A stretch of DNA of 64,000 nt, taken from assembly GCF_015732185.1 (NCBI RefSeq), contig NZ_WIQM01000009.1:1-64000 (forward strand). The letters are read 5' to 3'. Numbering within the stretch: the first letter of the stretch is position 1; each line of letters begins with the position of its first letter. Shown here in pieces: positions 1-64,000 of the stretch. The position numbers were made by a program, and so were the translations under genes. The notes beneath the pieces were generated by a model that did no database searches, was not told the origin of the DNA, and worked only from the letters and a program-made list of their open reading frames with translations. Source of the stretch: Pectinatus haikarae (lineage in GTDB: Bacteria; Bacillota; Negativicutes; Selenomonadales; Selenomonadaceae).

Positions 1-205
1 AAACTGATAAATCTTGTCGAGAAGTTGAAATACTTCGAGACTTTATCCAGGATTCTAATGCGTATTCTTTATCGGTTTGATATTTAACTGGTAATGGTAA
101 ATATTCTTCATTATATATTTTAATAATTTCTTTTATGCGGCCAGATATATTATTTATATTTAATTCTATTACAGGAATTTCTTTATCCATAAGTATAATT
201 TCCAT
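1..205 (-). CDS. HipA/CtkA-like protein, N-terminal part (runs off the window)
   Basis: A reading frame starts with ATG at 205 on the minus strand and stays open to the window edge (68 codons). It begins MEIILMDKEIPVIELNIN and later has a W-I-K-S-R-S-I-x3-R stretch. From memory this matches the N-terminal segment of small HipA-like (CtkA-type) proteins of Firmicutes, which carry 'ILMHKDIPVAE' and 'W..RSIPASR' motifs. Such proteins are often cargo of mobile elements, which fits the serine recombinase next door. The kinase part would lie outside the window, so activity cannot be judged. Identification is from pattern memory only. Confidence 0.5.
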   Translation of the reverse strand, partial: MEIILMDKEIPVIELNINNISGRIKEIIKIYNEEYLPLPVKYQTDKEYALESWIKSRSISTSRQDLSV

Positions 206-386
206 TTTATACCCTTAAAAATTAAAATTTCTTTATTAATCAAAAATTAAAAGATATCTATAAAAGTCATTGAGTATTATATACTCGCATATTTTTCATA
301 GGATGTCCATAATGAACATCCTATTTTATATCACTCACCTCTAATACAATCATATTTCTATTAACTTAAGGAAGGAACTATTTTTT

Positions 387-1841
387 ATGAAAGTTGCAAT
401 TTACGCAAGATATTCATCCAACAATCAAAGAGAAGAATCAATCACAGCTCAATTACGTGCGGCTAAAGCATATTGCTATAATAAGGGTTATAGTATCATT
501 AATGAATATTGTGATGAAACCTTTAGCGGCACTAATGATCACAGGCCGGCTTTTCAAAAAACTTATAAAGATGCTAAGTCATGTATGTTTTCCGCAGTCA
601 TTTTTCATAAAATTGATCGTAATGCACGTAATGAATATGATTACTACTATAATAAGGCACAATTACAAAAATATGGAGTGCATTATGAATATGTCACTCA
701 AAACATAGATAGCAGTCCAGAAGGTCAAATGATGGAAACTGTAATGGTCGGTATGGCTGCGTATTATAGCCGTAATCTAGCTAAGGAAGCATTGAAAGGG
801 CAGAGGGAAAACGCATATAAGGCACGCCATAATGGTGGTACTCCACCTTTAGGTTATGACGTTGGGCCAGATCTTAAATATATTGTAAATGAAAAAGAAG
901 CGCCTATTGTGCGCTTGATCTTTAAACTTCGAGCTGCCGGATTTGGATATAATCATATCCTTACAGAATTGAATCAAAATGGCTATTGAACTAAACGCGG
1001 TATCCATTTTGGCAAAAACAGTTTATATGACATTTTGCGTAATAAAAAATATATAGGAATATATACCTTTGGACGTGTTTCAGGTGGGAAATTGCATACA
1101 AGAAACAATCATATGAATGATTCAAGCGATATGATAGAAATTCCAAACGGTATGCCAGCTATTATTTCACAGGAAATATGGAATAAAGTTCAAACCCGCA
1201 TGCTTACCGACAAACATGCAACGGCTAAATTTAAAGCTAAAATTCCTTATTATTTAACAGGTAAAGTATTTTGTGCAAAATGTGGATCACGAATGACTGG
1301 AGGTACATTTATATCAACCAAAGGAACTAAATATTCTTATTATCGCTGTTGCAATAACAATAAAACAATGAATGGATGCAAAGGAATAAGAATCAAAAAA
1401 GAGTGGCTTGAAACTGCCACTTTAAATTATATAAATATTCAATTATTAAATCCTAAACTAATCCCTCTGCTTACCACTGAAGTACAAAAACGAATCAATA
1501 TAATATCTTCTGGAGATAATAGAGAAAAAAAATTACTCGAACAACAACGTAACGAAATAACAGGTAAAATTAACAATCTGCTTGATTTAGCTGAAGATGG
1601 ACAAACCGGAGATATAATACGCGAGAGAATTTTAGCAAATAAAACGCGCCTTAATAATATTGACATGCAAATAAACAAATTTAAAAGTTCTGATAATTTT
1701 GTGCCAACAAAAAAACAAATAATTAATTTGGTAAGATCCTTTATTGAGAAAGGTAAAAAAGTTAGTCAGTTAAGAGAAATTATAGATACCTTTCTCGAGA
1801 GCATAATAGTATCAAAAAAAAATTTTATAATTAAAGGTTGA
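387..1841 (+). pseudogene. Large serine recombinase with an in-frame TGA
   Basis: One reading frame of 485 codons is broken only by TGA at 987-989. The N-terminal resolvase domain holds the catalytic serine in YARYSSNNQREES and the helix IDRNARNEYDYY. A recombinase domain follows (GGTPPLGYDVG, then after the stop TKRGIHFGKNSLYDILRNKKYIG). A zinc ribbon (CAKCGSRMTGG...YYRCC...GCKG) and a coiled-coil tail complete it. A good ribosome site (GGAAGGA) precedes the ATG. Homologues usually have Lys or Arg where the stop sits, so one substitution would explain it. The enzyme would integrate or excise a mobile element by Ser-linked strand exchange. As written the product stops at 200 residues, keeping the catalytic domain but losing most DNA-binding parts. 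Confidence 0.85.
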
Positions 1842-1844
1842 TTG

Positions 1845-3052
1845 TAAAATGAAAATGAACAGTTAGCAAAAAGTCCACAGTGACTTTTCTTTAAATGGTA
1901 AAATGGAGTTCTCACAGCACCATTAACCAAAGAGGAGACAATCACTATGGACTGCCATAATTATATCACAGTATTCCCTGAACGAAAACGTGGTCAGCAT
2001 TTGGGACGGGAAGAACGCGGAGCGATCCAGCAACTAAACAAGCAAGGATACTCTCTGCGGGCAATCGCCCGAGAAATCAATTGTTCGCCAAGTACTATCA
2101 TGTATGAATTGCGCCGCGGTACACCGCTGCGCAAAAGCCATAGAGGACGTACACCAGAGTACAGCGCCAAACGAGGTCTTGCAGTATATGAAATGAATCG
2201 AATGAAGTGCAAAAGGCCGCATTATATCACACATTGCTCAGATTTTGTTAAGTGGGTGGTTGCGCAAGTTAGGGCAAAAAAGTGGTCGTTAGACGCTTGC
2301 GTCGGTCATGCGCGCCTGCACCAGCTCTTTGCTGATAAAGAAATGGTATGCACGAAGACCCTATATAACGAAATGGCTGCTGGTAATTTGCCGCTATCGC
2401 TGTTCGAGCTGCCTGAAATTCTAAAGCGAAAGCAAAACAAAAAAGGAACCCGAAAGCATAAACGTCTGAAAGGTCGCAGCATTGACGAACGTCCTGACAT
2501 CGTAGATTTACGCACGGAATTCGGCCATTGGGAAGCTGACACGGTGATTGGCAGAAAAAAAGGCAGAGAAGCTGCTGTTTTAACTCTGATTGAGCGTGTT
2601 ACAAACAATTACCTGGCTATTCGCATTCCTGGTAAAAACAGTGAGTCTGTCATGGCTGCGATGAAAGAACTACACGCTGAATATGGTGAGCGTTTCAGTT
2701 CTGTTTTCAAAACCATTACAACCGATAATGGCTCTGAATTCGAGGAATTTTCCAAGATTGAAGCCTGGGGTTCCAGTGTTTATTATGCACATCCTTACTC
2801 CTCTTGGGAGCGACCAGTAAATGAACGGCACAACGGCTTCTTGCGTCAATATATTCCAAAGGGCGTTTCGATTGAGAAATATACTTATGAAGATATATTA
2901 CATTTTGCCGATGAATTGAATAGCCGTCCGCGCAAGCGACTTGCCTACCAGACACCGGAAGAATTGTTCGACGCTTTTCTCGATAAACTTTATATTGCCT
3001 GAGATCATCGGCATTTTACCAAAGTGTTCAATTTGCTATTGCAATTTACGTT
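1845..3052 (+). mobile_element. IS30-family insertion sequence (ends approximate)
   Basis: The transposase gene is flanked by imperfect inverted ends. The left flank has GTAAAATG, TGAACA, TAGCAAA and, near 1900, TGGTAAAATGG. The right flank (3012-3052) read in reverse has GTAAATTG, TAGCAAA, TTGAACA and TTGGTAAAATG. The exact ends could not be fixed by eye. It sits directly after the serine recombinase stop codon and about 50 bases from the 3' end of ssrA. Confidence 0.7.
1947..3002 (+). CDS. IS30-family transposase
   Basis: This 351-residue protein starts with a helix-turn-helix typical of IS30 (LGREERGAIQQLNKQGYSLRAIAREI, then CSPSTIMYELRRG). The C-terminal half is a DDE integrase core: D in HWEADTVIG, D in TTDNGSEF, and E in the ERPVNERHNGFLRQYIPKG block, with NSRPRKRLAYQTPEE at the end, the usual IS30 tail. 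The ATG follows an AGAGGAGA ribosome site. The frame is intact, so the copy may still be active. It catalyses cut and join of the element ends. Confidence 0.93.
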   Translation: MDCHNYITVFPERKRGQHLGREERGAIQQLNKQGYSLRAIAREINCSPSTIMYELRRGTPLRKSHRGRTPEYSAKRGLAVYEMNRMKCKRPHYITHCSDFVKWVVAQVRAKKWSLDACVGHARLHQLFADKEMVCTKTLYNEMAAGNLPLSLFELPEILKRKQNKKGTRKHKRLKGRSIDERPDIVDLRTEFGHWEADTVIGRKKGREAAVLTLIERVTNNYLAIRIPGKNSESVMAAMKELHAEYGERFSSVFKTITTDNGSEFEEFSKIEAWGSSVYYAHPYSSWERPVNERHNGFLRQYIPKGVSIEKYTYEDILHFADELNSRPRKRLAYQTPEELFDAFLDKLYIA

Positions 3053-3101
3053 TTATAATTAAAATACGCCTACCATACAGTAGAAATATTTGTCATACGA
3101 C

Positions 3102-3452
3102 TGGTGGAGACGAGGAGAATCGAACTCCTGTCCGAAAACATTGTTGCACAAGTTTCTCCGAGCGCATTTTGTGTTTAATTTTCAGTCAACAAATCTACAC
3201 AAACAAAGCTTCATTTTCCTATCTCGATAAAATTCCCCAACATCCTCCGAGAATTGGATACTGGGTATCTCGCAATTGTCCTCTTTTTGCTTCGCGCGAG
3301 AAAAGAAACAAAAGAGGTTAGCATTAAGCTGCTAAAGCGTAATCTTCGTTAGCTTTTATGTTTAATAAAAGTGTTCACCTTACTAACGGGTTGATGACCC
3401 CCCGGCTCGCTTCTTGTACATCATCTGCCCCCGTCGAAACCATTACGTCCCC
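3102..3452 (-). ncRNA. ssrA: Transfer-messenger RNA (tmRNA)
   Basis: Read on the minus strand the RNA starts GGGGACGTAATGGTTTCGAC and ends with a TPsiC-like arm, GAGTTCGATTCTCCTCG, then TCTCCACCA with an encoded CCA. The 5' GGGGACG pairs with 3' CGTCTCC as the acceptor stem. The tag frame at 3324-3353 encodes ANEDYALAA followed by TAA, a classic ssrA degradation tag. Length is about 351 nt, which is normal. It rescues stalled ribosomes and tags the product for proteolysis. Its 3' end is a common insertion target for mobile elements, and a recombinase lies just beyond it. Confidence 0.97.
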
Positions 3453-3474
3453 GTTACATACTAGTACATTTATT

Positions 3475-3503
3475 ACTATAGCATAAGATTTTTTGCTTGT
3501 CAA
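3475..3503 (-). promoter_or_regulatory. ssrA promoter
   Basis: On the minus strand a perfect TTGACA (3498-3503) and TATAGT (3475-3480) are separated by 17 bases, about 20 bases upstream of the mature tmRNA 5' end. This is a consensus sigma-70-type promoter in the right place. Confidence 0.9.
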
Positions 3504-3833
3504 ATAATACTGTTTTTTTAGTATAAATCATTATCTTCTATTGACCGCCTTATCGTTTCGGTAGATAACACCTGGGACATATTATAACATAATATGTTTA
3601 TATTGTCCGTATACCTTGCAGTATTTGCAAGGATTTATTTTTTTGCCTATTTTTAAACACAAAAAACGCCCAACTACTTTACCATTTAATTGAACGGCGT
3701 CAATCTGCTGTTTAATTTCTTTATTTTACCATCTATTTTACCATCTATTTTTCCAAAAGATGGCAAGTGCAAATCATAGAAAATTACTGGAAGAAACCTA
3801 CGGCCAACGCAATTTTTGATTCATGAGAAAGCA
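3504..3833 (-). other. Intergenic stretch with a possible integrase tail remnant
   Basis: No complete gene is seen. A minus-strand frame ending at a TAA at 3686-3688 reads FGKIDGKIDGKIKKLN and then SRLTPFN. It contains two tandem copies of the 12-mer ATAGATGGTAAA. Lys/Asp/Gly-rich tails of this kind occur at the ends of some phage-type integrases, and this would be fitting beside ssrA, but no catalytic tyrosine motif can be seen. Treat it as unassigned. Confidence 0.3.
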
Positions 3834-4331
3834 TCAATCCTTTTGTTTCCCATCTTTCAATAAATCATAATGATATTTTATTACATCTTTTCTTGTTATA
3901 ATTCCTATAAATTTTTCTCTGTCATCGATGACCGGAACAAAATTTTGATCCATAATACGCAGCAGAAGTTCATCCATGGTCGCATCAATTTTTACAGCAA
4001 GGTTCCATTTGCTTCGAAGTATATCTGAAATAAAATAGTTTTCCTGTGATTTCATAGCATAAGTTTCATTTACCAGGATATGCCATAAAAAATCCCCTTC
4101 GCTGACTGTTCCAACATAGGTTCCGTCTTTTTCAATGACGGGTATCGCTGAATACCCATGAAATCTCATTTTTTCAAGTCCCTGCCGCAAAGTACAATGA
4201 GCATCCAAAAGTGCCACAGATGCTTTAGGTATCAATAAATGAATGATACTTTTCCCCGTATTACATTTCAAGCTATCATTATTATCGGGATAGGAATCCC
4301 GATCTTTAAAAGAGTCTGAATCAAATGGCAT
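3834..4331 (-). CDS. CBS-domain protein
   Basis: The protein has 165 residues and two CBS domains. The first covers about residues 30-90 (KASVALLDAHCTLRQGLEKMRFHGYSAIPVIEKDGTYVG, then TVSEGDFLWHIL). The second covers about 105-160 (AVKIDATMDELLLRIMDQNFVPVIDDREKFIGIITRKDVIKY). Paired CBS domains bind adenosine nucleotides and act as regulatory modules. No other domain is attached, so the partner is unknown. It is transcribed away from the kdp genes and appears monocistronic. A GGGGGACAG ribosome site precedes the ATG. Confidence 0.85.
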   Translation of the reverse strand: MPFDSDSFKDRDSYPDNNDSLKCNTGKSIIHLLIPKASVALLDAHCTLRQGLEKMRFHGYSAIPVIEKDGTYVGTVSEGDFLWHILVNETYAMKSQENYFISDILRSKWNLAVKIDATMDELLLRIMDQNFVPVIDDREKFIGIITRKDVIKYHYDLLKDGKQKD

Positions 4332-4716
4332 ACATCTGTCCCCCTGATAAATTTAAAATTTACATTAATTTTTATACGTCTGAAGCATCCATTGAATTTC
4401 CATCTGTATCATACGGTATGGCATTTTTCTCCGTAAATGGAGTGATCATTCCCAATTCTTATTATAATTTCTTTTTAATAAGAATAGTATAAAAATAAAA
4501 TGGGCGGCATAAATATTACATCAAAATTAACCGGCCCCGCTGCCGCAGATATAAAAAGAAGCAACTTCATTTCGGTAAGCATATATTCTAGTATTTCATC
4601 ATTCTTACAGCCATCCTAATGTAATCTTAACATTATTGATAAAGCCGTAATGCTATCCTAATTCTCTTTATGCTATACTTTTATATATAATCTTTATAAA
4701 AGAAGGGCGGATCTTT
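4332..4716. other. Intergenic region upstream of kdpD
   Basis: No gene is visible. The region holds the divergent upstream sequences of the CBS gene and kdpD. Just before kdpD lie the candidate KdpE box described separately and a TATATATAAT stretch near 4682-4690 that could serve as a -10 region. Confidence 0.4.
4619..4631 (+). promoter_or_regulatory. Candidate KdpE operator upstream of kdpD
   Basis: The 13-mer ATGTAATCTTAAC lies about 90 bases before kdpD. Nearly the same word, ATGTAATTTTAAT, lies before the kdpFABC genes at 8243-8255. KdpE sites in enteric bacteria are similarly T/A-rich. The shared word in front of both kdp transcripts is what was seen; binding by KdpE is inference. Confidence 0.4.
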
Positions 4717-7416
4717 ATGCCGATCAAACAAGCTGATTCGGAAGCATTGCCTGGACAGCCTGACGAAGCTTTTCCGGGGAAAAAACACGGCAGATTAAAG
4801 ATATACCTGGGTTATGCCGCCGGAGTCGGAAAAACCTTTACTATGCTGAAAGATGCTCATGGGATAAAAAAGGATGGCATTGATATAATCGCCGGGTACA
4901 TTGAACCCCATAGCCGTCCGGAAACTATGGCACTGTCAAATGAGTTAGAAATACTGCCTACCTTGCAAATATCCTATAAAGGCGTCACATTTAGGGAATT
5001 TGATCTGGATCGCGCTCTTGAGCGAAAACCTGATATCATTCTCGTTGATGAGCTGGCTCATACCAATGCGGAGGGATGCCGCCATAAAAAAAGATATCAG
5101 GATATTGACGAATTGCTGCGGGCAGGCATTGATGTTTTTACTACGATCAATATTCAGCATATTGAAAGCTTAAATGATATTGTAGCCTCTATTACCGGTA
5201 TTTCCGTTCGGGAGACCATTCCTGACAATGTCTTCGACAGTGCTGATAAGATTGAACTTATAGATATCGAACCGGATGATCTGATAGACAGACTGCAAAG
5301 AGGAAAAATTTATCATAAGGAGCAGGCAAAGCGCGCGCTTGTTAATTTTTTCAAAAAGAACAATTTGATTGCCTTGCGTGAAATTGCTCTGCGCCGCACA
5401 GCAGATCAGGTCAATCGCACAGCAATACAAAACAGCGGACCTTTGAAAGACAGCAGTACCTATGTGCGTGAACACATTTTGGTTTGTCTGTCTTCAGCGC
5501 CTTCCAATGCCAAAGTCATCCGTACTGCGGCAAGAATGTCATCCGCTTTCCACGGTATATTTACAGCATTGTTTGTGGAAACATCCGGCACACAAAAATC
5601 AGGAAATAAAAACAAGGCTGCTTTGAGAAAAAATACCAGACTGGCTGAACAGCTGGGTGCGCAGATCGCAACAGTGTACGGAGATGATATTCCCGCTCAT
5701 ATTGCAGAATATGCCAAGGCAGGCCGGGTTTCAAAAATTGTCATGGGACGCTCCGGGCATCTGCAAAAATGGCTGAGAAAAACCAATTATGTGGACAGAT
5801 TGACTTCTCTTGCTCCTGCGCTCGATATTTATATTATACCCGACACGCAGTCATCTTTCCGCATAAAATATCCCGGAATTGCAATGTCCATGAAAATATC
5901 ATTTATTGATTCGGCTAAATCCGCCGCTGTTTTAATTTTTTGTACTTTAATAGGCTTATGGTTTGAATATCTTGGCTTCAGTAATGCAAATATCATCACA
6001 ATTTATATTTTAGGTGTTCTGATCAATGCCATGATCACAAAAGGCCGTATATACAGTGTTTTATCATCGGTGTTTTGCGTACTTATATTTGATTTTCTAT
6101 TTACTGAGCCTGTCTTTTCTTTCCAGGCTTATAGCTCCGGCTATCCTGTCACATTCATGGTTATGCTGTCAGCCGCCTTCATCACCGGTACACTGACCAA
6201 ACGTGTAAAAAATCAGGCCCGCCAAGCCGCACAAAAAGCATATCGTACAGAGGTGCTTTTGGAAACAAGTAGGAAATTGCAACAGGCAAGAGATGAAACA
6301 GATATTTTACGTGAGACTGCATTGCAAATGTTAAAATTGCTGGACAGAACAGTGATCTTTTATTCTGTTCAGGGAAATATACTTTCAAAACCATTTGTTT
6401 TTCAAAAAGATGACTCATCGGATAACCCGCAGGTTTATTTCGGAGCTGATGAGCGTGCAGCGGCCGAATGGGTTTATAAAAACAACAAAAAAGCCGGTGC
6501 CACCACCGATACTTTTACCGCTGCAAAATGTCTGTACTTTGCAGTGCACGGAGATGACACAGTTCTTGCAGTGGTGGGAATAGCCATGGACAGTAAATTC
6601 CCCTTGGAGCCTTATGAAAATAATCTGATGATTGCCATGCTCGGAGAGTGCGCAATGGTTCTTGAGAAGGAACGGCTTAATGAAAAACAAAAACAAATCT
6701 CTATGCGGATACAGCAGGAACAGCTGCGTGCCAACCTGCTTCGGACCATTTCTCACGATTTGCGTACTCCGCTTACCAGTATTTCCGGTAATGCCGGCAT
6801 TCTCATGAGAAACTCTGCAGTTCTGGCTGAAAGGCAGAAAAAAGCATTATATACCGATATATATGATGATTCAGCGTGGCTGATTAAGCTTGTGGAAAAT
6901 ATGCTTTCCATCACCAGAATTGACAATGATATGCTGAATTTAAATATGCAGCCGGAGCTTTTGGAAGAGGTTATCGCTGAAGCACTGCTCCATGTCAGCC
7001 GCAATAGTGCGGAGCATAATATCAAAATGATTTTGGATGATGAGCTGCTGATGGCAAAAATGGATTATCGCCTGATCATACAGGTTCTGATCAACATTAT
7101 AGATAATGCCATTAAATATACACCGGCAGGATCTCACATTTTTATTTCCGCCAGACATGAAAAAGAAACAGCAGTCATAGAAGTTGCTGACGATGGCCCC
7201 GGCATACCCGATAAAGACAAAATCAATCTGTTTGACATGTTTTACACTGCCGGCAATATCCGCGGAGATGGTAGACGGGGACTGGGACTGGGGCTTTACC
7301 TCTGCAAATCCATCGTTGAAGCCCACAAAGGTGAGATTTTTGTAAAAAACAATATCCCGCAGGGTACTATATTCGGCTTTACTCTGCAGGTTGAGGAGGT
7401 GGATATGCATGAATAA
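4717..7416 (+). CDS. kdpD: Potassium sensor histidine kinase KdpD
   Basis: The 899-residue protein is full length for KdpD. The N-terminal KdpD domain has a Walker A motif (GYAAGVGKT, residues 32-40) and a Walker-B-like DELAHTN. A universal-stress-protein domain follows (about 250-370, ILVCLSSAPSNAKVIR). Four membrane segments of the DUF4118 type lie at about 395-500, then a GAF-like region. The kinase core has phospho-acceptor His680 in SHDLRTPL, an N box (NIIDNAIKYTPAG), a G1 box (DDGPGI) and a G2 box (GLGLGLYLCKS). It sits in the inner membrane and phosphorylates KdpE when potassium or turgor is low. It overlaps kdpE by 8 bases, so the two are translationally coupled. Confidence 0.97.
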   Translation: MPIKQADSEALPGQPDEAFPGKKHGRLKIYLGYAAGVGKTFTMLKDAHGIKKDGIDIIAGYIEPHSRPETMALSNELEILPTLQISYKGVTFREFDLDRALERKPDIILVDELAHTNAEGCRHKKRYQDIDELLRAGIDVFTTINIQHIESLNDIVASITGISVRETIPDNVFDSADKIELIDIEPDDLIDRLQRGKIYHKEQAKRALVNFFKKNNLIALREIALRRTADQVNRTAIQNSGPLKDSSTYVREHILVCLSSAPSNAKVIRTAARMSSAFHGIFTALFVETSGTQKSGNKNKAALRKNTRLAEQLGAQIATVYGDDIPAHIAEYAKAGRVSKIVMGRSGHLQKWLRKTNYVDRLTSLAPALDIYIIPDTQSSFRIKYPGIAMSMKISFIDSAKSAAVLIFCTLIGLWFEYLGFSNANIITIYILGVLINAMITKGRIYSVLSSVFCVLIFDFLFTEPVFSFQAYSSGYPVTFMVMLSAAFITGTLTKRVKNQARQAAQKAYRTEVLLETSRKLQQARDETDILRETALQMLKLLDRTVIFYSVQGNILSKPFVFQKDDSSDNPQVYFGADERAAAEWVYKNNKKAGATTDTFTAAKCLYFAVHGDDTVLAVVGIAMDSKFPLEPYENNLMIAMLGECAMVLEKERLNEKQKQISMRIQQEQLRANLLRTISHDLRTPLTSISGNAGILMRNSAVLAERQKKALYTDIYDDSAWLIKLVENMLSITRIDNDMLNLNMQPELLEEVIAEALLHVSRNSAEHNIKMILDDELLMAKMDYRLIIQVLINIIDNAIKYTPAGSHIFISARHEKETAVIEVADDGPGIPDKDKINLFDMFYTAGNIRGDGRRGLGLGLYLCKSIVEAHKGEIFVKNNIPQGTIFGFTLQVEEVDMHE

Positions 7417-8140
7417 ACCTTTGATCCTTATTGTTGAGGATGACAGAGCCATCAGGAAACTGATATCTACAACGCTGAAAACACAGAATTATCAATACCA
7501 TACAGCAGAAACAGGTGAGGGTGCTATTCTTGAAGCCGTTTCTAAAAAACCGGATATTATGATTTTGGATCTGGGACTTCCTGATATGGACGGCGTCAGT
7601 ATTATCAAAAAAGTCAGGACATGGTCCAATATGCCTATTATCGTAGTCAGTGCCCGCAGCGAGGATCGGGATAAAATTGATGCGTTGGACGCCGGAGCAG
7701 ATGACTATCTGACAAAACCCTTTAGCGTGGATGAATTTCTGGCAAGGCTGCGGGTCAGCCTTCGAAGGGTCCGCTATGATAATGAAAGACTGCAAAGCGA
7801 TGCTTCATCCTTTATCAATGGGAATTTGAAAATTGATTATGCAGCAGGCTGCGTTTGGCTGGATAAAGAAGAAATACATTTGACTCCCATCGAGTATAAA
7901 CTTATATGTTTGTTAGCCAAAAATATTGGAAAAGTACTGACACACAATTTCATTATAAATGAAATTTGGGGTAATTATGCCAATGATATTCCTGCCCTGC
8001 GTGTTTTCATGGCAACTTTGAGAAAAAAGATAGAAAAAGTACCATCCCAGCAGCCGAAGTATATTCAAACGCATATCGGTGTAGGGTACCGGATGCTGCG
8101 AGTTGGTGATGCCAACAGCCTTTCTGATTTCAATTCCTGA
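7409..8140 (+). CDS. kdpE: Response regulator KdpE
   Basis: The 243-residue OmpR-type regulator starts at MNKPLILIVEDDRA; the GAGGAGGT at 7393-7400 decides this start. The receiver domain has the acidic pair E/D/D, phospho-acceptor Asp54 (ILDLGLPD), Ser (VVSAR) and Lys (LTKPF). The C-terminal winged helix includes HLTPIEYKLICLLAKNIGKVLTH and ends with THIGVGYRM. It is activated by KdpD and would switch on kdpFABC downstream. The start overlaps the kdpD stop. Confidence 0.97.
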   Translation: MNKPLILIVEDDRAIRKLISTTLKTQNYQYHTAETGEGAILEAVSKKPDIMILDLGLPDMDGVSIIKKVRTWSNMPIIVVSARSEDRDKIDALDAGADDYLTKPFSVDEFLARLRVSLRRVRYDNERLQSDASSFINGNLKIDYAAGCVWLDKEEIHLTPIEYKLICLLAKNIGKVLTHNFIINEIWGNYANDIPALRVFMATLRKKIEKVPSQQPKYIQTHIGVGYRMLRVGDANSLSDFNS

Positions 8141-8172
8141 ATTTCAGAATAAAATAGCTTGTTTTAAGGATG

Positions 8173-8213
8173 CTGACCTATGTCTCAAAAGGACAAAGGT
8201 CAGTATTTTTTTT
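8173..8213 (+). terminator. Rho-independent terminator after kdpDE
   Basis: The arms CTGACCT (8173-8179) and AGGTCAG (8197-8203) enclose an inner TGTC/GGACA pairing, and a run of T follows at 8206-8213. This separates kdpDE from the kdpFABC transcript. Confidence 0.85.
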
Positions 8214-8242
8214 GTCTAAATATATTGTAAAGGACAATCTTT

Positions 8243-8255
8243 ATGTAATTTTAAT
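8243..8255 (+). promoter_or_regulatory. Candidate KdpE operator upstream of kdpFABC
   Basis: ATGTAATTTTAAT differs at two positions from the word before kdpD (4619-4631). It lies 80-95 bases before the first small ORF of the kdp structural operon, where an activator would bind. Function is inferred. Confidence 0.4.
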
Positions 8256-8336
8256 CAGTCCACGAAAACCCTAACACTAAATCAACGTAAGAACTGGTAA
8301 ACTAAGTAAACAATAAAGTAAAAGGAGGGTTTAAGT

Positions 8337-8429
8337 ATGGATATTTTAATGGTCGGTATACTGGTAATCTGCTTTTTTTTGATCAAAATCTTTGCCGATT
8401 GGTGCGAACAGCAGGTCAGTAAATTATAA
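8337..8429 (+). CDS. Small membrane protein leading the kdpFABC operon
   Basis: A 30-residue ORF has a strong ribosome site (AAAGGAGGG). It encodes one hydrophobic helix (about residues 4-20, ILMVGILVICFFLIKIFA) followed by DWCEQQVSKL. It ends 16 bases before kdpF. Firmicute kdp operons often have a short membrane ORF at this place, but its role is not established to my knowledge. It could be a second small stabilising subunit beside KdpF. Too short for homology claims. Confidence 0.6.
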   Translation: MDILMVGILVICFFLIKIFADWCEQQVSKL

Positions 8430-8445
8430 AGGAGACGGATAAAAA

Positions 8446-8523
8446 ATGATAATTCTTGGAATTCTGATCGCAGGACTGGCTGTATACCTGTTTTATGCTT
8501 TGATCAATCCCGAAAAATTTTAG
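8446..8523 (+). CDS. kdpF: Potassium-transporting ATPase subunit KdpF
   Basis: The product is a 25-residue single-helix peptide ending VYLFYALINPEKF. This resembles the C-terminal YALINAEAF signature of KdpF in E. coli. It follows a GGAGACGG ribosome site and precedes kdpA by 19 bases. KdpF stabilises the KdpFABC complex in the inner membrane. Confidence 0.85.
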   Translation: MIILGILIAGLAVYLFYALINPEKF

Positions 8524-8542
8524 CAGGAAGGCGGAACGAAAA

Positions 8543-10261
8543 ATGTTGCAGATACTCATATTTTTAGCAGTTTTTGTTGTTATTATTTTCCCGATGGGGA
8601 AATATATGTATCACATCACTGCCAGTCAGCATACTTTTGCCGATCCGATTTTTGACAGAGTGGATAACGTGATTTATCGGTTATGCAGTATCGACAGAAA
8701 AGGTATGCAATGGAAGCAGTATGCCATGGCCATGCTGACAACAAATGCAATCATGGTGTTGATCGGTTATCTGATTTTAAGAATACAAACCGTTCCTTTT
8801 TTCAACCCCAACAGCATTGGCGGCATGGAACCAGTTCTGTCGTTTAATACAGTAATCAGCTTTATTACAAATACTGATCTTCAGCATTATTCCGGAGAAT
8901 CGGGACTTTCATATCTGAGTCAGATGCTGGTCATTACCTTCATGATGTTTACTTCCTCGGCTACCGGATTTTCTGTTGCCGCAGCCGTTATACGAGGCTT
9001 TGCCGCCAAAACAAAAACCGTGGGTAATTTTTATGCCGATATTATTCGCATCACTACACGTGTTTTTCTGCCGCTCTCTCTTGCAATTGGTTTGCTGCTG
9101 GTATCCCAGGGTGTTGTACAGAATCTGTCGCCCAATACAACTGTACAGACGATCGAAGGAAAATATCAGGACCTTTCAATGGGGCCTGTCGCTGCACTGG
9201 AGTCCATCAAGCATTTAGGAACCAACGGCGGCGGTTTTTTCGGTGCAAATTCAACGGCGCCTTTTGAAAATCCAAATGTATTGACAAATATGATAGAAAT
9301 GCTTTCCATGATGATCCTGCCGGGAAGTGTCGTTGTAATGTTCGGTTTAATGGTCCGCAGCCGCGGAAAAAGCAGTGAAAAAGACATGGAAAGAAAGAGG
9401 TTGTTCAGCAGAGAGGCTAAGCCTGTTTTTGCGGTTATGTTCTTCCTCCTTGTCATAGGGATTGCCGTCTGTTTTTGGGCCGAACAGGCAGGCAACCCGG
9501 CATTACAGCAGGTGGGGCTAAATCAGAGCATGGGCAGCATGGAAGGCAAAGAAATGCGTTTTGGCATTGCCCAATCTGCCCTTTTTACTACTGTGACTAC
9601 CGCTTTTACTACAGGCAGCATAAACAATATGCATGATACCCTGACGCCGATCGGCGGCATGGTAGCCTTGGTAAATATGATGCTTAATCTTGTGTTCGGC
9701 GGCAAAGGCGTAGGTCTGATAAATATGCTGATGTATGTAATTTTAACAGTATTCATCTGCGGGCTTATGGTCGGACGCACACCGGAATATCTGGCAAAAA
9801 AAATTGAGGGTCGGGAAATGAAGCTGACAGCTCTTGCTATCATTATCCATCCACTGCTGATTCTTTCCTTTTCTGCATTGGCCATAGCTCTGCCAGCCGG
9901 TCTGGCGGGTATCAGCAATCCCGGTCCCCATGGATTTACCCAGGTGCTGTATGAATTTTCTTCGGCGTCTGCCAACAACGGTTCAGGCTTTGAGGGCCTT
10001 GGTGACAATACCTATTTCTGGAATATTACAACAGGATTGGCTATGTTTTTCGGACGCTATCTGTCCATGATTATTATGCTGGCCGTCGCAGGCTCGCTGA
10101 TGCTTAAGCGGCCTGTCAGTGAATCCATAGGTACTTTAAAGACTGATACCGGAACATTCACCATAGTTTTATTTATGGTCATTATCATCATTGCTGCATT
10201 GACATTTTTTCCGGCATTGATACTTGGCCCGATTACCGAGCATATGGTCTTGTGGAATTGA
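8543..10261 (+). CDS. kdpA: Potassium-transporting ATPase, potassium-binding subunit KdpA
   Basis: The 572-residue integral membrane protein has the usual KdpA length and about ten helices. Selectivity-filter-like loops are visible, for example [31 protein letters not shown] and [13 protein letters not shown], which are KdpA hallmarks. It forms the potassium channel-like path of the P-type ATPase. The stop is followed 13 bases later by kdpB, within one operon. Confidence 0.98.
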
Positions 10262-10274
10262 GGAGGATACTTTT

Positions 10275-12329
10275 ATGAATAAAAAAACTAAAACAAATTT
10301 TATTACCGGAGATATTCTAAAAGCCTCTATTCTTGGGGCGTTTAAAAAACTGAATCCTCTATATATGATAAAAAATCCTGTCATGTTTGTAGTGGAATCA
10401 GGATTTATTATCACTCTGCTGCTTGGTTTTGTTCCCGATTTATTCGGCGATGAGGGAGCTGATCTTTATCTGTATAATTTTACTGTATCGGCCATTCTTT
10501 TGATTACAGTGCTGTTCGCCAATTTTGCAGAAGCAGTAGCTGAAGGGCGGGGAAAAGCACAGGCGCAAAGCCTGAAAAAAACACAGAAAGATATGCATGC
10601 CCGTATCCTGAAAGATAACGGAGAAGATGAAATCATAAGTGCCGATGGATTGAAAAAAGATGATATCGTTCTCGTGAAGTCAGGAGAACTCATCCCCAAT
10701 GACGGCGAAGTGATCAAAGGGATTGCCTCGGTGGATGAATCTGCCATAACGGGAGAATCAGCTCCTGTGGTAAAGGAAAGCGGCGGTGATTTTGCCTCTG
10801 TCACAGGCGGAACAACAGTTGTCAGTGATTGGCTTAAAATACGGATCACATCTGATCCGGGGGAATCATTTCTTGATAAAATGATTTCTCTGGTAGAAGG
10901 GGCATCCCGCCAAAAGACACCAAACGAGATAGCCCTGAATACCCTGCTGGTCAGTCTGACTATTATTTTTTTAATCGTTATCGTCAGTCTCTACCCTATT
11001 GCTCTTTACAGCGGCATACATCTGCAAATCTCCACGCTGATTGCCCTGATCGTTTGCCTGATTCCCACAACCATCGGCGGATTGCTTTCGGCTATCGGAA
11101 TTGCCGGTATGGACCGTGTTACACGTTTTAATGTTATAGCTATGTCGGGTAAAGCCGTAGAAGTTTGCGGAGACGTGGATACCATGATTCTTGATAAGAC
11201 CGGCACTATTACTTACGGTAACCGCATGGCCGCAAAATTTATTCCTGTGGGGAATGCAAGTGAAGAAGAGCTTATTCGCTATTCTGTCATCAGCTCTTTA
11301 AAAGACGATACTCCTGAAGGGAAATCAATCGTAAGTCTGGGAGAAAGCCTGAGCGGAAAACGGCAACAGGAAATTCCCGGTATGAAATCAGTAGAGTTTA
11401 CCGCCCAGACGCGCATGAGCGGTATCGACCTGCCTGACAGCATAAAAATACGCAAAGGAGCCTCCGATGCAATTCAGAAATATGTACGGGAACTTGGGAG
11501 TGTCATACCAACTGATCTGGAGGGCAGCGTCAATGAAGTTGCCAGACTCGGCGGTACGCCGCTTGTCGTATGTCTAAAGGAACAGATTCTGGGTGTCATC
11601 TACTTGAAAGATACCATCAAGCAAGGTCTGACAGAACGTTTTGCCAGACTCAGAGCCATTGGGATAAAAACTATCATGTGTACAGGCGACAATCCCCTGA
11701 CCGCAGCAACCATCGCACAGGAAGCCGGCGTAGACAGCTTTATAGCTGAATGCAGACCGGAAGATAAAATTGCCGCTATCAAGGCAGAACAGGCAGAAGG
11801 CAAAATTGTTGCCATGACAGGAGACGGCACAAATGACGCACCTGCTCTTGCACAGGCCAATGTTGGTATTGCAATGAACAGCGGCACTGCTGCCGCAAAA
11901 GAAGCTGCAAATATGGTAGACCTTGACTCCGATCCCACCAAGATTCTGGATGTAGTTGAGATCGGCAAGCAGCTCCTTATCACGAGGGGGGCATTGACAA
12001 CTTTCAGCATTGCAAACGACGTTGCCAAGTATTTTGCTATTATCCCCGCAATGTTTATGGCGGTTATACCACAAATGCAGATACTGAATATCATGGTATT
12101 ATCCACTCCTTACAGTGCCATTCTCTCTGCTTTGATTTTTAATGCCATAATTATTCCGATACTGATTCCTCTGGCTATGAGAGGTGTAGAGTACAGACCA
12201 ATGAGTGCAGAAAAAATGCTGACCCGCAATATGCTGATTTATGGTCTTGGCGGTATTATTGCACCATTTGCAGGTATTAAAATAATTGACTTGATCATAA
12301 CTCCGCTGCTTACTGCCGCAGGATTATAA
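10275..12329 (+). CDS. kdpB: Potassium-transporting ATPase, catalytic subunit KdpB
   Basis: The 684-residue P-type ATPase starts at [12 protein letters not shown]; the GAGGAGG just upstream decides this start. It has the actuator motif TGESAPV, phosphorylated Asp307 in DKTGTIT, and the hinge [16 protein letters not shown]. The Asp position equals that of E. coli KdpB as I recall it. It couples ATP hydrolysis to high-affinity potassium uptake with KdpA and KdpC. kdpC follows after 47 bases with its own ribosome site. Confidence 0.98.
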
Positions 12330-12376
12330 TTACGTACTTGCTCTGCCGCTTTTGAATTAAAACAGGAGGCTAAATA

Positions 12377-13015
12377 ATGAGTGCATTTTTAAAAGAAATA
12401 AAAACTCAATTCATGATAACAATAGTGCTGCTTTTGTTATGCGGTCTGGTCTATCCTTTGCTGCTCACTGGAATCAGCCAGCTTTTTTTCCCGAGTCAGG
12501 CAAATGGCAGCCTGATTGTCGAAAATGGCCATGCTGTCGGTTCTGAGCTTATAGGACAGGATTTTTCAGATCACCGGTTCATGAAAAATCGTCCTTCCGC
12601 CGTGAATTACAATACCTATACACAGGAGGAAAAAGACGGCGGTGATTACACAGGAGTCAGTTCAGGCTCCAAAAATTTTGCTCCGACCAATCCTGATCTC
12701 ACCGAACGTGTGACAGCAGATATTATGAAATTTACGGCAGTCAATCCGACTATAAACAAAGAGGATATTCCCGCGGATCTGCTGACATCATCCGGTTCAG
12801 GCCTTGATCCGCATATCAGTCCGAAATCAGCTGCCATTCAGATACCGGCTTTAGTCCAATCGACCGGTTTATCCCGGGAAATATTGGAAAACATAGTCAA
12901 AAAAAACACTCAAAATAAATTATTGGGCATTTTCGGAGAAGAAACAGTCAACGTATTAAAAGTAAATCTGGAAATAGCTAAGGTTCTGAGGCTGTCCGGG
13001 CAGCATGCTGATTAA
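12377..13015 (+). CDS. kdpC: Potassium-transporting ATPase subunit KdpC
   Basis: The 212-residue protein has one N-terminal membrane helix (about 13-35) and an extracytoplasmic domain with the KdpC features GSELIGQDFSDHRFMKNRPSA, LLTSSGSGLDPHISP and ILGIFGE-like LLGIFGEETVNVLKVNL. It assists nucleotide binding and assembly of the Kdp pump. It is the last gene of the operon; a terminator follows. Confidence 0.97.
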   Translation: MSAFLKEIKTQFMITIVLLLLCGLVYPLLLTGISQLFFPSQANGSLIVENGHAVGSELIGQDFSDHRFMKNRPSAVNYNTYTQEEKDGGDYTGVSSGSKNFAPTNPDLTERVTADIMKFTAVNPTINKEDIPADLLTSSGSGLDPHISPKSAAIQIPALVQSTGLSREILENIVKKNTQNKLLGIFGEETVNVLKVNLEIAKVLRLSGQHAD

Positions 13016-13057
13016 AACACGGTCATTTTTTACGGATAATATTGTATTATAAAATAC

Positions 13058-13094
13058 AGAAACCGGATATCTGATTAAAGATGTCCGGTTTCTG
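13058..13094. terminator. Bidirectional terminator between kdpC and cysN
   Basis: CAGAAACCGGA (13058-13068) and TCCGGTTTCTG (13084-13094) pair over 11 bases around a 15-base loop. T-rich sequence follows on the plus strand. It serves the kdp operon and possibly the convergent sulfate operon. Confidence 0.75.
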
Positions 13095-13143
13095 TTTATT
13101 TCTGTCTATTTTTCTTTATTTGCCAGTATATATTTCTATTACG

Positions 13144-14841
13144 CTATATCATCCAAAAATTGTCATTGAATAATATATGGCGCCATTTTGTACAATCGAG
13201 CCACTTATTCCAAAAAGCAGCCTGATTTTTACCATCCGCATATTCTGCCCGGAATTTATCAAGTTCAGCCTGATCATTAACATTAATAGCAAAGCCGCGG
13301 GAGTCAATAAGCGGTGCGTTATACTGCACATCAAAACTATACTGTGCAAATGGCACAAAGTCTATTATTTTCCCGTTTCGTACACGGATAACTGCTTTTT
13401 CCGCAAAAGCAACAATATCTGTTTCTTTTGGATAGTTATAGGTTCTTCCCTTCAAGGGCAGTACATCGCCTATAGTGAATGTTTTATAATCTTTCTGAGC
13501 AGTATCTATTTTCATATCGCCCATATTATAATAATATTCATCAAAAAGAGTTGCCGATATTTTTGTATTGCCGCTGACAAAACTATAATCATCGTCAGTA
13601 ACCTGCCGCGCTTTCCGGATAACACCGCATGCCGAGGTCATATTGCTCAGCCTGTCCACTAATATAAAACTGCCCAATACCGGATATGCAGTGAATTCAG
13701 CTGCCGTGATTCTGTCAGACAATGCGATCGTACAACTGGCAAGTTCATTTTTATGAAGAACAGAAGCAGTCAGCTCATTGCCCGTATTGACATCAGTTTT
13801 ATAGTTTATTTCCTTTATCACGGCTATAGTGCTGCCAGAGCCAAGCTGGAATATATATTCGTGATCAAGGAGCAGCGGTTCATCATCCATCCAAAGGATA
13901 TCAGATGTTATTGATTTTGTTATAACTGCTTTTATATCTTTAGTGATGACACAGCCGCGTGATACATCAATTTCTTTAGACAGCTCTATTGTCAACGCTT
14001 GACCGGCAGCAGCATTATCTGTTTTTGCACCGGCAGTATGAATGCTTTTCACATCAGCCGTTTCACCGCTTGGCAAAACAGTCACCGTATCGCCAGTATA
14101 AAGCTGCCCGCCTTCACACTGCCCCTGAAAACCGCGAAAGGTTCTGTCCGGTCGGCATACTCTCTGTACAGGCATATAAAAACCGCTGTCCTCAATATTG
14201 TCTTCTGCATCTACATTTTCCAGTGCAGGAAGCAGGGCATCGCCTTTATACCACGGCATATTCAATGATTTTACAGTTACATTGTCACCCTCGGTTGCAG
14301 ATAACGGTATTATATCAACATTTTCCAAACCGATCTGCCCGACTAACTCATTTATCTGCGCTGTTATTTCCTGAAAACGCTTTTCGCTGTAATCAATAAT
14401 ATCCATTTTGTTGACAGCAAAAATAAAATGTTTTATTCCCATGAGATGACAAATGCGTGCATGACGTCTTGTTTGTACAAGAACACCTTTAGCAGCATCT
14501 GTTAAAATAACGGCAAGATCGGCGAATGACGCCCCTACCGCCATGTTTCTCGTATATTCTTCATGTCCCGGAGTATCCGCTACTATAAAGCTTCTTTTTT
14601 CGGTAGTAAAATATCTGTAAGCCACATCAATAGTTATACCTTGTTCATGTTCAGCCATAAGTCCGTCCAAAAGCAGAGAATAATCCAATTTGCCGCCGCG
14701 ACTGCCAGCCTTGCTTTCAAGCTCCAGTGCTTTTTCCTGATCCGCATACAAAAGCTTGGAATCATATAATATATGGCCGATAAGTGTCGATTTGCCGTCA
14801 TCAACACTGCCGCAGGTTATAAACTTCAATAGTCCGCTCAT
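13144..14841 (-). CDS. cysN: Sulfate adenylyltransferase large subunit (CysN type) with extra C-terminal domain
   Basis: Residues 1-450 form an EF-Tu-like GTPase: G1 GSVDDGKST (11-19), DTPGHEEYTRNMAVGA, NKMD, then CysN beta-barrel domains with RPDRTFRGFQGQ. With CysD it makes APS from sulfate and ATP, driven by GTP. The protein is 565 residues, about 90 longer than E. coli CysN. The extra end (from about KTFTIGDVLPLKGR to the C-terminus) is not an APS kinase; no P-loop is seen there. It contains VRNGKIIDFVPFAQYSFDV and aromatic-rich ends (NKWLDCTKWRHILFNDNFW). It overlaps cysD by one base (TAATG). Confidence 0.9.
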   Translation of the reverse strand: MSGLLKFITCGSVDDGKSTLIGHILYDSKLLYADQEKALELESKAGSRGGKLDYSLLLDGLMAEHEQGITIDVAYRYFTTEKRSFIVADTPGHEEYTRNMAVGASFADLAVILTDAAKGVLVQTRRHARICHLMGIKHFIFAVNKMDIIDYSEKRFQEITAQINELVGQIGLENVDIIPLSATEGDNVTVKSLNMPWYKGDALLPALENVDAEDNIEDSGFYMPVQRVCRPDRTFRGFQGQCEGGQLYTGDTVTVLPSGETADVKSIHTAGAKTDNAAAGQALTIELSKEIDVSRGCVITKDIKAVITKSITSDILWMDDEPLLLDHEYIFQLGSGSTIAVIKEINYKTDVNTGNELTASVLHKNELASCTIALSDRITAAEFTAYPVLGSFILVDRLSNMTSACGVIRKARQVTDDDYSFVSGNTKISATLFDEYYYNMGDMKIDTAQKDYKTFTIGDVLPLKGRTYNYPKETDIVAFAEKAVIRVRNGKIIDFVPFAQYSFDVQYNAPLIDSRGFAINVNDQAELDKFRAEYADGKNQAAFWNKWLDCTKWRHILFNDNFWMI

Positions 14842-15734
14842 TAAAAATACCCCTCTCTCTTGCGCCGTTCCATGCTGCCAATTGAATCTTTATCTATAGC
14901 GCGGCTGGCTCTTTCGGAAGTGACTGCCTGCAAAGTTTCGGCAATTATTTTATCAAGAGTGTCTGCCTCAGAAGCAAAACCGCCGGTGAGCGGATAACAG
15001 CCGAGTGTGCGGAAGCGGACTTTCTCATTAATTATTTTTTCATCTGGGCGAAGCTTCAGCCTGTCATCATCAACCATGATGATCATGCCGTCCCGTTTTA
15101 TGACAGGACGTACCTTTGCAAAATAGAGAGGAACTATTTCTATATTTTCCCGTTTTATGTACTGCCAGATATCCTTTTCTGTCCAATTGGAAATTGGAAA
15201 AACCCGCATGCTTTCCCCTTTTTTTATACGGGGATTGTACAGTTTCCACATTTCAGGTCTTTGGTTTTTCGGATCCCAGACCTGCGCCTCATTGCGGAAG
15301 GAAAATATTCGTTCCTTAGCCCGTGATTTTTCTTCATCTCGTCGTCCGCCGCCAAAGGCCGCCGTAAATTGATATTTTTTCAGAGCCTGTTTTAAAGCCT
15401 GTGTTTTCATTATATCAGTATAGGATGAACCGTGGTCAAATGGATTTATGCCGCGGGCGACACCATCCTTATTGGTATATTTAAGCATTGTTATGCCGTG
15501 TTCTTTGGCAACTCTATCACGAAAAGCAATCATATCGTGAAATTTCCAGGTTGTATCTATATGTAAAAAAGGAAAAGGCGGTTTTTCAGGATAAAAAGCC
15601 TTTAAGGCCAAATGCAGCATTACAGAGCTGTCCTTGCCTATAGAATAAAGCATCACCGGTTTTTCACAAACAGCAGCAACTTCACGTATAATATAAATTG
15701 CCTCTGCCTCAAGCTTATCCAAATGTGAAAGCAT
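14841..15734 (-). CDS. cysD: Sulfate adenylyltransferase small subunit (PAPS reductase fold)
   Basis: The start [18 protein letters not shown] is chosen because GGGAGG precedes it; a longer frame exists but lacks a ribosome site. At 297 residues it has the usual CysD length. It has the PP-loop [38 protein letters not shown] and the CysD tail [11 protein letters not shown]...[24 protein letters not shown]. It is the catalytic adenylyl-transferring partner of CysN. It lies in a sulfate uptake and activation operon. Confidence 0.96.
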
Positions 15735-15795
15735 AAAAATCCTCCCTGTCGTGATCGAATTCATAATAAACCCGTCAACTATTTTTTTACGTAAC

Positions 15796-16110
15796 TCAGT
15801 ATTTATTTGCAGCCCTGCTGTCTGTTTCCAAAACGACAGGTATGCCGTCAGCTTTGGTGATGATCCATTGCGTTATACTGCCCGTTTTTTTTGCATGCAT
15901 TACTGCACCGCGCCCGCCCATATCCGGTCCAAGAAAAAAACTGACCGCACCTGTCGGGCATTCCTTTAAGCAGGATGCGCAGCCCCAGCAGTCACGCGGA
16001 TAAATCATAATCGCCTTATGCTGTTCAGTGAGCTCAATAAGTGTTCCCGGGCATATTTCACTGCAGCGCCCGCAGCCAATGCACAAATCCTTATTGATAG
16101 TTATGCTCAT
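15796..16110 (-). CDS. aprB: Adenylylsulfate reductase beta-like subunit, 2[4Fe-4S] ferredoxin
   Basis: The 104-residue protein has two clusters: [13 protein letters not shown] and [16 protein letters not shown]. The tail [23 protein letters not shown] fits AprB, which has a C-terminal segment wrapping AprA. It is shorter than AprB of dissimilatory sulfate reducers (about 150 residues as I recall). The first 20 bases overlap the end of aprA. It would carry electrons to the AprA flavin to reduce APS to sulfite and AMP. An assimilatory role is inferred from the uptake genes beside it. Confidence 0.8.
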
Positions 16111-17785
16111 AGCGCACCCCTCTTTTTACGATTGGCCGATGAATGATCTTTATCTCTCCATCTTCTATACGGGAATTGATATACTCTTTAAAAACATCAT
16201 CCTTATCCGGATAATCGGCATTTTCCGCAAAACTATGCCAGCGTGTCTCCTTACGAGCTTTCAGGTGCTCTATAAGGAAACGGCAGATATATAATCTGTC
16301 CTTAAGCTCGTGTATAAAGGTAAGCTCGTGCATGCTGCGGGCAGGAAGCTCATCCGTCAGCAGGCATAATTTGTCTATTTCTTTCCCTGCTATACTCAGA
16401 CCGGCTTCATTATATTTATAGCCTGTTTTGATGCCGCCGGCATAATCGTCCATAATTTTTTGCATGGCTTCTTCCAAATCCTGGACGCAGAACTCTTTAT
16501 CCGCAACATTAAGAAAATGTTCTTCCTGCTGCTTATATTGTTCTCCGTATTTATGATAGTCAATTTCTGTTTTATTATCGGCTGCCGATGAAAGATATTC
16601 CATAATTCCCATTGCTGCGATATCGGCCTCAGCCATAGCACCCGTCACATATTTCTGCGGACAGCCGCCCGCTGTGTCACCGGCAGCGAAAAGACCTCTT
16701 ATTGTTGTGTGACGATCTGTCGATATCCAGAAACCGGCAGCAGCATGTCCGCCGACAATATAAGGCTCTGTTCCTTCTATCTCGACATTTCTTTCCTGAG
16801 GCGACCCCTGCTCGATCCATTTTAAGGTTTGTGAGGGAGCCATATTTAAATACGCTTTTTTCAGATCCAATTCCTGTTCATCGCTGATACCGACAGTTTT
16901 CAGGAAGCATGGACCTTTTCCCGCAGCGTTTTCTACCACTGTGCCATAGAGTCGATTCGGCGTGGATATACCATATTTCGTTTCATATACTTCGCCGTAA
17001 GAATTTATCTGCTTTGCTCCTACGCCTTGAGCTATAGTGCCTGTCGGCGCGATGGTATCCTTGCAGCGCAGGGCGATAAACCGCATTTCAAGTGTAGTCA
17101 TTTCCGCTCCGTTACGCATACCCGCAGCCATGCCGGCACCGGTATTAAAAGGCGGATACCACATTTTATGCCGGGAAAAACCGGGATTGTTTGGTCTGTA
17201 TAAGCCGGCTGCTCCGCCAGTAGCGCATAATACGGCGGAAGCTTTTATTATATAGAGAATTGGTTTATGGACATCGACAGCCGCCGCACCATAAATTCTA
17301 TTGCCCACCACTATAAAATCTATAATATTTACATGATTATAAACTTTGATATTAGGCCGTTCATATACGGCAACAGCCAAAATAGGCTTTATATTTTCGC
17401 CGTTGATTTTTATGTTGCGTGTACCGCGTTCAGCATAGCTGCCGTCAGCGTTTTTTAAAATCACCAGTCCCAATTTTTCCAGATCTGCAGCACATTCATT
17501 AAGTCTTTCCGACATAGTCAGGAGAAGATCGCCTCTGGCAATACCCTCAGCATCACGTTCAGCGTAATCAACATAAAAATCCGGAGTCCGCCCTTTTGTT
17601 ATATAAGCATTGAGAGCGTTGACTCCGGCGGCAAGGCAGCCGCTGCGCTTGATATTCGCCTTTTCGACGATCATAATATGCTTCGTTGCTTTTTCAGCGA
17701 GCTTCAGCGCGGCATAACAACCCGCTGTCCCTCCGCCGGCAATCAAAATATCCGTACTGAGATATTTTATCTCTAAATTTTCCAT
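16091..17785 (-). CDS. aprA: Adenylylsulfate reductase alpha-like flavoprotein
   Basis: The 564-residue FAD protein belongs to the succinate dehydrogenase / fumarate reductase / AprA group. The N-terminal dinucleotide fold is DILIAGGGTAGCYAALKLAEK. Other FAD-site features are EKANIKRSGCLAAGVNALNAYI (AprA-like), ATGGAAGLYRPNNPGFSRHKMWYPPFNTGAGMAAGMRNGAEMT, and GLFAAGDTAGGCPQKYVTGAMAEADIA. With AprB it would reduce APS to sulfite. It is about 100 residues shorter than dissimilatory AprA. It is followed by an overlapping aprB and preceded by the sulfate transporter ATPase. Confidence 0.85.
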   Translation of the reverse strand: MENLEIKYLSTDILIAGGGTAGCYAALKLAEKATKHIMIVEKANIKRSGCLAAGVNALNAYITKGRTPDFYVDYAERDAEGIARGDLLLTMSERLNECAADLEKLGLVILKNADGSYAERGTRNIKINGENIKPILAVAVYERPNIKVYNHVNIIDFIVVGNRIYGAAAVDVHKPILYIIKASAVLCATGGAAGLYRPNNPGFSRHKMWYPPFNTGAGMAAGMRNGAEMTTLEMRFIALRCKDTIAPTGTIAQGVGAKQINSYGEVYETKYGISTPNRLYGTVVENAAGKGPCFLKTVGISDEQELDLKKAYLNMAPSQTLKWIEQGSPQERNVEIEGTEPYIVGGHAAAGFWISTDRHTTIRGLFAAGDTAGGCPQKYVTGAMAEADIAAMGIMEYLSSAADNKTEIDYHKYGEQYKQQEEHFLNVADKEFCVQDLEEAMQKIMDDYAGGIKTGYKYNEAGLSIAGKEIDKLCLLTDELPARSMHELTFIHELKDRLYICRFLIEHLKARKETRWHSFAENADYPDKDDVFKEYINSRIEDGEIKIIHRPIVKRGVRYEHNYQ

Positions 17786-17796
17786 TGTGCCCGTCC

Positions 17797-18858
17797 TTAA
17801 ATTATTACCGAATTATCTGCGATAAGTGCCTCGTTTTCTATTTCCCTGATATTGCCCCCATCTATCAAATACATTTTTTTCACAAGCACACCCACTTTTT
17901 CCTGGGAAATCAAAAGCTCTCTGTCCGTAGGCCATACAGCCTTCAATTCTATACCATGCAAGATGACAACTATCTCAAGATGAGAGCCGCGGAAGGTAAC
18001 TGTTTTTACAACACCCGGTTCGGCAGTATAAGAATTTTGGTATTGTTCATTTTCCTTGAAAATAGAAATAAACTCAGGACGGATGACAGCCGTAGAAAAT
18101 CCTTCCTGGCGGTAAAATCCTTTTAATTTGTCGTAATTATTTATCAGAGAATTTTCCCCGATAAATTGCGCTACAAACGGTGTGACCGGTTTTTTATAAA
18201 CAGCCAGAGGAGAACCGCTCTGTTCAACACGCCCCTTATTGATAATCAGGATTTCATCAGCCACTTCACTGGCCTCGTCCTGATCATGCGTGACGAAAAT
18301 ACTGGTTATATTCAATTTTTTTATGGTATCCTTCAGCCATTGCCGAAGTTCTTTGCGTATTTTTGCATCTATTGCCGCAAACGGTTCATCAAGCAGGAGT
18401 ACCTTTGGTTCAGGAGCTATGGCGCGGGCAAAAGCCACACGCTGTTTCTGTCCGCCGGAAAGCTGAGCGGGATACCTATTTTCTAGACCCTTTAATCCAA
18501 TAAGTTCTGTAAGTTCCCCCACTCTTTTCTTAATTCTGTCGGCAGAGATTTTTTTTATTTTCATGCCAAAAGCAATATTATCAAAAACCGTCATATATCT
18601 GAAAAGTGCATAATTCTGAAAAACAAAACCTATGCCGCGTTTTGCGGGAGTAATATCATTGACACGCTGCCCATCAATAATAATATCACCGCTGTCAGGT
18701 GTTTCCAATCCCGCGAGAATGCGCAGAATAGTCGTTTTTCCACTGCCCGACGGACCCAAAAATGCAGAAAGAGAGCCAGCCGGCAGAGCAAAACTCACAT
18801 CGTCTGAAGCCTTATATGTACCAAAACTCTTATTGATATTCTTCAATTCTATATACAT
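17797..18858 (-). CDS. cysA: Sulfate/thiosulfate ABC transporter ATP-binding protein
   Basis: The start MYIELKNINKSFG follows AAAGGAGTAG; the longer frame upstream lacks a site and overlaps cysW. The 353-residue ATPase has Walker A GPSGSGKTT, Q-loop VFQNYALF, signature LSGGQKQRVAFARA, Walker B VLLLDEPF and H-loop FVTHDQDEA. A C-terminal regulatory domain (about 240-353) is of the CysA/PotA type. It energises sulfate import through the two permeases encoded just upstream. Confidence 0.95.
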   Translation of the reverse strand: MYIELKNINKSFGTYKASDDVSFALPAGSLSAFLGPSGSGKTTILRILAGLETPDSGDIIIDGQRVNDITPAKRGIGFVFQNYALFRYMTVFDNIAFGMKIKKISADRIKKRVGELTELIGLKGLENRYPAQLSGGQKQRVAFARAIAPEPKVLLLDEPFAAIDAKIRKELRQWLKDTIKKLNITSIFVTHDQDEASEVADEILIINKGRVEQSGSPLAVYKKPVTPFVAQFIGENSLINNYDKLKGFYRQEGFSTAVIRPEFISIFKENEQYQNSYTAEPGVVKTVTFRGSHLEIVVILHGIELKAVWPTDRELLISQEKVGVLVKKMYLIDGGNIREIENEALIADNSVII

Positions 18859-18862
18859 TATA

Positions 18863-19675
18863 CTACTCCTTTGCACTGTGCCATTTATATTCGACAATAT
18901 TTTTCAAAATCAGCAATACCAGCGCAAGCAGTACAAGGATTGTAGAAACAGCAAAGGCATCCGCCATTTTAAAATCATTATACAGTATTTCCACCAGCAA
19001 AGGCAATGTATCCGTTTTTCCTCTTAAGTGACCTGATATTACCGACACAGCGCCAAATTCTCCCATTGCCCGTGCTGTACAAAGTATGATGCCATATAAC
19101 AGGGCCCATTTGATATGAGGAAAAGTTATTTTGCGGAAAATAGTAAAACCGCCCGCGCCCATCAAAGCTGCCGCTTCCTCTTCCTCAGTACCGCGTGCAT
19201 GTAATACTGGCATTACTGTTCTGGCTATGAAAGGCAGTGTAACAAAGATAGTTACTAAAACAATGCCTGTCACAGCAAAAACTATTTTCAGATGAAAATA
19301 GTTCAGGATCGGCTGGGCCCAGCCGATCCTGCCAAAAGTCAGCGAAAAAATAAGACCAGCGATGACGGGTGATATGGCGAAAGGAATATCGATAATTGTA
19401 GTCAGAATTTTACTGCGCTTATAATGAAAACGTGTTAAAGCCCACGCGGCAAACAGACCAAAAACCGTATTGCAGACAACTGCCGCAAAAGTAGCAAAAA
19501 GCGTCAGCTGCAAAGCATGCAGAGTAAAGCTGTCACTGAGCACATTCGCGTAGGCAGAAAATCCATTCTTGAAAGCTTCACTGAGTATAACGGCAAGCGG
19601 CATAATAAGCATGACGAAAACAAAAATGCTGCTGAGAGCTATCAAAAAATATTTGACGGGTGATTTCTTCCCCAT
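18863..19675 (-). CDS. cysW: Sulfate ABC transporter permease CysW
   Basis: The 270-residue inner-membrane permease has about six helices and the EAA loop for ATPase contact (EEEEAAALMGAGGFTIFRKITFPHIKWALLYG). SLTFGRIGW and ARAMGEFGAVSVISG are typical of CysW. Its ATG lies one base from the cysT stop. It forms the sulfate channel together with CysT. Confidence 0.95.
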   Translation of the reverse strand: MGKKSPVKYFLIALSSIFVFVMLIMPLAVILSEAFKNGFSAYANVLSDSFTLHALQLTLFATFAAVVCNTVFGLFAAWALTRFHYKRSKILTTIIDIPFAISPVIAGLIFSLTFGRIGWAQPILNYFHLKIVFAVTGIVLVTIFVTLPFIARTVMPVLHARGTEEEEAAALMGAGGFTIFRKITFPHIKWALLYGIILCTARAMGEFGAVSVISGHLRGKTDTLPLLVEILYNDFKMADAFAVSTILVLLALVLLILKNIVEYKWHSAKE

Positions 19676-20515
19676 TTATTTTGTACCTCCCTGCACAATT
19701 CGCTGCTGATATACCTGCAATGAATTTATAGCAAACATAATCAAGAAAGAAAACAAAAGCATGATAATAGCTATAGAAGTCGCTTCAGCATAATTGAACT
19801 GCTGGAGCTTTACCATTATGAGCAGCGGTACTATTTCACTCTTATAGGGCATGTTGCCTGCTATGAAAATTACGCTGCCGTATTCACCGATAGCTCGGGC
19901 AAAGGCAAGTCCGCCGCCGAGCAGCAAAGATGGTACGAGCTCTGGCAGAATGATCTGTCGGAATATCATAAACCTGCTGGCTCCGAGGGTATAGGCTGCT
20001 TCTTCAAACACAGGATCCATATTTTTTAATACAGGTTCAACGGTGCGTACTACAAACGGTATTGTAACAAAAATCAACGCTATAGTTATACCAATTTGCG
20101 AATAAGCTATCTTGATACCAAAAGGATCGAAAATCTGTCCTATAAAACCGGTAGGAGAATAAAGAGAAGCCAGAGATATACCCGCAACAGCTGTAGGAAT
20201 AGCAAAAGGCAATTCGATAAGACCGTCGATAATCCCCTTGCCGGGGAACTCGTAACGAACCAATACCCATGCCAGCATGGTGCCAAAAAGACAGTTAACT
20301 GCTGCTGCTATAAAAGAGCAGAAAAAGCTTACCTTATATCCTGCCATAATACGACTGTCCAAGACCGTGTCCAAAAATCCCTGCCATGTTATACCGCTTG
20401 TAACCACTGCTATAGATATCAGAGGCAGCAGAATAATGAAACTGATATAAAAGATAGTTATTCCCATGGATAAATTAAATCCGGGTATAATACTGTTCGA
20501 CTTTATTCTGCTCAT
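19676..20515 (-). CDS. cysT: Sulfate ABC transporter permease CysT
   Basis: The start MSRIKSNSIIPGFNLSMG is taken because GGGGGCAGG precedes it. The 279-residue permease has about six helices, the EAA loop (FEEAAYTLGASRFMIFRQIILPELVPSLLLGG) and ARAIGEYGSVIFIAGNMP, which is the CysT/CysU signature. It partners CysW. The gene order binding protein, T, W, A is the classic sulfate transporter order. Confidence 0.94.
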   Translation of the reverse strand: MSRIKSNSIIPGFNLSMGITIFYISFIILLPLISIAVVTSGITWQGFLDTVLDSRIMAGYKVSFFCSFIAAAVNCLFGTMLAWVLVRYEFPGKGIIDGLIELPFAIPTAVAGISLASLYSPTGFIGQIFDPFGIKIAYSQIGITIALIFVTIPFVVRTVEPVLKNMDPVFEEAAYTLGASRFMIFRQIILPELVPSLLLGGGLAFARAIGEYGSVIFIAGNMPYKSEIVPLLIMVKLQQFNYAEATSIAIIMLLFSFLIMFAINSLQVYQQRIVQGGTK

Positions 20516-20547
20516 TGCCTGCCCCCGCTTTTTCGATATTATATTTA

Positions 20548-21570
20548 TCAATTTTTCTGATAGATTTGGTCAAAAATGCCGCCATCCTTAAAATGGGTTT
20601 CGTGAACCTTATTCCAGCCACCAAATAAAGGATCATTGATATTCGCCAATTTTATATTCAAATCAAATTTATCGGCATATTGTTTTAAAATATTTTCATC
20701 TGTCGGTCTGTAAAAGTTTTCTGCGGCTACTTTCTGTGCTTCCGGTGAATAAAGATAATTCAAATATTCACTAGCCAACTTGCTTGTACCCCGTTCTTCG
20801 GCTATCTTGTCAACGACGGCGACGGAAGGCTGTGCCAAAATACTGATAGACGGAGAAACTATTTCAAATTCATCAGGATGTTCTTTTAAGGATAAGTAAG
20901 CTTCATTTTCCCATGCCAGCAGGACATCTCCCTGCCCATTTTCTACAAATGTCGTTGTCGCACCGCGAGCTCCCGAATCAAGGACAAGAACATTGGCAAA
21001 TAACTTTTTCATATAATCCTTCATCTGGTCTTCATTGCTCTGATATTTTTCGTTGGCATATGCCCAGGCTGCAAGATAATTCCAGCGTGCACCGCCTGAT
21101 GTTTTAGGATTTGGCGTGATGATGCCAACACCCGGCTGAATCAAATCATTCCAATCTCTTATATTTTTCGGATTTCCCTTGCGTACAAGAAATACTATAG
21201 TCGAAGTGTAAGGAGCACTGTCATGAGGAAACTTATTCTGCCAGCCTTTATTGATAAGTCCGGCATTTTCAATGGCAGTCACATCATATTCCAATGCCAG
21301 CGTTACAACATCCGCGTCATTGCCTTCAATTACTGAGCGAGCCTGTGCACCGGAACCGCCATGCGATTGAGTAATAGTGACATCCTGCCCGGTCTGTTCT
21401 TTCCAATGTTTTGCAAATAACTCATTGTAATTCTTATAAAGTTCACGGGTCGGATCATAAGATACATTTACAAGCTGATTTGATGATGCTGATTCATTGT
21501 CATTTTTACAGCCTGTTATAACCGATAATGCAATAAGTGCGACAGCAAATAAAATAATTTTTTTGTTCAT
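20548..21570 (-). CDS. Sulfate-binding lipoprotein of the ABC transporter
   Basis: The 340-residue protein has a lipoprotein signal ([19 protein letters not shown], lipobox Cys about residue 20). The mature part has family motifs of periplasmic sulfate-binding proteins (Sbp/CysP): [97 protein letters not shown]. It binds sulfate outside the inner membrane and feeds CysTWA. It is the first gene of the operon, preceded by a structured leader. Confidence 0.95.
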
Positions 21571-21593
21571 AACACAGCCTCCTGTTTCAAAAT

Positions 21594-21641
21594 AAAAAAG
21601 GTCAGAGAGACAATTGCAGAATCACAATCAACCCTCTGACC
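21594..21641 (-). terminator. Leader terminator upstream of the sulfate operon
   Basis: On the minus strand a stem with arms GGTCAGAGG and CTCTGACC (outer limits 21600 and 21641) is followed by TTTTTATTTT. It lies between the promoter and the first gene, only about 25-70 bases before the ATG. This suggests transcription attenuation of the whole operon. No known sulfur riboswitch or T-box signature was recognised in the 100 bases before it. Confidence 0.7.
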
Positions 21642-21740
21642 TTTAGTTTTCTAATTAGCCAGCAAAATATCGAATATTTTTGCACTGCATGCTTTGCCAT
21701 AAGGCAATACTTCGTGCTTGCAATAATTATTATGAAATTT

Positions 21741-21769
21741 ATAATAACACATCAAAATTATATCGTCAA
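21741..21769 (-). promoter_or_regulatory. Promoter of the sulfate operon
   Basis: On the minus strand TTGACG (21764-21769) and TATTAT (21741-21746) are 17 bases apart. The transcript would have a leader of about 165 bases carrying the terminator-like stem. Confidence 0.65.
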
Positions 21770-21864
21770 TAAATAAAATAAAAAGGTATATATATTTCTT
21801 ACTGCGAAAAAGATATTATAGATAAAAAAAACCGTTTTTTATAATATTTTTGAAAGGGAAATAT

Positions 21865-23439
21865 ATGAATCTTAAAAATTTTGATAAGCAGATAGAACCA
21901 GTAATCTTAAAAAGAGGAAAAGCATATTATCTTGAGGGCCGTGTTCAATCCCTGACAGAAACGGAGAACAATTATTACACCGCTGTCGTAAAAGGAACCG
22001 ATACTTACAGGGTTCATGCGCACATTGATCGTTCAATATATATAGAAAATATAACATGCGATTGTCCATATACATATGCTCCATACTGCAAGCATATCGC
22101 TGCCGTATTATATGCATTGAGAGACCGTCTGCAAACGGGACAAGAGGATAATAAATTTTTAGTTCCCGCACAGAATGACGCCCCTGTATCTGACAAATAC
22201 GACGACAAAAAAACTTGGATAAATTTAATGAGAGAAAATATACGCGATGCCAAGGGAAGAGATAACTTCATAAAATGGAATGAATGCTTCTCCGCGCTTA
22301 AGGGGACTTATAAAGTCCTCGAACGTATCGAAATCGCTATTGATTGCAAGGACTTTCTTCTGGCTGCAGACCTCATTTTATCGGTAATAAATGAAATGCT
22401 GAAAATGACCCAATTTACGGATGATTCAGATGGCGGAATCACAGACATACTGGAAAATGCCAAAGCACTGCTGACGATTAATATTCAGTCCGTAAAGGAT
22501 AAAAGAGAGCGTAAACTGTTATTTAATAAAATCCTGACCGAATCAAAAAAGAAAATATACGATGGCTGGCCGGATGAACGTATAGCATTGCTCAAATCCT
22601 GCATTGATCTTGCCGATTCTCCAAGACAGGGCCATACGGTGGAAACCAACTTATTCATGCAGACTTGCCAAAGTGAAGAACCAGATATATTCAATAAATA
22701 CGTATATGAAAAAGAATTGCTCTTAAAATATCAACTGCTGCAAAAATTTGACATGAAAAATACTGATTCTTTTCTGAAAGAAAATAAAGCCTTCGCAGAA
22801 ATCAGAGAAATTCTTTTCAATAAGCTCCTATGCGCAAAAAAATATGATGAAGCGGAAAGCTTGGTCCTGGAAGGAGAAAAAAGTGATGCAAAATTCCTCG
22901 GTCTTGTCATAAAATGGAAACAGCTGCGCTTTAAAATTTATGAAACTGAAAAAATTACTGCCAAAATGCGTTTACTCGCATACGAATTGTTGATTGAGTA
23001 TGATTGTTTTGAATATTATTCTAAGCTGAAATTGCTGTATGCACAAAAAGAATGGCAGAAAAAATATGTGCAAATCATTGCTGAAATAGAAAAAAGAGGC
23101 TACGCGGGACAGACATATTGTCAAATAGTTATCCAGGAGAATGACTGGCAAAGTCTTTTGAAATATACAAAGCATTTTCCTTATAGAATAATTGATTATC
23201 ACAAATATTTGTTGAAAATATACCCTCGGGAAGTCCATGCCATATTTATGGACTTTATCATGCAATCAGCCGCCAGCAGCATCGGACGAAGCGATTATAA
23301 AAAACTCTGCCGCTATTTACAAATGCTTTGCAAAGCAGACGGCAGAGACACTGCATCATTGATCAAAAAACAGCTTTCTCTGAAATACCCCAGACGAAAA
23401 GCGCTTTTAGAAGAACTGGAAAACTTATCATCTATATAA
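21865..23439 (+). CDS. SWIM zinc-finger protein
   Basis: The start MNLKNFDKQIEPVILKRG follows GAAAGGGAA. The 524-residue protein begins with a region common to SWIM proteins (RGKAYYLEGRVQSL) and has the zinc finger CDCPYTYAPYCKHIAAVLYAL (C-x-C-x8-C-x-H, about residues 63-80). The remainder is helical with no catalytic motif that I can see. SWIM domains are thought to bind DNA or proteins; homologues alone on the chromosome are of unknown role. It appears monocistronic. Confidence 0.85.
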   Translation: MNLKNFDKQIEPVILKRGKAYYLEGRVQSLTETENNYYTAVVKGTDTYRVHAHIDRSIYIENITCDCPYTYAPYCKHIAAVLYALRDRLQTGQEDNKFLVPAQNDAPVSDKYDDKKTWINLMRENIRDAKGRDNFIKWNECFSALKGTYKVLERIEIAIDCKDFLLAADLILSVINEMLKMTQFTDDSDGGITDILENAKALLTINIQSVKDKRERKLLFNKILTESKKKIYDGWPDERIALLKSCIDLADSPRQGHTVETNLFMQTCQSEEPDIFNKYVYEKELLLKYQLLQKFDMKNTDSFLKENKAFAEIREILFNKLLCAKKYDEAESLVLEGEKSDAKFLGLVIKWKQLRFKIYETEKITAKMRLLAYELLIEYDCFEYYSKLKLLYAQKEWQKKYVQIIAEIEKRGYAGQTYCQIVIQENDWQSLLKYTKHFPYRIIDYHKYLLKIYPREVHAIFMDFIMQSAASSIGRSDYKKLCRYLQMLCKADGRDTASLIKKQLSLKYPRRKALLEELENLSSI

Positions 23440-23607
23440 ATAAATGGTAAGAAAAATAAACTGGGAGGCGGTAAGACTTAATTCGAATAAGAGCTCAGCT
23501 GGATATCTATCTTGAAGAACGTCTTTCAGACAGATATATTGACTTTTAGCATTTATACAAAACTTGAAGAATTCTCCTCCAGATAACAGAAATACAAATA
23601 GAAAAAA

Positions 23608-24282
23608 CTATACCCCATACTTTACCTTTAAATCCTTAATCCAAAATACATTCTTTTCATAATTGATCAAGCCATCTTTTTTCATTTTACTTAACTCGTT
23701 AGACATTGCACTTCTATCAACGCACAGATAATCGGCCAATTGTTGACGATTGAAGTTAATTTTAAAGCAAAAACTTTTTTGTTCAGTAGCTTGGAAAGAG
23801 AGAAAAGAAATAATTCGTTGACGCAATGATCTTGACGTTGTGTGACTAATTTTTCTTTTAAGTTTAATATTTTCAGTACCTAGAGACAAAAACATATTAC
23901 GAATAACTTTTGAATGATAGGCACAAATTGCATGACAAGGATACAGTAACTTCTCAGTATATAGAAATAAAATTGTACTTGTTTCAGCAGCTACTGCATT
24001 TGTAAATAATATTTCATCACTACAGGCATTATTTTCAGCAAACATCTGTCCTCTTGTAACACGATTGAGTATATTCTCATTTCCCCAAGCATCATTGTAG
24101 ACAATATGCACACCACCTAATAAAACAATGCAAATAGTATCAATTTTATTTCCTGAATGATATATATACTCTCCCTTTTGATAGTTTTTTATTTTAGCTT
24201 GAGAACAACTTAATACATGTTCTGTTTCAACTGCTGTCAAGCCAATAAACAGCTCAGTTTTTGAAATAAAAGAAAAATCCAT
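23608..24282 (-). CDS. Crp/Fnr-family transcription regulator
   Basis: The start MDFSFISKTELFIGL follows AAAAAGGTGA. The 224-residue protein has an N-terminal cyclic-nucleotide-binding-like beta roll (about 15-130) and a C-terminal winged helix with recognition segment RQQLADYLCVDRSAMSNELSKMKKDGLI. No four-cysteine FNR cluster signature is seen, and cAMP-contact residues are not clear. It is divergent from a small cysteine-rich protein gene at 24551. A long inverted repeat upstream of its start suggests autoregulation. Confidence 0.88.
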   Translation of the reverse strand: MDFSFISKTELFIGLTAVETEHVLSCSQAKIKNYQKGEYIYHSGNKIDTICIVLLGGVHIVYNDAWGNENILNRVTRGQMFAENNACSDEILFTNAVAAETSTILFLYTEKLLYPCHAICAYHSKVIRNMFLSLGTENIKLKRKISHTTSRSLRQRIISFLSFQATEQKSFCFKINFNRQQLADYLCVDRSAMSNELSKMKKDGLINYEKNVFWIKDLKVKYGV

Positions 24283-24298
24283 TAATATCACCTTTTTG

Positions 24299-24327
24299 TT
24301 GTCAAAACAACATTATTATTTTGACAA
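24299..24327. promoter_or_regulatory. Inverted repeat upstream of the Crp/Fnr gene
   Basis: TTGTCAAAA (24299-24307) and TTTTGACAA (24319-24327) are perfect inverted arms with 11 bases between. The site lies 17 bases before the regulator's ATG and could be its own operator, although the spacing is longer than the usual Crp site. Confidence 0.5.
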
Positions 24328-24550
24328 TTTTATTATAATGAATTTTGTAAGTCAAGAAATAATTTTATAAAAAGCTTATTCTAATAGAGGAGACAGATAT
24401 TCAATGATTGTTAATAAAAATACCGCCCTTAATGATATCTTGTAATTATAAAAAAATATATATTACACGCTTCAGCAGAAAAAAAAGAATGAAATGCTCG
24501 TTGCTTTATTTACAGAAAATCTTTTAGAAATAAAATATAAGGAGAAAGTT

Positions 24551-24763
24551 ATGATACACTACTTACCTGGATGCGATGTACAAAAAAATCATCCTAAAGC
24601 TATTTCAAAAATGAAGAATTATATGAAGACTAAAGAAATAATTATTGAACCTTGTTGCCGTGTAAAAAATAAATTTCTCAAATCTGGAGATACAATTATA
24701 AATAATTGTACTTTATGTAATCTTATAAATATGAGAGGTAAAAAGCTGCCACAATATAAGTAG
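24551..24763 (+). CDS. Small cysteine-rich protein with a CCG-like half domain
   Basis: The start MIHYLPGCDVQKNHP follows AAGGAGAAAG; a longer frame to 24494 lacks a site. The 70-residue product has LPGCDVQ, EPCCRVKNKF and NNCTLCNLI. This pattern (PGC, CC, CxxC) resembles the N-terminal part of the cysteine-rich CCG proteins of the heterodisulfide-reductase type, which usually continue further. It may be a shortened member or a fragment. It lies beside the Crp/Fnr gene in divergent orientation and may be its target. Confidence 0.6.
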   Translation: MIHYLPGCDVQKNHPKAISKMKNYMKTKEIIIEPCCRVKNKFLKSGDTIINNCTLCNLINMRGKKLPQYK

Positions 24764-24782
24764 AACAGGTTCTTAAAAAAAC

Positions 24783-24834
24783 AACGGCTACCATTTGGCC
24801 ATCCCCAATAAGGATGCACCAAATGATAGCCGTT
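24783..24834. terminator. Bidirectional terminator
   Basis: AACGGCTACCATTTGG (24783-24798) pairs with CCAAATGATAGCCGTT (24819-24834) with one mismatch and a 20-base loop. It lies between the convergent genes ending at 24763 and 24857. Confidence 0.75.
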
Positions 24835-24856
24835 ATTCAGCGAAGATTTCTTTACG

Positions 24857-25502
24857 CTATTTTCTTGTAAGGCGGACACCCATCTCAAATGCTTTCTGGC
24901 AATCAATCGGAAACTGCTCTGCTTTTACATGAGCTTTCCACTTTTCATCGAACATGTTAGCTTCATATTTGGAATAGTCATCAAATTGATATGTGTCGTT
25001 GCTGATAAGAATTTCGGAAGGATCTCCCAATAATTTTTCCAACCAAGATTTATAATGATTAAATAGCACCTTGTATCCAAATTCCTTCATGACATCAAAG
25101 GAAACATTCATTGTATAGACAACTCCAGATGAAAGCTTTCCCTTAAAGGTAGAGGGAGTTCCAGTGTTATAGGTCATATTTGAAAACAGCAGTCGTTCAA
25201 GAAATGATAGCATTTCCCCCGTAATGTTTGAAAAATAGATTGGTGTTCCCAATAGAAGTACATCACAACAAGTGACCTTATTCAAGACTTCAGTCAAATC
25301 GTCTTTCATTGCACAGTGCCCCCAGTGTACCGTCTTTTCTTTTACAAGCAAAACAACTTGTGCAACCTCTATATTTCAAGTCGTATAAGTGAATTAACTC
25401 CGTTTGTGCCCCGACGGAAGCTGCACCGTCCAACGCTCGCTGTAACAAAACCGCGGTATTCCACTTCTTCCTCGGGCTTCCATTCAAAGCAAGCACCTTC
25501 AT
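24857..25502 (-). pseudogene. Iron-sulfur flavoprotein-like NADPH:FMN reductase, frameshifted
   Basis: The first frame (from 25502) reads MKVLALNGSPRKKWNTAVLLQ up to CTSCFACKRKDGTLG. The continuation is in another frame: HCAMKDDLTEVLNKV, then VLLLGTPIYFSNITGEMLSFLERLLF. The break falls in a run of five C at 25319-25323; one base fewer would join them into about 214 residues. The family binds FMN through GSPR and GTPIYF and often holds a cysteine motif for Fe-S. It is either a true frameshift, or a sequencing slip in a homopolymer. Confidence 0.8.
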
Positions 25503-25570
25503 AAAATATCCTTCTTTCCAATCATTCTTTAATTAGCAATGCTTATATTTGCGTTCTTATTGATTTTTAT

Positions 25571-25849
25571 TCATAGGTCGATAGAAATCACCTTGCCCGA
25601 CGAGTAGAAAAGATTAAGTTTTGGTATAAATTCTTTGAAAGGATAAAAATTCATGAATTTTGTATTGCTGGTCAATGTTGGATGAGTCGTATGATTTTTG
25701 ATATCACCAACAGATCCTCTGGAGGTACGGTAAAAATCATAGAACTCCTTCGCAATTGGCGATGTCGCTTCAGCAGCAGTACCCGGCGTACCGCTTACAT
25801 ATACCCGCTGACCGCCTGAGAATTCGATATCACGCTGATGGGACGCATC
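25571..25849 (-). pseudogene. Fragment of a second alpha/beta hydrolase
   Basis: A minus-strand frame ending at 25571 includes GGQRVYVSGTPGTAAEATS and IAKEFYDFYRTSRG. The part EFYDFYRTSRG and the following NxTFMNFYPF-like segment align with EYADFYRTKRG and TPLSFINMPI of the intact hydrolase next door. No start and no nucleophile region remain. It is a C-terminal remnant of a paralogue, which suggests a former duplication. Confidence 0.65.
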
Positions 25850-25894
25850 TTATCTAACTCAGGCGGCTGCTCCAGGGCTCTCCTTACAACTGTT

Positions 25895-27028
25895 TTATTT
25901 CAAATGCTCTTTAAAGAACTGTTCGAATTTATCAAAGGGGATTTTCTGGACATTATCATATAAATCTGTGTGGTTCGCACCGGGAACGATATATAACTCC
26001 TTATCCTTCGAACCTATTGCCTTATAGGCATCTTCGCTGAAATAACGGGAGTGAGCTTTTTCACCCGCCACAATCAGGGCAGGAGTACGCATTTCCCTGG
26101 CATATTCCATGATGGGCATATTGATGAAGGAAAGCGGCGTGGTATTCGCCCATGAACTGTTCGGATTGGAATTTACCGAACGCGGATGATAGCCGCGTTT
26201 TGTCCGATAGAAATCAGCATATTCAGCGATAAATTTCGGCGTTTCAGGCGTAATATCTTTTTCCGGGTCCAGATTATTGGCCGGGGCTAAGGCAGCATAA
26301 TCCTGTTTTGAGCTTTCCCAGCGGGCATTATTCAGCTGCTCTTTCATCTTGTAACGTGCATCTGCACTTTGCGGTGCCACACGATCATATTGTCCTTTGG
26401 GATCCATTTTGATTTCATACCCATTCGCCATCACACGGGTCATATTATACATCGTACTGGTAGCCACCGCTTTGACGCGGGTATCCTGGATGGCATCATT
26501 CAAGGCAAAGCCACCCCAGCCGCAGATACCCAAGATGCCAATCTCGTCACGGTTTACCATATCCAGGGATCCTAAATAGTCTACAGCGGCACTGAAATCC
26601 TCCGTGTTGATATCCGGCGAGGCTGTGTTGTGCGGGTAGCCTGAACTTTCACCTGTAAACGACGGATCAAAGGCAAGGGTCACAAAGCCGCGTTCCGCTA
26701 AGGTCTGCGCATACAGCCCACTGGACTGTTCTTTCACAGCGCCGAACGGGCCGCTTACGGCAATAGCCGCTAATTTGCCTTGTGCATTTTTGGGCGCATA
26801 TAAATCCCCCGCCAGGGTGAACCCGTAACGGTTTTTGAACGTTACTTTACGGTGATCTACTTTATCAGATTGAGGAAATATTTTATCCCATTTCTGTTCC
26901 AGCTGAATGGTTTGACCCGGTACAGAAATAGATGTGGCATTTTCAGGTAAAGCAGCAAAAGCAGTTGTGGCGAGTGTCGCAACAAAAAGTGCCGCAATAG
27001 AAGTAGTTTGAATGACCTTTTTCAGCAT
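25895..27028 (-). CDS. Exported alpha/beta hydrolase (YcjY/dienelactone hydrolase-like)
   Basis: The 377-residue protein has a signal peptide ending near TTAFAALPEN (residues 20-30). The fold is alpha/beta hydrolase: LAGDLYAPKN, GFVTLAFDPSFTGESSG, a nucleophile elbow LGICGWGG with Cys169 instead of Ser, and a C-terminal catalytic-His segment VPGANHTDLYD. A Cys nucleophile occurs in this subfamily and in dienelactone hydrolase. Substrate is unknown. Fragments of two related genes flank it, so this seems to be the surviving copy of a small family. Ribosome site AAGGAGATAA. Confidence 0.85.
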   Translation of the reverse strand: MLKKVIQTTSIAALFVATLATTAFAALPENATSISVPGQTIQLEQKWDKIFPQSDKVDHRKVTFKNRYGFTLAGDLYAPKNAQGKLAAIAVSGPFGAVKEQSSGLYAQTLAERGFVTLAFDPSFTGESSGYPHNTASPDINTEDFSAAVDYLGSLDMVNRDEIGILGICGWGGFALNDAIQDTRVKAVATSTMYNMTRVMANGYEIKMDPKGQYDRVAPQSADARYKMKEQLNNARWESSKQDYAALAPANNLDPEKDITPETPKFIAEYADFYRTKRGYHPRSVNSNPNSSWANTTPLSFINMPIMEYAREMRTPALIVAGEKAHSRYFSEDAYKAIGSKDKELYIVPGANHTDLYDNVQKIPFDKFEQFFKEHLK

Positions 27029-27066
27029 AGTATTATCTCCTTCATCGTACTAAATTATATTCATAC

Positions 27067-27328
27067 TTATTTATTTTTCAAATGAGTATCCAAAAAATCA
27101 ACGATAACCTTTTCGACCTCCGGCTTCTTTCCTTGTCGGTTTTACGAGTGATAAAAAAGAGTTGCGAAGTTCATCGGTTTTTCCACTTTTGGGACGCTCA
27201 ATGCTAATAATGTTGACGGTGGTGGTTGTTGCTGTGTTCTCAATATTTTGTGCATTGTCTTTTGCTTCTGAGGAAACGGAAATCAATTTCCCAAAATGCG
27301 CATCATTTTTCCCATCCAAATAAACCAT
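27067..27328 (-). pseudogene. Composite remnant: monooxygenase (ABM)-like domain plus hydrolase tail
   Basis: The frame from 27328 includes NIISIERPKSGKTDELRNSFLSL and VKPTRKEAG, like the start of an antibiotic-biosynthesis-monooxygenase (ABM) domain. After a shift of frame near 27110 the sequence reads VEKVIVDFLDTHLKNK and stops at 27067, which looks like the end of an alpha/beta hydrolase. The two parts do not make one normal protein. I read it as a deletion scar. Confidence 0.5.
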
Positions 27329-27349
27329 CAGCTTTACTCACAAAATCCT

Positions 27350-27592
27350 TTAAGTAGGGCTTTTAAAAATATTATAAAATGTAACTTTTTGCCCATCTAC
27401 ATTGTTGCTCTTGTAAAAGTTGTCTGCGTCACGAAACATATCGCCTGCTGGCAGGCTCTTATTCGCTTCAATCTGAGGTTGTTCCACATGCAGTGCCGCC
27501 GAAGCAGTCCCAGCGCCACTGCTCACGATAGTAAGTGCAACTACCACCATAGCAGCTTTTGCTAATTTATGATTGAAAAACTTCATTTTCAC
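27350..27592 (-). pseudogene. N-terminal fragment of an exported hydrolase
   Basis: The 80-residue frame starts with a clear signal peptide (MKFFNHKLAKAAMVVVALTI, cleavage near GTASAAL). It continues with DADNFYKSNNVDGQKVTFYN, which matches WDKIFPQSDKVDHRKVTFKN of the intact hydrolase at 25895-27028. It stops before the catalytic domain. The ribosome site AGGAGATTG is intact, so a short exported peptide could still be made. Confidence 0.6.
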
Positions 27593-28025
27593 AATCTCCT
27601 CTTTCTTTTGTTAATTATTCTTTATTTTATGATTTATTATAATGTAGTTACTTAACTATTTAAAATACTTAAAACGAATACTTTATAATGCTTAGAAAGC
27701 ATCATTTTAACTCAAGTAACTCGTATTTCCGACTTCCCATGCCAATCATTTCGGCAGAATAAAATATAACTTAGAAACTCCTTCTGCCGGTTGACTAAAT
27801 CACAGCTTGTCTAAGCCAACAGACATTTCATATTTTTCAAAATTCATCCCGCTGATAAGTACACAAAAAATAATTCCAACTGTTATCAATACCTTCTTTC
27901 TCATTATGAACCTTCATTATAATTCTCAATATCTGTTAATCTGAAGCCGTCATCTAATACATTCTCTATATTCATAAAAGCCTTTCCGAATTTATGTTGC
28001 ACCATCTTAAAGTCTAAATTTACAT
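27593..28025 (-). other. Gene-poor stretch with two tiny coupled ORFs
   Basis: No family is recognised. Two small minus-strand frames follow the DUF4405 gene. One (27904-28005, 33 residues) starts MVQHKFGKAFMNIENVLDDG. The next (27800-27904, 34 residues) starts MRKKVLITVGIIFCVLISGM and looks like a bare signal peptide. Their stop and start overlap as TAATG. They may be remnants. The stretch also holds the palindrome at 27688. Confidence 0.3.
27688..27702. promoter_or_regulatory. Candidate LysR-type operator (site A)
   Basis: ATGCTTAGAAAGCAT is a 6-3-6 inverted repeat 96 bases before the hydrolase fragment at 27592. The same palindrome with the same following ATTTTAA occurs at 31730, upstream of a LysR gene, and an imperfect copy at 40842. 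Confidence 0.5.
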
Positions 28026-28697
28026 TTACTTCAATTTAGGATTTTTCTTAGACAACAATGATACCGCATAATGAGTTATTCCTGCATAACATCCCAAGAG
28101 TGCTGAATAATCTAAAAAAAATTTTAGCGCAGATGGAGGCGGCCCCCATCCAAAACCATGTTCCATAACTATCATGGACCAAATATGATTAGCAAAAGAT
28201 GCATAAAAACCATAAAGAATAATACCGACTGCTAAAATATTGCCCAAAATTGAACATTCTTTATGGAAACGCTCCATTCCAAGCCGATTTTGCAAGCGAA
28301 CCCATAACATCTTCCAATGAAGACCCAAATGAATTCCTATAAAAATAAAGCACACATAAGAGCTGCTTTGATGAACTTCATGAAGCCAAAGTGTATTTGT
28401 TCCCCGCAGTGCAATAAATGGCACTATTGATTGTGAAATCAATAAACCAGACAGCATTGATATACAAAAACTGATGGCAAACAAAAAATTTATTATCGCT
28501 ATCAATGCACGCTGAAAATCCTGTTTTCCTTTGAAAAAGGATGTATACCAATGCAGATTTAGGCTATTATGCCAAAGCACTAATAAAAAAAGTATTACAC
28601 CCAAAACCTCATGCGGCTTATTACCAGTAAAACGATAATTCATCACCAACAGAAAGACAATTGTCATTCCGATATTTAAAATATTTCTTTTCAACAT
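28026..28697 (-). CDS. DUF4405 membrane protein (cytochrome b561-like)
   Basis: The 223-residue protein has about five to six helices. Histidines in helices (KPHEVLGVILFLLVLWHN, LHEVHQSSSYVCFIFIGIHLGLHWKML) are placed as in heme-binding DUF4405 / b561-like proteins. It may pass electrons across the membrane. A paralogue lies at 39579-40244 in the same redox region. Between its start and the next gene upstream is a decayed stretch (28698-28924). Confidence 0.75.
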   Translation of the reverse strand: MLKRNILNIGMTIVFLLVMNYRFTGNKPHEVLGVILFLLVLWHNSLNLHWYTSFFKGKQDFQRALIAIINFLFAISFCISMLSGLLISQSIVPFIALRGTNTLWLHEVHQSSSYVCFIFIGIHLGLHWKMLWVRLQNRLGMERFHKECSILGNILAVGIILYGFYASFANHIWSMIVMEHGFGWGPPPSALKFFLDYSALLGCYAGITHYAVSLLSKKNPKLK

Positions 28698-28924
28698 TTT
28701 GCTCCTAAAAAGATTAAATAATTTTCTTTACTTCATGGGCTTTTTGTAATATAGGGCTGGTATTAATCCCTGCTTCCTGTGTTAAACCCATATCTGTCAG
28801 AACTCCTTTAAGTTCAGGTTCCCTAAATAGCCTCCATCAGACTTCAAGCCCATATAATTTATCATCGACGGCACATTCATAGAATCAGCTGCTGCAACTG
28901 GCAAATACATCCCATTAAAAATTT
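28698..28924 (-). other. Decayed coding remnant
   Basis: A short minus-strand frame (28797-28910) reads MYLPVAAADSMNVPSMINYM and onwards to a stop; an adjoining frame reads MGLTQEAGINTSPILQKAHE. Together they look like the C-terminal end of some larger protein with a frame break. No family was recognised with confidence. Confidence 0.3.
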
Positions 28925-30157
28925 TTATTGTCCAAAGTAATTTTCTATTTCCTGCATGCGATCTTCGATATTAACATGAAATGGGCACCGTGGTTCACAT
29001 TCGCCGCAACGCGCACAATCACGAGCTGTACGATTCAATTTAAAATAATGATCCTTTGCTAAGGCATCACCGGATTTTGCAAGATCATAATATTTACTGA
29101 CAGAGGCAATATCTATGCCATATGGACATGGCTGGCAATGGTCACAATATATGCATACACCTTCCATATCCTGTTTACTCGCCGCAAAAACAGCTGAATA
29201 ATCGCGCTCCTCGCGTGACGTGTTGTAAAAAGCCAGCGCTGCGTTGATGTCAGACATATTCCGCACACCAGGTATGCAGGATATTACTGCAGGACGATCC
29301 AGGGCATACTGAATGCATTGTGCCGTTGTCATGGCTTTGCCAAAAGGTGAACTGCTATCCGACAAAAGCCGTCCGCCACCATAAACCTTCATGACCGTAA
29401 TTACTGCGCCGCGTTTTTGTGCTTCCTCATAAAGATTCTTGCGATCAGCAGCCAGTTTCAACACACCATTCTCTGGTACGAAATCGTAAGCCGGATTTAG
29501 ACTAAACATAAAGACATCAATCAAGCCTGTCTCAAGAAATTTTTTACTGATATCTACAGAATGCGAAGAAAACCCAATATAGCGGATGGTGCCATCCTTT
29601 TTTAATTTTTGTGCATAATCTAAAAGTCCATTATCTATAACTTTCTGAAAATCTTCTGCTGTATCAACATAATGGATCATCCCTATATCACTATAATCAG
29701 TACCAAATCCCTTAAGCTGCTGCTCAAAACCGCTCTGAACCTGCTTCATATCGCGCGTTCTTGTATATGTTTCATTTGGATAATAAACACCAATATGCAT
29801 TTGCGTAAGCATTTTGTCACGTCGACCTTTGATCCCCGCAGCCATTGCCTCCGACGGGCCAAAATTTGACATTACAGTATCCATGAGATTAATGCCATGC
29901 TCTGCTGCATAGGCAATCATGCGTTCGATATTTTTTGCTGAAGATTCATGAAGCGCACTTGCCCCAATAGCAAGCGTACTGATTTTTTCTCCTGAATGTG
30001 GAATTTGCCTATATTCAACAGTTCCGCTGAATTCAAAAGCATCAGCCTCTTGTTTTTGCTCTTCTTTCGTTGTAAACGGATCTTCAAAATCGCAGCCGCC
30101 AAGCATCAGACCTATAGCACCTAGTCCCAGTCCTCGTATAAAGCTCCTTCTTCTCAC
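28925..30157 (-). CDS. Tat-exported aldo/keto reductase with ferredoxin domain
   Basis: The 410-residue protein starts MRRRSFIRGLGLGAIGLMLGGC: a twin-arginine motif plus a lipobox-like LGGC, so Tat export and lipid anchoring are likely. The middle is an aldo/keto reductase TIM barrel (GASALHESSAKNIERMIAYA, RYIGFSSHSVDISKKFLETG). The C-terminal domain has two cysteine sets: CIYCDHCQPCPYGIDI and CARCGECEPRCPF. The fusion is known in Firmicutes and Bacteroidetes as an AKR with 4Fe-4S domain. The substrate is unknown. A paralogue without signal lies at 33024-34172. Confidence 0.85.
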   Translation of the reverse strand: MRRRSFIRGLGLGAIGLMLGGCDFEDPFTTKEEQKQEADAFEFSGTVEYRQIPHSGEKISTLAIGASALHESSAKNIERMIAYAAEHGINLMDTVMSNFGPSEAMAAGIKGRRDKMLTQMHIGVYYPNETYTRTRDMKQVQSGFEQQLKGFGTDYSDIGMIHYVDTAEDFQKVIDNGLLDYAQKLKKDGTIRYIGFSSHSVDISKKFLETGLIDVFMFSLNPAYDFVPENGVLKLAADRKNLYEEAQKRGAVITVMKVYGGGRLLSDSSSPFGKAMTTAQCIQYALDRPAVISCIPGVRNMSDINAALAFYNTSREERDYSAVFAASKQDMEGVCIYCDHCQPCPYGIDIASVSKYYDLAKSGDALAKDHYFKLNRTARDCARCGECEPRCPFHVNIEDRMQEIENYFGQ

Positions 30158-30369
30158 TTATTCCATCTCCCAATATAAATAGAAACTCACTTAATACCTT
30201 ATAAAGGCCACTTGCACATCGCCTTTTCCCACAGACTCTTTCAATCCGTCAACGTCTGCAATATAATCTATCCTTACATAGCCGCTATAAGAATTACTGC
30301 ACGTCGTATAAAAAGGTACTAAATAATTACTGGACCAATGCCTTTCTTTCATACAAACTCAAAATTCGT
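30158..30369 (-). other. Remnant of an unidentified gene end
   Basis: A minus-strand frame with SGYVRIDYIADVDGLKE, GKGDVQVAFIRY and a stop near 30194 has no start. It may be the end of a cyclophilin-like or flavin protein, but this is not certain. Confidence 0.25.
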
Positions 30370-31608
30370 CTACAAGACAGTATTCTTTTTCTTTTTTTTC
30401 AGTATAATCCCTGGACTTGACTCCAATTCAAGTACTTTTTTCAAATTTAAACTATTTTTTTCTGTCAAACAGTTAATCTGAGCAAAAATTACTAATCCTG
30501 CAAGCGCAATAAAAGACAGTCCAACAAGAACAACATAAGGAGTACCCCATTCTGCAATAAATATTCCACCGGTGACAGTTCCCAAAGTTGTCCCTAAATT
30601 TGCCGAAGTCAAAAAAACCCCATTAGCCAAATCTGGAGCCTCAGGTGCTGCATGAGAAATCCAATACTGCGTGACATTTGCATTGATACCACCTAAAAGG
30701 CCCCAGAGAATCGTTAGTATTATCATTGGTATCAGGAACTGCCCTCCCAGAAATAACAAACTATACATGCCAAACAAAGTAATTATAAAAAAACGAACCG
30801 TATGCAAAGCGTTACGGGTAAGCAATTCCCCTGCCAGCATGCTGCCAAAAATATTCATCGCACCATAAATAAATAACATTACACTCGCTGTCGATAAAGA
30901 TACCGTTGTGACACGCTCCAAATACTCTGCCAGATAATTAAATACACCAAAGACAGCTCCATTCATAAGAATGACCGCTAAAATTGATATCAGCAGCATC
31001 GGTTTTTTCAATACACTGATCTGTGATCCATAGGATAACCGCTGTTTCACCGGCATTGAAGGAACAAAAATCAGTGTCACCAAAAATACAAAAACGTTAA
31101 TAAATGCAAAAAAACTTAATGCCATTTTCAAAGAAAATGCTCCTGCAATAAAATTACTGATTGGCACACCGATAACCATTCCAGCAGACACGCCAATCAC
31201 AATCTTCGTTACAGCTTTCGGTGCCAACTCCGGTTTCACAGATGCCGCTGCTACGCTAAAGGCCAAAGAACAGTATATTGGATGAAAAAAGGCCGGGATG
31301 ACTCTAGCAATTAATAAAATTGTAAAATTTGGTGCGAAAATTGATACAATATTTCCCAAAATAAAAATACCTAAAACCATCAACATAACCAATTTTCTAT
31401 TAATACCGGAAAACAGCAGGGGCATTGTCGGACCGGCAATTGCAACTCCCAGCGCGAACAAACTCACGAGAGTTCCAGCCTCCATGATACTGACATCAAA
31501 CTGCGAAGCAATAAATGGCAAGATACCGACAAACCCCATCTCCGTATTTAGGATACCAAATACACCAACCGCCAAAATATAAACCAACATATTATTTTTT
31601 TTTAACAT
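30370..31608 (-). CDS. MFS transporter, AraJ/YdhP-like
   Basis: The start MLKKNNMLVYILAVGVFGIL follows GGGGAGTG. The 412-residue permease has 12 helices and the early motif NTEMGFVGILPFIASQFDVS typical of the arabinose-efflux (AraJ) / chloramphenicol-resistance branch of MFS exporters. It is divergent from the LysR gene at 31785, with a palindrome in the 176-base gap, so LysR control is likely. Substrate unknown. The C-terminus is lysine-rich (KKKKKN). Confidence 0.9.
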   Translation of the reverse strand: MLKKNNMLVYILAVGVFGILNTEMGFVGILPFIASQFDVSIMEAGTLVSLFALGVAIAGPTMPLLFSGINRKLVMLMVLGIFILGNIVSIFAPNFTILLIARVIPAFFHPIYCSLAFSVAAASVKPELAPKAVTKIVIGVSAGMVIGVPISNFIAGAFSLKMALSFFAFINVFVFLVTLIFVPSMPVKQRLSYGSQISVLKKPMLLISILAVILMNGAVFGVFNYLAEYLERVTTVSLSTASVMLFIYGAMNIFGSMLAGELLTRNALHTVRFFIITLFGMYSLLFLGGQFLIPMIILTILWGLLGGINANVTQYWISHAAPEAPDLANGVFLTSANLGTTLGTVTGGIFIAEWGTPYVVLVGLSFIALAGLVIFAQINCLTEKNSLNLKKVLELESSPGIILKKKKKNTVL

Positions 31609-31729
31609 AACACTCCCCATTCCGCAAACAATTAAAAAAATTTCAAGCTCCTTCGTCTATATATCTCCTTATGTTTCATTATAAAATCACTCTGGTATGA
31701 TAACAAATGCCTATATTAAATGATAATTT

Positions 31730-31744
31730 ATGCTTCAAAAGCAT
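31730..31744. promoter_or_regulatory. Candidate LysR-type operator (site B)
   Basis: ATGCTTCAAAAGCAT, a 6-3-6 inverted repeat, lies 41 bases before the LysR start and in the gap to the divergent MFS gene. Flanks (ATTTTAA on the right) match site A at 27688. Confidence 0.55.
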
Positions 31745-31784
31745 TATTTTAAATGTTATACTACAAATAAAACAGGTGTTAATC

Positions 31785-32678
31785 ATGGAATTTAGAGTTT
31801 TATCCTATTTTTTAACCGTTGCTAAGGAAGAAAATATCTCCAAGGCTGCCGAGGCCCTCCATATTACTCAACCGACGTTATCCCGTCAACTTTCTGAACT
31901 TGAAGAAGAATTGGGCGTGCAGCTGCTTAACCGTGGCAAACGAAAAACTACTCTCACAGATGCAGGGCTTCTGCTACGTAAACGTGCTGAAGAAATCACC
32001 TCATTGACAGAGAAAACAAAACGGGAATTTCGCCAGTCAGATGCAATAGTTAATGGTGACATATACATTGGCTGCGGTGAAACGAACGCTATGCATCGTA
32101 TGGCCCTGACCGCTAAAAAGCTCCAGACTGATTACCCGCATATACGCTATCACCTATTCAGCGCAAAAGCGGATGATGTAACCGAACGGTTAGATAAAGG
32201 ATTACTTGATTTTGGCCTGCTCATTGAACCAGCCAACATCCGAAAATATCATTCTTTCGAACTACCAGATACTGATTTTTGGGGACTGCTGATGCGCAGG
32301 GATTCTTCGTTGTGCTGCAAGACACGAATTACTCCACACGATCTCTGGGATATTCCATTGCTGATTTCTCAACAATCACTGGATACCCATGAACTTTACC
32401 ATTGGCTGCAAAAAGAACAAGGGGAACTAAATATTATTTCCACTTACAACTTGATTTTCAATGCTTCACTCATGGTAGAAGCTGGACTTGGTTATGCGTT
32501 ATGTTTGGATAAACTAGTCCATACCGGACCAGATAGTTTATTACGTTTCCGCCCGCTACAACCGCAGCTTCCTGCACATGTTTATTTGATCTGGAAAAAA
32601 CAACAACTTTTCTCCAAAGCAGCCGCATTATTTCTCGATAAACTGAAAGAACAAATTGATATACATTTAAGAAATTGA
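31785..32678 (+). CDS. LysR-family regulator
   Basis: The start MEFRVLSYFLTVAKEENISK follows ACAGGTG; this is a standard LysR N-terminus, and the upstream extension is rejected. The 297-residue protein has the winged helix (EALHITQPTLSRQLSELEEELGVQL) and a substrate-binding domain. A near paralogue is at 36173-37063. It probably controls the divergent MFS gene and its own. Confidence 0.93.
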   Translation: MEFRVLSYFLTVAKEENISKAAEALHITQPTLSRQLSELEEELGVQLLNRGKRKTTLTDAGLLLRKRAEEITSLTEKTKREFRQSDAIVNGDIYIGCGETNAMHRMALTAKKLQTDYPHIRYHLFSAKADDVTERLDKGLLDFGLLIEPANIRKYHSFELPDTDFWGLLMRRDSSLCCKTRITPHDLWDIPLLISQQSLDTHELYHWLQKEQGELNIISTYNLIFNASLMVEAGLGYALCLDKLVHTGPDSLLRFRPLQPQLPAHVYLIWKKQQLFSKAAALFLDKLKEQIDIHLRN

Positions 32679-33023
32679 TTACCATTTTTTCGATTATATA
32701 ACCCAGCTACCAGAATTTCATGAACACTCGAGTAACTAATTTATTATATTGTTGATTTGAAGATTTCATTAATGCATTATTGTCAAGATTTTTATCGTAA
32801 TATACTATCCATTTTTAACTGAATAACATTTCACAGAAAAATTAATATCTATTTAACATAAAGGTCCAATGTCTGTTATTTCGAAACAGGCATTGGACCT
32901 TTATTATAGAATGATATTTCTTAAATATGGCACGAATAAAAAATCAGCTTTAGCAAAGCACTAAGCATGATAATATTTGCCCAGGCTCATCCTAGTCAAT
33001 GTAATTGAATGATTTTCTACCGC
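32679..33023. other. Intergenic stretch with a terminator
   Basis: No gene is seen. It carries the terminator at 32860-32903 between the convergent LysR and aldo/keto reductase genes. A partial match to the ATGCTT palindrome on the minus strand (near 32952-32967) may be a relic operator. Confidence 0.5.
32860..32903. terminator. Bidirectional terminator
   Basis: AAAGGTCCAATG (32860-32871) pairs perfectly with CATTGGACCTTT (32891-32902). A/T runs flank both sides. Confidence 0.85.
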
Positions 33024-34172
33024 TCATTTTTTAAAGACCTCTTTCGCTCGCATCATATTCTGCCGCACTGGAACATGAAATGGACAGCGCTTCTCACAAG
33101 CACCGCAGTCAATGCATTCAAAAGCTGTATGTTTCAAGATGGCATAATGTTCACGCACAGTTTCTGGTATTTTTTCTTGCGCTTCAGCAAGATTGAGAAG
33201 TTTAGTGACCATAGCAACGTCAATACCTTTCGGACAAGGTGCGCAGTGACCGCAGTACATGCAGTGTCCTTTCCAATTGATTCGCGGGAAAGAAGTAAAG
33301 GCTGCTGCATAATCTTTTTCCTCCATAGAAGCGGTCTCATAGTGTACACTTATTTCTAATTCCTCTACAGTATGCGCTCCTGCTAAAACTGTTGCTACTG
33401 CCGGGCGTGTTAAAGCGTAGTGAAGGCACTGAACCGGAGCAAGTGCCATGCCCGCAGGAGACAATTTTGCATTTAAAAGATCACCACCGCCAAATGCTTT
33501 CATGACAGTAATGCCGACGCCACGGCGTTGACAGACTTCATAAAGTTTTTCTCGATCTGGATTCATATTGAGCAGCGACTTCTCGTAGCTTTTTCCGTTC
33601 CAAAGATCATCGCAATCCTCACTGGCCGGCTGAAGATCATAACAGGGGTTAATACTAAACATCAGCACGTCAATAAGTCCGCTTTCCACTGCCTCCAGAG
33701 CGACAATAGGATTATGGCTGCTAAGACCAAGATGACGTATTTTACCTGCTGCTTGCAATTCCTTCGCATACCGTATAATTGGACCGTTGGCAACCTGCCG
33801 CCAGTCATCAAGCGAATCTACATAATGGACCATGCCGACTTCTACTGAATCAATATTCAGGCGCCACAGCATATCCTCAAAACTCGGCCTAACTTCATCA
33901 ATTTTACGTGTACGCTCATACTGCCCATTTTTCCAAACTGCGCAAAGATGTACCTGCAAAATAAATTTATTTCTCCTACCGGCAAGTGCCTGCCCCAGCC
34001 GGCTGCGCCAAACAGGATTTGGTGCGTAGAAATCAATATAATTAACGCCCACCCGTTCCGCAGTATCTAAAAAATCATCCATATATACACCGTTATGATC
34101 AATAAGACCTTCGCATCCAATACCAATTTCACTTACCTTAAGACCCGTTTGTCCAAGTTCACGATACTGCAT
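33024..34172 (-). CDS. Cytosolic aldo/keto reductase with ferredoxin domain
   Basis: The 382-residue protein has the AKR barrel (MQYRELGQTGLKVSEIGIG, IRHLGLSSHNPIVALEAVESG, VTVMKAFGGGDLL-like GITVMKAFGGGDLLNAK). The C-terminal cluster domain has CMYCGHCAPCPKGIDV and CIDCGACEKRCPFHV. It has no signal peptide, unlike the relative at 28925. The start follows TAGGAGGAA. A promoter with TTGACT and a long 19-base spacer may lie at about 34205-34260. Substrate unknown. Confidence 0.88.
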   Translation of the reverse strand: MQYRELGQTGLKVSEIGIGCEGLIDHNGVYMDDFLDTAERVGVNYIDFYAPNPVWRSRLGQALAGRRNKFILQVHLCAVWKNGQYERTRKIDEVRPSFEDMLWRLNIDSVEVGMVHYVDSLDDWRQVANGPIIRYAKELQAAGKIRHLGLSSHNPIVALEAVESGLIDVLMFSINPCYDLQPASEDCDDLWNGKSYEKSLLNMNPDREKLYEVCQRRGVGITVMKAFGGGDLLNAKLSPAGMALAPVQCLHYALTRPAVATVLAGAHTVEELEISVHYETASMEEKDYAAAFTSFPRINWKGHCMYCGHCAPCPKGIDVAMVTKLLNLAEAQEKIPETVREHYAILKHTAFECIDCGACEKRCPFHVPVRQNMMRAKEVFKK

Positions 34173-34558
34173 TCCATGATTTCCTCCTATTTAGGCTTAA
34201 AATATTGTCACTTATTTTCTTATTATCGTACTCTATGGTCCAGACTCAAAGTCAAGTTGAATTTTTTAAAGAAAAAATTTTCCTGAACCATATTCACCTC
34301 GACTCAATTTAAAGTGTTAAACTCTAAGTGAATACAAATCATTTTCTGTTCTTAAATAAAAGAAAAATTATTTATAAATTGGAATGACAATTCCTTATCA
34401 CGTCGTCTGCGCTTGCGATGCTCATAGTGCACTATCTACTTATAATGATATTGTTTTGGCATCAACATAATTGATATACCCATCAGGCATAAAAATCATC
34501 GTTACATAAAGCCTTTACCGCAGTTCCCTATGCTTTTCGTATTTCTTACGAGACCTAC
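34173..34558. other. Intergenic stretch
   Basis: It includes the upstream region of the aldo/keto reductase and about 200 bases of decayed sequence before the flavodoxin stop. A minus-strand frame there reads MPDGYINYVDAKTISL and ends; no family is recognised. Confidence 0.3.
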
Positions 34559-35035
34559 CTATTTTATCCCGTTTTTCTTTAACCAAGCTTCGACATCGCT
34601 GTCTTTAACTGAGCTGCCATAACTGGAGAACATGGAAAGTACCGTCGATTTTTTACAGGCCAGCTTTACATTTTTCTCAATATAGCCGGAGCCCCCACCG
34701 CCATGTGTGCAGAATGGAATAACTGTCTTGCTCGCTAAATCATATTCTGCAAGGAAGGTGGCAATAGGTGGTGCCATGGTACTCCACCAATTCGGAGTGC
34801 CCACGAAAACGCTGTCAAAGTCAGCAATGTTCTTAATTTTTGTCTTAAGCGGCGGGTGGTATCCAGCTTCAATTTCCTTTTTTGCCTGATCTACAACCGC
34901 AGTGTAATCACCTGGATAAGCTCTTTCCGGTTCTAATTCGTAGAGCATACCAGCGGTTTTTGCTGAAATCAGCTTTGCAAGCTTACGCGTGTTGGAAGAA
35001 TGCGAATAGTAAACAATCAAAATTTTTCTACTCAT
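34559..35035 (-). CDS. Flavodoxin
   Basis: The start MSRKILIVYYSHSSNTRKLA is set by GAGAGGAA. The 158-residue protein has the FMN phosphate loop YYSHSSNTRKLA, a TPNWWSTMAPPIATFL loop and FCTHGGGGSGY, as in flavodoxin-4 type (long-loop) proteins. It is the last gene in a run with a tautomerase and a flavin reductase, so it may be an electron carrier for that set. Confidence 0.88.
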   Translation of the reverse strand: MSRKILIVYYSHSSNTRKLAKLISAKTAGMLYELEPERAYPGDYTAVVDQAKKEIEAGYHPPLKTKIKNIADFDSVFVGTPNWWSTMAPPIATFLAEYDLASKTVIPFCTHGGGGSGYIEKNVKLACKKSTVLSMFSSYGSSVKDSDVEAWLKKNGIK

Positions 35036-35064
35036 TTTTAAAATTCCTCTCATTATAAATTGAT

Positions 35065-35619
35065 TTATACTTTATACTGATCAGCAAAACTCACGCACAT
35101 ACCTAAAACAGCACCTGTCTTAACATACTCATAGGTCGGCATTTCAAAGAGAACTGGTTTTAAAACGTGATAATCAATTTTCCCTTCCTCATTCAGAATA
35201 GATTCTTCTGCATAGGTGTGTTCTATTTTCAACACAAAACTTTCGAATCCTTCTGTATCATAAACATCAACAACACTGCATTCCATCGTAAGCGGAGATG
35301 CATTCACAAGTGGTGCACCCAATTCACCAATGGAATGAGCAAATACTGTAGATTTATCAACCTTGCTGCCACTTACTTTACCAACATACGATGCCTCAGA
35401 CAGCAATTTTTCATTTACAATATTTACTGAGAGAACTTTATTTTCCTTAATGCCTTTATTTGTATAATGAGGTTTTGCCAGACTTACCATAATTCGATCA
35501 TGACCGATAATACCGACATGTCCGGCAATCAGCCAGTTGGGTTTATCTTGCACCATTGCACCTATAATCACCAACGGTGTTGGGTATAATCCTAAAACTG
35601 AACCAATATCTTTTTTCAT
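35065..35619 (-). CDS. Flavin reductase-like FMN-binding protein
   Basis: The 184-residue protein has a split-barrel flavin reductase fold: LYPTPLVIIGAMVQDKPNWL near the start, MVSLAKPHYTNKGIKENKVLSVNIV and ASYVGKVSG. Such proteins bind FMN and use NAD(P)H or a partner. It lies between a tautomerase and a flavodoxin, all in one direction with short gaps, so they form an operon under the MerR-type promoter at 35909. Confidence 0.85.
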   Translation of the reverse strand: MKKDIGSVLGLYPTPLVIIGAMVQDKPNWLIAGHVGIIGHDRIMVSLAKPHYTNKGIKENKVLSVNIVNEKLLSEASYVGKVSGSKVDKSTVFAHSIGELGAPLVNASPLTMECSVVDVYDTEGFESFVLKIEHTYAEESILNEEGKIDYHVLKPVLFEMPTYEYVKTGAVLGMCVSFADQYKV

Positions 35620-35662
35620 ATGAAAATTCTCCTATATATTTTTTTAAATGTAAGTGTATATT

Positions 35663-35875
35663 CTACATATTATCTGAGGTTCTTTTCTTTGCAATATCTG
35701 TAAGCGTTCTACCGCCAATTCCCCAATTATCCGCATAATTTTCTTTAATGAGCACATAAAATCCTGACGCTGGAATTCCTAATATTTTGCTCGCATCTTG
35801 CGTGATATCTGCAATAAGCTGTTTTTTCTGTTCGGTACTCACATGAGGACCTGCTTCTATCTGAATATATGGCAT
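35663..35875 (-). CDS. 4-oxalocrotonate tautomerase-like protein
   Basis: Starting at MPYIQIEAGPHVSTEQKKQL, so that Pro is residue 1 after Met removal, gives a 70-residue protein of normal family size. Pro1 is the catalytic base of this family. A ribosome site (GAGAGGATG) lies before it. The tail IGGRTLTDIAKKRT is typical. First gene of the operon with flavin reductase and flavodoxin. Confidence 0.88.
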   Translation of the reverse strand: MPYIQIEAGPHVSTEQKKQLIADITQDASKILGIPASGFYVLIKENYADNWGIGGRTLTDIAKKRTSDNM

Positions 35876-35908
35876 AAAAATCATCCTCTCTACTTTAAAT
35901 TTGATATT

Positions 35909-35939
35909 ATTATAAAACCTGAAGTCAGCTTAAGGTCAA
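35909..35939 (-). promoter_or_regulatory. MerR-type promoter with 19-base spacer
   Basis: On the minus strand TTGACC (35934-35939) and TATAAT (35909-35914) are 19 bases apart. The spacer holds the near-palindrome ACCTTAAG-CTGA-CTTCAGGT. Long spacers with a dyad between -35 and -10 are the hallmark of MerR-family activation. A MerR-like gene lies at 37090-37443. Confidence 0.75.
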
Positions 35940-36172
35940 TACCATTTTTCTTTAAATATAATAATTTATTTATCACTAAGCTTGTTTTTTGTATGAAAAA
36001 GGGCACGTAATTTTTTAGTACACATCTGTTTATTAACCAAAATAAAGTAGCAGTATCTTCTTTTATTTCAGTTTATCATATTTATGTATTCTTTAAATCT
36101 ATACTGTTAACGATAAGCACTGTTCTCTGTTTTTCCCAATATAGCGAAAGTTTCAAAATGCAGTATCGCTTA

Positions 36173-37063
36173 CTATTCACTTGTTTGTTGCGCATTATCT
36201 TTACATGTGTGACAATATCCCAAAAAAATACGGGCTGCCTTGGAAAGGGCTTGTTGCTTTTTCCAAGCAAGAACTGCACCCACAGCTCCAATTCCCTTTA
36301 GCGGTATGAATCGCAGTCCTGGAGTCATCTGCTGATGAAAATCATAGCAAATTGCAACACCCAGCCCGCTCCTCACCATATAAACCGTATTTAACAAAAG
36401 ATTATATGTCGCGACTTGATGAAGATTCTCGTACGTCTCACCAAACCAATGTTTCAGATGGGATTGTACCGATATACGTTCTGGCAAAATCAAAGGTACT
36501 TCCAAAAGATCGTCCGGATGTATATTTTCTTTTTCTGCTAATGCACTACTTTCCCGAACCAGAATCCCCCACCGCTCCAGCAATGGCATACGCAGGACTT
36601 CATATTTCATAACATCCACCGGTTCCATCAGCAGCCCAATATCCACCAGACCATTTTCAATTTGTTCTTGGACGACATCTGCCGTCTTACTTTGCACCCG
36701 GAACGTAATCAATGGATACTGCCTATGAAACTCCGCCATCCAAGCAGCCAGCACTGCCATATTCTGTGTATCACCACACCCGATGCGGATGTCTCCAGCC
36801 AACGTTCTACTGCCGATAAACTCCTGCTTCATTTTCTCTGCAAGATCCAGAATATCCTGTGCATGACGGCGTAACAATAAGCCATCCTCGGTTAGCCTGA
36901 CATAATGACTATACCGTTCCAAAAGCTTAACATTTAGTTCCTCCTCCAAGGCACGAATCTGCCTGGACAGGGTTGGCTGCGTCATATGCAGCAGATTCGC
37001 TGCCTTGGTAATATTCTCTTCTCTGGCTACTGTCAAAAAATAGTGCAAAACGCGAAGTTCCAA
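36173..37063 (-). CDS. LysR-family regulator
   Basis: The 296-residue protein starts MELRVLHYFLTVAREENITK and has the LysR winged helix (NLLHMTQPTLSRQIRALEEELNVKLLERY) and a substrate-binding domain. It is close to the LysR at 31785 (same FLTVA-EENI start). It follows the MerR-like gene by 26 bases, so it could be the last gene of a long minus-strand run. Its stop is followed by 288 bases without a gene. Confidence 0.93.
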   Translation of the reverse strand: MELRVLHYFLTVAREENITKAANLLHMTQPTLSRQIRALEEELNVKLLERYSHYVRLTEDGLLLRRHAQDILDLAEKMKQEFIGSRTLAGDIRIGCGDTQNMAVLAAWMAEFHRQYPLITFRVQSKTADVVQEQIENGLVDIGLLMEPVDVMKYEVLRMPLLERWGILVRESSALAEKENIHPDDLLEVPLILPERISVQSHLKHWFGETYENLHQVATYNLLLNTVYMVRSGLGVAICYDFHQQMTPGLRFIPLKGIGAVGAVLAWKKQQALSKAARIFLGYCHTCKDNAQQTSE

Positions 37064-37089
37064 GACAATCCCCCCTTTCGCTTTGGTGG

Positions 37090-37443
37090 TTACCCTTTCG
37101 TATCATCCAAGTCTTTTTTCATCTCATATTTCAAATAATCTATACGGGATATCATCTGTTCTTTCTTATGGATTTCTTCCAGCATATCATTTCGCTTTTC
37201 GTTCAGCAAATCCATACAATGACAGTATTTGCTGTCCTTTTTCATTTTCATATAGCTCATAATTTCGTCCCAAGAAAATCCGAAGTCTAATAAGCTCATG
37301 ATAAAGCTCAGTTCCTTAAGTGCATAATCATCATATATGGTTGCAGCTCCTTCTGACTGTACTTTAGCGATTGAACTGCTTTCGTATTTTTTTAGCACCT
37401 CAAAAGGAATGCTGTACTTTTTATGAACTGCTTCGCGATTCAT
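37090..37443 (-). CDS. MerR-like regulator
   Basis: The start MNREAVHKKYSIPFEVLKKY is set by GGTGGTG. The 117-residue protein has a MerR-type winged helix (IPFEVLKKYESS...YDDYALKELSFIMSLLDFGFSWDEIMSYMKM) and a coiled coil ending KYEMKKDLDD. The family normally twists DNA at promoters with 19-base spacers. One such promoter is seen at 35909. A CHC pair in the coiled-coil region (YCHCMDLL) could be a sensor, but this is a guess. Confidence 0.75.
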   Translation of the reverse strand: MNREAVHKKYSIPFEVLKKYESSSIAKVQSEGAATIYDDYALKELSFIMSLLDFGFSWDEIMSYMKMKKDSKYCHCMDLLNEKRNDMLEEIHKKEQMISRIDYLKYEMKKDLDDTKG

Positions 37444-37471
37444 AATTACACCACCTTTATTTTGTAATGTA

Positions 37472-38152
37472 TCAAAGATTTGCGCCAATTTTATATGCCT
37501 GATCGCCGAATTCAGATCTTTCTACCAGAGAACGAGCACCGCATCCAATTCCCAAAACCTTCCCAACATCATTCCATTCCATATATCGCACCAGGGTATC
37601 ATAATGATCAACCAACGCACTCATCGTCCAATCGGCACTATTATAGGCAGTTGCCATCAATACAGATTTCTTGCCATGAAGTTTTCCTGTACGGGAGTAG
37701 AAGCGGTCTACTATAGTTTTAAGCTGTGCAGACATGCCGAAATAGTACAGCGGTGTTACCAATACCAATAAATCCGCATCCAGTATTTTGGGCATAAGTG
37801 TCTGTTCGATGGCATCCGACCAGATACAAGGTCCATCCATATGACACTTGTCACAGCCGCGACAGGGATGCGTTTCTTCATTAGCCGCATCAAAGGTGAA
37901 TACTTCATGTCCGGCACTTTTTGCACCTTCCGTGAATTTCTCCGATAAATAAATCGATGTAGATTCATTTTTCGGATGCGGGCTGCTATTAATGACTACA
38001 ATTTTCATATTCTTACCTCCTGATACGCTTCCTTTTTCCGGGATTTTACTTTTGTTCTCCGTTTCTCCAGCCAGTGCAGACAGTCCACAGCCGCTCAAAA
38101 AGAGCGTCAATGTGCCCATGCCGCTGACTTTCAGGAACTCCCGTCTGTTCAT
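37472..38152 (-). CDS. NADPH-dependent FMN reductase-like flavoprotein with Tat leader
   Basis: The 226-residue frame starts MNRREFLKVSGMGTLTLFLSGCGL, a twin-arginine signal with lipobox LSGC. After a linker, a complete flavoprotein begins at MKIVVINSSPHPKNESTS with CRGCDKCHMDGPCIWSDA and VLVTPLYYFGMSAQLKTIVDRFY. In front of that Met (ATG at 38008) is a perfect ribosome site, AGGAGGTAAGA (38011-38021). So two products may be made, an exported and a cytosolic one. It lies in a run of redox genes ahead of the MerR-like gene. Confidence 0.85.
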   Translation of the reverse strand: MNRREFLKVSGMGTLTLFLSGCGLSALAGETENKSKIPEKGSVSGGKNMKIVVINSSPHPKNESTSIYLSEKFTEGAKSAGHEVFTFDAANEETHPCRGCDKCHMDGPCIWSDAIEQTLMPKILDADLLVLVTPLYYFGMSAQLKTIVDRFYSRTGKLHGKKSVLMATAYNSADWTMSALVDHYDTLVRYMEWNDVGKVLGIGCGARSLVERSEFGDQAYKIGANL

Positions 38153-38166
38153 ACAACCCCTCCCGT

Positions 38167-38673
38167 CTACTCCTTAGAAATAACCTCAACTTTTGCATCG
38201 AAATCACCGTTCATTCCAGCCAGATCTTCAAGCCCACTGATGAAATGCCCCATGGGGATAAGTCCCTTGGAATATCTGAAGTCTTTATAAAAAACAGAGA
38301 TATTGCCCCACGGACCATAAACCGCCAGATCACCTGGCTTTGGCACAAATCCGTCCGGAGCATTTTCTTTCGACAGCGACTTCGGTGGATCAGCGATTTT
38401 TTCCGTTTCATTATAATCCTTGAAGTGAAGCGTCATTGGCATAGATTGGCGAAAATCCCGGCTGGTCGAGTTGTCTTCCAATTCTGCGATTGATTCCTTG
38501 CCATCAAAGGTAAATTTTACACGAACCTGCTTGGATTCCTTTGATTGCAACATCGTCTCATGTTCCTTTATGGTCTCGGCCTGTACATCTTCCCTGCTTC
38601 CATAGGCAGCTCCGACAACAGCAACAACGAATAAGAAGCCAATCCCTAAAAAGCACATCTTCTTCATGTTCAT
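38167..38673 (-). CDS. Cyclophilin-like fold protein, exported
   Basis: The 168-residue protein has an N-terminal hydrophobic signal (CFLGIGFLFVVAVVGAAYG) and a domain with VRVKFTFDGKESIAELEDN, GDLAVYGPWGNISVFYKDFRYSKGLIPMGHF and GLEDLAGMNGDFDAKVEV. This is the pattern of the 'cyclophilin-like' (DUF369-like) family found beside flavodoxins. Biochemical role unknown. Same operon-like run as the Tat flavoprotein (14 bases away). Confidence 0.75.
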   Translation of the reverse strand: MNMKKMCFLGIGFLFVVAVVGAAYGSREDVQAETIKEHETMLQSKESKQVRVKFTFDGKESIAELEDNSTSRDFRQSMPMTLHFKDYNETEKIADPPKSLSKENAPDGFVPKPGDLAVYGPWGNISVFYKDFRYSKGLIPMGHFISGLEDLAGMNGDFDAKVEVISKE

Positions 38674-38687
38674 AATTCTGGTCTCCT

Positions 38688-38867
38688 TTACTTTTTTTGC
38701 CAGCTCTGCTCAACAATTTCCTGTGACATGCGAGCATAATCTTCTTGAGAAACATTATTTTGTTTTGCTATACAAGCCAGACAAAGCCAAGAATAAAATA
38801 AAACAGTGACTGTTACTACCGCGAAAATACTGATTAATTTACTTTTCATCTCCATCGCCCAATTCAT
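38688..38867 (-). CDS. Small single-helix membrane protein
   Basis: The start MNWAMEMKSKLISIFAVVTV overlaps the stop of the lipoprotein flavodoxin as ATGA (38864-38867), which argues for translational coupling. The 59-residue product has one membrane helix (about 11-32, with CLAC near its end) and a charged tail. No family recognised. It lies between two exported redox proteins and may be an accessory subunit. Confidence 0.55.
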   Translation of the reverse strand: MNWAMEMKSKLISIFAVVTVTVLFYSWLCLACIAKQNNVSQEDYARMSQEIVEQSWQKK

Positions 38868-39517
38868 TTGCCTGATTGGATATGATGACTTGAAAACCAC
38901 TGCTCCAGTTCCTGTTTGGAGGTGTCTTTCGAGAAACGTTTGCCATCTACCCAGTCGGCAGAGGCAGAGCACAGATTATGAAGCGCGTCTGCACTAGAGC
39001 CTATATCGCTGCTGGCTGATGTGCAAAGCGGTATGATTTTCTTATCCGAAAAATCATAGCTTTCCAAGAAAGTATCAATAATACGCGGTGCCTGTCCCCA
39101 CCAAATCGGGTAAGCAATTACGATTGTATCGTATTTTTCAAAAGAAGATATCTTCCCGTTAATGGCCGGGCGTGTACTGTTATCCTTCTGTTCCACTGTG
39201 GCACGCGTAGACTCATCATTATAGTTTAGATCTTCACTGGTATATTTTTTCTCTGGTACGATTTCATAAAGGTCTGCTTTGAGAACATCAGCTGTATTCT
39301 CTGCCAATGTTTTTGTATTGCCCGTACAGGAAAAATATACGACCAGTATTTTACTGTTTCCATCTGCCTTTTGCTCTTCTGCTTCCGGTGCAGATTTTTC
39401 TGCCACTCCATTTTGTGACTGCGGCGGGGAAGATGTCGTTGCCTCAGTACTGCCACATGCGGTAAGTGTCAACATCATACATACGGATAATAAGAAGAGT
39501 GTCACAAATTTTTTCAT
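38864..39517 (-). CDS. Flavodoxin lipoprotein
   Basis: The start MKKFVTLFLLSVCMMLTLTAC follows AAAGGGGAAA; the lipobox LTAC gives a lipid anchor. After an E/A-rich linker the flavodoxin-4 domain has VVYFSCTGNTKTLAENTADVL, AYPIWWGQAPRIIDTFLESYD and LCTSASSDIGSSADALHN. It would work on the outer face of the inner membrane. The gene is coupled to the small membrane protein gene behind it. Confidence 0.88.
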   Translation of the reverse strand: MKKFVTLFLLSVCMMLTLTACGSTEATTSSPPQSQNGVAEKSAPEAEEQKADGNSKILVVYFSCTGNTKTLAENTADVLKADLYEIVPEKKYTSEDLNYNDESTRATVEQKDNSTRPAINGKISSFEKYDTIVIAYPIWWGQAPRIIDTFLESYDFSDKKIIPLCTSASSDIGSSADALHNLCSASADWVDGKRFSKDTSKQELEQWFSSHHIQSGK

Positions 39518-39578
39518 CTCAATTTCCCCTTTCTTTAGTACAAAATTCAACTTTGATTCAATCGTCCATGCTATGTTT

Positions 39579-40244
39579 TTACAAATGTCTTGTACTCCTT
39601 TTGATCATAAAACCCACTACAGCATACAAGCCAATGATACTCAGAAGCATCAATATGAACATCCCGAAAGAAGCCTTCGTTGCTGCCGTGGCAAAGATAT
39701 GCTTCAGCTGTAACCGATCGCCAATCTGATTCATAAAAGAACCATAGATGCCGCCGGCAATCAACAGGGCCAGCATAAAATAGCATCCAACCCGATATTT
39801 CAACGATTGCAGATTCCAATGATTCCAGTTCGTAAAACGATGCCATAAAGGCGGCCAATGCAATCCCAGATGAAGTCCAATCAAAACGAGAAGAAAATAA
39901 GGCAAGGAAACATGCAATTGATGGACCATTATGTTTCTTTGCAAGTATATTCCAAAAATTTCCTTGAACAAATGATTCGAGATCATCATGCCTGTCGCTA
40001 TAATACTTACCGCATTAATAATCAACAGGCAGTTAATCATTACAGACAAACTTCGTATGAAATACCACTTTCCTCTAAATAGCGAGGAAAACCATAGACG
40101 ATTCCCAATAAGATGAAAAACGATTGCCAACAGCATAAGGATACCTAACACCTCATGCAGTATTTTAGGCAAAAATTGGAAACTGATTATTAAAAGGAAC
40201 AGCACCAGCAAAACAATGTCTAGGAAAATCTGTTTCATATACAA
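39579..40244 (-). CDS. DUF4405 membrane protein (cytochrome b561-like)
   Basis: The 221-residue protein has about five helices and helix histidines (ILHEVLGILMLLAIVFHLIGNRLW, MVHQLHVSLPYFLLVLIGLHLGLHWPPLWHRF). It is a paralogue of the protein at 28026-28697. It precedes the flavodoxin lipoprotein by 61 bases. A plausible electron entry point for the exported flavodoxins, by inference. Confidence 0.75.
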   Translation of the reverse strand: MYMKQIFLDIVLLVLFLLIISFQFLPKILHEVLGILMLLAIVFHLIGNRLWFSSLFRGKWYFIRSLSVMINCLLIINAVSIIATGMMISNHLFKEIFGIYLQRNIMVHQLHVSLPYFLLVLIGLHLGLHWPPLWHRFTNWNHWNLQSLKYRVGCYFMLALLIAGGIYGSFMNQIGDRLQLKHIFATAATKASFGMFILMLLSIIGLYAVVGFMIKRSTRHL

Positions 40245-40293
40245 TTATTCCATCCTTTCCTAACAATAATGACCTATAGGAAGGATCTCCGCT

Positions 40294-40740
40294 TTACTTT
40301 TCTTCATAGACCTCTTTTGCCATACGAAATGCTGCCCAGGCTTTCGGCCAGCCTGCATAAAAACCAAGCTGCGTAAGCATCTCTACCATTTCATCTTTGG
40401 TCACGCCATTCTGTTTTGCTGTCTGGATATGGTATTTCAGTGAACTGTCCGTGACACCGCTTCCTATTAATGCGGATATCGTAATTAAACTACGGTCATG
40501 AAGTGAGAGCTTGTCATTGCGTGACCACACTTCACCAAACAGGATATCATCATTATATCGTGCAAAATCTGGAGCAAAATCTCCTAATACATCGTGTCCT
40601 GCCGTTTGTACAATCTTCTTTGCTGCTGGTTTTGTTGTTTCTTTTTCATTATTTGCCATATTTGCTGCCTCCACGCTTAAAAAATTTGTCATTATAATCC
40701 CTGTTGTCAAACCTAACACAATTAACTTTTTCCATGCCAT
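40294..40740 (-). CDS. Exported carboxymuconolactone decarboxylase-family protein
   Basis: The start MAWKKLIVLGLTTGIIMTNF follows GAGGAGGGG. The 148-residue protein has a signal peptide (cleavage near VEAANMA) and a CMD domain: WSRNDKLSLHDRSLITISALIGSG, LKYHIQTAKQNGVTKDEMVEML, GWPKAWAAF. The alkylhydroperoxidase CxxC pair is absent; a Glu/His arrangement of CMD type fits better. It is the first gene of an eight-gene minus-strand run down to 36173. Confidence 0.85.
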   Translation of the reverse strand: MAWKKLIVLGLTTGIIMTNFLSVEAANMANNEKETTKPAAKKIVQTAGHDVLGDFAPDFARYNDDILFGEVWSRNDKLSLHDRSLITISALIGSGVTDSSLKYHIQTAKQNGVTKDEMVEMLTQLGFYAGWPKAWAAFRMAKEVYEEK

Positions 40741-41342
40741 TGCAATCCCCTCCTCAAACAGTAGCTGAATTAATTTCATCTATTGTTTTATTGTAAGTTG
40801 TAAAAACAAATTAAGCCAATGCTTAAAAATATGTACCGTCGATGCTTAAAAGGCATTTCATTTTTTGTTTTAAAAAAATTTTGATATTCTCCTACAATCT
40901 GCTCCTATGGCAAACATTTTTTTACAAAAGTTATCAAATTGATCCTGCATGCTCAATGCACCTTTTTCCTTCAGTAAGAAACCGCTGTCCGTATTGCCCA
41001 TATTAATTTTTCATCCGCAGAAAATCGTTATTTTTTCTCTATAAAAACAGTTTTATTTCTCCAGATCTGCTTTTGCTGTAAAAATAGTAATAATCATCGC
41101 TATTGCCACAACCATGCCGTATCCGATAGAAATTTCATAGTATTCGCTGTTTCAAGTTGATCCAATGCAATAGAGAAACTAAAAGCTTGATAATTCTCAT
41201 AAATCCCACCTTCCTCTATATAACTAAAACAATTAAAACTTGCCGTTTTGGTAAATTGAATCAAAATTTAATGTTAAATAAAAATAAACCACATCAAAAT
41301 TACCAATTAATTGGAAATCTTGATATAGTTTATTTTTACTAC
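40741..41342 (-). other. Upstream region with remnants
   Basis: No complete known gene. A 43-residue minus-strand frame (40870-41001) contains KEKGALSMQDQFDNFCKKMF and is not recognised. A frame ending at 41053 (to about 41150) reads YYEISIGYGMVVAIAMIITI and ends in TAKADLEK, like the last helix of a transporter whose main part is lost. The palindrome at 40842 lies here. Confidence 0.35.
40842..40856. promoter_or_regulatory. Candidate LysR-type operator (site C)
   Basis: ATGCTTAAAAGGCAT is an imperfect copy of the palindromes at 27688 and 31730, 102 bases before the CMD gene. A half copy (ATGCTTAAAAATATGT) lies 24 bases away at about 40819. Confidence 0.45.
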
Positions 41343-41690
41343 TCATCTTTTTAACGTTAAAGCATAACTATGTTCTATCATCTCAAACAGTTCTTTTTCA
41401 GACACGTCTCCGTTTACTTTTACAGTATTCCAATACCTTTTATTCATATGAAATCCCGGTAAAATATCTTTATTGGATTCTCTTATTTCATCAATGTATT
41501 GAGGCTCACATTTCAGATTAATATATAAATTATCATCCCGTTCAAAAATCAGCGCAAAATTTTTTTATTCTTTTTATGTCGTATTGTAGTCCACAAAAGA
41601 CTAGATTGTTTTCTACTAAAAGGATAATCTTCATAACTATTATCAAAACTCAAACATAAAGAAATATATGAATCCCATATGCTTATATGT
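41343..41690 (-). pseudogene. MmcQ/YjbR-family protein, frameshifted
   Basis: The minus strand reads SFDNSYEDYPFSRKQSS and LLWTTIRHKKNKKI, then after a one-base shift in an A/T run near 41565, FALIFERDDNLYINLKCEPQ, ILPGFHMNKRYWNTVKVNGD and EMIEHSYALTLKR. These are MmcQ/YjbR (CyaY-like fold) hallmarks. No clear start remains. Confidence 0.75.
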
Positions 41691-41824
41691 GTCACGCATG
41701 GTAAATGTGTACAATGGGTCTATTTCGCACCTGTCACCTGTAATCCAGGGACCTTTCTACCCCTCCGTCCTGGTCAAGCTCACAATTTTGGACATGATGA
41801 AAACTGGGACGGCTGGATTATTTT

Positions 41825-42107
41825 ATGTTGACCAAAATTTCTTCTCCCCACTTTATCGCCATCCAGCTTGGCTGCACAGAAAAAAGCCTGACTCGTGCAG
41901 CCACAGCGACAATAAGCATAAGTGCAGAAGACTTTATCTCTGGCCGCATCACTCTCGAAACAAAGCGTTTGCTAGCGCATACAGACTTCTCTATTGGCAT
42001 TATTGCGGAGAAGCTCCACTCACTTCAGCAAATTCTTCAAGCGTGAAACAGATTCTACTCCGGCTCAGTTCCGACGACAAGAAATTGCTTTTGATATTGT
42101 CAAATAG
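41825..42107 (+). pseudogene. AraC-family regulator, C-terminal remnant
   Basis: The frame reads LGCTEKSLTRAATATISISA, ITLETKRLLAHTDFSIGIIAEKLH. A frame change near 42020 follows, then FSKFFKRETDSTPAQFRRQE and IAFDIVK before a TAG. The second helix-turn-helix of AraC proteins normally reads IAxxLGFxDxxHFSKFFK, so a few bases are lost. The N-terminal part is missing or scrambled. Confidence 0.7.
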
Positions 42108-42346
42108 ACTAGCTGGAAAAGGACAAAACACATAAACAATTTCTCCCTCTCTGGCACACTTTACTTCCAGCTTTTAGCATTTTTTTATGATAATTTCGAT
42201 CTTTTCCCCATCAAATTTCAAACTCAAAACACCTGCAATTATTCCAAAAATGTTAGCTGATTTGTAATTTTTTTGTTGTAAGTATATAATACGATTTTAG
42301 AAATGATAGTGAACTAAGCACATTATTAAGGAGCACGGATAATAGC

Positions 42347-42685
42347 ATGGAAAAAACATTACCTGACTGCCCTGTAGAAACGACATTGATGTTAATCAGT
42401 GATAAATGGAAATTATTAATAATAAGAGATCTGTTGGATGGTAAAAAAAGGTTTGGCGAATTAAAAAAATCGGTTGGAAAAATATCGCAGAAAATTTTGA
42501 CAGCTGATTTAAGATCAATGGAAAAAGATGGCCTGCTCAGCAGAAAGGTTTTTGCAGAAATGCCCCCACGTGTTGAATATACACTGACTCCGGCGGGACT
42601 TAGTCTAAAATCAGTGATTGAGGCAATGAGCAACTGGGGGCAATACTATCAAAAAAATCTATCAGCAAATAAATCTGGAAAATAG
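42347..42685 (+). CDS. HxlR-family regulator
   Basis: The 112-residue protein has the HxlR winged helix: CPVETTLMLISDKWKLLIIRDLLDGKKRFGELKKSVGKISQKILTADLR, then PPRVEYTLTPAGLSLKSVIEAM. The Cys near the N-terminus (CPVE) is the redox or electrophile-sensing position of this family. Ribosome site AAGGAGCACGG. No obvious target is adjacent; the neighbour on the far side is convergent. Confidence 0.92.
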   Translation: MEKTLPDCPVETTLMLISDKWKLLIIRDLLDGKKRFGELKKSVGKISQKILTADLRSMEKDGLLSRKVFAEMPPRVEYTLTPAGLSLKSVIEAMSNWGQYYQKNLSANKSGK

Positions 42686-42693
42686 TTCATATT

Positions 42694-44142
42694 TTATTTT
42701 ATTTGCCCATTTTCCCACAAGCCATTACTGAGATCATCAGCTATTTTTTTATATTTATTATCTGACAAACCATAAAAAATACTTATAATTACAGCAGCTA
42801 TACCTAAAGCTACGCCTGGATACAATGTCATGGCAGCCTTTATCCCAGTCAGCGTTTCAGCTGACTGGACAGTATTTGATACATACCCTGTCAGCACAAG
42901 GATGCCAGAACTTACGATTGCGGCAAGGGCCTGTGCCATTTTGCGGGAAAAATTGAAAGCGGCATAAGTTATCCCTTCTTTTCTTATTCCATTATGCCAT
43001 TCGCCATAATCAATAACATCGGATACAAAAGCCCACGTAATTCCATTAGGGATTGCCAGAGCAACATAACCTATTGTGACTAGGACAATAAAAGTGTAAA
43101 TATTAGTGGCAATAACAAAATTCAGAATATTGGCGACAAATCCTATTAAAAGACCGCCTACAGCAGTTCTCTTTTTACCGAATAATTTAACCAACTTTGG
43201 AATCATAAGAATCCCCAGCACAGAACACCCCATCATAATTCCATTTACCAATGGCTGTAATCCCATATTGCCTAAATTATACTGACAAAAGAAAATCATC
43301 ATCTGATTATTGGTGTTCATTGCTGAAATAGTAAATAAGGTCATCAGAATTATACAAAGCAGTGGCTTATTTGTAAATACTACTTTGAGATAATCCTTGA
43401 ATCCTGCCTTTTTTTCTGCCTGTGTATTGCGCATGACCGGAACATTTTCTTTAGTATTTCTATAGCAAATATAAAAACCGACAATACCGATCACAGCCAT
43501 GATCGCGGCAGCTATAAAAAAACCGTGATGCGGATTATCAAAAACAAGTACGATCGGTACAAACCCGATGCCTGTGATGAGCTGCGCTCCTATGGACCCT
43601 GCCTGCCTTGTAGTGGCCAGCTGGCTGCGTTCGTTTACATCGCGCGTCATGACACTGGCCAGTGAACCATAAGGTATATTTGTAAAGGAATAGACCAGCC
43701 CCCATGCCATATAAGCAGCATAAGCGAAAAGAATTTTTCCCGACAGTGATAATTCAGGCATTGTAAATGTGACCACTGTAAGTAAAGCCAGTAAAATACT
43801 GGATATCATCATCACGGGACGAAATTTTCCTCTGCTGCCGATATTTTTTCTTCTGTCTATCAGAGAACCCGCTATAGGGTCCATAAATGCATCAAAGATC
43901 TTTGTAAAAGCAAATATGCCCGCTACAGCAGCTGCCGGTATGGCACAAATATCAATCCAGTACTTCGTTAAATACGCCTGTCCTAAATCAAACATAAATC
44001 CATTGCCAAAATCACCAAATCCGTAAGAAATTTTTTCTTTCCAAGACAGCCTTTGAAAATGATTTATTTGATTATTGATATTTTGCGTGCCAGTAGGTTT
44101 TTTTGACGGCGCAGTGATAGGACCGGTAACATATTCCTGCAT
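42694..44142 (-). CDS. GPH-family sugar transporter, probably for hexuronates
   Basis: The 482-residue permease has 12 helices and belongs to the glycoside-pentoside-hexuronide:cation symporters (LSWKEKISYGFGDFGNGFMFDLGQAYLTKYW; DPIAGSLIDRRKNIGSRGKFRPVMM; NIPYGSLASVMTRDVNERSQLATTRQ). It lies 191 bases downstream of uxaC on the same strand. Import of glucuronate or galacturonate is therefore likely but inferred. Ribosome site AAAGGAGAG. Confidence 0.88.
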   Translation of the reverse strand: MQEYVTGPITAPSKKPTGTQNINNQINHFQRLSWKEKISYGFGDFGNGFMFDLGQAYLTKYWIDICAIPAAAVAGIFAFTKIFDAFMDPIAGSLIDRRKNIGSRGKFRPVMMISSILLALLTVVTFTMPELSLSGKILFAYAAYMAWGLVYSFTNIPYGSLASVMTRDVNERSQLATTRQAGSIGAQLITGIGFVPIVLVFDNPHHGFFIAAAIMAVIGIVGFYICYRNTKENVPVMRNTQAEKKAGFKDYLKVVFTNKPLLCIILMTLFTISAMNTNNQMMIFFCQYNLGNMGLQPLVNGIMMGCSVLGILMIPKLVKLFGKKRTAVGGLLIGFVANILNFVIATNIYTFIVLVTIGYVALAIPNGITWAFVSDVIDYGEWHNGIRKEGITYAAFNFSRKMAQALAAIVSSGILVLTGYVSNTVQSAETLTGIKAAMTLYPGVALGIAAVIISIFYGLSDNKYKKIADDLSNGLWENGQIK

Positions 44143-44240
44143 ATATTTTCTCTCCTTTATAAAAAAACAAATTTTTAAAATATTCTATATATAATACGAA
44201 TCATACTTTTTCAAATATTAAAAGGCAATCTGCATTAATT

Positions 44241-44289
44241 GCTAAATAACTGCAGTATCTTTCTTATCTCAGTGCCGCAGTTATTTAGC
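44241..44289. other. Stem-loop between uxaC and the transporter gene
   Basis: GCTAAATAACTGC (44241-44253) and GCAGTTATTTAGC (44277-44289) pair over 13 bases. No clear T run follows on the minus strand, so it may be a processing or attenuation element rather than a simple terminator. Confidence 0.6.
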
Positions 44290-44333
44290 TGTATGCCTAT
44301 GTTTAAAATAAATGACTATGCAGTAATTTTATT

Positions 44334-45743
44334 TCAGCTATCAAATTTAAAATACTCTTTAGCATTATTATAAGATATGTTTTGTACCAGTTTGCCCAAA
44401 TATTGTATATCATTTGGGTACTCGCCGTTTTCTACCAAAGACCCAATAAAATTACAAAGGATGCGCCGATAATATTCATGGCGCGGATAAGAAAGAAATG
44501 ATCTGGAATCTGTGACCATTCCCAAAATATTTCCCAGTACTGAAAGATTGGCAATATTTGTCAGCTGATCGATTATACCGGCCTTTGTGTCATTGAACCA
44601 CCATGCACACCCCTGCTGAACTTTGCCTGCTATTCCTTTATCCTGAAAAGAACCGATAATAGAGGCAATCAATATATTATCCGCAGGATTAAGCGAATAA
44701 AAAATAGTTTTAGGCAATATGCCTTTAAATGTCAGTGCATCTAAAAATGCCGTTATTCCTTCTGCACAATTATATGTGGCAATGCAGTCGAAGCCGGTAT
44801 CCGGTCCGAGAATTTTATACATTTTTGTATTATTATTGCGCAAAGCTGAGTAGTGAATCTGCATTGTCCAATCACGTTTACTATATTCTTCGGCAAGAAA
44901 TACCAAAAGTGCAGTTTTATATTCTTCCACTTCCTGAATACTTATCGGTTCTTTTTGCAGCGCTTTAGTGATTATTTTATCTATTTCGGCATCATCGGCA
45001 GGACGGTAAAAAATATATTCAAGTGCATGATCAGTCAAGCGGCAGCCCATTTTTTCAAAAAAGTCCATTCTTTTATGCAAGGCCTGCCGTATATCATCTA
45101 TCGTTCTTATGCTGATACCCGTATTTTCTCCCAATCGTGCAATGTACGTCTTATATCCTTCTGCATCGATGCGCATCACAGCATCAGGCCGCATAGCCGG
45201 GATTACTTTTGCTGTACAGGAGGAATCTGCTTTAATTTTCTGATGCCATTCAAGAGAATCTGCCGGATCATCAGTAGTGCAGATAACTTCTACATTGGAT
45301 TTTGTAATAATTCCCTGAACAGCCATTTCAGGCTGTTTCAGCCGAAGATTGCAAGTATTCCATATTTCTTCGGCAGTGTCTTCGTTCAATGTCAGGTCAC
45401 AATCAAAAAAACGTTTCAATTCCAAATGCGTCCAATGATACAGTGGATTGCCAACGGATTTTGGAAGTGCTTTCGCAAATTCTTGGAATTTTTCGCGGTC
45501 AGAAGAATTATTACCTGTAATTTTTTCTTCGGGTGTTCCGTTCGCGCGGATAAGCCGCCATTTATAGTGATCTCCGCCGAGCCAAGCCTGTGCCAAGTTT
45601 TCAAATTGGTAATTCTCAGCTATTTCTTTAGGCTGTATATGGCAATGGTAGTCTATGACAGGCATGCTTTTTGCATAATCGTAGAATAATATTTCTGCTG
45701 TTTTGGAATCAAGCAGAAAATTTTCGTCCATAAATTTTTTCAT
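44334..45743 (-). CDS. uxaC: Glucuronate/galacturonate isomerase
   Basis: The start MKKFMDENFLLDSKTAEILF follows AGAAGGTAG; the upstream extension would include the operator and is rejected. The 469-residue protein has full UxaC length with DYHCHIQPKEIAEN (metal-binding His pair), LGGDHYKWRLIRANG, WTHLELKRFFD, TTDDPADSLEWH and VTDSRSFLSYPRHEYYRRIL. It turns D-glucuronate into D-fructuronate, or galacturonate into tagaturonate, in the cytosol. Later enzymes of the pathway are not in the window. Confidence 0.96.
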   Translation of the reverse strand: MKKFMDENFLLDSKTAEILFYDYAKSMPVIDYHCHIQPKEIAENYQFENLAQAWLGGDHYKWRLIRANGTPEEKITGNNSSDREKFQEFAKALPKSVGNPLYHWTHLELKRFFDCDLTLNEDTAEEIWNTCNLRLKQPEMAVQGIITKSNVEVICTTDDPADSLEWHQKIKADSSCTAKVIPAMRPDAVMRIDAEGYKTYIARLGENTGISIRTIDDIRQALHKRMDFFEKMGCRLTDHALEYIFYRPADDAEIDKIITKALQKEPISIQEVEEYKTALLVFLAEEYSKRDWTMQIHYSALRNNNTKMYKILGPDTGFDCIATYNCAEGITAFLDALTFKGILPKTIFYSLNPADNILIASIIGSFQDKGIAGKVQQGCAWWFNDTKAGIIDQLTNIANLSVLGNILGMVTDSRSFLSYPRHEYYRRILCNFIGSLVENGEYPNDIQYLGKLVQNISYNNAKEYFKFDS

Positions 45744-45774
45744 TTTTTCTACCTTCTTATATTTTCTTTTTTTA

Positions 45775-45788
45775 TGTAAGCTCTTACA
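45775..45788. promoter_or_regulatory. LacI-type operator before uxaC
   Basis: TGTAAGCTCTTACA has perfect 6-base inverted arms, the form bound by LacI-family regulators (TGTAANCGNTTACA-like). It lies downstream of the -10 of the uxaC promoter, where a repressor would block transcription. The LacI gene is divergent, 173 bases away. Confidence 0.8.
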
Positions 45789-45800
45789 TTTTATAGGAAT

Positions 45801-45829
45801 AAAATACCACATGTTTAGCCACTTGTCAA
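45801..45829 (-). promoter_or_regulatory. uxaC promoter
   Basis: On the minus strand TTGACA (45824-45829) and TATTTT (45801-45806) are 17 bases apart, 58 bases before the uxaC start. Confidence 0.7.
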
Positions 45830-45961
45830 TATATATTTATTTTTCAATAAATTCAGTATATTTATGGCGCATAAAAATTTCACAGCTCACTCAATATTTT
45901 TCTATGCTATAATGTATTATATTTGGCAGGAAAAAGCCAACCAGATCTGGAGGCCCAACAT

Positions 45962-46948
45962 ATGACAATATACGACATCGCAGAAAAATGCGGCGTTTCA
46001 ATAGCCACTGTTTCGCGCGTGCTAAACGGAAGCAGCAGAGTAAGCGCAAAAACTAAAGAAAAAATATTGCTGGTAATGAAAGAGCAAAACTATCAGCCCA
46101 ATCCCTTTGCGCGCGGATTAGGCTTGAATAGCATGAAAATGATCGGTGTCCTATGCGAAGATGTTTCCGATTCCTTTTACGCCACAGCTATATCATTGAT
46201 AGAAAGCTATTTAAGACTGATCGACTGGAATGTTATCCTTGGCTGTACAGGCAGAGGCTCCGGTCTCAAATACAAACACCTTCAATTTCTAATGGAAAAA
46301 CATGTAGATGCCATTATAATTATCGGTACGCCGTTCAATCATACCAAGGATCTGGACTATCTGAAAAATGTTGCAAAAAAACGGCCTGTGATTATGGTAA
46401 ACAGCTATATAAAGCATAATAATATTTATGGAATAATTTGTGATGAAGAAACAGGTATGAGTGATATTGTGGGAAAACTGGCAGAAAAAGGCTGCAAAAG
46501 TGTTCTTTATTTGTATGATTCACTGACCTATAGCGGCAGACAAAAATTGACAGGTTATAAAAAGGGAATAGCAACTCACAAATTAGATGAAAACCCGCTA
46601 TTGCAGAACAAAATCAACAGATCCTTGGAAGATGTTGAACAAACAGTAAAAAAACTTATTGAGCAGAATGTTTATTTTGATGCGGTAGTGACCTCGGAAG
46701 ACCTTTTGGCCATTGGTGCACAACGAGCCATATTGCAAATGGGAAAAAATATGCCAATTGTCGGCTGCAATAATTCACTTTTAGCCCAATGTGCCACTCC
46801 GATGATTACAAGTTTGGATAATCAGCTGGAAATTCTTTGCCGGGAAGCTGTCGAACTGCTTACTAAACTGATGAATGACAAAGAAGTTCCTTCAAAAATG
46901 ATTTTCCCGGCAAAATTGTATCAAAGAGAAAGCTTCATATATGCTTAG
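45962..46948 (+). CDS. LacI-family repressor of the uronate genes
   Basis: The start MTIYDIAEKCGVSIATVSRV follows CTGGAGG nine bases earlier. The 328-residue protein has the LacI helix-turn-helix and hinge (RVLNGSSRVSAKTKEKILLVMKE) and a periplasmic-binding-protein-like sensor domain (IGVLCEDVSDSFYATAISLIE; DAVVTSEDLLAIGAQRAIL). It is divergent from uxaC, whose promoter has a LacI operator. Uronate or a derivative is the likely inducer. Confidence 0.92.
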   Translation: MTIYDIAEKCGVSIATVSRVLNGSSRVSAKTKEKILLVMKEQNYQPNPFARGLGLNSMKMIGVLCEDVSDSFYATAISLIESYLRLIDWNVILGCTGRGSGLKYKHLQFLMEKHVDAIIIIGTPFNHTKDLDYLKNVAKKRPVIMVNSYIKHNNIYGIICDEETGMSDIVGKLAEKGCKSVLYLYDSLTYSGRQKLTGYKKGIATHKLDENPLLQNKINRSLEDVEQTVKKLIEQNVYFDAVVTSEDLLAIGAQRAILQMGKNMPIVGCNNSLLAQCATPMITSLDNQLEILCREAVELLTKLMNDKEVPSKMIFPAKLYQRESFIYA

Positions 46949-46962
46949 ACAAATGATGCCGA

Positions 46963-47709
46963 TCAGCTGACTTTAGACATTTCCGTGAGATAGGGCCAGT
47001 ATTTTTCCGGCATAAATGATCGCTGTAATTTAGGATTTCTTCTTTCCTCTATTGAAATATGTCTGTAGTATTGGCACCACATGCTGCGAAATTTCTTTTC
47101 AGTCGGACTGTATTTAATATTTTTTTCCTGTTCCGTGACATTGGCTGTGAGTATGCGCTCTTTATCATAATATACCACAATATGTCTGCCGAGATCGTGG
47201 ACCGCCCACTCCTCCTCCGCCATACGTTTGGCAAAATGACCTGCTATGAGAGGTGCAATATTATGATCAGGGCGTATTTCCGCATAGAGAATTTTTTCTT
47301 CTAGTTCACTGAATCTCAGCAAACCAAGCATACGGTGGCACTCATTACTCGTCTTCAGAGACCAGCTTTCCACTTGTCCTATCCATGGATCTGCTTTTCC
47401 TTTTGCCAATGTGTCCGGATCGCGAAAAGCTGCACATATAAAATAGAAAAGCAGCATTTCCCGTTCCGGCTGCTCAGCCATAAAGGCATAGTAAAGAGTG
47501 TGTGCCGTCTGGGCTCCACATTTATGGTAAAGCCCGGTTAAAACCTTATCTGCTTTATCCAAATTTGCAGAAATTATTTTTTCTTCGTCAAAAAGATTTG
47601 TACCTGCACTTATATTTTCTATTCCCTCTACGTGGCTTGTACCATCATGATATGCTTCATAGATAACAGATAAGAAACCTGTAAAAGATCCATCATATTG
47701 GTAATACAT
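46963..47709 (-). CDS. DUF4130 protein (TIGR03915-like), partner of the radical SAM protein
   Basis: The start MYYQYDGSFTGFLSVIYEAY follows GAAGGGCAGG and lies five bases past the radical SAM stop. The 248-residue protein has DGSFTGFLSVIYEAYHDG at its start and LLRFSELEEKILYAEIRPDHNIAPLIAGHFAKR, FRSMWCQYYRHISIEERRNPKLQRSFMPEKYWPYLTEM near its end, the features of the 'putative DNA metabolism protein' family. It is nearly always paired with the radical SAM protein next door. The reaction is unknown. Confidence 0.88.
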   Translation of the reverse strand: MYYQYDGSFTGFLSVIYEAYHDGTSHVEGIENISAGTNLFDEEKIISANLDKADKVLTGLYHKCGAQTAHTLYYAFMAEQPEREMLLFYFICAAFRDPDTLAKGKADPWIGQVESWSLKTSNECHRMLGLLRFSELEEKILYAEIRPDHNIAPLIAGHFAKRMAEEEWAVHDLGRHIVVYYDKERILTANVTEQEKNIKYSPTEKKFRSMWCQYYRHISIEERRNPKLQRSFMPEKYWPYLTEMSKVS

Positions 47710-47713
47710 GTTT

Positions 47714-48961
47714 TCATGCCTGCCCTTCAAATAGACTCATCTGCCGGAACATCTTTTGATATTTTGAAGAAATCAGCGACTTTTTTATGCGGTCAGGATT
47801 ATCCAATCCCAAACCATAATAGTGTCCTCCGCAGGTAATGAAATGTCTGGCTCGTTTTAAAACAACGCCTGTGCGGCAAAGGCTGTCATAAGACAATGGA
47901 ATAAAACGACGTGTTCTAATTATTCGTCTGGCAGATTGGATCCCTATTCCCGGTACGCGTAAAAGCATTTCATATTCTGCTTTGTTTATTTCTATAGGAA
48001 AAACACGCCAATTTTGCAGCGCCCAATTTGTTTTCGGGTCCACTTCCAAATCAAAATCAGGGTGTTGTTCAGGTAAAATCTCATCGGCAGAAAAATGATA
48101 ATACCGAAGGAGCCAGTCCGCCTGATAAAGGCGATTTTCTCTTAAAAGAGGCGGCTGTTTTATTGCAGGGAGATTTTTTCCCGTCATCACCGGTACATAC
48201 GCAGAATAATAAACACGCTTCAATGCCACTTTTTGGTAAAGAGCTTCGCTTAGTTTTAAAATATGCCTATCATGTTCCTTACTCGCACCCACGATCATTT
48301 GTGTCGTTTGCCCTGCAGGAATAAAGGGCTGCATATATTTTACCAGACGTTTTTCTTCACGGCGTTCGGTAAATTGTTCATGAATGAACTTCATAGGCGT
48401 TAGGATAGCTGTTCGTGTTTTCTGCGGCGCAAGAAGCTGCAGCGACTGTTCAGACGGCAGCTCCATATTTACGCTGAGACGGTCCACATAACGTCCAAGT
48501 TCTTTCAGCAGAACAGTATCCGTGCCGGGAATTCCTTTCATGTGTATATAACCGTTGAAATTTTCACGTATACGCAATAATTTTGCTATTTTTATCAAAA
48601 ACTCCGTAGTGTGATCAGGCGAACCAATTATTCCCGAACTTAAAAAAAGCCCTTCTATATAATTTCTCCGATAAAATTGAATGGTAAGTGCAACAAGCTC
48701 TTCCGGGGTTAAAAAAACTCTTTTTATATCATTGCTGCGCCGATTCGCACAGTATTCACAATCATATATACAATTGTTCGTCATAAGAATTTTCAGCAGG
48801 GAAATGCAACGTCCGTCTGCCGACCAGCTATGGCAGATTCCGCTGCGAGCGCCATTACCGATACCGCCCGGTTTATTTTCCCTGCCGGAGCCGCTTGATG
48901 AACATGATACATCATATTTGGCCGCATCGGCCAGAACACCTAATTTACTCATCAAATCCAT
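47714..48961 (-). CDS. Radical SAM protein, putative DNA modification/repair (TIGR03916-like)
   Basis: The start MDLMSKLGVLADAAKYDVSC is chosen for GGTGAT just upstream; earlier in-frame starts exist up to 48994. The 415-residue protein has the radical SAM cluster CIYDCEYC (C-x3-C-x2-C), SSGIIGSPDHTTEF, and a C-terminal helix-hairpin-helix (EYEMLLRVPGIGIQSARRIIRTRRF) for DNA binding. The tail KYQKMFRQMSLFEG is typical. It forms an operon with the DUF4130 gene. A role in DNA base repair has been proposed for the family but is unproven. Confidence 0.88.
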   Translation of the reverse strand: MDLMSKLGVLADAAKYDVSCSSSGSGRENKPGGIGNGARSGICHSWSADGRCISLLKILMTNNCIYDCEYCANRRSNDIKRVFLTPEELVALTIQFYRRNYIEGLFLSSGIIGSPDHTTEFLIKIAKLLRIRENFNGYIHMKGIPGTDTVLLKELGRYVDRLSVNMELPSEQSLQLLAPQKTRTAILTPMKFIHEQFTERREEKRLVKYMQPFIPAGQTTQMIVGASKEHDRHILKLSEALYQKVALKRVYYSAYVPVMTGKNLPAIKQPPLLRENRLYQADWLLRYYHFSADEILPEQHPDFDLEVDPKTNWALQNWRVFPIEINKAEYEMLLRVPGIGIQSARRIIRTRRFIPLSYDSLCRTGVVLKRARHFITCGGHYYGLGLDNPDRIKKSLISSKYQKMFRQMSLFEGQA

Positions 48962-49126
48962 ACACATCACCATATAAATAAATTTTATCGACAAAAATTA
49001 TTAAGTAACCGCAGCTTTTCTTACTCTTGTCAGTAATAAAGTATATCATTTCGGTTCATAATTGTAAATATTATAGTTCGATTTACTGAACGAAAATATT
49101 ATCAAATAAAAAAGGAAGTATAAATT

Positions 49127-49474
49127 ATGCGCATATTGAAAGCAGCATTTCATATTGATGAAATAAATAAATGGCAGATGCTCTGTAATAATATTCGTAA
49201 TCTCATCAGTGATATAAATACTCATAACTATGAAATCAAAGTTGTAGTGAACGGAGATGCTGTCAATATATTCAGCCAAAAGGACAGCAGCGATCTATTG
49301 CACGAACTGGAAAAACTCGTTCATGAAAAAGTCGAATTTCTTCTTTGCCGCAATGCTCTGCACGGCAATAATATCAATGAAGCCGCTCTGCCTCAAAGTG
49401 TAAAAGTAATTCCCGCCGGTGTAACAAAATTAGTGGAATTGCAAGTTAATGGATATGCTTACATAAAACCATAA
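49127..49474 (+). CDS. DsrE-family protein
   Basis: The 115-residue protein follows AAAAAGGAAG. It has the DsrE/F-like sandwich: MRILKAAFHIDEINKWQMLC at the start, EIKVVVNGDAVNIF, VEFLLCRNALHGNNI and VIPAGVTKLVELQVNGYAYIKP. The single Cys in LLCRNAL is at the position that carries sulfur in related sulfurtransferases. No sulfur gene is adjacent, so the role is open. It is probably a single-gene unit. Confidence 0.85.
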   Translation: MRILKAAFHIDEINKWQMLCNNIRNLISDINTHNYEIKVVVNGDAVNIFSQKDSSDLLHELEKLVHEKVEFLLCRNALHGNNINEAALPQSVKVIPAGVTKLVELQVNGYAYIKP

Positions 49475-49503
49475 AAAATATTTATGTAATTATAATCAAA
49501 TTA

Positions 49504-49547
49504 TTGACAATACCAGTTTTATATGCAATACTATTGTTTGTTATAAT
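49504..49547 (+). promoter_or_regulatory. Promoter region of the B12 operon
   Basis: TTGACA (49504-49509) is followed 17-19 bases later by AATACT/TACTAT, and a further TATAAT lies at 49542-49547. Either could start a transcript just ahead of the riboswitch. Confidence 0.5.
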
Positions 49548-49559
49548 GTAATTTAATAA

Positions 49560-49730
49560 TTGAGACAGGTGCTTTAGCTGAAAAGAGAAGTCCGGTATAA
49601 GCCGGCGCGGTCCCGCCACTGTAAGGGGAGTTACTCACAATTTATGTCACTGGATATAAAAATTATATCTGGGAAGGCGTGAGCTGACTATGAACCTGAG
49701 CCAGGAGAACTGCCTGTCTGACAATCACCG
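49560..49730 (+). ncRNA. Cobalamin riboswitch
   Basis: The order of conserved blocks is standard: ACAGGTGCTTTAGCTGAAAA at the 5' side, AAGTCCGGTATAAGCCGG, GCGGTCCCGCCACTGTAAGG (the B12 box GCCACTG), TGGGAAGGCG, ACCTGAGCCAGGAGAACTGC, then CCTGTCTGACA closing with the 5' ACAGG. It precedes btuB and should lower expression of the uptake operon when cobalamin is plentiful. Confidence 0.97.
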
Positions 49731-49751
49731 TTTTTTTACCTACGAATGATA

Positions 49752-49795
49752 GGGAGGCGATTTGCAAATTTTTTTTGCGATCTGCCTCCTTTTCT
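49752..49795 (+). terminator. Riboswitch terminator with a competing hairpin
   Basis: GGGAGGC (49752-49758) pairs with GCCTCCT (49784-49790), with further pairs inside, and T-rich sequence follows. The same CCTCCTTTTC can instead pair with GAAAAGGAGG (to 49809), which hides the ribosome site of a 5-codon ORF (49818-49835, MYELL). The two stems exclude each other. Confidence 0.7.
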
Positions 49796-49899
49796 TTTTG
49801 AAAAGGAGGTTTTTATTATGTATGAATTATTGTAGCGGCAGCGGAAGCATATAAGGTTTTGAACAGAAAAATCTAAGATAAAAAGGAGCATCAATATTC

Positions 49900-52080
49900 A
49901 TGAAGAAAAAAATTAAAATTACAACCGCTGTTTTCGCATATACTTTCATGCAGAGTATCAATTGTACGGCGTCCTATGCGGCTGATGATCCGAACAATAC
50001 ATATACACTGGAGGATAAAGATATTTATGCTGAAAGAGATAAAACAATCGTAAATCCTTATATAACCGGGGGCGATTTTAATATCATCAGCAGACAGGAT
50101 ATAGAAAATCATCATTACAGCAGTATACAGGATGCATTGAAGACTATCCCGGGAATACAGATATCGACTCCTGGTTATAGAGGCGGAGAATACGGGTACA
50201 GCAGTTATAATACGGAATTGAGCATAAACGGTGAAAACAGTATAGTAATACTCGTTGACGGGCGGCGTATCGATAATGACGCCAATTCCTACGGCGGTAA
50301 CAAATCACGTGTTAATCTCAGCACATTGCCCGGAATGGATAATGTGGAGCAGATAGATATCATAAAGGGAGCCGGTGCTGCCATATACGGATCTGATGCA
50401 GCAGGCGGCGTAATAAATATCATTACGCGCAGGGGAACGATAAAACCCAAAACGACCGTCGATATCGCAACAGGTTCATGGCAGAGACACAACTATGCTT
50501 TGACACACACCGGTGCTTCAAATGACGGCAGTTTAAAATACGCATTGTCGCTGAGCAGACAATTAAGCGGTAACGCAAAATATAAAGATTCGTTCACGGG
50601 CAGTACAAAATCATTCGAAAACACGGGCTATCGTGAAGAAAACGCGTCATTCAACATTACAAAAGATTTTGATAAAAAACACAGCCTGACTGTTACATAT
50701 GATCATTCCTATGAAAAAGCATATTATCCGATAACTGCACCTGATTTTCGTTACATAGAGTCATTTTATAACGGTACCATGGCATCAATAAACCCCGTAA
50801 CCCACAGATATATAGGGTTGAACAGTTCCGCCGACGGCTATCGGAATATTTTTCTATATGATGCATGGCTCGGATCATATGATGAAACCCAGACAAATAA
50901 TGCGGATTTAAAATATGTTTTTGATAAAACAGATGAAAATGCGGAAAGCTTTATACGTGTTTATAAAAATTATACCCGCTATAATATGAAAGATTTTTCT
51001 GATATATGGAATGTTCCTTATCCATATCTGGACGAATTTTGGAATACTGCCAGAAATTCCCTAAACGGGCATACTGATATTGAAAAGGCTGCGGGTACGG
51101 CAGTACAGTTCTCAAAACACGTAAAAAATCATAGTATGACCACAGGATTCAATTATCGCAAGAGCAGTTACGAAGGCTGGGACAATGATGACAGCTATGC
51201 ATCGGTCCGCCGGTCATATAGTCTGTATTTGCAGGATAAAATCAAACTGGGCAATAAATTTACAATAACACCCGGAGTAAATTATTCATATTACAGCAGC
51301 GGCCATTATAACGATACCGATTTTGGCTCAACGGGAAAAACGACATTTTCCATTTATAGCAATTATGATTTCGACACAAAGACCAATATATATTTTTCAG
51401 CCAGCCAAATATTCAGACCTGTTACCGGGCTTGATTTTTCCAGGGCTTTCAGCAACGATCCGTTAAAAGATGAAAAAGGATATAATTATAATTTAGGGGT
51501 AGACAGAAAAATAACCAGTAAAGATCAAATTGGCATAAACTACGCTAATACATATATGGATAATGCCCTCGGGCGCTACAGCATTCTTAATACAGCTAAA
51601 GAAAAATGGGAAACAAAAACTGTCAACGCAGAAAGAAAAAAACAGGCATTGAATATTTCCTATACACATGCATTCAGTGATATATGGAAACTGTCATCTT
51701 CTTACAGCTGGGTAAATGAAAATTTTCATGCAAAAAATGTTTTCCTTAATCCTGACGGCAGTACTCCCGACAGTCTTATAAATGCCTACCGGCCTCGTAA
51801 TATTTATAGGACAAGTCTGACCTATGAGAAGAAAAATTGGTTTGGTGATCTAGCTTATACGATTTATTCCGGTAATGACACACAATATTTTACAGACAGC
51901 AGATTCGGCGTACTGGATCTTGCATTAAATTACAAATTAAATGAATCGGCACAAATATATCTCAACATCAACAATATAACGAATGAGGCATATCAGACAC
52001 GGGCTCTGTCCGGGTATGATGCCGGAGCGCTGCCCGAAAGCGGACGCAGTTTCATGCTGGGAGTAAAATATACTTTCTGA
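49900..52080 (+). CDS. btuB: TonB-dependent outer-membrane receptor, BtuB-like
   Basis: The 726-residue protein has a signal peptide (cleavage near SYAADDP), a plug domain (NIISRQDIENHHYSSIQDAL, KTIPGIQIS, GENSIVILVDGRRIDND, IEQIDIIKGAGAAIYGSDAAGGVINIITRRG) and a 22-strand barrel ending in Phe (SGRSFMLGVKYTF). Control by the cobalamin riboswitch and the btuFCD genes behind it identify cobalamin as substrate. The receptor shows that the cell has an outer membrane. Ribosome site AAAAGGAGC. Confidence 0.93.
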   Translation: MKKKIKITTAVFAYTFMQSINCTASYAADDPNNTYTLEDKDIYAERDKTIVNPYITGGDFNIISRQDIENHHYSSIQDALKTIPGIQISTPGYRGGEYGYSSYNTELSINGENSIVILVDGRRIDNDANSYGGNKSRVNLSTLPGMDNVEQIDIIKGAGAAIYGSDAAGGVINIITRRGTIKPKTTVDIATGSWQRHNYALTHTGASNDGSLKYALSLSRQLSGNAKYKDSFTGSTKSFENTGYREENASFNITKDFDKKHSLTVTYDHSYEKAYYPITAPDFRYIESFYNGTMASINPVTHRYIGLNSSADGYRNIFLYDAWLGSYDETQTNNADLKYVFDKTDENAESFIRVYKNYTRYNMKDFSDIWNVPYPYLDEFWNTARNSLNGHTDIEKAAGTAVQFSKHVKNHSMTTGFNYRKSSYEGWDNDDSYASVRRSYSLYLQDKIKLGNKFTITPGVNYSYYSSGHYNDTDFGSTGKTTFSIYSNYDFDTKTNIYFSASQIFRPVTGLDFSRAFSNDPLKDEKGYNYNLGVDRKITSKDQIGINYANTYMDNALGRYSILNTAKEKWETKTVNAERKKQALNISYTHAFSDIWKLSSSYSWVNENFHAKNVFLNPDGSTPDSLINAYRPRNIYRTSLTYEKKNWFGDLAYTIYSGNDTQYFTDSRFGVLDLALNYKLNESAQIYLNINNITNEAYQTRALSGYDAGALPESGRSFMLGVKYTF

Positions 52081-52131
52081 GTTTAAAAATATATTTGTTA
52101 ATGAAGAATATTTCAGGATGGGGGAATAAAA

Positions 52132-53124
52132 ATAAAATATGCCGCCATAGGAATACTGCTGTTTTTTATCTTTCTGGAAATAATAAAGCCGCCACCCGCG
52201 CAGTATCAGGATAATGTTGTATCCCCATTTTCTGCAGTAGATAATTATGATACGGAAATGCGGACGATGCAGCTGATCTTTGAACATCCGCCGCGGCGGG
52301 TGATCACTTTTTGGCAGAATTCAACGGAAACTTTACTGGCCCTGGGATTGCAGGATCGGATCGTTGCCGCTGTCGGTATTCCTTACCGCGGCTGCATAAA
52401 AGAAGAATATCAACAGGCATATGACAGTATTCCAATAAAACAAATGCAGATATTGGATAAGGAAAATATATTGATGCTCAGACCGGATTTCATACTGGGC
52501 TGGGGTTCTACCTTTAGACCTGAATATATTGGAACAACCGAGTTCTGGCGCAGCAGAGAAATAAATACTTATATTGCATCTTCGACTACGCGCAGCGCAA
52601 AAGCCAAAACCATTGAAGATGAATATAAATATATAATGGATATGGGCACTATTTTCGGCCGCAGAAAAAGAGCATCTGCTCTGGTAAAGCAGATGGAAAG
52701 AGAGCTGGCTTTTGTTGAAAACCGCACAGCGGGGCATAAAAAGCCACGGACCATCATTATGGAAAAACAGAAAGATATATTGAGATTATATGGCAGGAAT
52801 ACTCTGGCCGGAGATATATTGACAAAAGTGAACGGCGATATTATTGATATAGGCGCTACTATAAGCTATGAACAGCTCATTGCTGAAAATCCGGAAGTCA
52901 TATTTCTGATTGTGAGTGAAAATGATTACCGCAATGCCTCTGTCATTACACAGCAAATTTATGAAAATCCAGCTTTGCAGGATATTATTGCTGTACGGGA
53001 GCACCGAATATATACGCTGCCGTTATTCATGGTATACAGCAGCGCGGTACGCACTTATGACGGGATACGCGAAATGGCACAGGACCTTTATCCTGAATTG
53101 TATGAAGAGGTGCCGCAAAATTGA
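52132..53124 (+). CDS. btuF: Cobalamin-binding protein BtuF, apparent AUA start
   Basis: The domain from 52258 (TMQLIFEHPPRRVITFWQNS) is a type III periplasmic binding protein: GLQDRIVAAVGIPY, ILMLRPDFILGWGSTF, ISYEQLIAENPEVIF. The frame stays open upstream to 52105 and encodes KYAAIGILLFFIFLEIIKPP, a good signal anchor, yet there is no ATG, GTG or TTG before it. ATA at 52132, six bases after GGGGGA, is the best start; if it is used the protein has 330 residues. Otherwise translation would begin at the ATG at 52258 without an export signal. It delivers cobalamin to BtuCD and overlaps btuC by four bases. Confidence 0.8.
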   Translation: MKYAAIGILLFFIFLEIIKPPPAQYQDNVVSPFSAVDNYDTEMRTMQLIFEHPPRRVITFWQNSTETLLALGLQDRIVAAVGIPYRGCIKEEYQQAYDSIPIKQMQILDKENILMLRPDFILGWGSTFRPEYIGTTEFWRSREINTYIASSTTRSAKAKTIEDEYKYIMDMGTIFGRRKRASALVKQMERELAFVENRTAGHKKPRTIIMEKQKDILRLYGRNTLAGDILTKVNGDIIDIGATISYEQLIAENPEVIFLIVSENDYRNASVITQQIYENPALQDIIAVREHRIYTLPLFMVYSSAVRTYDGIREMAQDLYPELYEEVPQN

Positions 53125-54167
53125 AAAAGTTAAACAGTTATTCCTGGGTAATGATTTTCACAGGTATTCTGCTTGCAGAAATTTTTTTTGCCTTGGGTAT
53201 GGGATCTGTAAAATTATCTGGTAACGAAATTTATGAAACTTTATTTCAGGGTATACAAAGTAATATGCCTGTTACTGCTCCCCGTCAGGGACCCGTACAC
53301 GATATTGTCTGGCTGCTTCGCTTCCCGCGGCTGCTACTGGCCGCGGCCACCGGTGCAGGTCTTGCTGTATGCGGGACAGTGATACAGGCAGTGGTAAAAA
53401 ACCCTTTAGCCGATCCATATATTCTAGGTATTTCCTCCGGGGCCTCTCTAGGAGCGGTATTATCGATTTTTCTTGGTGCAGGAATATTCTTTGGCCCGGA
53501 TTTTATAGGCATATGCTCATTTGCAGGAGCTTTTTCCATATCCTTATTGGTGCTTATCATTTCTCAGATGGACGGTAAACCGGACACGACAAAGCTTCTT
53601 CTCACGGGCATGGCCGTAAATATGGCTTGTTCCTCAATATCCAGTTTTATAGTATATTTTGCCAATGACAAAGATGGTATCCAAACAATACTATTCTGGC
53701 TGATGGGCAGTTTTGCCGGTGCTCAATGGAGTACTCTGCAGATCATTATTCCTGTGGTATGTTTCGGTATAATATTTTTTTGGACTCAAAATCGCACTTT
53801 AGATATAATGCTGCTTGGTGATCATACGGCTGTCACTCTGGGAACAGATCTGAGTAAATACCGGCATGTATATCTTCTGATGAGTGCATTTATCGTCGGT
53901 TTCCTTGTATACTCGGCAGGTATGATAGGCTTTGTCGGTCTGATAATACCGCATATTGTACGAATTTTTACCGGAACAGGGCATAGATATTTACTGCCTT
54001 TGGCAGCATTGCTGGGAGCAGTGTTGCTGGTTGCAGCCGATGTTATCAGCAGAATTTTGATAACCGGTACAGATATTCCCGTCGGGATCATAGTATCTCT
54101 CCTCGGAGCGCCGGGATTTGTTTTTCTTACAGCAAAAAAATCATATTCTTTTGGAGGAAAAAATTGA
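53121..54167 (+). CDS. btuC: Cobalamin ABC transporter permease BtuC
   Basis: The start is TTG at 53121, overlapping the btuF stop as TTGA, with GAAGAGGTG before it. The 348-residue permease has about ten helices of the FecCD/BtuC type: LLRFPRLLLAAATGAGLAVCGTVIQAVVKNPLADPYILGISSGASLGAV, VYSAGMIGFVGLIIPHIVR and GTDIPVGIIVSLLGAPGFVFL. It forms the inner-membrane channel. It overlaps btuD by one base (TGATG). Confidence 0.95.
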   Translation: MKKLNSYSWVMIFTGILLAEIFFALGMGSVKLSGNEIYETLFQGIQSNMPVTAPRQGPVHDIVWLLRFPRLLLAAATGAGLAVCGTVIQAVVKNPLADPYILGISSGASLGAVLSIFLGAGIFFGPDFIGICSFAGAFSISLLVLIISQMDGKPDTTKLLLTGMAVNMACSSISSFIVYFANDKDGIQTILFWLMGSFAGAQWSTLQIIIPVVCFGIIFFWTQNRTLDIMLLGDHTAVTLGTDLSKYRHVYLLMSAFIVGFLVYSAGMIGFVGLIIPHIVRIFTGTGHRYLLPLAALLGAVLLVAADVISRILITGTDIPVGIIVSLLGAPGFVFLTAKKSYSFGGKN

Positions 54168-54949
54168 TGGATATATCAGTAAAAAATATTTCGTTTTCTA
54201 TAAAAAATACTGTTATACTGTCAGACATTTCTGCGTCGATAGCCTCAATGGAATGTGTCGGCATCGTGGGCCCAAACGGAAGCGGCAAATCCACACTTTT
54301 AAAATGTATATACAGAGTTTTGCAGCCTGATGCCGGAGAAATATTTTTCGACGGCAGCAACATAAAAAATATGACTCTCAAGGAATCCGCACGTGCTGTC
54401 AGTGTTATGGCTCAGGATAATAGTTATGCTTTTGATTTTCTTGTGGAAGATATCGTCCTGCTGGGAAGAACGCCATACAAAAAAATGCTCCAATTTGATA
54501 ATGAAGCTGACTATAAAATCGTCAAAAATGCTCTGAAAACCGTCGGATTGGCAGGCTTTGAAAAAAGAAATTTTTCTGCTATCTCAGGGGGTGAAAAACA
54601 GCGGGTTATCCTGGCAAGAGCCCTGGCTCAGAATACTTCCTGTCTGATAATGGATGAACCGACAAATCATTTAGATATAAAATACCAAATGCAAACTATG
54701 GAGATCGTAAAAAAACACAAATTCACCAGTATCATAGCCATACATGATCTCAATATCGCGGCTCTGTACTGTGATAGAATAATCGCATTAAAAGATGGGC
54801 AAATAGTTGGCAATGATGTTCCGGAAAAATTGCTGACGCCAGAGTTCATTTATTATCTATATGAAGTACTGTCCGAAGTTCACATGAATAAAAAAACAGG
54901 AAAAGTCAACATCATCTATATGCCCTCAGATTCAAATATTTGCAAATGA
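54167..54949 (+). CDS. btuD: Cobalamin ABC transporter ATPase BtuD
   Basis: The 260-residue ATPase starts MDISVKNISFSIKNTVILSD. It has Walker A GPNGSGKST, Q-loop MAQDNSYAF, signature ISGGEKQRVILARAL, Walker B CLIMDEPTNHLD and H-loop IIAIHDLNIAALYC. It powers BtuC. It is the last gene of the riboswitch operon; a terminator follows. Confidence 0.95.
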   Translation: MDISVKNISFSIKNTVILSDISASIASMECVGIVGPNGSGKSTLLKCIYRVLQPDAGEIFFDGSNIKNMTLKESARAVSVMAQDNSYAFDFLVEDIVLLGRTPYKKMLQFDNEADYKIVKNALKTVGLAGFEKRNFSAISGGEKQRVILARALAQNTSCLIMDEPTNHLDIKYQMQTMEIVKKHKFTSIIAIHDLNIAALYCDRIIALKDGQIVGNDVPEKLLTPEFIYYLYEVLSEVHMNKKTGKVNIIYMPSDSNICK

Positions 54950-55010
54950 TTTATACTAAAAAAATTATTTCTTATTTATACTCTTGCATGATAAAAACAC
55001 AGCCAAAATA

Positions 55011-55054
55011 AAAGATGCCATGACTGGAATATGAATTTCAGTTATGGCATCTTT
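55011..55054. terminator. Bidirectional terminator after btuD
   Basis: AAAGATGCCATGACTG (55011-55026) pairs with CAGTTATGGCATCTTT (55039-55054) with one mismatch-like wobble. It separates btuD from the convergent TetR gene. Confidence 0.85.
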
Positions 55055-55072
55055 ATCGATTATTCATTCTTA

Positions 55073-55726
55073 TCAGCAGTTATCATTTTCTATCAATCCG
55101 GCAGCCAGCAAACTCATCCCATGGAAACACAGGCGTTCGAAGCTTATCGTATTAAATATAACATGAGCTTCTTTCATAGCTGTTTTTTGTTTTCTGCTCA
55201 TATGCGTAAATGGGTATATCCCAAAGACATATATAAAAAATTCTGAACGAAAAGCTTTTTTGGTACGCATAGGTGTCGAAGGAAAAAATTTATCGATGCC
55301 CTGATAGAAAATTTTAAATATAACAGCTGCATTTTTCTTAAACTCTATTAATTTCTCAATGCGGCAATTATTTTCTATAGCAGTGAGATGGATAGACAAA
55401 AGACGCAGCATTTTTTCACGTTTTACTAAAGACCCTGTAAGAAACTGACAAAAATCATTTTTTGTCATTGACTCGGTATTTTCGAACTTCGTTTTTACCT
55501 CATCATACCAATCCATATATTCCTGCTGCATGAGATCCAAGAAAATTTCTTCTTTTGTTTTGTAATAATTATAAATGGATGAGCGGGTAAATGATGTTAA
55601 TTCGGAAATAGCTTTGATAGTAACACTGTCAAAATTTGATTTGCCATAAAGTGCATCGCAGGCATCTATTATTTCTTTTTGACGATGTGTGATTTGTTCC
55701 TCCGTACGTGCTCTTTGAAAATCCAT
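55073..55726 (-). CDS. TetR-family regulator
   Basis: The 217-residue protein starts MDFQRARTEEQITHRQKEII and has the TetR helix-turn-helix (FDSVTIKAISELTSFTRSSIYNYYKTKEEIFLDLMQQEY). The C-terminal domain is helical. It is divergent from the aldehyde dehydrogenase gene, with two matching palindromes in the 160-base gap. Repression of the dehydrogenase and of itself is likely; the ligand is unknown. Confidence 0.92.
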   Translation of the reverse strand: MDFQRARTEEQITHRQKEIIDACDALYGKSNFDSVTIKAISELTSFTRSSIYNYYKTKEEIFLDLMQQEYMDWYDEVKTKFENTESMTKNDFCQFLTGSLVKREKMLRLLSIHLTAIENNCRIEKLIEFKKNAAVIFKIFYQGIDKFFPSTPMRTKKAFRSEFFIYVFGIYPFTHMSRKQKTAMKEAHVIFNTISFERLCFHGMSLLAAGLIENDNC

Positions 55727-55800
55727 ACTTTTCTCCTATTCCTATTATTTACTATTATACCGCAGCCTACAGTATATTTCTAACTTAAATTTCCTTTTAT

Positions 55801-55819
55801 AGTTGACACCGCGTCAACT
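55801..55819. promoter_or_regulatory. TetR operator 1
   Basis: AGTTGACACCGCGTCAACT has perfect 7-base arms (AGTTGAC/GTCAACT). It lies 74 bases after the TetR start region and 68 bases before the dehydrogenase gene. Confidence 0.75.
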
Positions 55820-55838
55820 ATTTGCTATATTTTAATTA

Positions 55839-55853
55839 TTGACACTGTGTCAG
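55839..55853. promoter_or_regulatory. TetR operator 2
   Basis: TTGACACTGTGTCAG repeats the palindrome of operator 1 at a distance of 36 bases. Its TTGACA could also be the -35 of the dehydrogenase promoter, which would be blocked by repressor. Confidence 0.75.
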
Positions 55854-55886
55854 CAATTTGTCAATCAAGTTTAAGGAGGAAATATA

Positions 55887-57368
55887 ATGGATAAAATTGT
55901 CGATAAGAGCTATAGTTTATGGATTGACGGGAAGTGGACTCCTGCCAGGGATAATAAAACATACGAAACTATATCACCTGCCACCGGTGAAGTTTTAGCC
56001 GCTTGTGCAGAGGCCTCAAAAGAAGATGTTGACAAGGCTGTAAAAGCCGCATGGAAAGCTTTTCCCGAATGGAAAAAAACAAGTCCGGCGCAGCGTTCCG
56101 CTATTTTGTTGAAAATTGCTGATCTGATAGATGCAAATAAAGAAAAGCTGGCTTTGACAGAAAGCATGGACAACGGTAAACCTGTCCGTGAAACTCTCAA
56201 CATCGATATTCCCGCGGCCAGCGATCATTTTCGCTATTTTGCAGGCGTACTCAGAGCAGAAGAAGGAACTGCAACATTTTTGGACAACGATACATTAAGC
56301 ATCGTTACGGAAGAACCTCTCGGTGTAGTGGCGCAGATAGTGCCTTGGAATTTTCCTTTTCTGATGGCTGCATGGAAATTGGCACCTGCTTTGGCTGCGG
56401 GAAATTGTATAGTTTTCAAACCATCCAGCGAAACCTCGCTTAGTGTTCTGGAGCTTGCGAAAATTATTTCTGCTGAAAATATTTTACCGGCGGGTGTTTT
56501 AAATATTTTAACGGGAAAAGGATCGACCACCGGTAATTATATAATTCAACATCCTGATATCAAAAAACTTGCCTTTACGGGATCTACGGAAGTTGGTTAT
56601 GACGTAGCTAAAGCAGCTGCCGACAAGCTTATTCCTGCTACGCTTGAACTTGGCGGAAAATCAGCTAATATTTTCTTTGATGACATGCCGTGGGATAAAG
56701 CTGTAGACGGTGTATGCCTGGGCATTTTATTTAATCAAGGACAGGTTTGCTGCGCAGGATCACGAGTATTTGTGCAGGATACTGTATATGATAAATTCGT
56801 TGCGGCGGTCAAGAAAAAATTTGAGACTGTAAAAATAGGTCTTCCCTGGGAAAAAGATACCATGCTCGGCAGTCAAATAAGTCAGCGACAATTGAAAAAG
56901 ATCCTTTCATATATTGATATAGCTAAAGATGAAGGTGCCAGTATCGTCACCGGTGGCAAAAAAGTCAGTCTCCCGGGACTTGAAAACGGAGCTTATATGC
57001 AGCCTACAATACTTGGCAATGTGACCAATGATATGCGTGTTGCCCGTGAGGAAATCTTCGGACCTGTGGTATGCTTCATAAAATTCCATACAGAAGATGA
57101 AGTCATACGTCTGGCAAATGCAAATGAATATGGCTTAGGCGGAGCCGTATGGACGAAAGATATCAATAAAGCTTTCCGTGTGGCGCGGGCAGTTGAAACC
57201 GGAAGGATGTGGGTCAATGATTACAATAACTTACCGGCTCATGCGCCTTTTGGCGGATATAAAAAATCCGGTATTGGCAGAGAAACACATAAAATGATTT
57301 TAAAAAATTACACCCAGGTGAAAAATATCTTTATAAGTATGAAAGAAACACCATCCGGACTGTATTAA
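55887..57368 (+). CDS. NAD(P)-dependent aldehyde dehydrogenase
   Basis: The 493-residue enzyme is full length for class 3/acetaldehyde-dehydrogenase-II-like ALDH. It has VPWNFPFLMAAWKLAPALAAGNCIVFKPS (coenzyme and catalytic Asn), FTGSTEVG, the catalytic Glu in LELGGKSANI, the catalytic Cys in GQVCCAGSR and EEIFGPVVCFIKF. It would oxidise an aldehyde to the acid in the cytosol. Ribosome site AAGGAGGAA. Regulation by the divergent TetR protein is likely. Confidence 0.95.
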   Translation: MDKIVDKSYSLWIDGKWTPARDNKTYETISPATGEVLAACAEASKEDVDKAVKAAWKAFPEWKKTSPAQRSAILLKIADLIDANKEKLALTESMDNGKPVRETLNIDIPAASDHFRYFAGVLRAEEGTATFLDNDTLSIVTEEPLGVVAQIVPWNFPFLMAAWKLAPALAAGNCIVFKPSSETSLSVLELAKIISAENILPAGVLNILTGKGSTTGNYIIQHPDIKKLAFTGSTEVGYDVAKAAADKLIPATLELGGKSANIFFDDMPWDKAVDGVCLGILFNQGQVCCAGSRVFVQDTVYDKFVAAVKKKFETVKIGLPWEKDTMLGSQISQRQLKKILSYIDIAKDEGASIVTGGKKVSLPGLENGAYMQPTILGNVTNDMRVAREEIFGPVVCFIKFHTEDEVIRLANANEYGLGGAVWTKDINKAFRVARAVETGRMWVNDYNNLPAHAPFGGYKKSGIGRETHKMILKNYTQVKNIFISMKETPSGLY

Positions 57369-57401
57369 GATGCATTAAAAAAGCTGACAATCGGATTAAA
57401 T

Positions 57402-57434
57402 CCTCAAACTGACTAATATAAAATCAGTTTGAGG
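57402..57434 (+). terminator. Terminator after the aldehyde dehydrogenase
   Basis: CCTCAAACTGA pairs with TCAGTTTGAGG over 11 bases, followed by GTTTTATTTT. Confidence 0.88.
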
Positions 57435-57444
57435 GTTTTATTTT

Positions 57445-57654
57445 ATGAGCAGGAAAAATAAAAGTTTATATAAAAGCAGCAATCCTTAAAACGCTGTTAA
57501 AAATATCATGAAGAATATGTGGATGTCTGTTTTATTGGAAGGTGCTTTTGACGGTAAATTGGATGAATTTCTTGTCTACAGTAAATATGACTATAAAAAC
57601 AAAGCAACTGGCAAATTCGGAAATTTTATGTTTACAGAATTGCAGTTGGCTTGA
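57445..57654 (+). pseudogene. IS256-family transposase, N-terminal remnant
   Basis: The frame has a stop after 14 codons and then reads NIMKNMWMSVLLEGAFDGKL, DEFLVYSKYDYKNKATGKFG and TELQLA before TGA. IS256 (mutator-type) transposases have 'EGxxxxELDEHLGYSKYDYKNKxTxNxRNG...TELGE' at this place. Several invariant residues are lost. It marks an old insertion just before the CRISPR leader. Confidence 0.65.
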
Positions 57655-58032
57655 TATAATCGAATAGATACTGCACAAGGGGAAAAGCCTTAGCATACTA
57701 CTATTAGGTCGATTGAGACTCAAAATCTGATATTTTTGAAATGTATTGAAAAATTGTTGACTTTTTTATATAATAGTATTATATAAGTGCGAATGATAAG
57801 TATATAAAAAGCAGTTTTGTTAAAATTATTTAGATAGAGGCGTTTTTCCGGTAATTTAAAGAATAAATGAGATACTTACTTCCAACAAATCTGTTTAGGG
57901 TTTCGCACTGTAGTAATAACGGGATAATTGTCTTAAATATATAAATTCAAGGATACCCTCAGTATAGTTTTGTGCTGATTCGCAAATTATACTCGGTAAA
58001 CCTGCATTGCAAAAGGACTTTTTTGCGGTGCT
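57655..58032 (+). promoter_or_regulatory. CRISPR leader region
   Basis: This 378-base AT-rich stretch has no gene. It contains the promoter at 57757 and ends directly at the first repeat. Direction is inferred from the degenerate repeat at the other end of the array. Confidence 0.65.
57757..57785 (+). promoter_or_regulatory. Candidate promoter of the CRISPR array
   Basis: TTGACT (57757-57762) and TATATA (57780-57785) are 17 bases apart. It lies about 250 bases before the first repeat and on the strand expected for crRNA transcription. Confidence 0.5.
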
Positions 58033-58511
58033 CTTACAATCCCCACATACAGGGGAACTGAAACGCGATTGATGCGGCAGCTAGGACAATACCATGCACC
58101 TTACAATCCCCACATACAGGGGAACTGAAACGCACCGTCATATGCAACTGCTACTGCGTATATCACTTACAATCCCCACATACAGGGGAACTGAAACATT
58201 ATCCCTTTTGAATCAGGTGTAATCGTTATAAACTTACAATCCCCACATACAGGGGAACTGAAACTGTCCTACGCTGCAAATCTGTCTGTCGCTCACTCAA
58301 CTTACAATCCCCACATACAGGGGAACTGAAACTGCCTGAGCAATTGCCTGCTGGTACTCATTTTGCACCTTACAATCCCCACATACAGGGGAACTGAAAC
58401 AAAAATTACTCATAATATTCGCTTGCGTCATAAGCTTACAATCCCCACATACAGGGGAACTGTAATTGCGCTCATAAAAGAATAGGGTACTGGGCTTGCT
58501 ACTTACAATCC
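58033..58511 (+). CRISPR. Type VI-A CRISPR array, 7 repeats plus a 10-base stub
   Basis: The repeat is 32 bases, begins CTTACAATCCCC and ends CAGGGGAACTGAAAC. Copies start at 58033, 58100, 58166, 58233, 58301, 58369 and 58435; six are identical, and the seventh ends TGTAAT instead of TGAAAC. A stub (CTTACAATCC) stands at 58502. Spacers are 34-36 bases and all differ. CCCC and GGGG pair around ACATACA, and the 3' end GGGGAACTGAAAC resembles the GGGGACTAAAAC end of Cas13a repeats. The terminal degenerate copy is on the side of the effector gene, so the leader is at the left and the array is read on the plus strand. Confidence 0.98.
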
Positions 58512-58673
58512 ATGCTCTTCTGAGGGCGGACGAAGAGGAGTGTGTGTTGGGCAATTATTATCGGAAAAGATTTTAGATATTGTTTGTGAATATGTTTAAC
58601 GGAATATTTTGCAAATGTCATAAAATAGTTAATAGTAATGCATTTTTTATTGATAATTTTAAAAAAAGTATAA

Positions 58674-58715
58674 AGAAAACCAGCTCCGGCATCACTTTGC
58701 CGGAGCTGGTTTTCT
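58674..58715. terminator. Long perfect stem-loop between array and cas13a
   Basis: An 18-base perfect stem (A58674-A58691 region with arms GAAAACCAGCTCCGGCA and TGCCGGAGCTGGTTTTC) has a 6-base loop TCACTT. The stem is GC-rich inside with A/T ends, as in bidirectional intrinsic terminators. It would end the array transcript before the effector gene and rules out a protein start upstream of it. Confidence 0.7.
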
Positions 58716-58813
58716 CTACAATAAAAACAAATATAATGCAGGTAAATGATAAATATAATCGAAGAATTAATAATAACTTAATGAATTATGCGGAAAAGGG
58801 TGTGTGTCTGCTA

Positions 58814-61800
58814 ATGAAACTAACAAGAACTAAGAATTCTAGTAATGCAGTTTTTTATCGTGATACTCAAAAAGGAGGTTTATATATTAGCAATAATTTT
58901 GCTGAGGATAAAACTGAAAACATAATAAAAAAATTACCATTTGAAGCATCACTTACGACACGCATTCTATCTAACCCAAATAAAAGAAAATCGTATGATC
59001 AATCAAAGAATAATACTACAAAATTTGATCTTTCTAATTTTATTAATAAATTAATAAAATTAGGGAATGTATCACTCCCAGCTATAAAAGGCAATACCTT
59101 CGATCCATCAAAATATCTTTCCCTCTATGGATGCAATTTGACCATAGAAAAAGATGGTGAAACACTAGGAAATTTATTAAAAAGGCACTACGAAAAAAAT
59201 GAGGATATAACAGAAGACTTAAAAATATGGCATTGTGCGCTGCAAGAAAGAATTGCATATAAACAAAAAAAGTTGAAAGAATCTATTAAAAATAATAATA
59301 TACCTTTTACTGCTGAAACTGATAATAAGGGAGCCATACAAGGACTTAGAGTTCAATGGTTATATTACTTTATAAAAAAAGATGGTATTGATTTTGATTG
59401 CCTTAAAAAATACGAAGAATTATATGAGTATGAAAAACTTTATGCTAATTTATGTATTATATTAAATAATTATTACAAAAATAATCTTAATGCAGATAAT
59501 GTAAGTATCAAAAGCCCCCAAAAATTGGGTGAAATCATATATAGAAATGTTAAAGAATATCATAAAAACTTGTACACAAAGCTGAAGGAAAATCTTTCTG
59601 CAAATGATTTGCAAGACTTTAATTTTTATTTAGATGAAATACAAGAATATTTTAGACATTATTTTGGAAGTAATAAAGCTAAAATCAGTCTAAATAAGAA
59701 ATACAAGGTAGAAAATTTAATAGACAAAAACATTCAGGGAAGTTATCGTTATATATGGATTAAAACCCACTTAGTCAATAAAATAAATGCCTTATTAATT
59801 CAAAATGGCAAACTATCGTATTACCTTGATGATAAAAATCTTAATCCCACATCTAATGATCTTTCTGATATACAAATTAAAGAAGCATTTAAAAAACAAT
59901 TTATTTTATCTATAACATGGGCAATAACTAGACTTAATTACTTTTTTGATTATGGCAGTAATAATTCTGATTTATTAGGAAAAAACGAAGCATCAACTGG
60001 TACAAAAATAGAAGGAGACATTCTTCAAGAATTTAATAAAAATTGTACACTAAAAGATATATACGAAAATATACAAAAGAATACTATTACCGATTTTACT
60101 GATATCACTTATATTAAATATTTTTTAAACGGATTAATTGAAAACAGAAATAATAATAAAACCATTTTACAAGAAAAATTATGTACATCTTTTCCTCTTA
60201 ATGCGGAAAATGATATTCAGAATATAGATATAGGAAAACTTCTTGATATCCTTGATGCAGCAAAAGATAGTATCGAATATCTACGTAATAATATTATTCA
60301 TTACAAAAAAGATTGTCTGTATACGTTAATACAGTCTAATGAAATAGTTAATAGAAACTATTTTTCTCAAATAAAAACATTATTTACAATTGATAAATCA
60401 CATATAAATGACTATTTCAAAGCTCAATTCCGCAGTTCATTAATTGCTAATATTTTCCCTTTAAAAATTTTAAAACAATTATTTATTAATAATAGGCTTA
60501 CTTTTCACATCTACGCGCCAAAGTATACGCTAATGCCATCTTTTCGCAATATATATAAACGAGGTGTAAATCTATGTAGCATGGATAAGAATAATATTAG
60601 GAAACTTAGTTGGTATAATACGCCGGATTTAATTGATAACGACATTTATAAAAAATGGCAAGCGTATAAAAATTTATTACAACTTATTTATGAGCACAGT
60701 TTTCTTCCTGCCATTAAAAATGAGAAAAATGGGGAAGCCCTAGTCACTAATTTTATAAATGAAACAATTACTATGAGTGAAAAAGTACTTAAATATAATG
60801 AAAACACACCTGGCATTAGCCAGCAAAACAAATATTCCCGCTATAGTAGTATGAATAAATACAGATGGGGACAAAGTTTAGCTAATTATATGGCGGAACT
60901 TCAAAGACTACAATCCACCAAAGAAAGTAATAAACATGACGATATAAATAATAGCCCGAAATTAAAAAAGTTACAATTAAGGGGAAAAAATAACAATGAT
61001 AAAAATTATTATATAGATTTTGTACAAGACATTTTTGTACGTGCTTTTGATAATTATCTTGAAACCAGACTTGGCAGCAATGTAAAAAATGAATTGCAAT
61101 CAATATTTAACAAGGATTTTATATTGCCTAAAGGAAATGAATCAGAGGACACTCTCAATGAACTTTTTAATAAACAAAATCCTATTCTGTATATGCAAAA
61201 TGATTTATCTATAACAAATTATGAAGATAAAAAGCTTTGCTTATTATTTTATCCTTTCTTACGTATGCTAGAAAAAAGAGAATTAGCAAATCTCCAACAT
61301 CAAGTTATCCGCTATCGCTGTTCATTAGATAAACGTGATAAAAATAAACTTAGTAAGGAGAAATGTGATGAATACAGGCAATCAGAAAAGCTTGAGCAAT
61401 TAATAGCTATGCTAATTTTTACATTTCCAGACCATATAAATGAAGATAAATGTTATGAAGATATGGTTAACAGACATTTCAGCAGATTTATTGGTGGCAA
61501 TATTAAAGATTATATTGATCTATACTATCAAAATGATTACAAAACGCCTATTCAACAAAAAAGTATGCTGGCACTTATGCGTTCAGGAGCATTGCCGCTT
61601 TACTCCGATATGTTTCGCATTAATGGCAAGCCTATATATGAAATTACTAAACAAAATTATGATAAATATAAAGAAGATTGTTTACTTGGTACTGATCTAA
61701 TATCTCCTATTGAACAGGTACAAGAAACTTTAAGAAAACTTCATGACACATTATGCAAGTTAGGCCCGAAAAATACAAATAATCTTAAAACAATAAATGA

Positions 61801-62554
61801 ATATAGGAATTCTTTAGCACTTCAAAGTAAATATATAAACTTGCGACGTAAAGTTACATTTGATTTACTATATGAAATACATATTGTCCATGTAGAAATA
61901 CTAAGTCGGTTAGCAAGTTTTGCAATAGATTGGGAAAGAGATATGTATTTTCTATTGTATGGTCTAAATAATTTCGGTATAAAACGTGGAGAAAAAATAC
62001 TGGATTTGAACAAAGATAATATCGACAGTATATATAATTATGAAGGCTCAAAAATACCTATATTTATAAAAACATTAAAAGAAAATGGTAGAAATATATT
62101 ATCTCAATTTTACTGGTGTAATTCTTCTAAAAAGTTAACTAAAAATGATTTTTTAGTTATATTACGTCCGCGGAATGCTCTTGCGCATTTTAATCATATG
62201 ACACAAATGAAACAAGGTAATGAAAACCAACCAAGCATTATTGAACTTTTACCCTTGTCTAGCAAATTACTACATTATGATTTAAAACGTAAAAACTCTA
62301 TAACTAGAGTATTAAAAGAAGTTCTGAAAAAGCATCATATTACTATTTCTTTAAAAAAGTGTGATCTAAAAAATACTGAATTAGAAAAATATAATAGTGA
62401 CGAATATAAACTTATTTCTGTTAAAAGTGATTCTATTAATTATCTAAAAAATCTTAATAAGAGTATTCCTATTCAAGCTAAAGATGACATTTTTATTGAT
62501 TGTATTGAAAAATTATTAACATTTTCATATAGTGACAGTCAAAATAATAGTTAG
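58814..62554 (+). CDS. cas13a: Type VI-A CRISPR effector Cas13a (C2c2-like)
   Basis: The start MKLTRTKNSSNAVFYRDTQK is chosen because upstream in-frame starts would run through the terminator stem, and Cas13a proteins begin in a similar way (MKxTK/MKISK). The product has 1246 residues, the usual Cas13a size. Two HEPN ribonuclease motifs are seen: R491-x4-H496 in EYLRNNIIHYKKD and R1120-x4-H1125 in RPRNALAHFNHM. Their spacing matches Cas13a (middle and near C-terminus), not Cas13b or Cas13d. YTLMPSFRNIYKRG and SFAIDWERDMYFLLYGLNNF recall conserved helical parts of Cas13a (such as RERDLMYFQLGF). It should process crRNA and cut RNA when guided. The gene is very AT-rich against its neighbours, which suggests transfer. 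No cas1/cas2 adjoins. Confidence 0.92.
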   Translation: MKLTRTKNSSNAVFYRDTQKGGLYISNNFAEDKTENIIKKLPFEASLTTRILSNPNKRKSYDQSKNNTTKFDLSNFINKLIKLGNVSLPAIKGNTFDPSKYLSLYGCNLTIEKDGETLGNLLKRHYEKNEDITEDLKIWHCALQERIAYKQKKLKESIKNNNIPFTAETDNKGAIQGLRVQWLYYFIKKDGIDFDCLKKYEELYEYEKLYANLCIILNNYYKNNLNADNVSIKSPQKLGEIIYRNVKEYHKNLYTKLKENLSANDLQDFNFYLDEIQEYFRHYFGSNKAKISLNKKYKVENLIDKNIQGSYRYIWIKTHLVNKINALLIQNGKLSYYLDDKNLNPTSNDLSDIQIKEAFKKQFILSITWAITRLNYFFDYGSNNSDLLGKNEASTGTKIEGDILQEFNKNCTLKDIYENIQKNTITDFTDITYIKYFLNGLIENRNNNKTILQEKLCTSFPLNAENDIQNIDIGKLLDILDAAKDSIEYLRNNIIHYKKDCLYTLIQSNEIVNRNYFSQIKTLFTIDKSHINDYFKAQFRSSLIANIFPLKILKQLFINNRLTFHIYAPKYTLMPSFRNIYKRGVNLCSMDKNNIRKLSWYNTPDLIDNDIYKKWQAYKNLLQLIYEHSFLPAIKNEKNGEALVTNFINETITMSEKVLKYNENTPGISQQNKYSRYSSMNKYRWGQSLANYMAELQRLQSTKESNKHDDINNSPKLKKLQLRGKNNNDKNYYIDFVQDIFVRAFDNYLETRLGSNVKNELQSIFNKDFILPKGNESEDTLNELFNKQNPILYMQNDLSITNYEDKKLCLLFYPFLRMLEKRELANLQHQVIRYRCSLDKRDKNKLSKEKCDEYRQSEKLEQLIAMLIFTFPDHINEDKCYEDMVNRHFSRFIGGNIKDYIDLYYQNDYKTPIQQKSMLALMRSGALPLYSDMFRINGKPIYEITKQNYDKYKEDCLLGTDLISPIEQVQETLRKLHDTLCKLGPKNTNNLKTINEYRNSLALQSKYINLRRKVTFDLLYEIHIVHVEILSRLASFAIDWERDMYFLLYGLNNFGIKRGEKILDLNKDNIDSIYNYEGSKIPIFIKTLKENGRNILSQFYWCNSSKKLTKNDFLVILRPRNALAHFNHMTQMKQGNENQPSIIELLPLSSKLLHYDLKRKNSITRVLKEVLKKHHITISLKKCDLKNTELEKYNSDEYKLISVKSDSINYLKNLNKSIPIQAKDDIFIDCIEKLLTFSYSDSQNNS

Positions 62555-62739
62555 TGCTGAAATAATTGTGTAAACCTCCAAAGGGTAGGTAAAATAAAAC
62601 TAATATTGGAGAAAGTAAACATGAAAGATTAACAAACAGAACCAGCCAATTACTTCAAACAACGAACAAAAGCTTGTGCTTACTTCTGGCAGAAAGGTTG
62701 AGCCCTGCAACTTGTGCCGGAGTCAAACTGTTAAGAGCG

Positions 62740-63245
62740 CAATGAAGGCGGACAAAATTGTAAACTACGAATCCAAGCTTTTCAGCCAGTTCCGGGCGCA
62801 CTGCCAATTTCGCGTGCGCTGCTATAACCCGGCATCAGGCTATAAAAAAGGAATATCGAGAGAAATGCTGGCTGCTATGCCCGCGCCAATCTCTTTGTTC
62901 CCGTACCAAAGTTCAACGACCGGGAAAAATATAATCGGCTTCTGTGTGCACATAAGATAAAAACTGCCGAACCCCATTACTAAAAAGGCGAGAGAACCCA
63001 TATACTGTTTGCTGCTGATAAAGCCGCATTGCAGCCCTTGCCGGCAGACCCTTTCAATATTTTTCTTTATGAATAGCTGAAAGCGGATGGTTATGGCAAG
63101 ATTTGCCTTGACGGGAAGCATTATTATTCCACCAGGATTGGTGAGTTTTTTAAAGAAGAAGGCACGCCCAAACAGGCAGAAATTCTCTTGTGCAGGTACT
63201 TTCGTGCGGTTTTTTCATCTATTTCGAATTCTCGGGCGATTTATT
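62740..63245 (+). pseudogene. IS21-family istA remnant
   Basis: Three frames carry consecutive IstA pieces: ESKLFSQFRAHCQFRVRCYN with PASGYKKG; then YARANLFVPVPKFNDREKYN; then FAADKAALQPLPADPFNIFL, a stop, and KADGYGKICLDGKHYYSTRI. IstA proteins have 'CNPASGNEKGxVEN', 'RNLFVPVPxFxD', 'ALLPLP' and 'DKYGxVxxDGxxYS' in this order. At least two frameshifts and one stop make it dead. No istB is seen. The segment 62555-62740 before it may hold a further IS end (GTGTAAACCTCC near 62569). Confidence 0.75.
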
Positions 63246-63324
63246 AATAAAAACGTTGATTTATGCAAAATAACATATTATATCTAAAAAATGTAAACCC
63301 CTAATTTTTGGGGGAGGTGATTTT

Positions 63325-64000
63325 ATGTTTAATCAGAAAACACGGCCCATCATTATTATTGCACTCGTTACCGCAGTCTGTCTTATTGGAGATTCCATGC
63401 TTTATGTTGTCCTCCCAACGCATTGGCAAGATATGGGACTATCCTCACTATGGCAAATTGGAATTATTCTATCTGTTAATAGGTTAATCAGGTTACCTTT
63501 AAATCCTTTAGTTAGTTACCTATATCGAAAAATTAGTGCCCGAAACGGAATTTTAATTGCCCTTCTGCTTGCTATAAGCACCACTGCTGGTTATGGTATA
63601 GTAAATAATTTTTATATATTTATTCTATTACGTTGTATTTGGGGATTTGCTTGGACTTTTCTTCGCCTGGGTGCATATTTTACAATTATTGACTACTCTA
63701 CTGACCAGAATCGTGGAAAATGTATGGGATTATATAATGGCTTATATAGACTCGGAAGTTTATTTGGCATGTTATTTGGTGGAATATCCGCCGATTTTTT
63801 TGGTGTTAAAATTACATCTTTTACCTTTGCATTTTGCTCACTAATCTGTATTCCTGTCATTTTTACTTATATTAAAAAGTCATCCAGAGGAATGGTTGCG
63901 GAACAAACTGAGAAAGAATCTAATTTTTCATTTTTTGAAAATACGCATATTCTCCCTACATTATGCATTGGTTTATTTATTTCTATGATTTATCAAGGGA
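63325..64000 (+). CDS. MFS transporter, N-terminal part (runs off the window)
   Basis: ATG at 63325 follows GGGGGAGGTGA; the frame MFNQKTRPIIIIALVTAVCL stays open to the window end (225 codons). It has at least six helices and the MFS motif between helices 2 and 3 (NPLVSYLYRKISARNGI), then RCIWGFAWTFLRLGAYFTII and RGKCMGLYNGLYRLGSLFGMLFGG. Substrate is unknown. It begins shortly after the IS21 remnant and is unlikely to be part of the CRISPR locus. Confidence 0.85.
   Translation, partial: MFNQKTRPIIIIALVTAVCLIGDSMLYVVLPTHWQDMGLSSLWQIGIILSVNRLIRLPLNPLVSYLYRKISARNGILIALLLAISTTAGYGIVNNFYIFILLRCIWGFAWTFLRLGAYFTIIDYSTDQNRGKCMGLYNGLYRLGSLFGMLFGGISADFFGVKITSFTFAFCSLICIPVIFTYIKKSSRGMVAEQTEKESNFSFFENTHILPTLCIGLFISMIYQG

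Follow-up and report, generated by a model that had tools for sequence, protein, structure and literature searches.

The DNA-binding domain of LysR1, the LysR-type regulator considered here, has its nearest solved counterpart in that of CatM/BenM, whose site 1 at the benA and catB promoters is described, in the part of the source available, as an ATAC-N7-GTAT palindrome within a T-N11-A box (PMC6628147). More generally, LysR-type control is modelled with a recognition site of high affinity near -65 and an activation site near -35, as set out in the accessible portions of work on DntR (PMC4730206) and VirR (PMC11724031). For the activation site, the available text of the DntR paper states that no conserved motif had been deduced as of 2016 (PMC4730206). 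In a 64,000-nt stretch of Pectinatus haikarae DNA (contig NZ_WIQM01000009.1, positions 1 to 64,000; hereafter the window), a palindrome recurs that, from its position beside three promoters at a fixed distance, is very probably a LysR-type docking site. We put at a little under nine in ten the probability that its three copies are recognition sites of high affinity, each belonging to a promoter under LysR-type control.

LysR1 (31785..32678, plus strand) and its paralogue LysR2 (36173..37063, minus strand; 45% identical to LysR1) both carry an N-terminal HTH_1 and a C-terminal LysR_substrate domain above the Pfam cut-offs. Among the best 25 of the 52 NCBIfam models matched by each, none reached its cut-off; CidR, which has the LysR-type architecture in common with them, came first for both, at 140 bits for LysR1 and 143.5 bits for LysR2 against a cut-off of 415. 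LysR1 was rejected as an OxyR (82.1 bits; NCBIfam cut-off 329) and likewise as a BenM or CatM (61.4 and 73.8 bits; cut-offs 600 and 580). A search of the open-access literature found no paper on this regulon, and by that literature and the NCBIfam models the LysR1 subfamily and its regulon are unnamed. The first boxes in the window resemble BenM/CatM site 1, as far as the available text of PMC6628147 describes it, in being palindromic T-N11-A sequences and in the pyrimidine-N5-purine pattern inside their arms. However, the half site is ATGC and not the ATAC given there, the recognition helix of LysR1 reads QPTLSRQ instead of QPPLSRQ, the targets differ, and no third box was found at the window sites.

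Read on the minus strand, the order of elements is palindrome, 8 nt, second box, a -35 that adjoins it without a gap, 17 nt and a -10, with the consensus ATGCYT-N3-AAGCAT for the first T-N11-A box and AT-N7-ARGYAT for the second. All three window sites show zero mismatches to this layout and a T-N11-A box within the palindrome upstream of the -35; a second, weaker box at the -35 region, as expected of a LysR-type operator, is recognisable by sequence only, and is itself T-N11-A at two of the three (31730 and 27688). With inferred positions of about -66 and -43, the two boxes would correspond to the recognition and activation sites of the LysR model as outlined in the accessible portions of its sources, yet, in contrast to the activation site in the available account of DntR, second boxes of this type have a clear conserved sequence and a fixed phase. 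When up to three mismatches were allowed, the whole genome yielded three matches to the layout, every one of them in the window, and none to a reversed control. A matrix built solely from other genomes of the family (25 rows, reduced to 14 distinct ones by dropping 11 near-duplicates; a coding layout match, L017, was dropped as well) placed exactly the three window sites at the top three genome ranks, with 19.8 for site 40842 and 48.1 and 55.8 for the other two against 8.7 for the best chance position. The window was tested with this outside-only matrix once; the matrix used in later scans includes the three window sites.

At the first of these promoters, the palindrome (31730..31744, minus strand; ATGCTT-N3-AAGCAT, T-N11-A) lies 41-55 bp before the start of lysR1, between it and a divergent MFS transporter gene (30370..31620, minus strand), the LysR-typical placement of a site between regulator and target. 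The second box (31707..31721, minus strand; T-N11-A) begins 23 bp after the first and abuts the promoter core (31678..31706, minus strand; -35 TTGTTA, 17 nt, -10 TATAAT). Judged by its position, the site would serve the MFS gene, a predicted target, and probably lysR1 itself; given its overlap with the likely promoter of lysR1, LysR1 would be expected to repress its own gene. The second promoter, likewise on the minus strand, comprises two T-N11-A boxes (27688..27702 and 27665..27679) and a core at 27636..27664 (-35 TTTAAA, 17 nt, -10 TATAAT). An earlier note on this DNA had placed every copy upstream of a redox or LysR gene, which holds at 31730 (lysR, with the MFS gene opposite) and at 40842 (a CMD/flavodoxin run) and fails at 27688: what follows there is the N-terminal remnant of a broken gene for a secreted alpha/beta hydrolase (27350..27592, minus strand), found by tblastn with the hydrolases of relatives, and an intact secreted alpha/beta hydrolase gene (25895..27028, minus strand) is a possible downstream target.

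The third promoter (minus strand) has a T-N11-A first box at 40842..40856 (ATGCCT-N3-AAGCAT), whose ATGCCT arm is an ordinary variation, shared by 4 of the 26 distinct layout sites when this one is counted. Its second box (40819..40833) keeps the right half AAGCAT, has a degenerate left end and is not T-N11-A, while the core (40790..40818) combines a poor -35 region, TGGCTT, with the -10 TACAAT; a promoter scan prefers TTGGCT as -35 with 18-nt spacing. This is clearly the weakest of the three sites, with its low matrix score, a second box without the conserved left AT and a poor -35. Downstream lies a predicted redox operon of eight genes (36173..40779, minus strand; gaps of at most 50 nt) in the order CMD, DUF4405, flavodoxin, small ORF, cyclophilin-like protein, FMN reductase, MerR-like protein (a weak match) and, as the last gene, lysR2.

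A search for the two boxes alone gave 29 places, spread over 22 of 151 genomes (the genome under study included), and their reversed control was found in none of the 151. Of these places 26 lie outside the window, many of them near-duplicates, with 14 distinct. A -10, absent from the search pattern, stood at an unchanged offset in 20 of the 26 and one base further on in five; the sole place left is coding. Within 2.3 kb of 20 of these 26 places there is a LysR1 homologue, and the genes behind the sites encode MFS transporters, the same hydrolase, CMD, DUF4405 and MerR/FMN-reductase runs. Among 23 of 25 GTDB loci (L113, which does hold a site, and L122 were left out for want of a gene start), 16 regions upstream of LysR1 homologues scored above 20, compared with a peak of 11.0 in 4,600 random sequences. 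Of the seven at or below 20, L117 and L118 reach 17-18, the site of L112 lies about 900 bp upstream, and the scored upstream regions of L106, L114, L116 and L121 contained none. With the first box free to slide, the exact spacing recurred in 26 of 28 sequences versus 103 of 3,100 random ones; in both tests, the random sequences were first-order Markov samples of like dinucleotide make-up, not exact shuffles. Besides, all eight plasmid records read, of 18 found, have the layout upstream of a LysR1 homologue, and homologue loci bearing it include Priestia, Enterococcus, Listeria innocua and Treponema. Within the family, 94 genomes have a LysR1 match at E 1e-40 and only 21 of them the strict layout, looser forms having been sought in fetched stretches only; one genome (G021) has no site above 20 near its LysR1 homologue (L090), and another (G087) has the strict layout and no LysR1 match at that threshold. 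Because of the layout, its genome-wide uniqueness and its conservation beside LysR homologues, LysR-type control, an ordinary and known kind, is well supported.

The same evidence, including footprinting across genomes, strongly supports a small LysR regulon, and the earlier note, which had suggested one for the LysR at 31785, is borne out in part. LysR1, rather than its paralogue LysR2 in the same island, may act at all three sites, least surely at 40842. In a variant of the main LysR-promoter explanation that we rate as evenly balanced, LysR1 would act at 31730 and 27688 and LysR2 at 40842, regulating itself, with cross-binding possible. LysR2 groups (support 99/90) with a LysR gene of another genome, G036, that immediately precedes a layout site heading a MerR-like/FMN-reductase run, although the tree program flagged this join of two long branches as possibly false. 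In the stretches read, the LysR proteins close to sites before CMD, MerR or flavodoxin genes (L086, L092, L094, L095) show about 39-42% identity to LysR1, and those close to sites before hydrolase or MFS genes about 48% or more. Both LysR clades, however, have the same operator beside them and an identical recognition helix (QPTLSRQ), which is why the binder cannot be told from the sequence by itself. A different owner, the HxlR (42347) or the MerR-like protein (37090), both encoded in or beside the island, is very improbable: T-N11-A is of LysR type, and the layout precedes lysR in records from Priestia, Listeria innocua, Enterococcus, Selenomonas and Treponema, where the stretches read list a gene for neither protein (the plasmid gene table being incomplete, and absent for one record).

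As for the palindrome itself, the copies first reported, with perfect ATGCTT-N3-AAGCAT arms at 27688-27702 and 31730-31744 and one mismatch at 40842-40856, are all in place, as is the ATTTTAA flank of the two perfect ones. The flank is without weight because all upstream flank columns stay below 0.6 bit across 26 distinct layout sites, and it was rejected as a motif component. From the base composition one would expect 0.007 perfect copies for the window, where two occur, and 0.34 for the 3.11-Mb genome, where there are five; of the three outside the window, two fall within long open frames and the third is intergenic without the promoter layout. One mismatch allowed, the genome contains 22 places versus 2 for the reversed pattern, and with up to three the window shows no excess (51 against a shuffle mean of 62.4). 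The count alone was rejected as proof, given this lack of excess and the perfect copies in open frames elsewhere, and the palindromes taken alone are weak evidence: counted genome-wide, as the earlier note had suggested, the bare palindrome is in part as scattered as a chance motif, but the full layout is not. The window contains 28 perfect inverted repeats of 6-3-6 form, whatever their sequence, where a naive expectation would be 15.6, and three of the five perfect genome copies lie outside it; both might point to chance palindromes or terminator stems. This least probable reading of all was rejected in view of the fixed promoter layout, the cross-genome conservation and the absence of all three sites from the terminator list.

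Under the preferred reading of LysR-type recognition sites, the first box would be bound by one dimer of a presumed LysR tetramer, and binding of an inducer, which the gene set lets one guess might be an electrophile or an aromatic compound, would move the other dimer onto the second box, as described for BenM and DntR. Occupation of that box might then free or support the -35 and so activate the MFS gene, the secreted hydrolase (broken, with the intact copy behind) and the run of CMD, flavodoxin, FMN reductase, MerR-like protein and LysR2. A LysR subfamily without a family-model name thereby gains a defined operator, directly testable sites and a likely target set of alpha/beta hydrolase, MFS, cyclophilin-like protein, flavodoxin, aldo/keto reductase and CMD. 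The usually vague second LysR site has a clear sequence here, and the understanding of how LysR proteins act is unchanged by this regulon.

It is possible, if rather doubtful, that this unnamed subfamily, found in Negativicutes, Clostridia, Bacilli and on a spirochaete plasmid, builds its promoters to a single rigid plan in which the activation-site motif can be read, and that the half-site letter follows residue 31 of the recognition helix. QPPLSRQ goes with ATAC (once ATAT) at 14 of 14 compared sites, nearly all from one Lachnospiraceae group, and QPTLSRQ with ATGC at 19 of 24, or at 10 of 15 without the sites that an ATGC pattern or the finding itself had selected. The comparison, which leaves out L106, L112, L114, L116 and L121, draws on few lineages, and the pattern is a lead, not a result. 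If it is true, exchanging a single amino acid should retune the operator, and sequence would offer a way to study the second LysR site. BenM/CatM, with QPPLSRQ and ATAC, are an outside case that fits the pattern.

The ATGCTT-N3-AAGCAT palindrome lies where an earlier note had placed it, with perfect copies at 27688-27702 and 31730-31744 and one mismatch at 40842-40856. Two perfect copies occur in the window and five in the 3.11 Mb genome, where base composition would give 0.007 and 0.34, and at one mismatch the genome holds 22 places for the palindrome versus two for the reversed pattern. Of the three perfect copies outside the window, two are inside long open frames, and the third (L003, G000:C13:114007-114021) is intergenic and lacks the promoter layout described below. 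Because of the copies in open frames, and since there is no excess at three mismatches within the window, the palindrome taken alone is suggestive only. Yet the three window sites have much more than the palindrome in common. On the minus strand, counted from the first palindrome base, box 1 (the palindrome, offset 0-14) is followed by box 2 (23-37, ending in ARGYAT), an abutting -35 element (38-43) and, after a 17-nt gap, a -10 element (61-66) reading TATAAT, TATAAT or TACAAT. Box 1 has the form T-N11-A at all three sites and box 2 at 31730 and 27688; at 40842 the left end of box 2 is degenerate and the -35 is poor. The layout, with 25 specified bases and at most three mismatches allowed, was found at three places in the genome, all inside the window and each with zero mismatches; its reversed pattern was found nowhere.

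With a start assumed ~7 nt after the -10, the box centres would lie near -66 and -43; a third box was not found at these promoters. The nearest solved DNA-binding domains to LysR1 (the LysR at 31785-32678) are those of CatM and BenM, whose site 1 is described as ATAC-N7-GTAT within T-N11-A, with site 2 overlapping the -35; effectors make the tetramer leave site 3 for site 2 while it stays on site 1 (PMC6628147). The DntR paper places the high-affinity site near -65 and the weaker ones near -10 and -35, and states that no conserved motif had yet been deduced for the weaker sites (PMC4730206). For VirR, footprinting shows a comparable pair of sites, of which only the upstream one has T-N11-A (PMC11724031). 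The window promoters resemble these systems by anatomy, and on that likeness the system is very probably a LysR-type regulon of an already known kind, which would work as they do. BenM, CatM, CidR and OxyR as identities for the regulator itself were ruled out by family models.

Across the 151 family genomes, the two boxes alone occur at 29 places in 22 genomes (own genome counted), and their reversed control at none. The -10 was left out of this pattern, yet of the 26 places beyond the window 20 have one at the matching offset and five have it one base later; the single miss (L017) lies within a gene. Many of these promoters are near-duplicates. A matrix built solely from the 14 distinct ones scored 55.8 at 31730, 48.1 at 27688 and 19.8 at 40842, the next window position reaching 8.7. 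The genes behind the outside sites include the window's types (MFS, the same secreted hydrolase, CMD, DUF4405, MerR/FMN-reductase runs), and a LysR1 homologue (E 1e-40) lies within 2.3 kb at 20 of the 26. Among the remaining six, a contig end is at most 1.4 kb away from L031 and L038, a partial lysR adjoins L019, L017 is the miss inside a gene, and no LysR match lies close to L037 or L043. The strict layout is present in 21 of 94 family genomes with a LysR1 match (E 1e-40) and absent from 73; G087 has the layout without such a match. In 20 longer stretches picked for a LysR or layout match, looser sites adjoin further LysR1 homologues (e.g. L078, L079, L080, L082, L084, L088), but none adjoins the homologue in L090. 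Four same-genus genomes have neither a LysR1 match (E 1e-40), a CMD match (E 1e-20) nor the strict layout, so the island looks accessory within the genus.

Beyond the family, LysR1 matched 25 loci in a scan of GTDB genomes, from Lachnospiraceae, Enterococcus, Paenibacillus, a Christensenellaceae member and other groups. The 700-bp stretch upstream of the gene scored above 20 in 16 of 23 usable loci and 17-18 in two more, against a random-sequence maximum of 11.0 (200 per locus). Besides, 18 plasmid records matched LysR1 at E 1e-40. In all eight examined (Selenomonas ruminantium, two Priestia megaterium, Peribacillus muralis, Niallia taxi, Enterococcus gilvus, Listeria innocua and Treponema saccharophilum), the layout lies just upstream of lysR, directed away from it (scores 27.7-46.0). 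The Selenomonas plasmid has the window's divergent lysR-MFS pair and a second site (50.6) before a hydrolase gene. Annotated neighbours on five plasmids include an alpha/beta hydrolase, cyclophilin-like protein, MFS, flavodoxin family protein or aldo/keto reductase; the neighbours are of other kinds in Peribacillus (sugar-uptake genes) and in L. innocua (an acetyltransferase-like gene related to DapH/DapD/GlmU), and the Niallia record is without annotation. In the 31 GTDB and plasmid loci, box 1 was let slide from -25 to +8. The box 2/-35/-10 block exceeded 12 in 28 of them versus 1.7% of 3,100 random sequences, and box 1 took the exact spacing in 26 of these 28 (random, 103/3,100). Box 1 positions 0, 1, 13 and 14, unused in choosing the block, are A, T, A and T in 28/28, whereas no column among 16-22 and 45-60 exceeds 0.7 bit. 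This contrast favours selection on the predicted sites over simple shared ancestry of the DNA, although many GTDB loci are one Lachnospiraceae group.

As to the regulator, LysR1 and the MFS gene are divergent, and the 31730 site separates them. A tree of 60 homologues puts LysR1 together with family members in a supported 15-member group (98/91), and several of these members have sites ahead of hydrolase or MFS genes. LysR2 (36173-37063), 45% identical to LysR1, joins a G036 gene (99/90; two long branches) next to a site that heads a MerR-like/FMN-reductase run. The same operator thus adjoins both clades, which have the recognition helix QPTLSRQ in common, so that either LysR may act at 40842. 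A tentative link joins recognition-helix residue 31 (LysR1 numbering) to the letters of box 1: QPPLSRQ helices go with ATAC boxes and QPTLSRQ mostly with ATGC, in few independent lineages; QPTLSKQ (L127, L129) pairs with odd boxes. In the variant sites at L089:5774-5840 (G113) and L097:10161-10227 (G010), a long inverted repeat, AAGCATTTCA-CA-TGAAATGCTT, spans the -35 region, possibly a repressing arrangement; both stretches also contain LysR genes grouping with LysR2.

The small LysR regulon that the earlier note ascribed to LysR1 is correct as to type and rests on firmer ground than its reader could have known, but one target was mistaken, and the acting LysR may be LysR1 or LysR2. Rather than a redox or LysR gene, the 27688 promoter faces ORF 27350-27592, which encodes an N-terminal fragment of the secreted alpha/beta hydrolase family; another piece (~25646-25858) contains a stop, and an intact hydrolase (25895-27028) lies between the two. 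Judged by sequence, a decayed hydrolase gene is still under a well-preserved predicted operator and promoter. In the structure bank the intact hydrolase matches P. aeruginosa PA2218 (E 4e-120; solved, 2hdw) and YcjY (1e-43). The genome has LpxC (E 1.1e-90), and the organism is therefore probably diderm; together with the divergent lysR-MFS pair shared with the Selenomonas plasmid, this points to a probable Negativicutes member. The 31730 promoter is directed at the MFS protein, for which the best named models were far under cut-off. That at 40842 leads into eight genes with gaps of at most 50 nt (CMD, DUF4405, flavodoxin, a small ORF, cyclophilin-like, FMN reductase, MerR-like, LysR2), the MerR-like protein having no Pfam and a weak NCBIfam match. 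From the gene set one may guess that electrophiles or aromatic compounds are handled here. Two aldo/keto reductases of the island (28925-30157 and 33024-34172) have C-terminal 4Fe-4S ferredoxin-type domains and no LysR layout upstream. At the island edge lies an HxlR-type regulator (42347-42685), homologues of which, 71% (G140, L081) and 69% (G036, L083) identical, occur in stretches with LysR sites.
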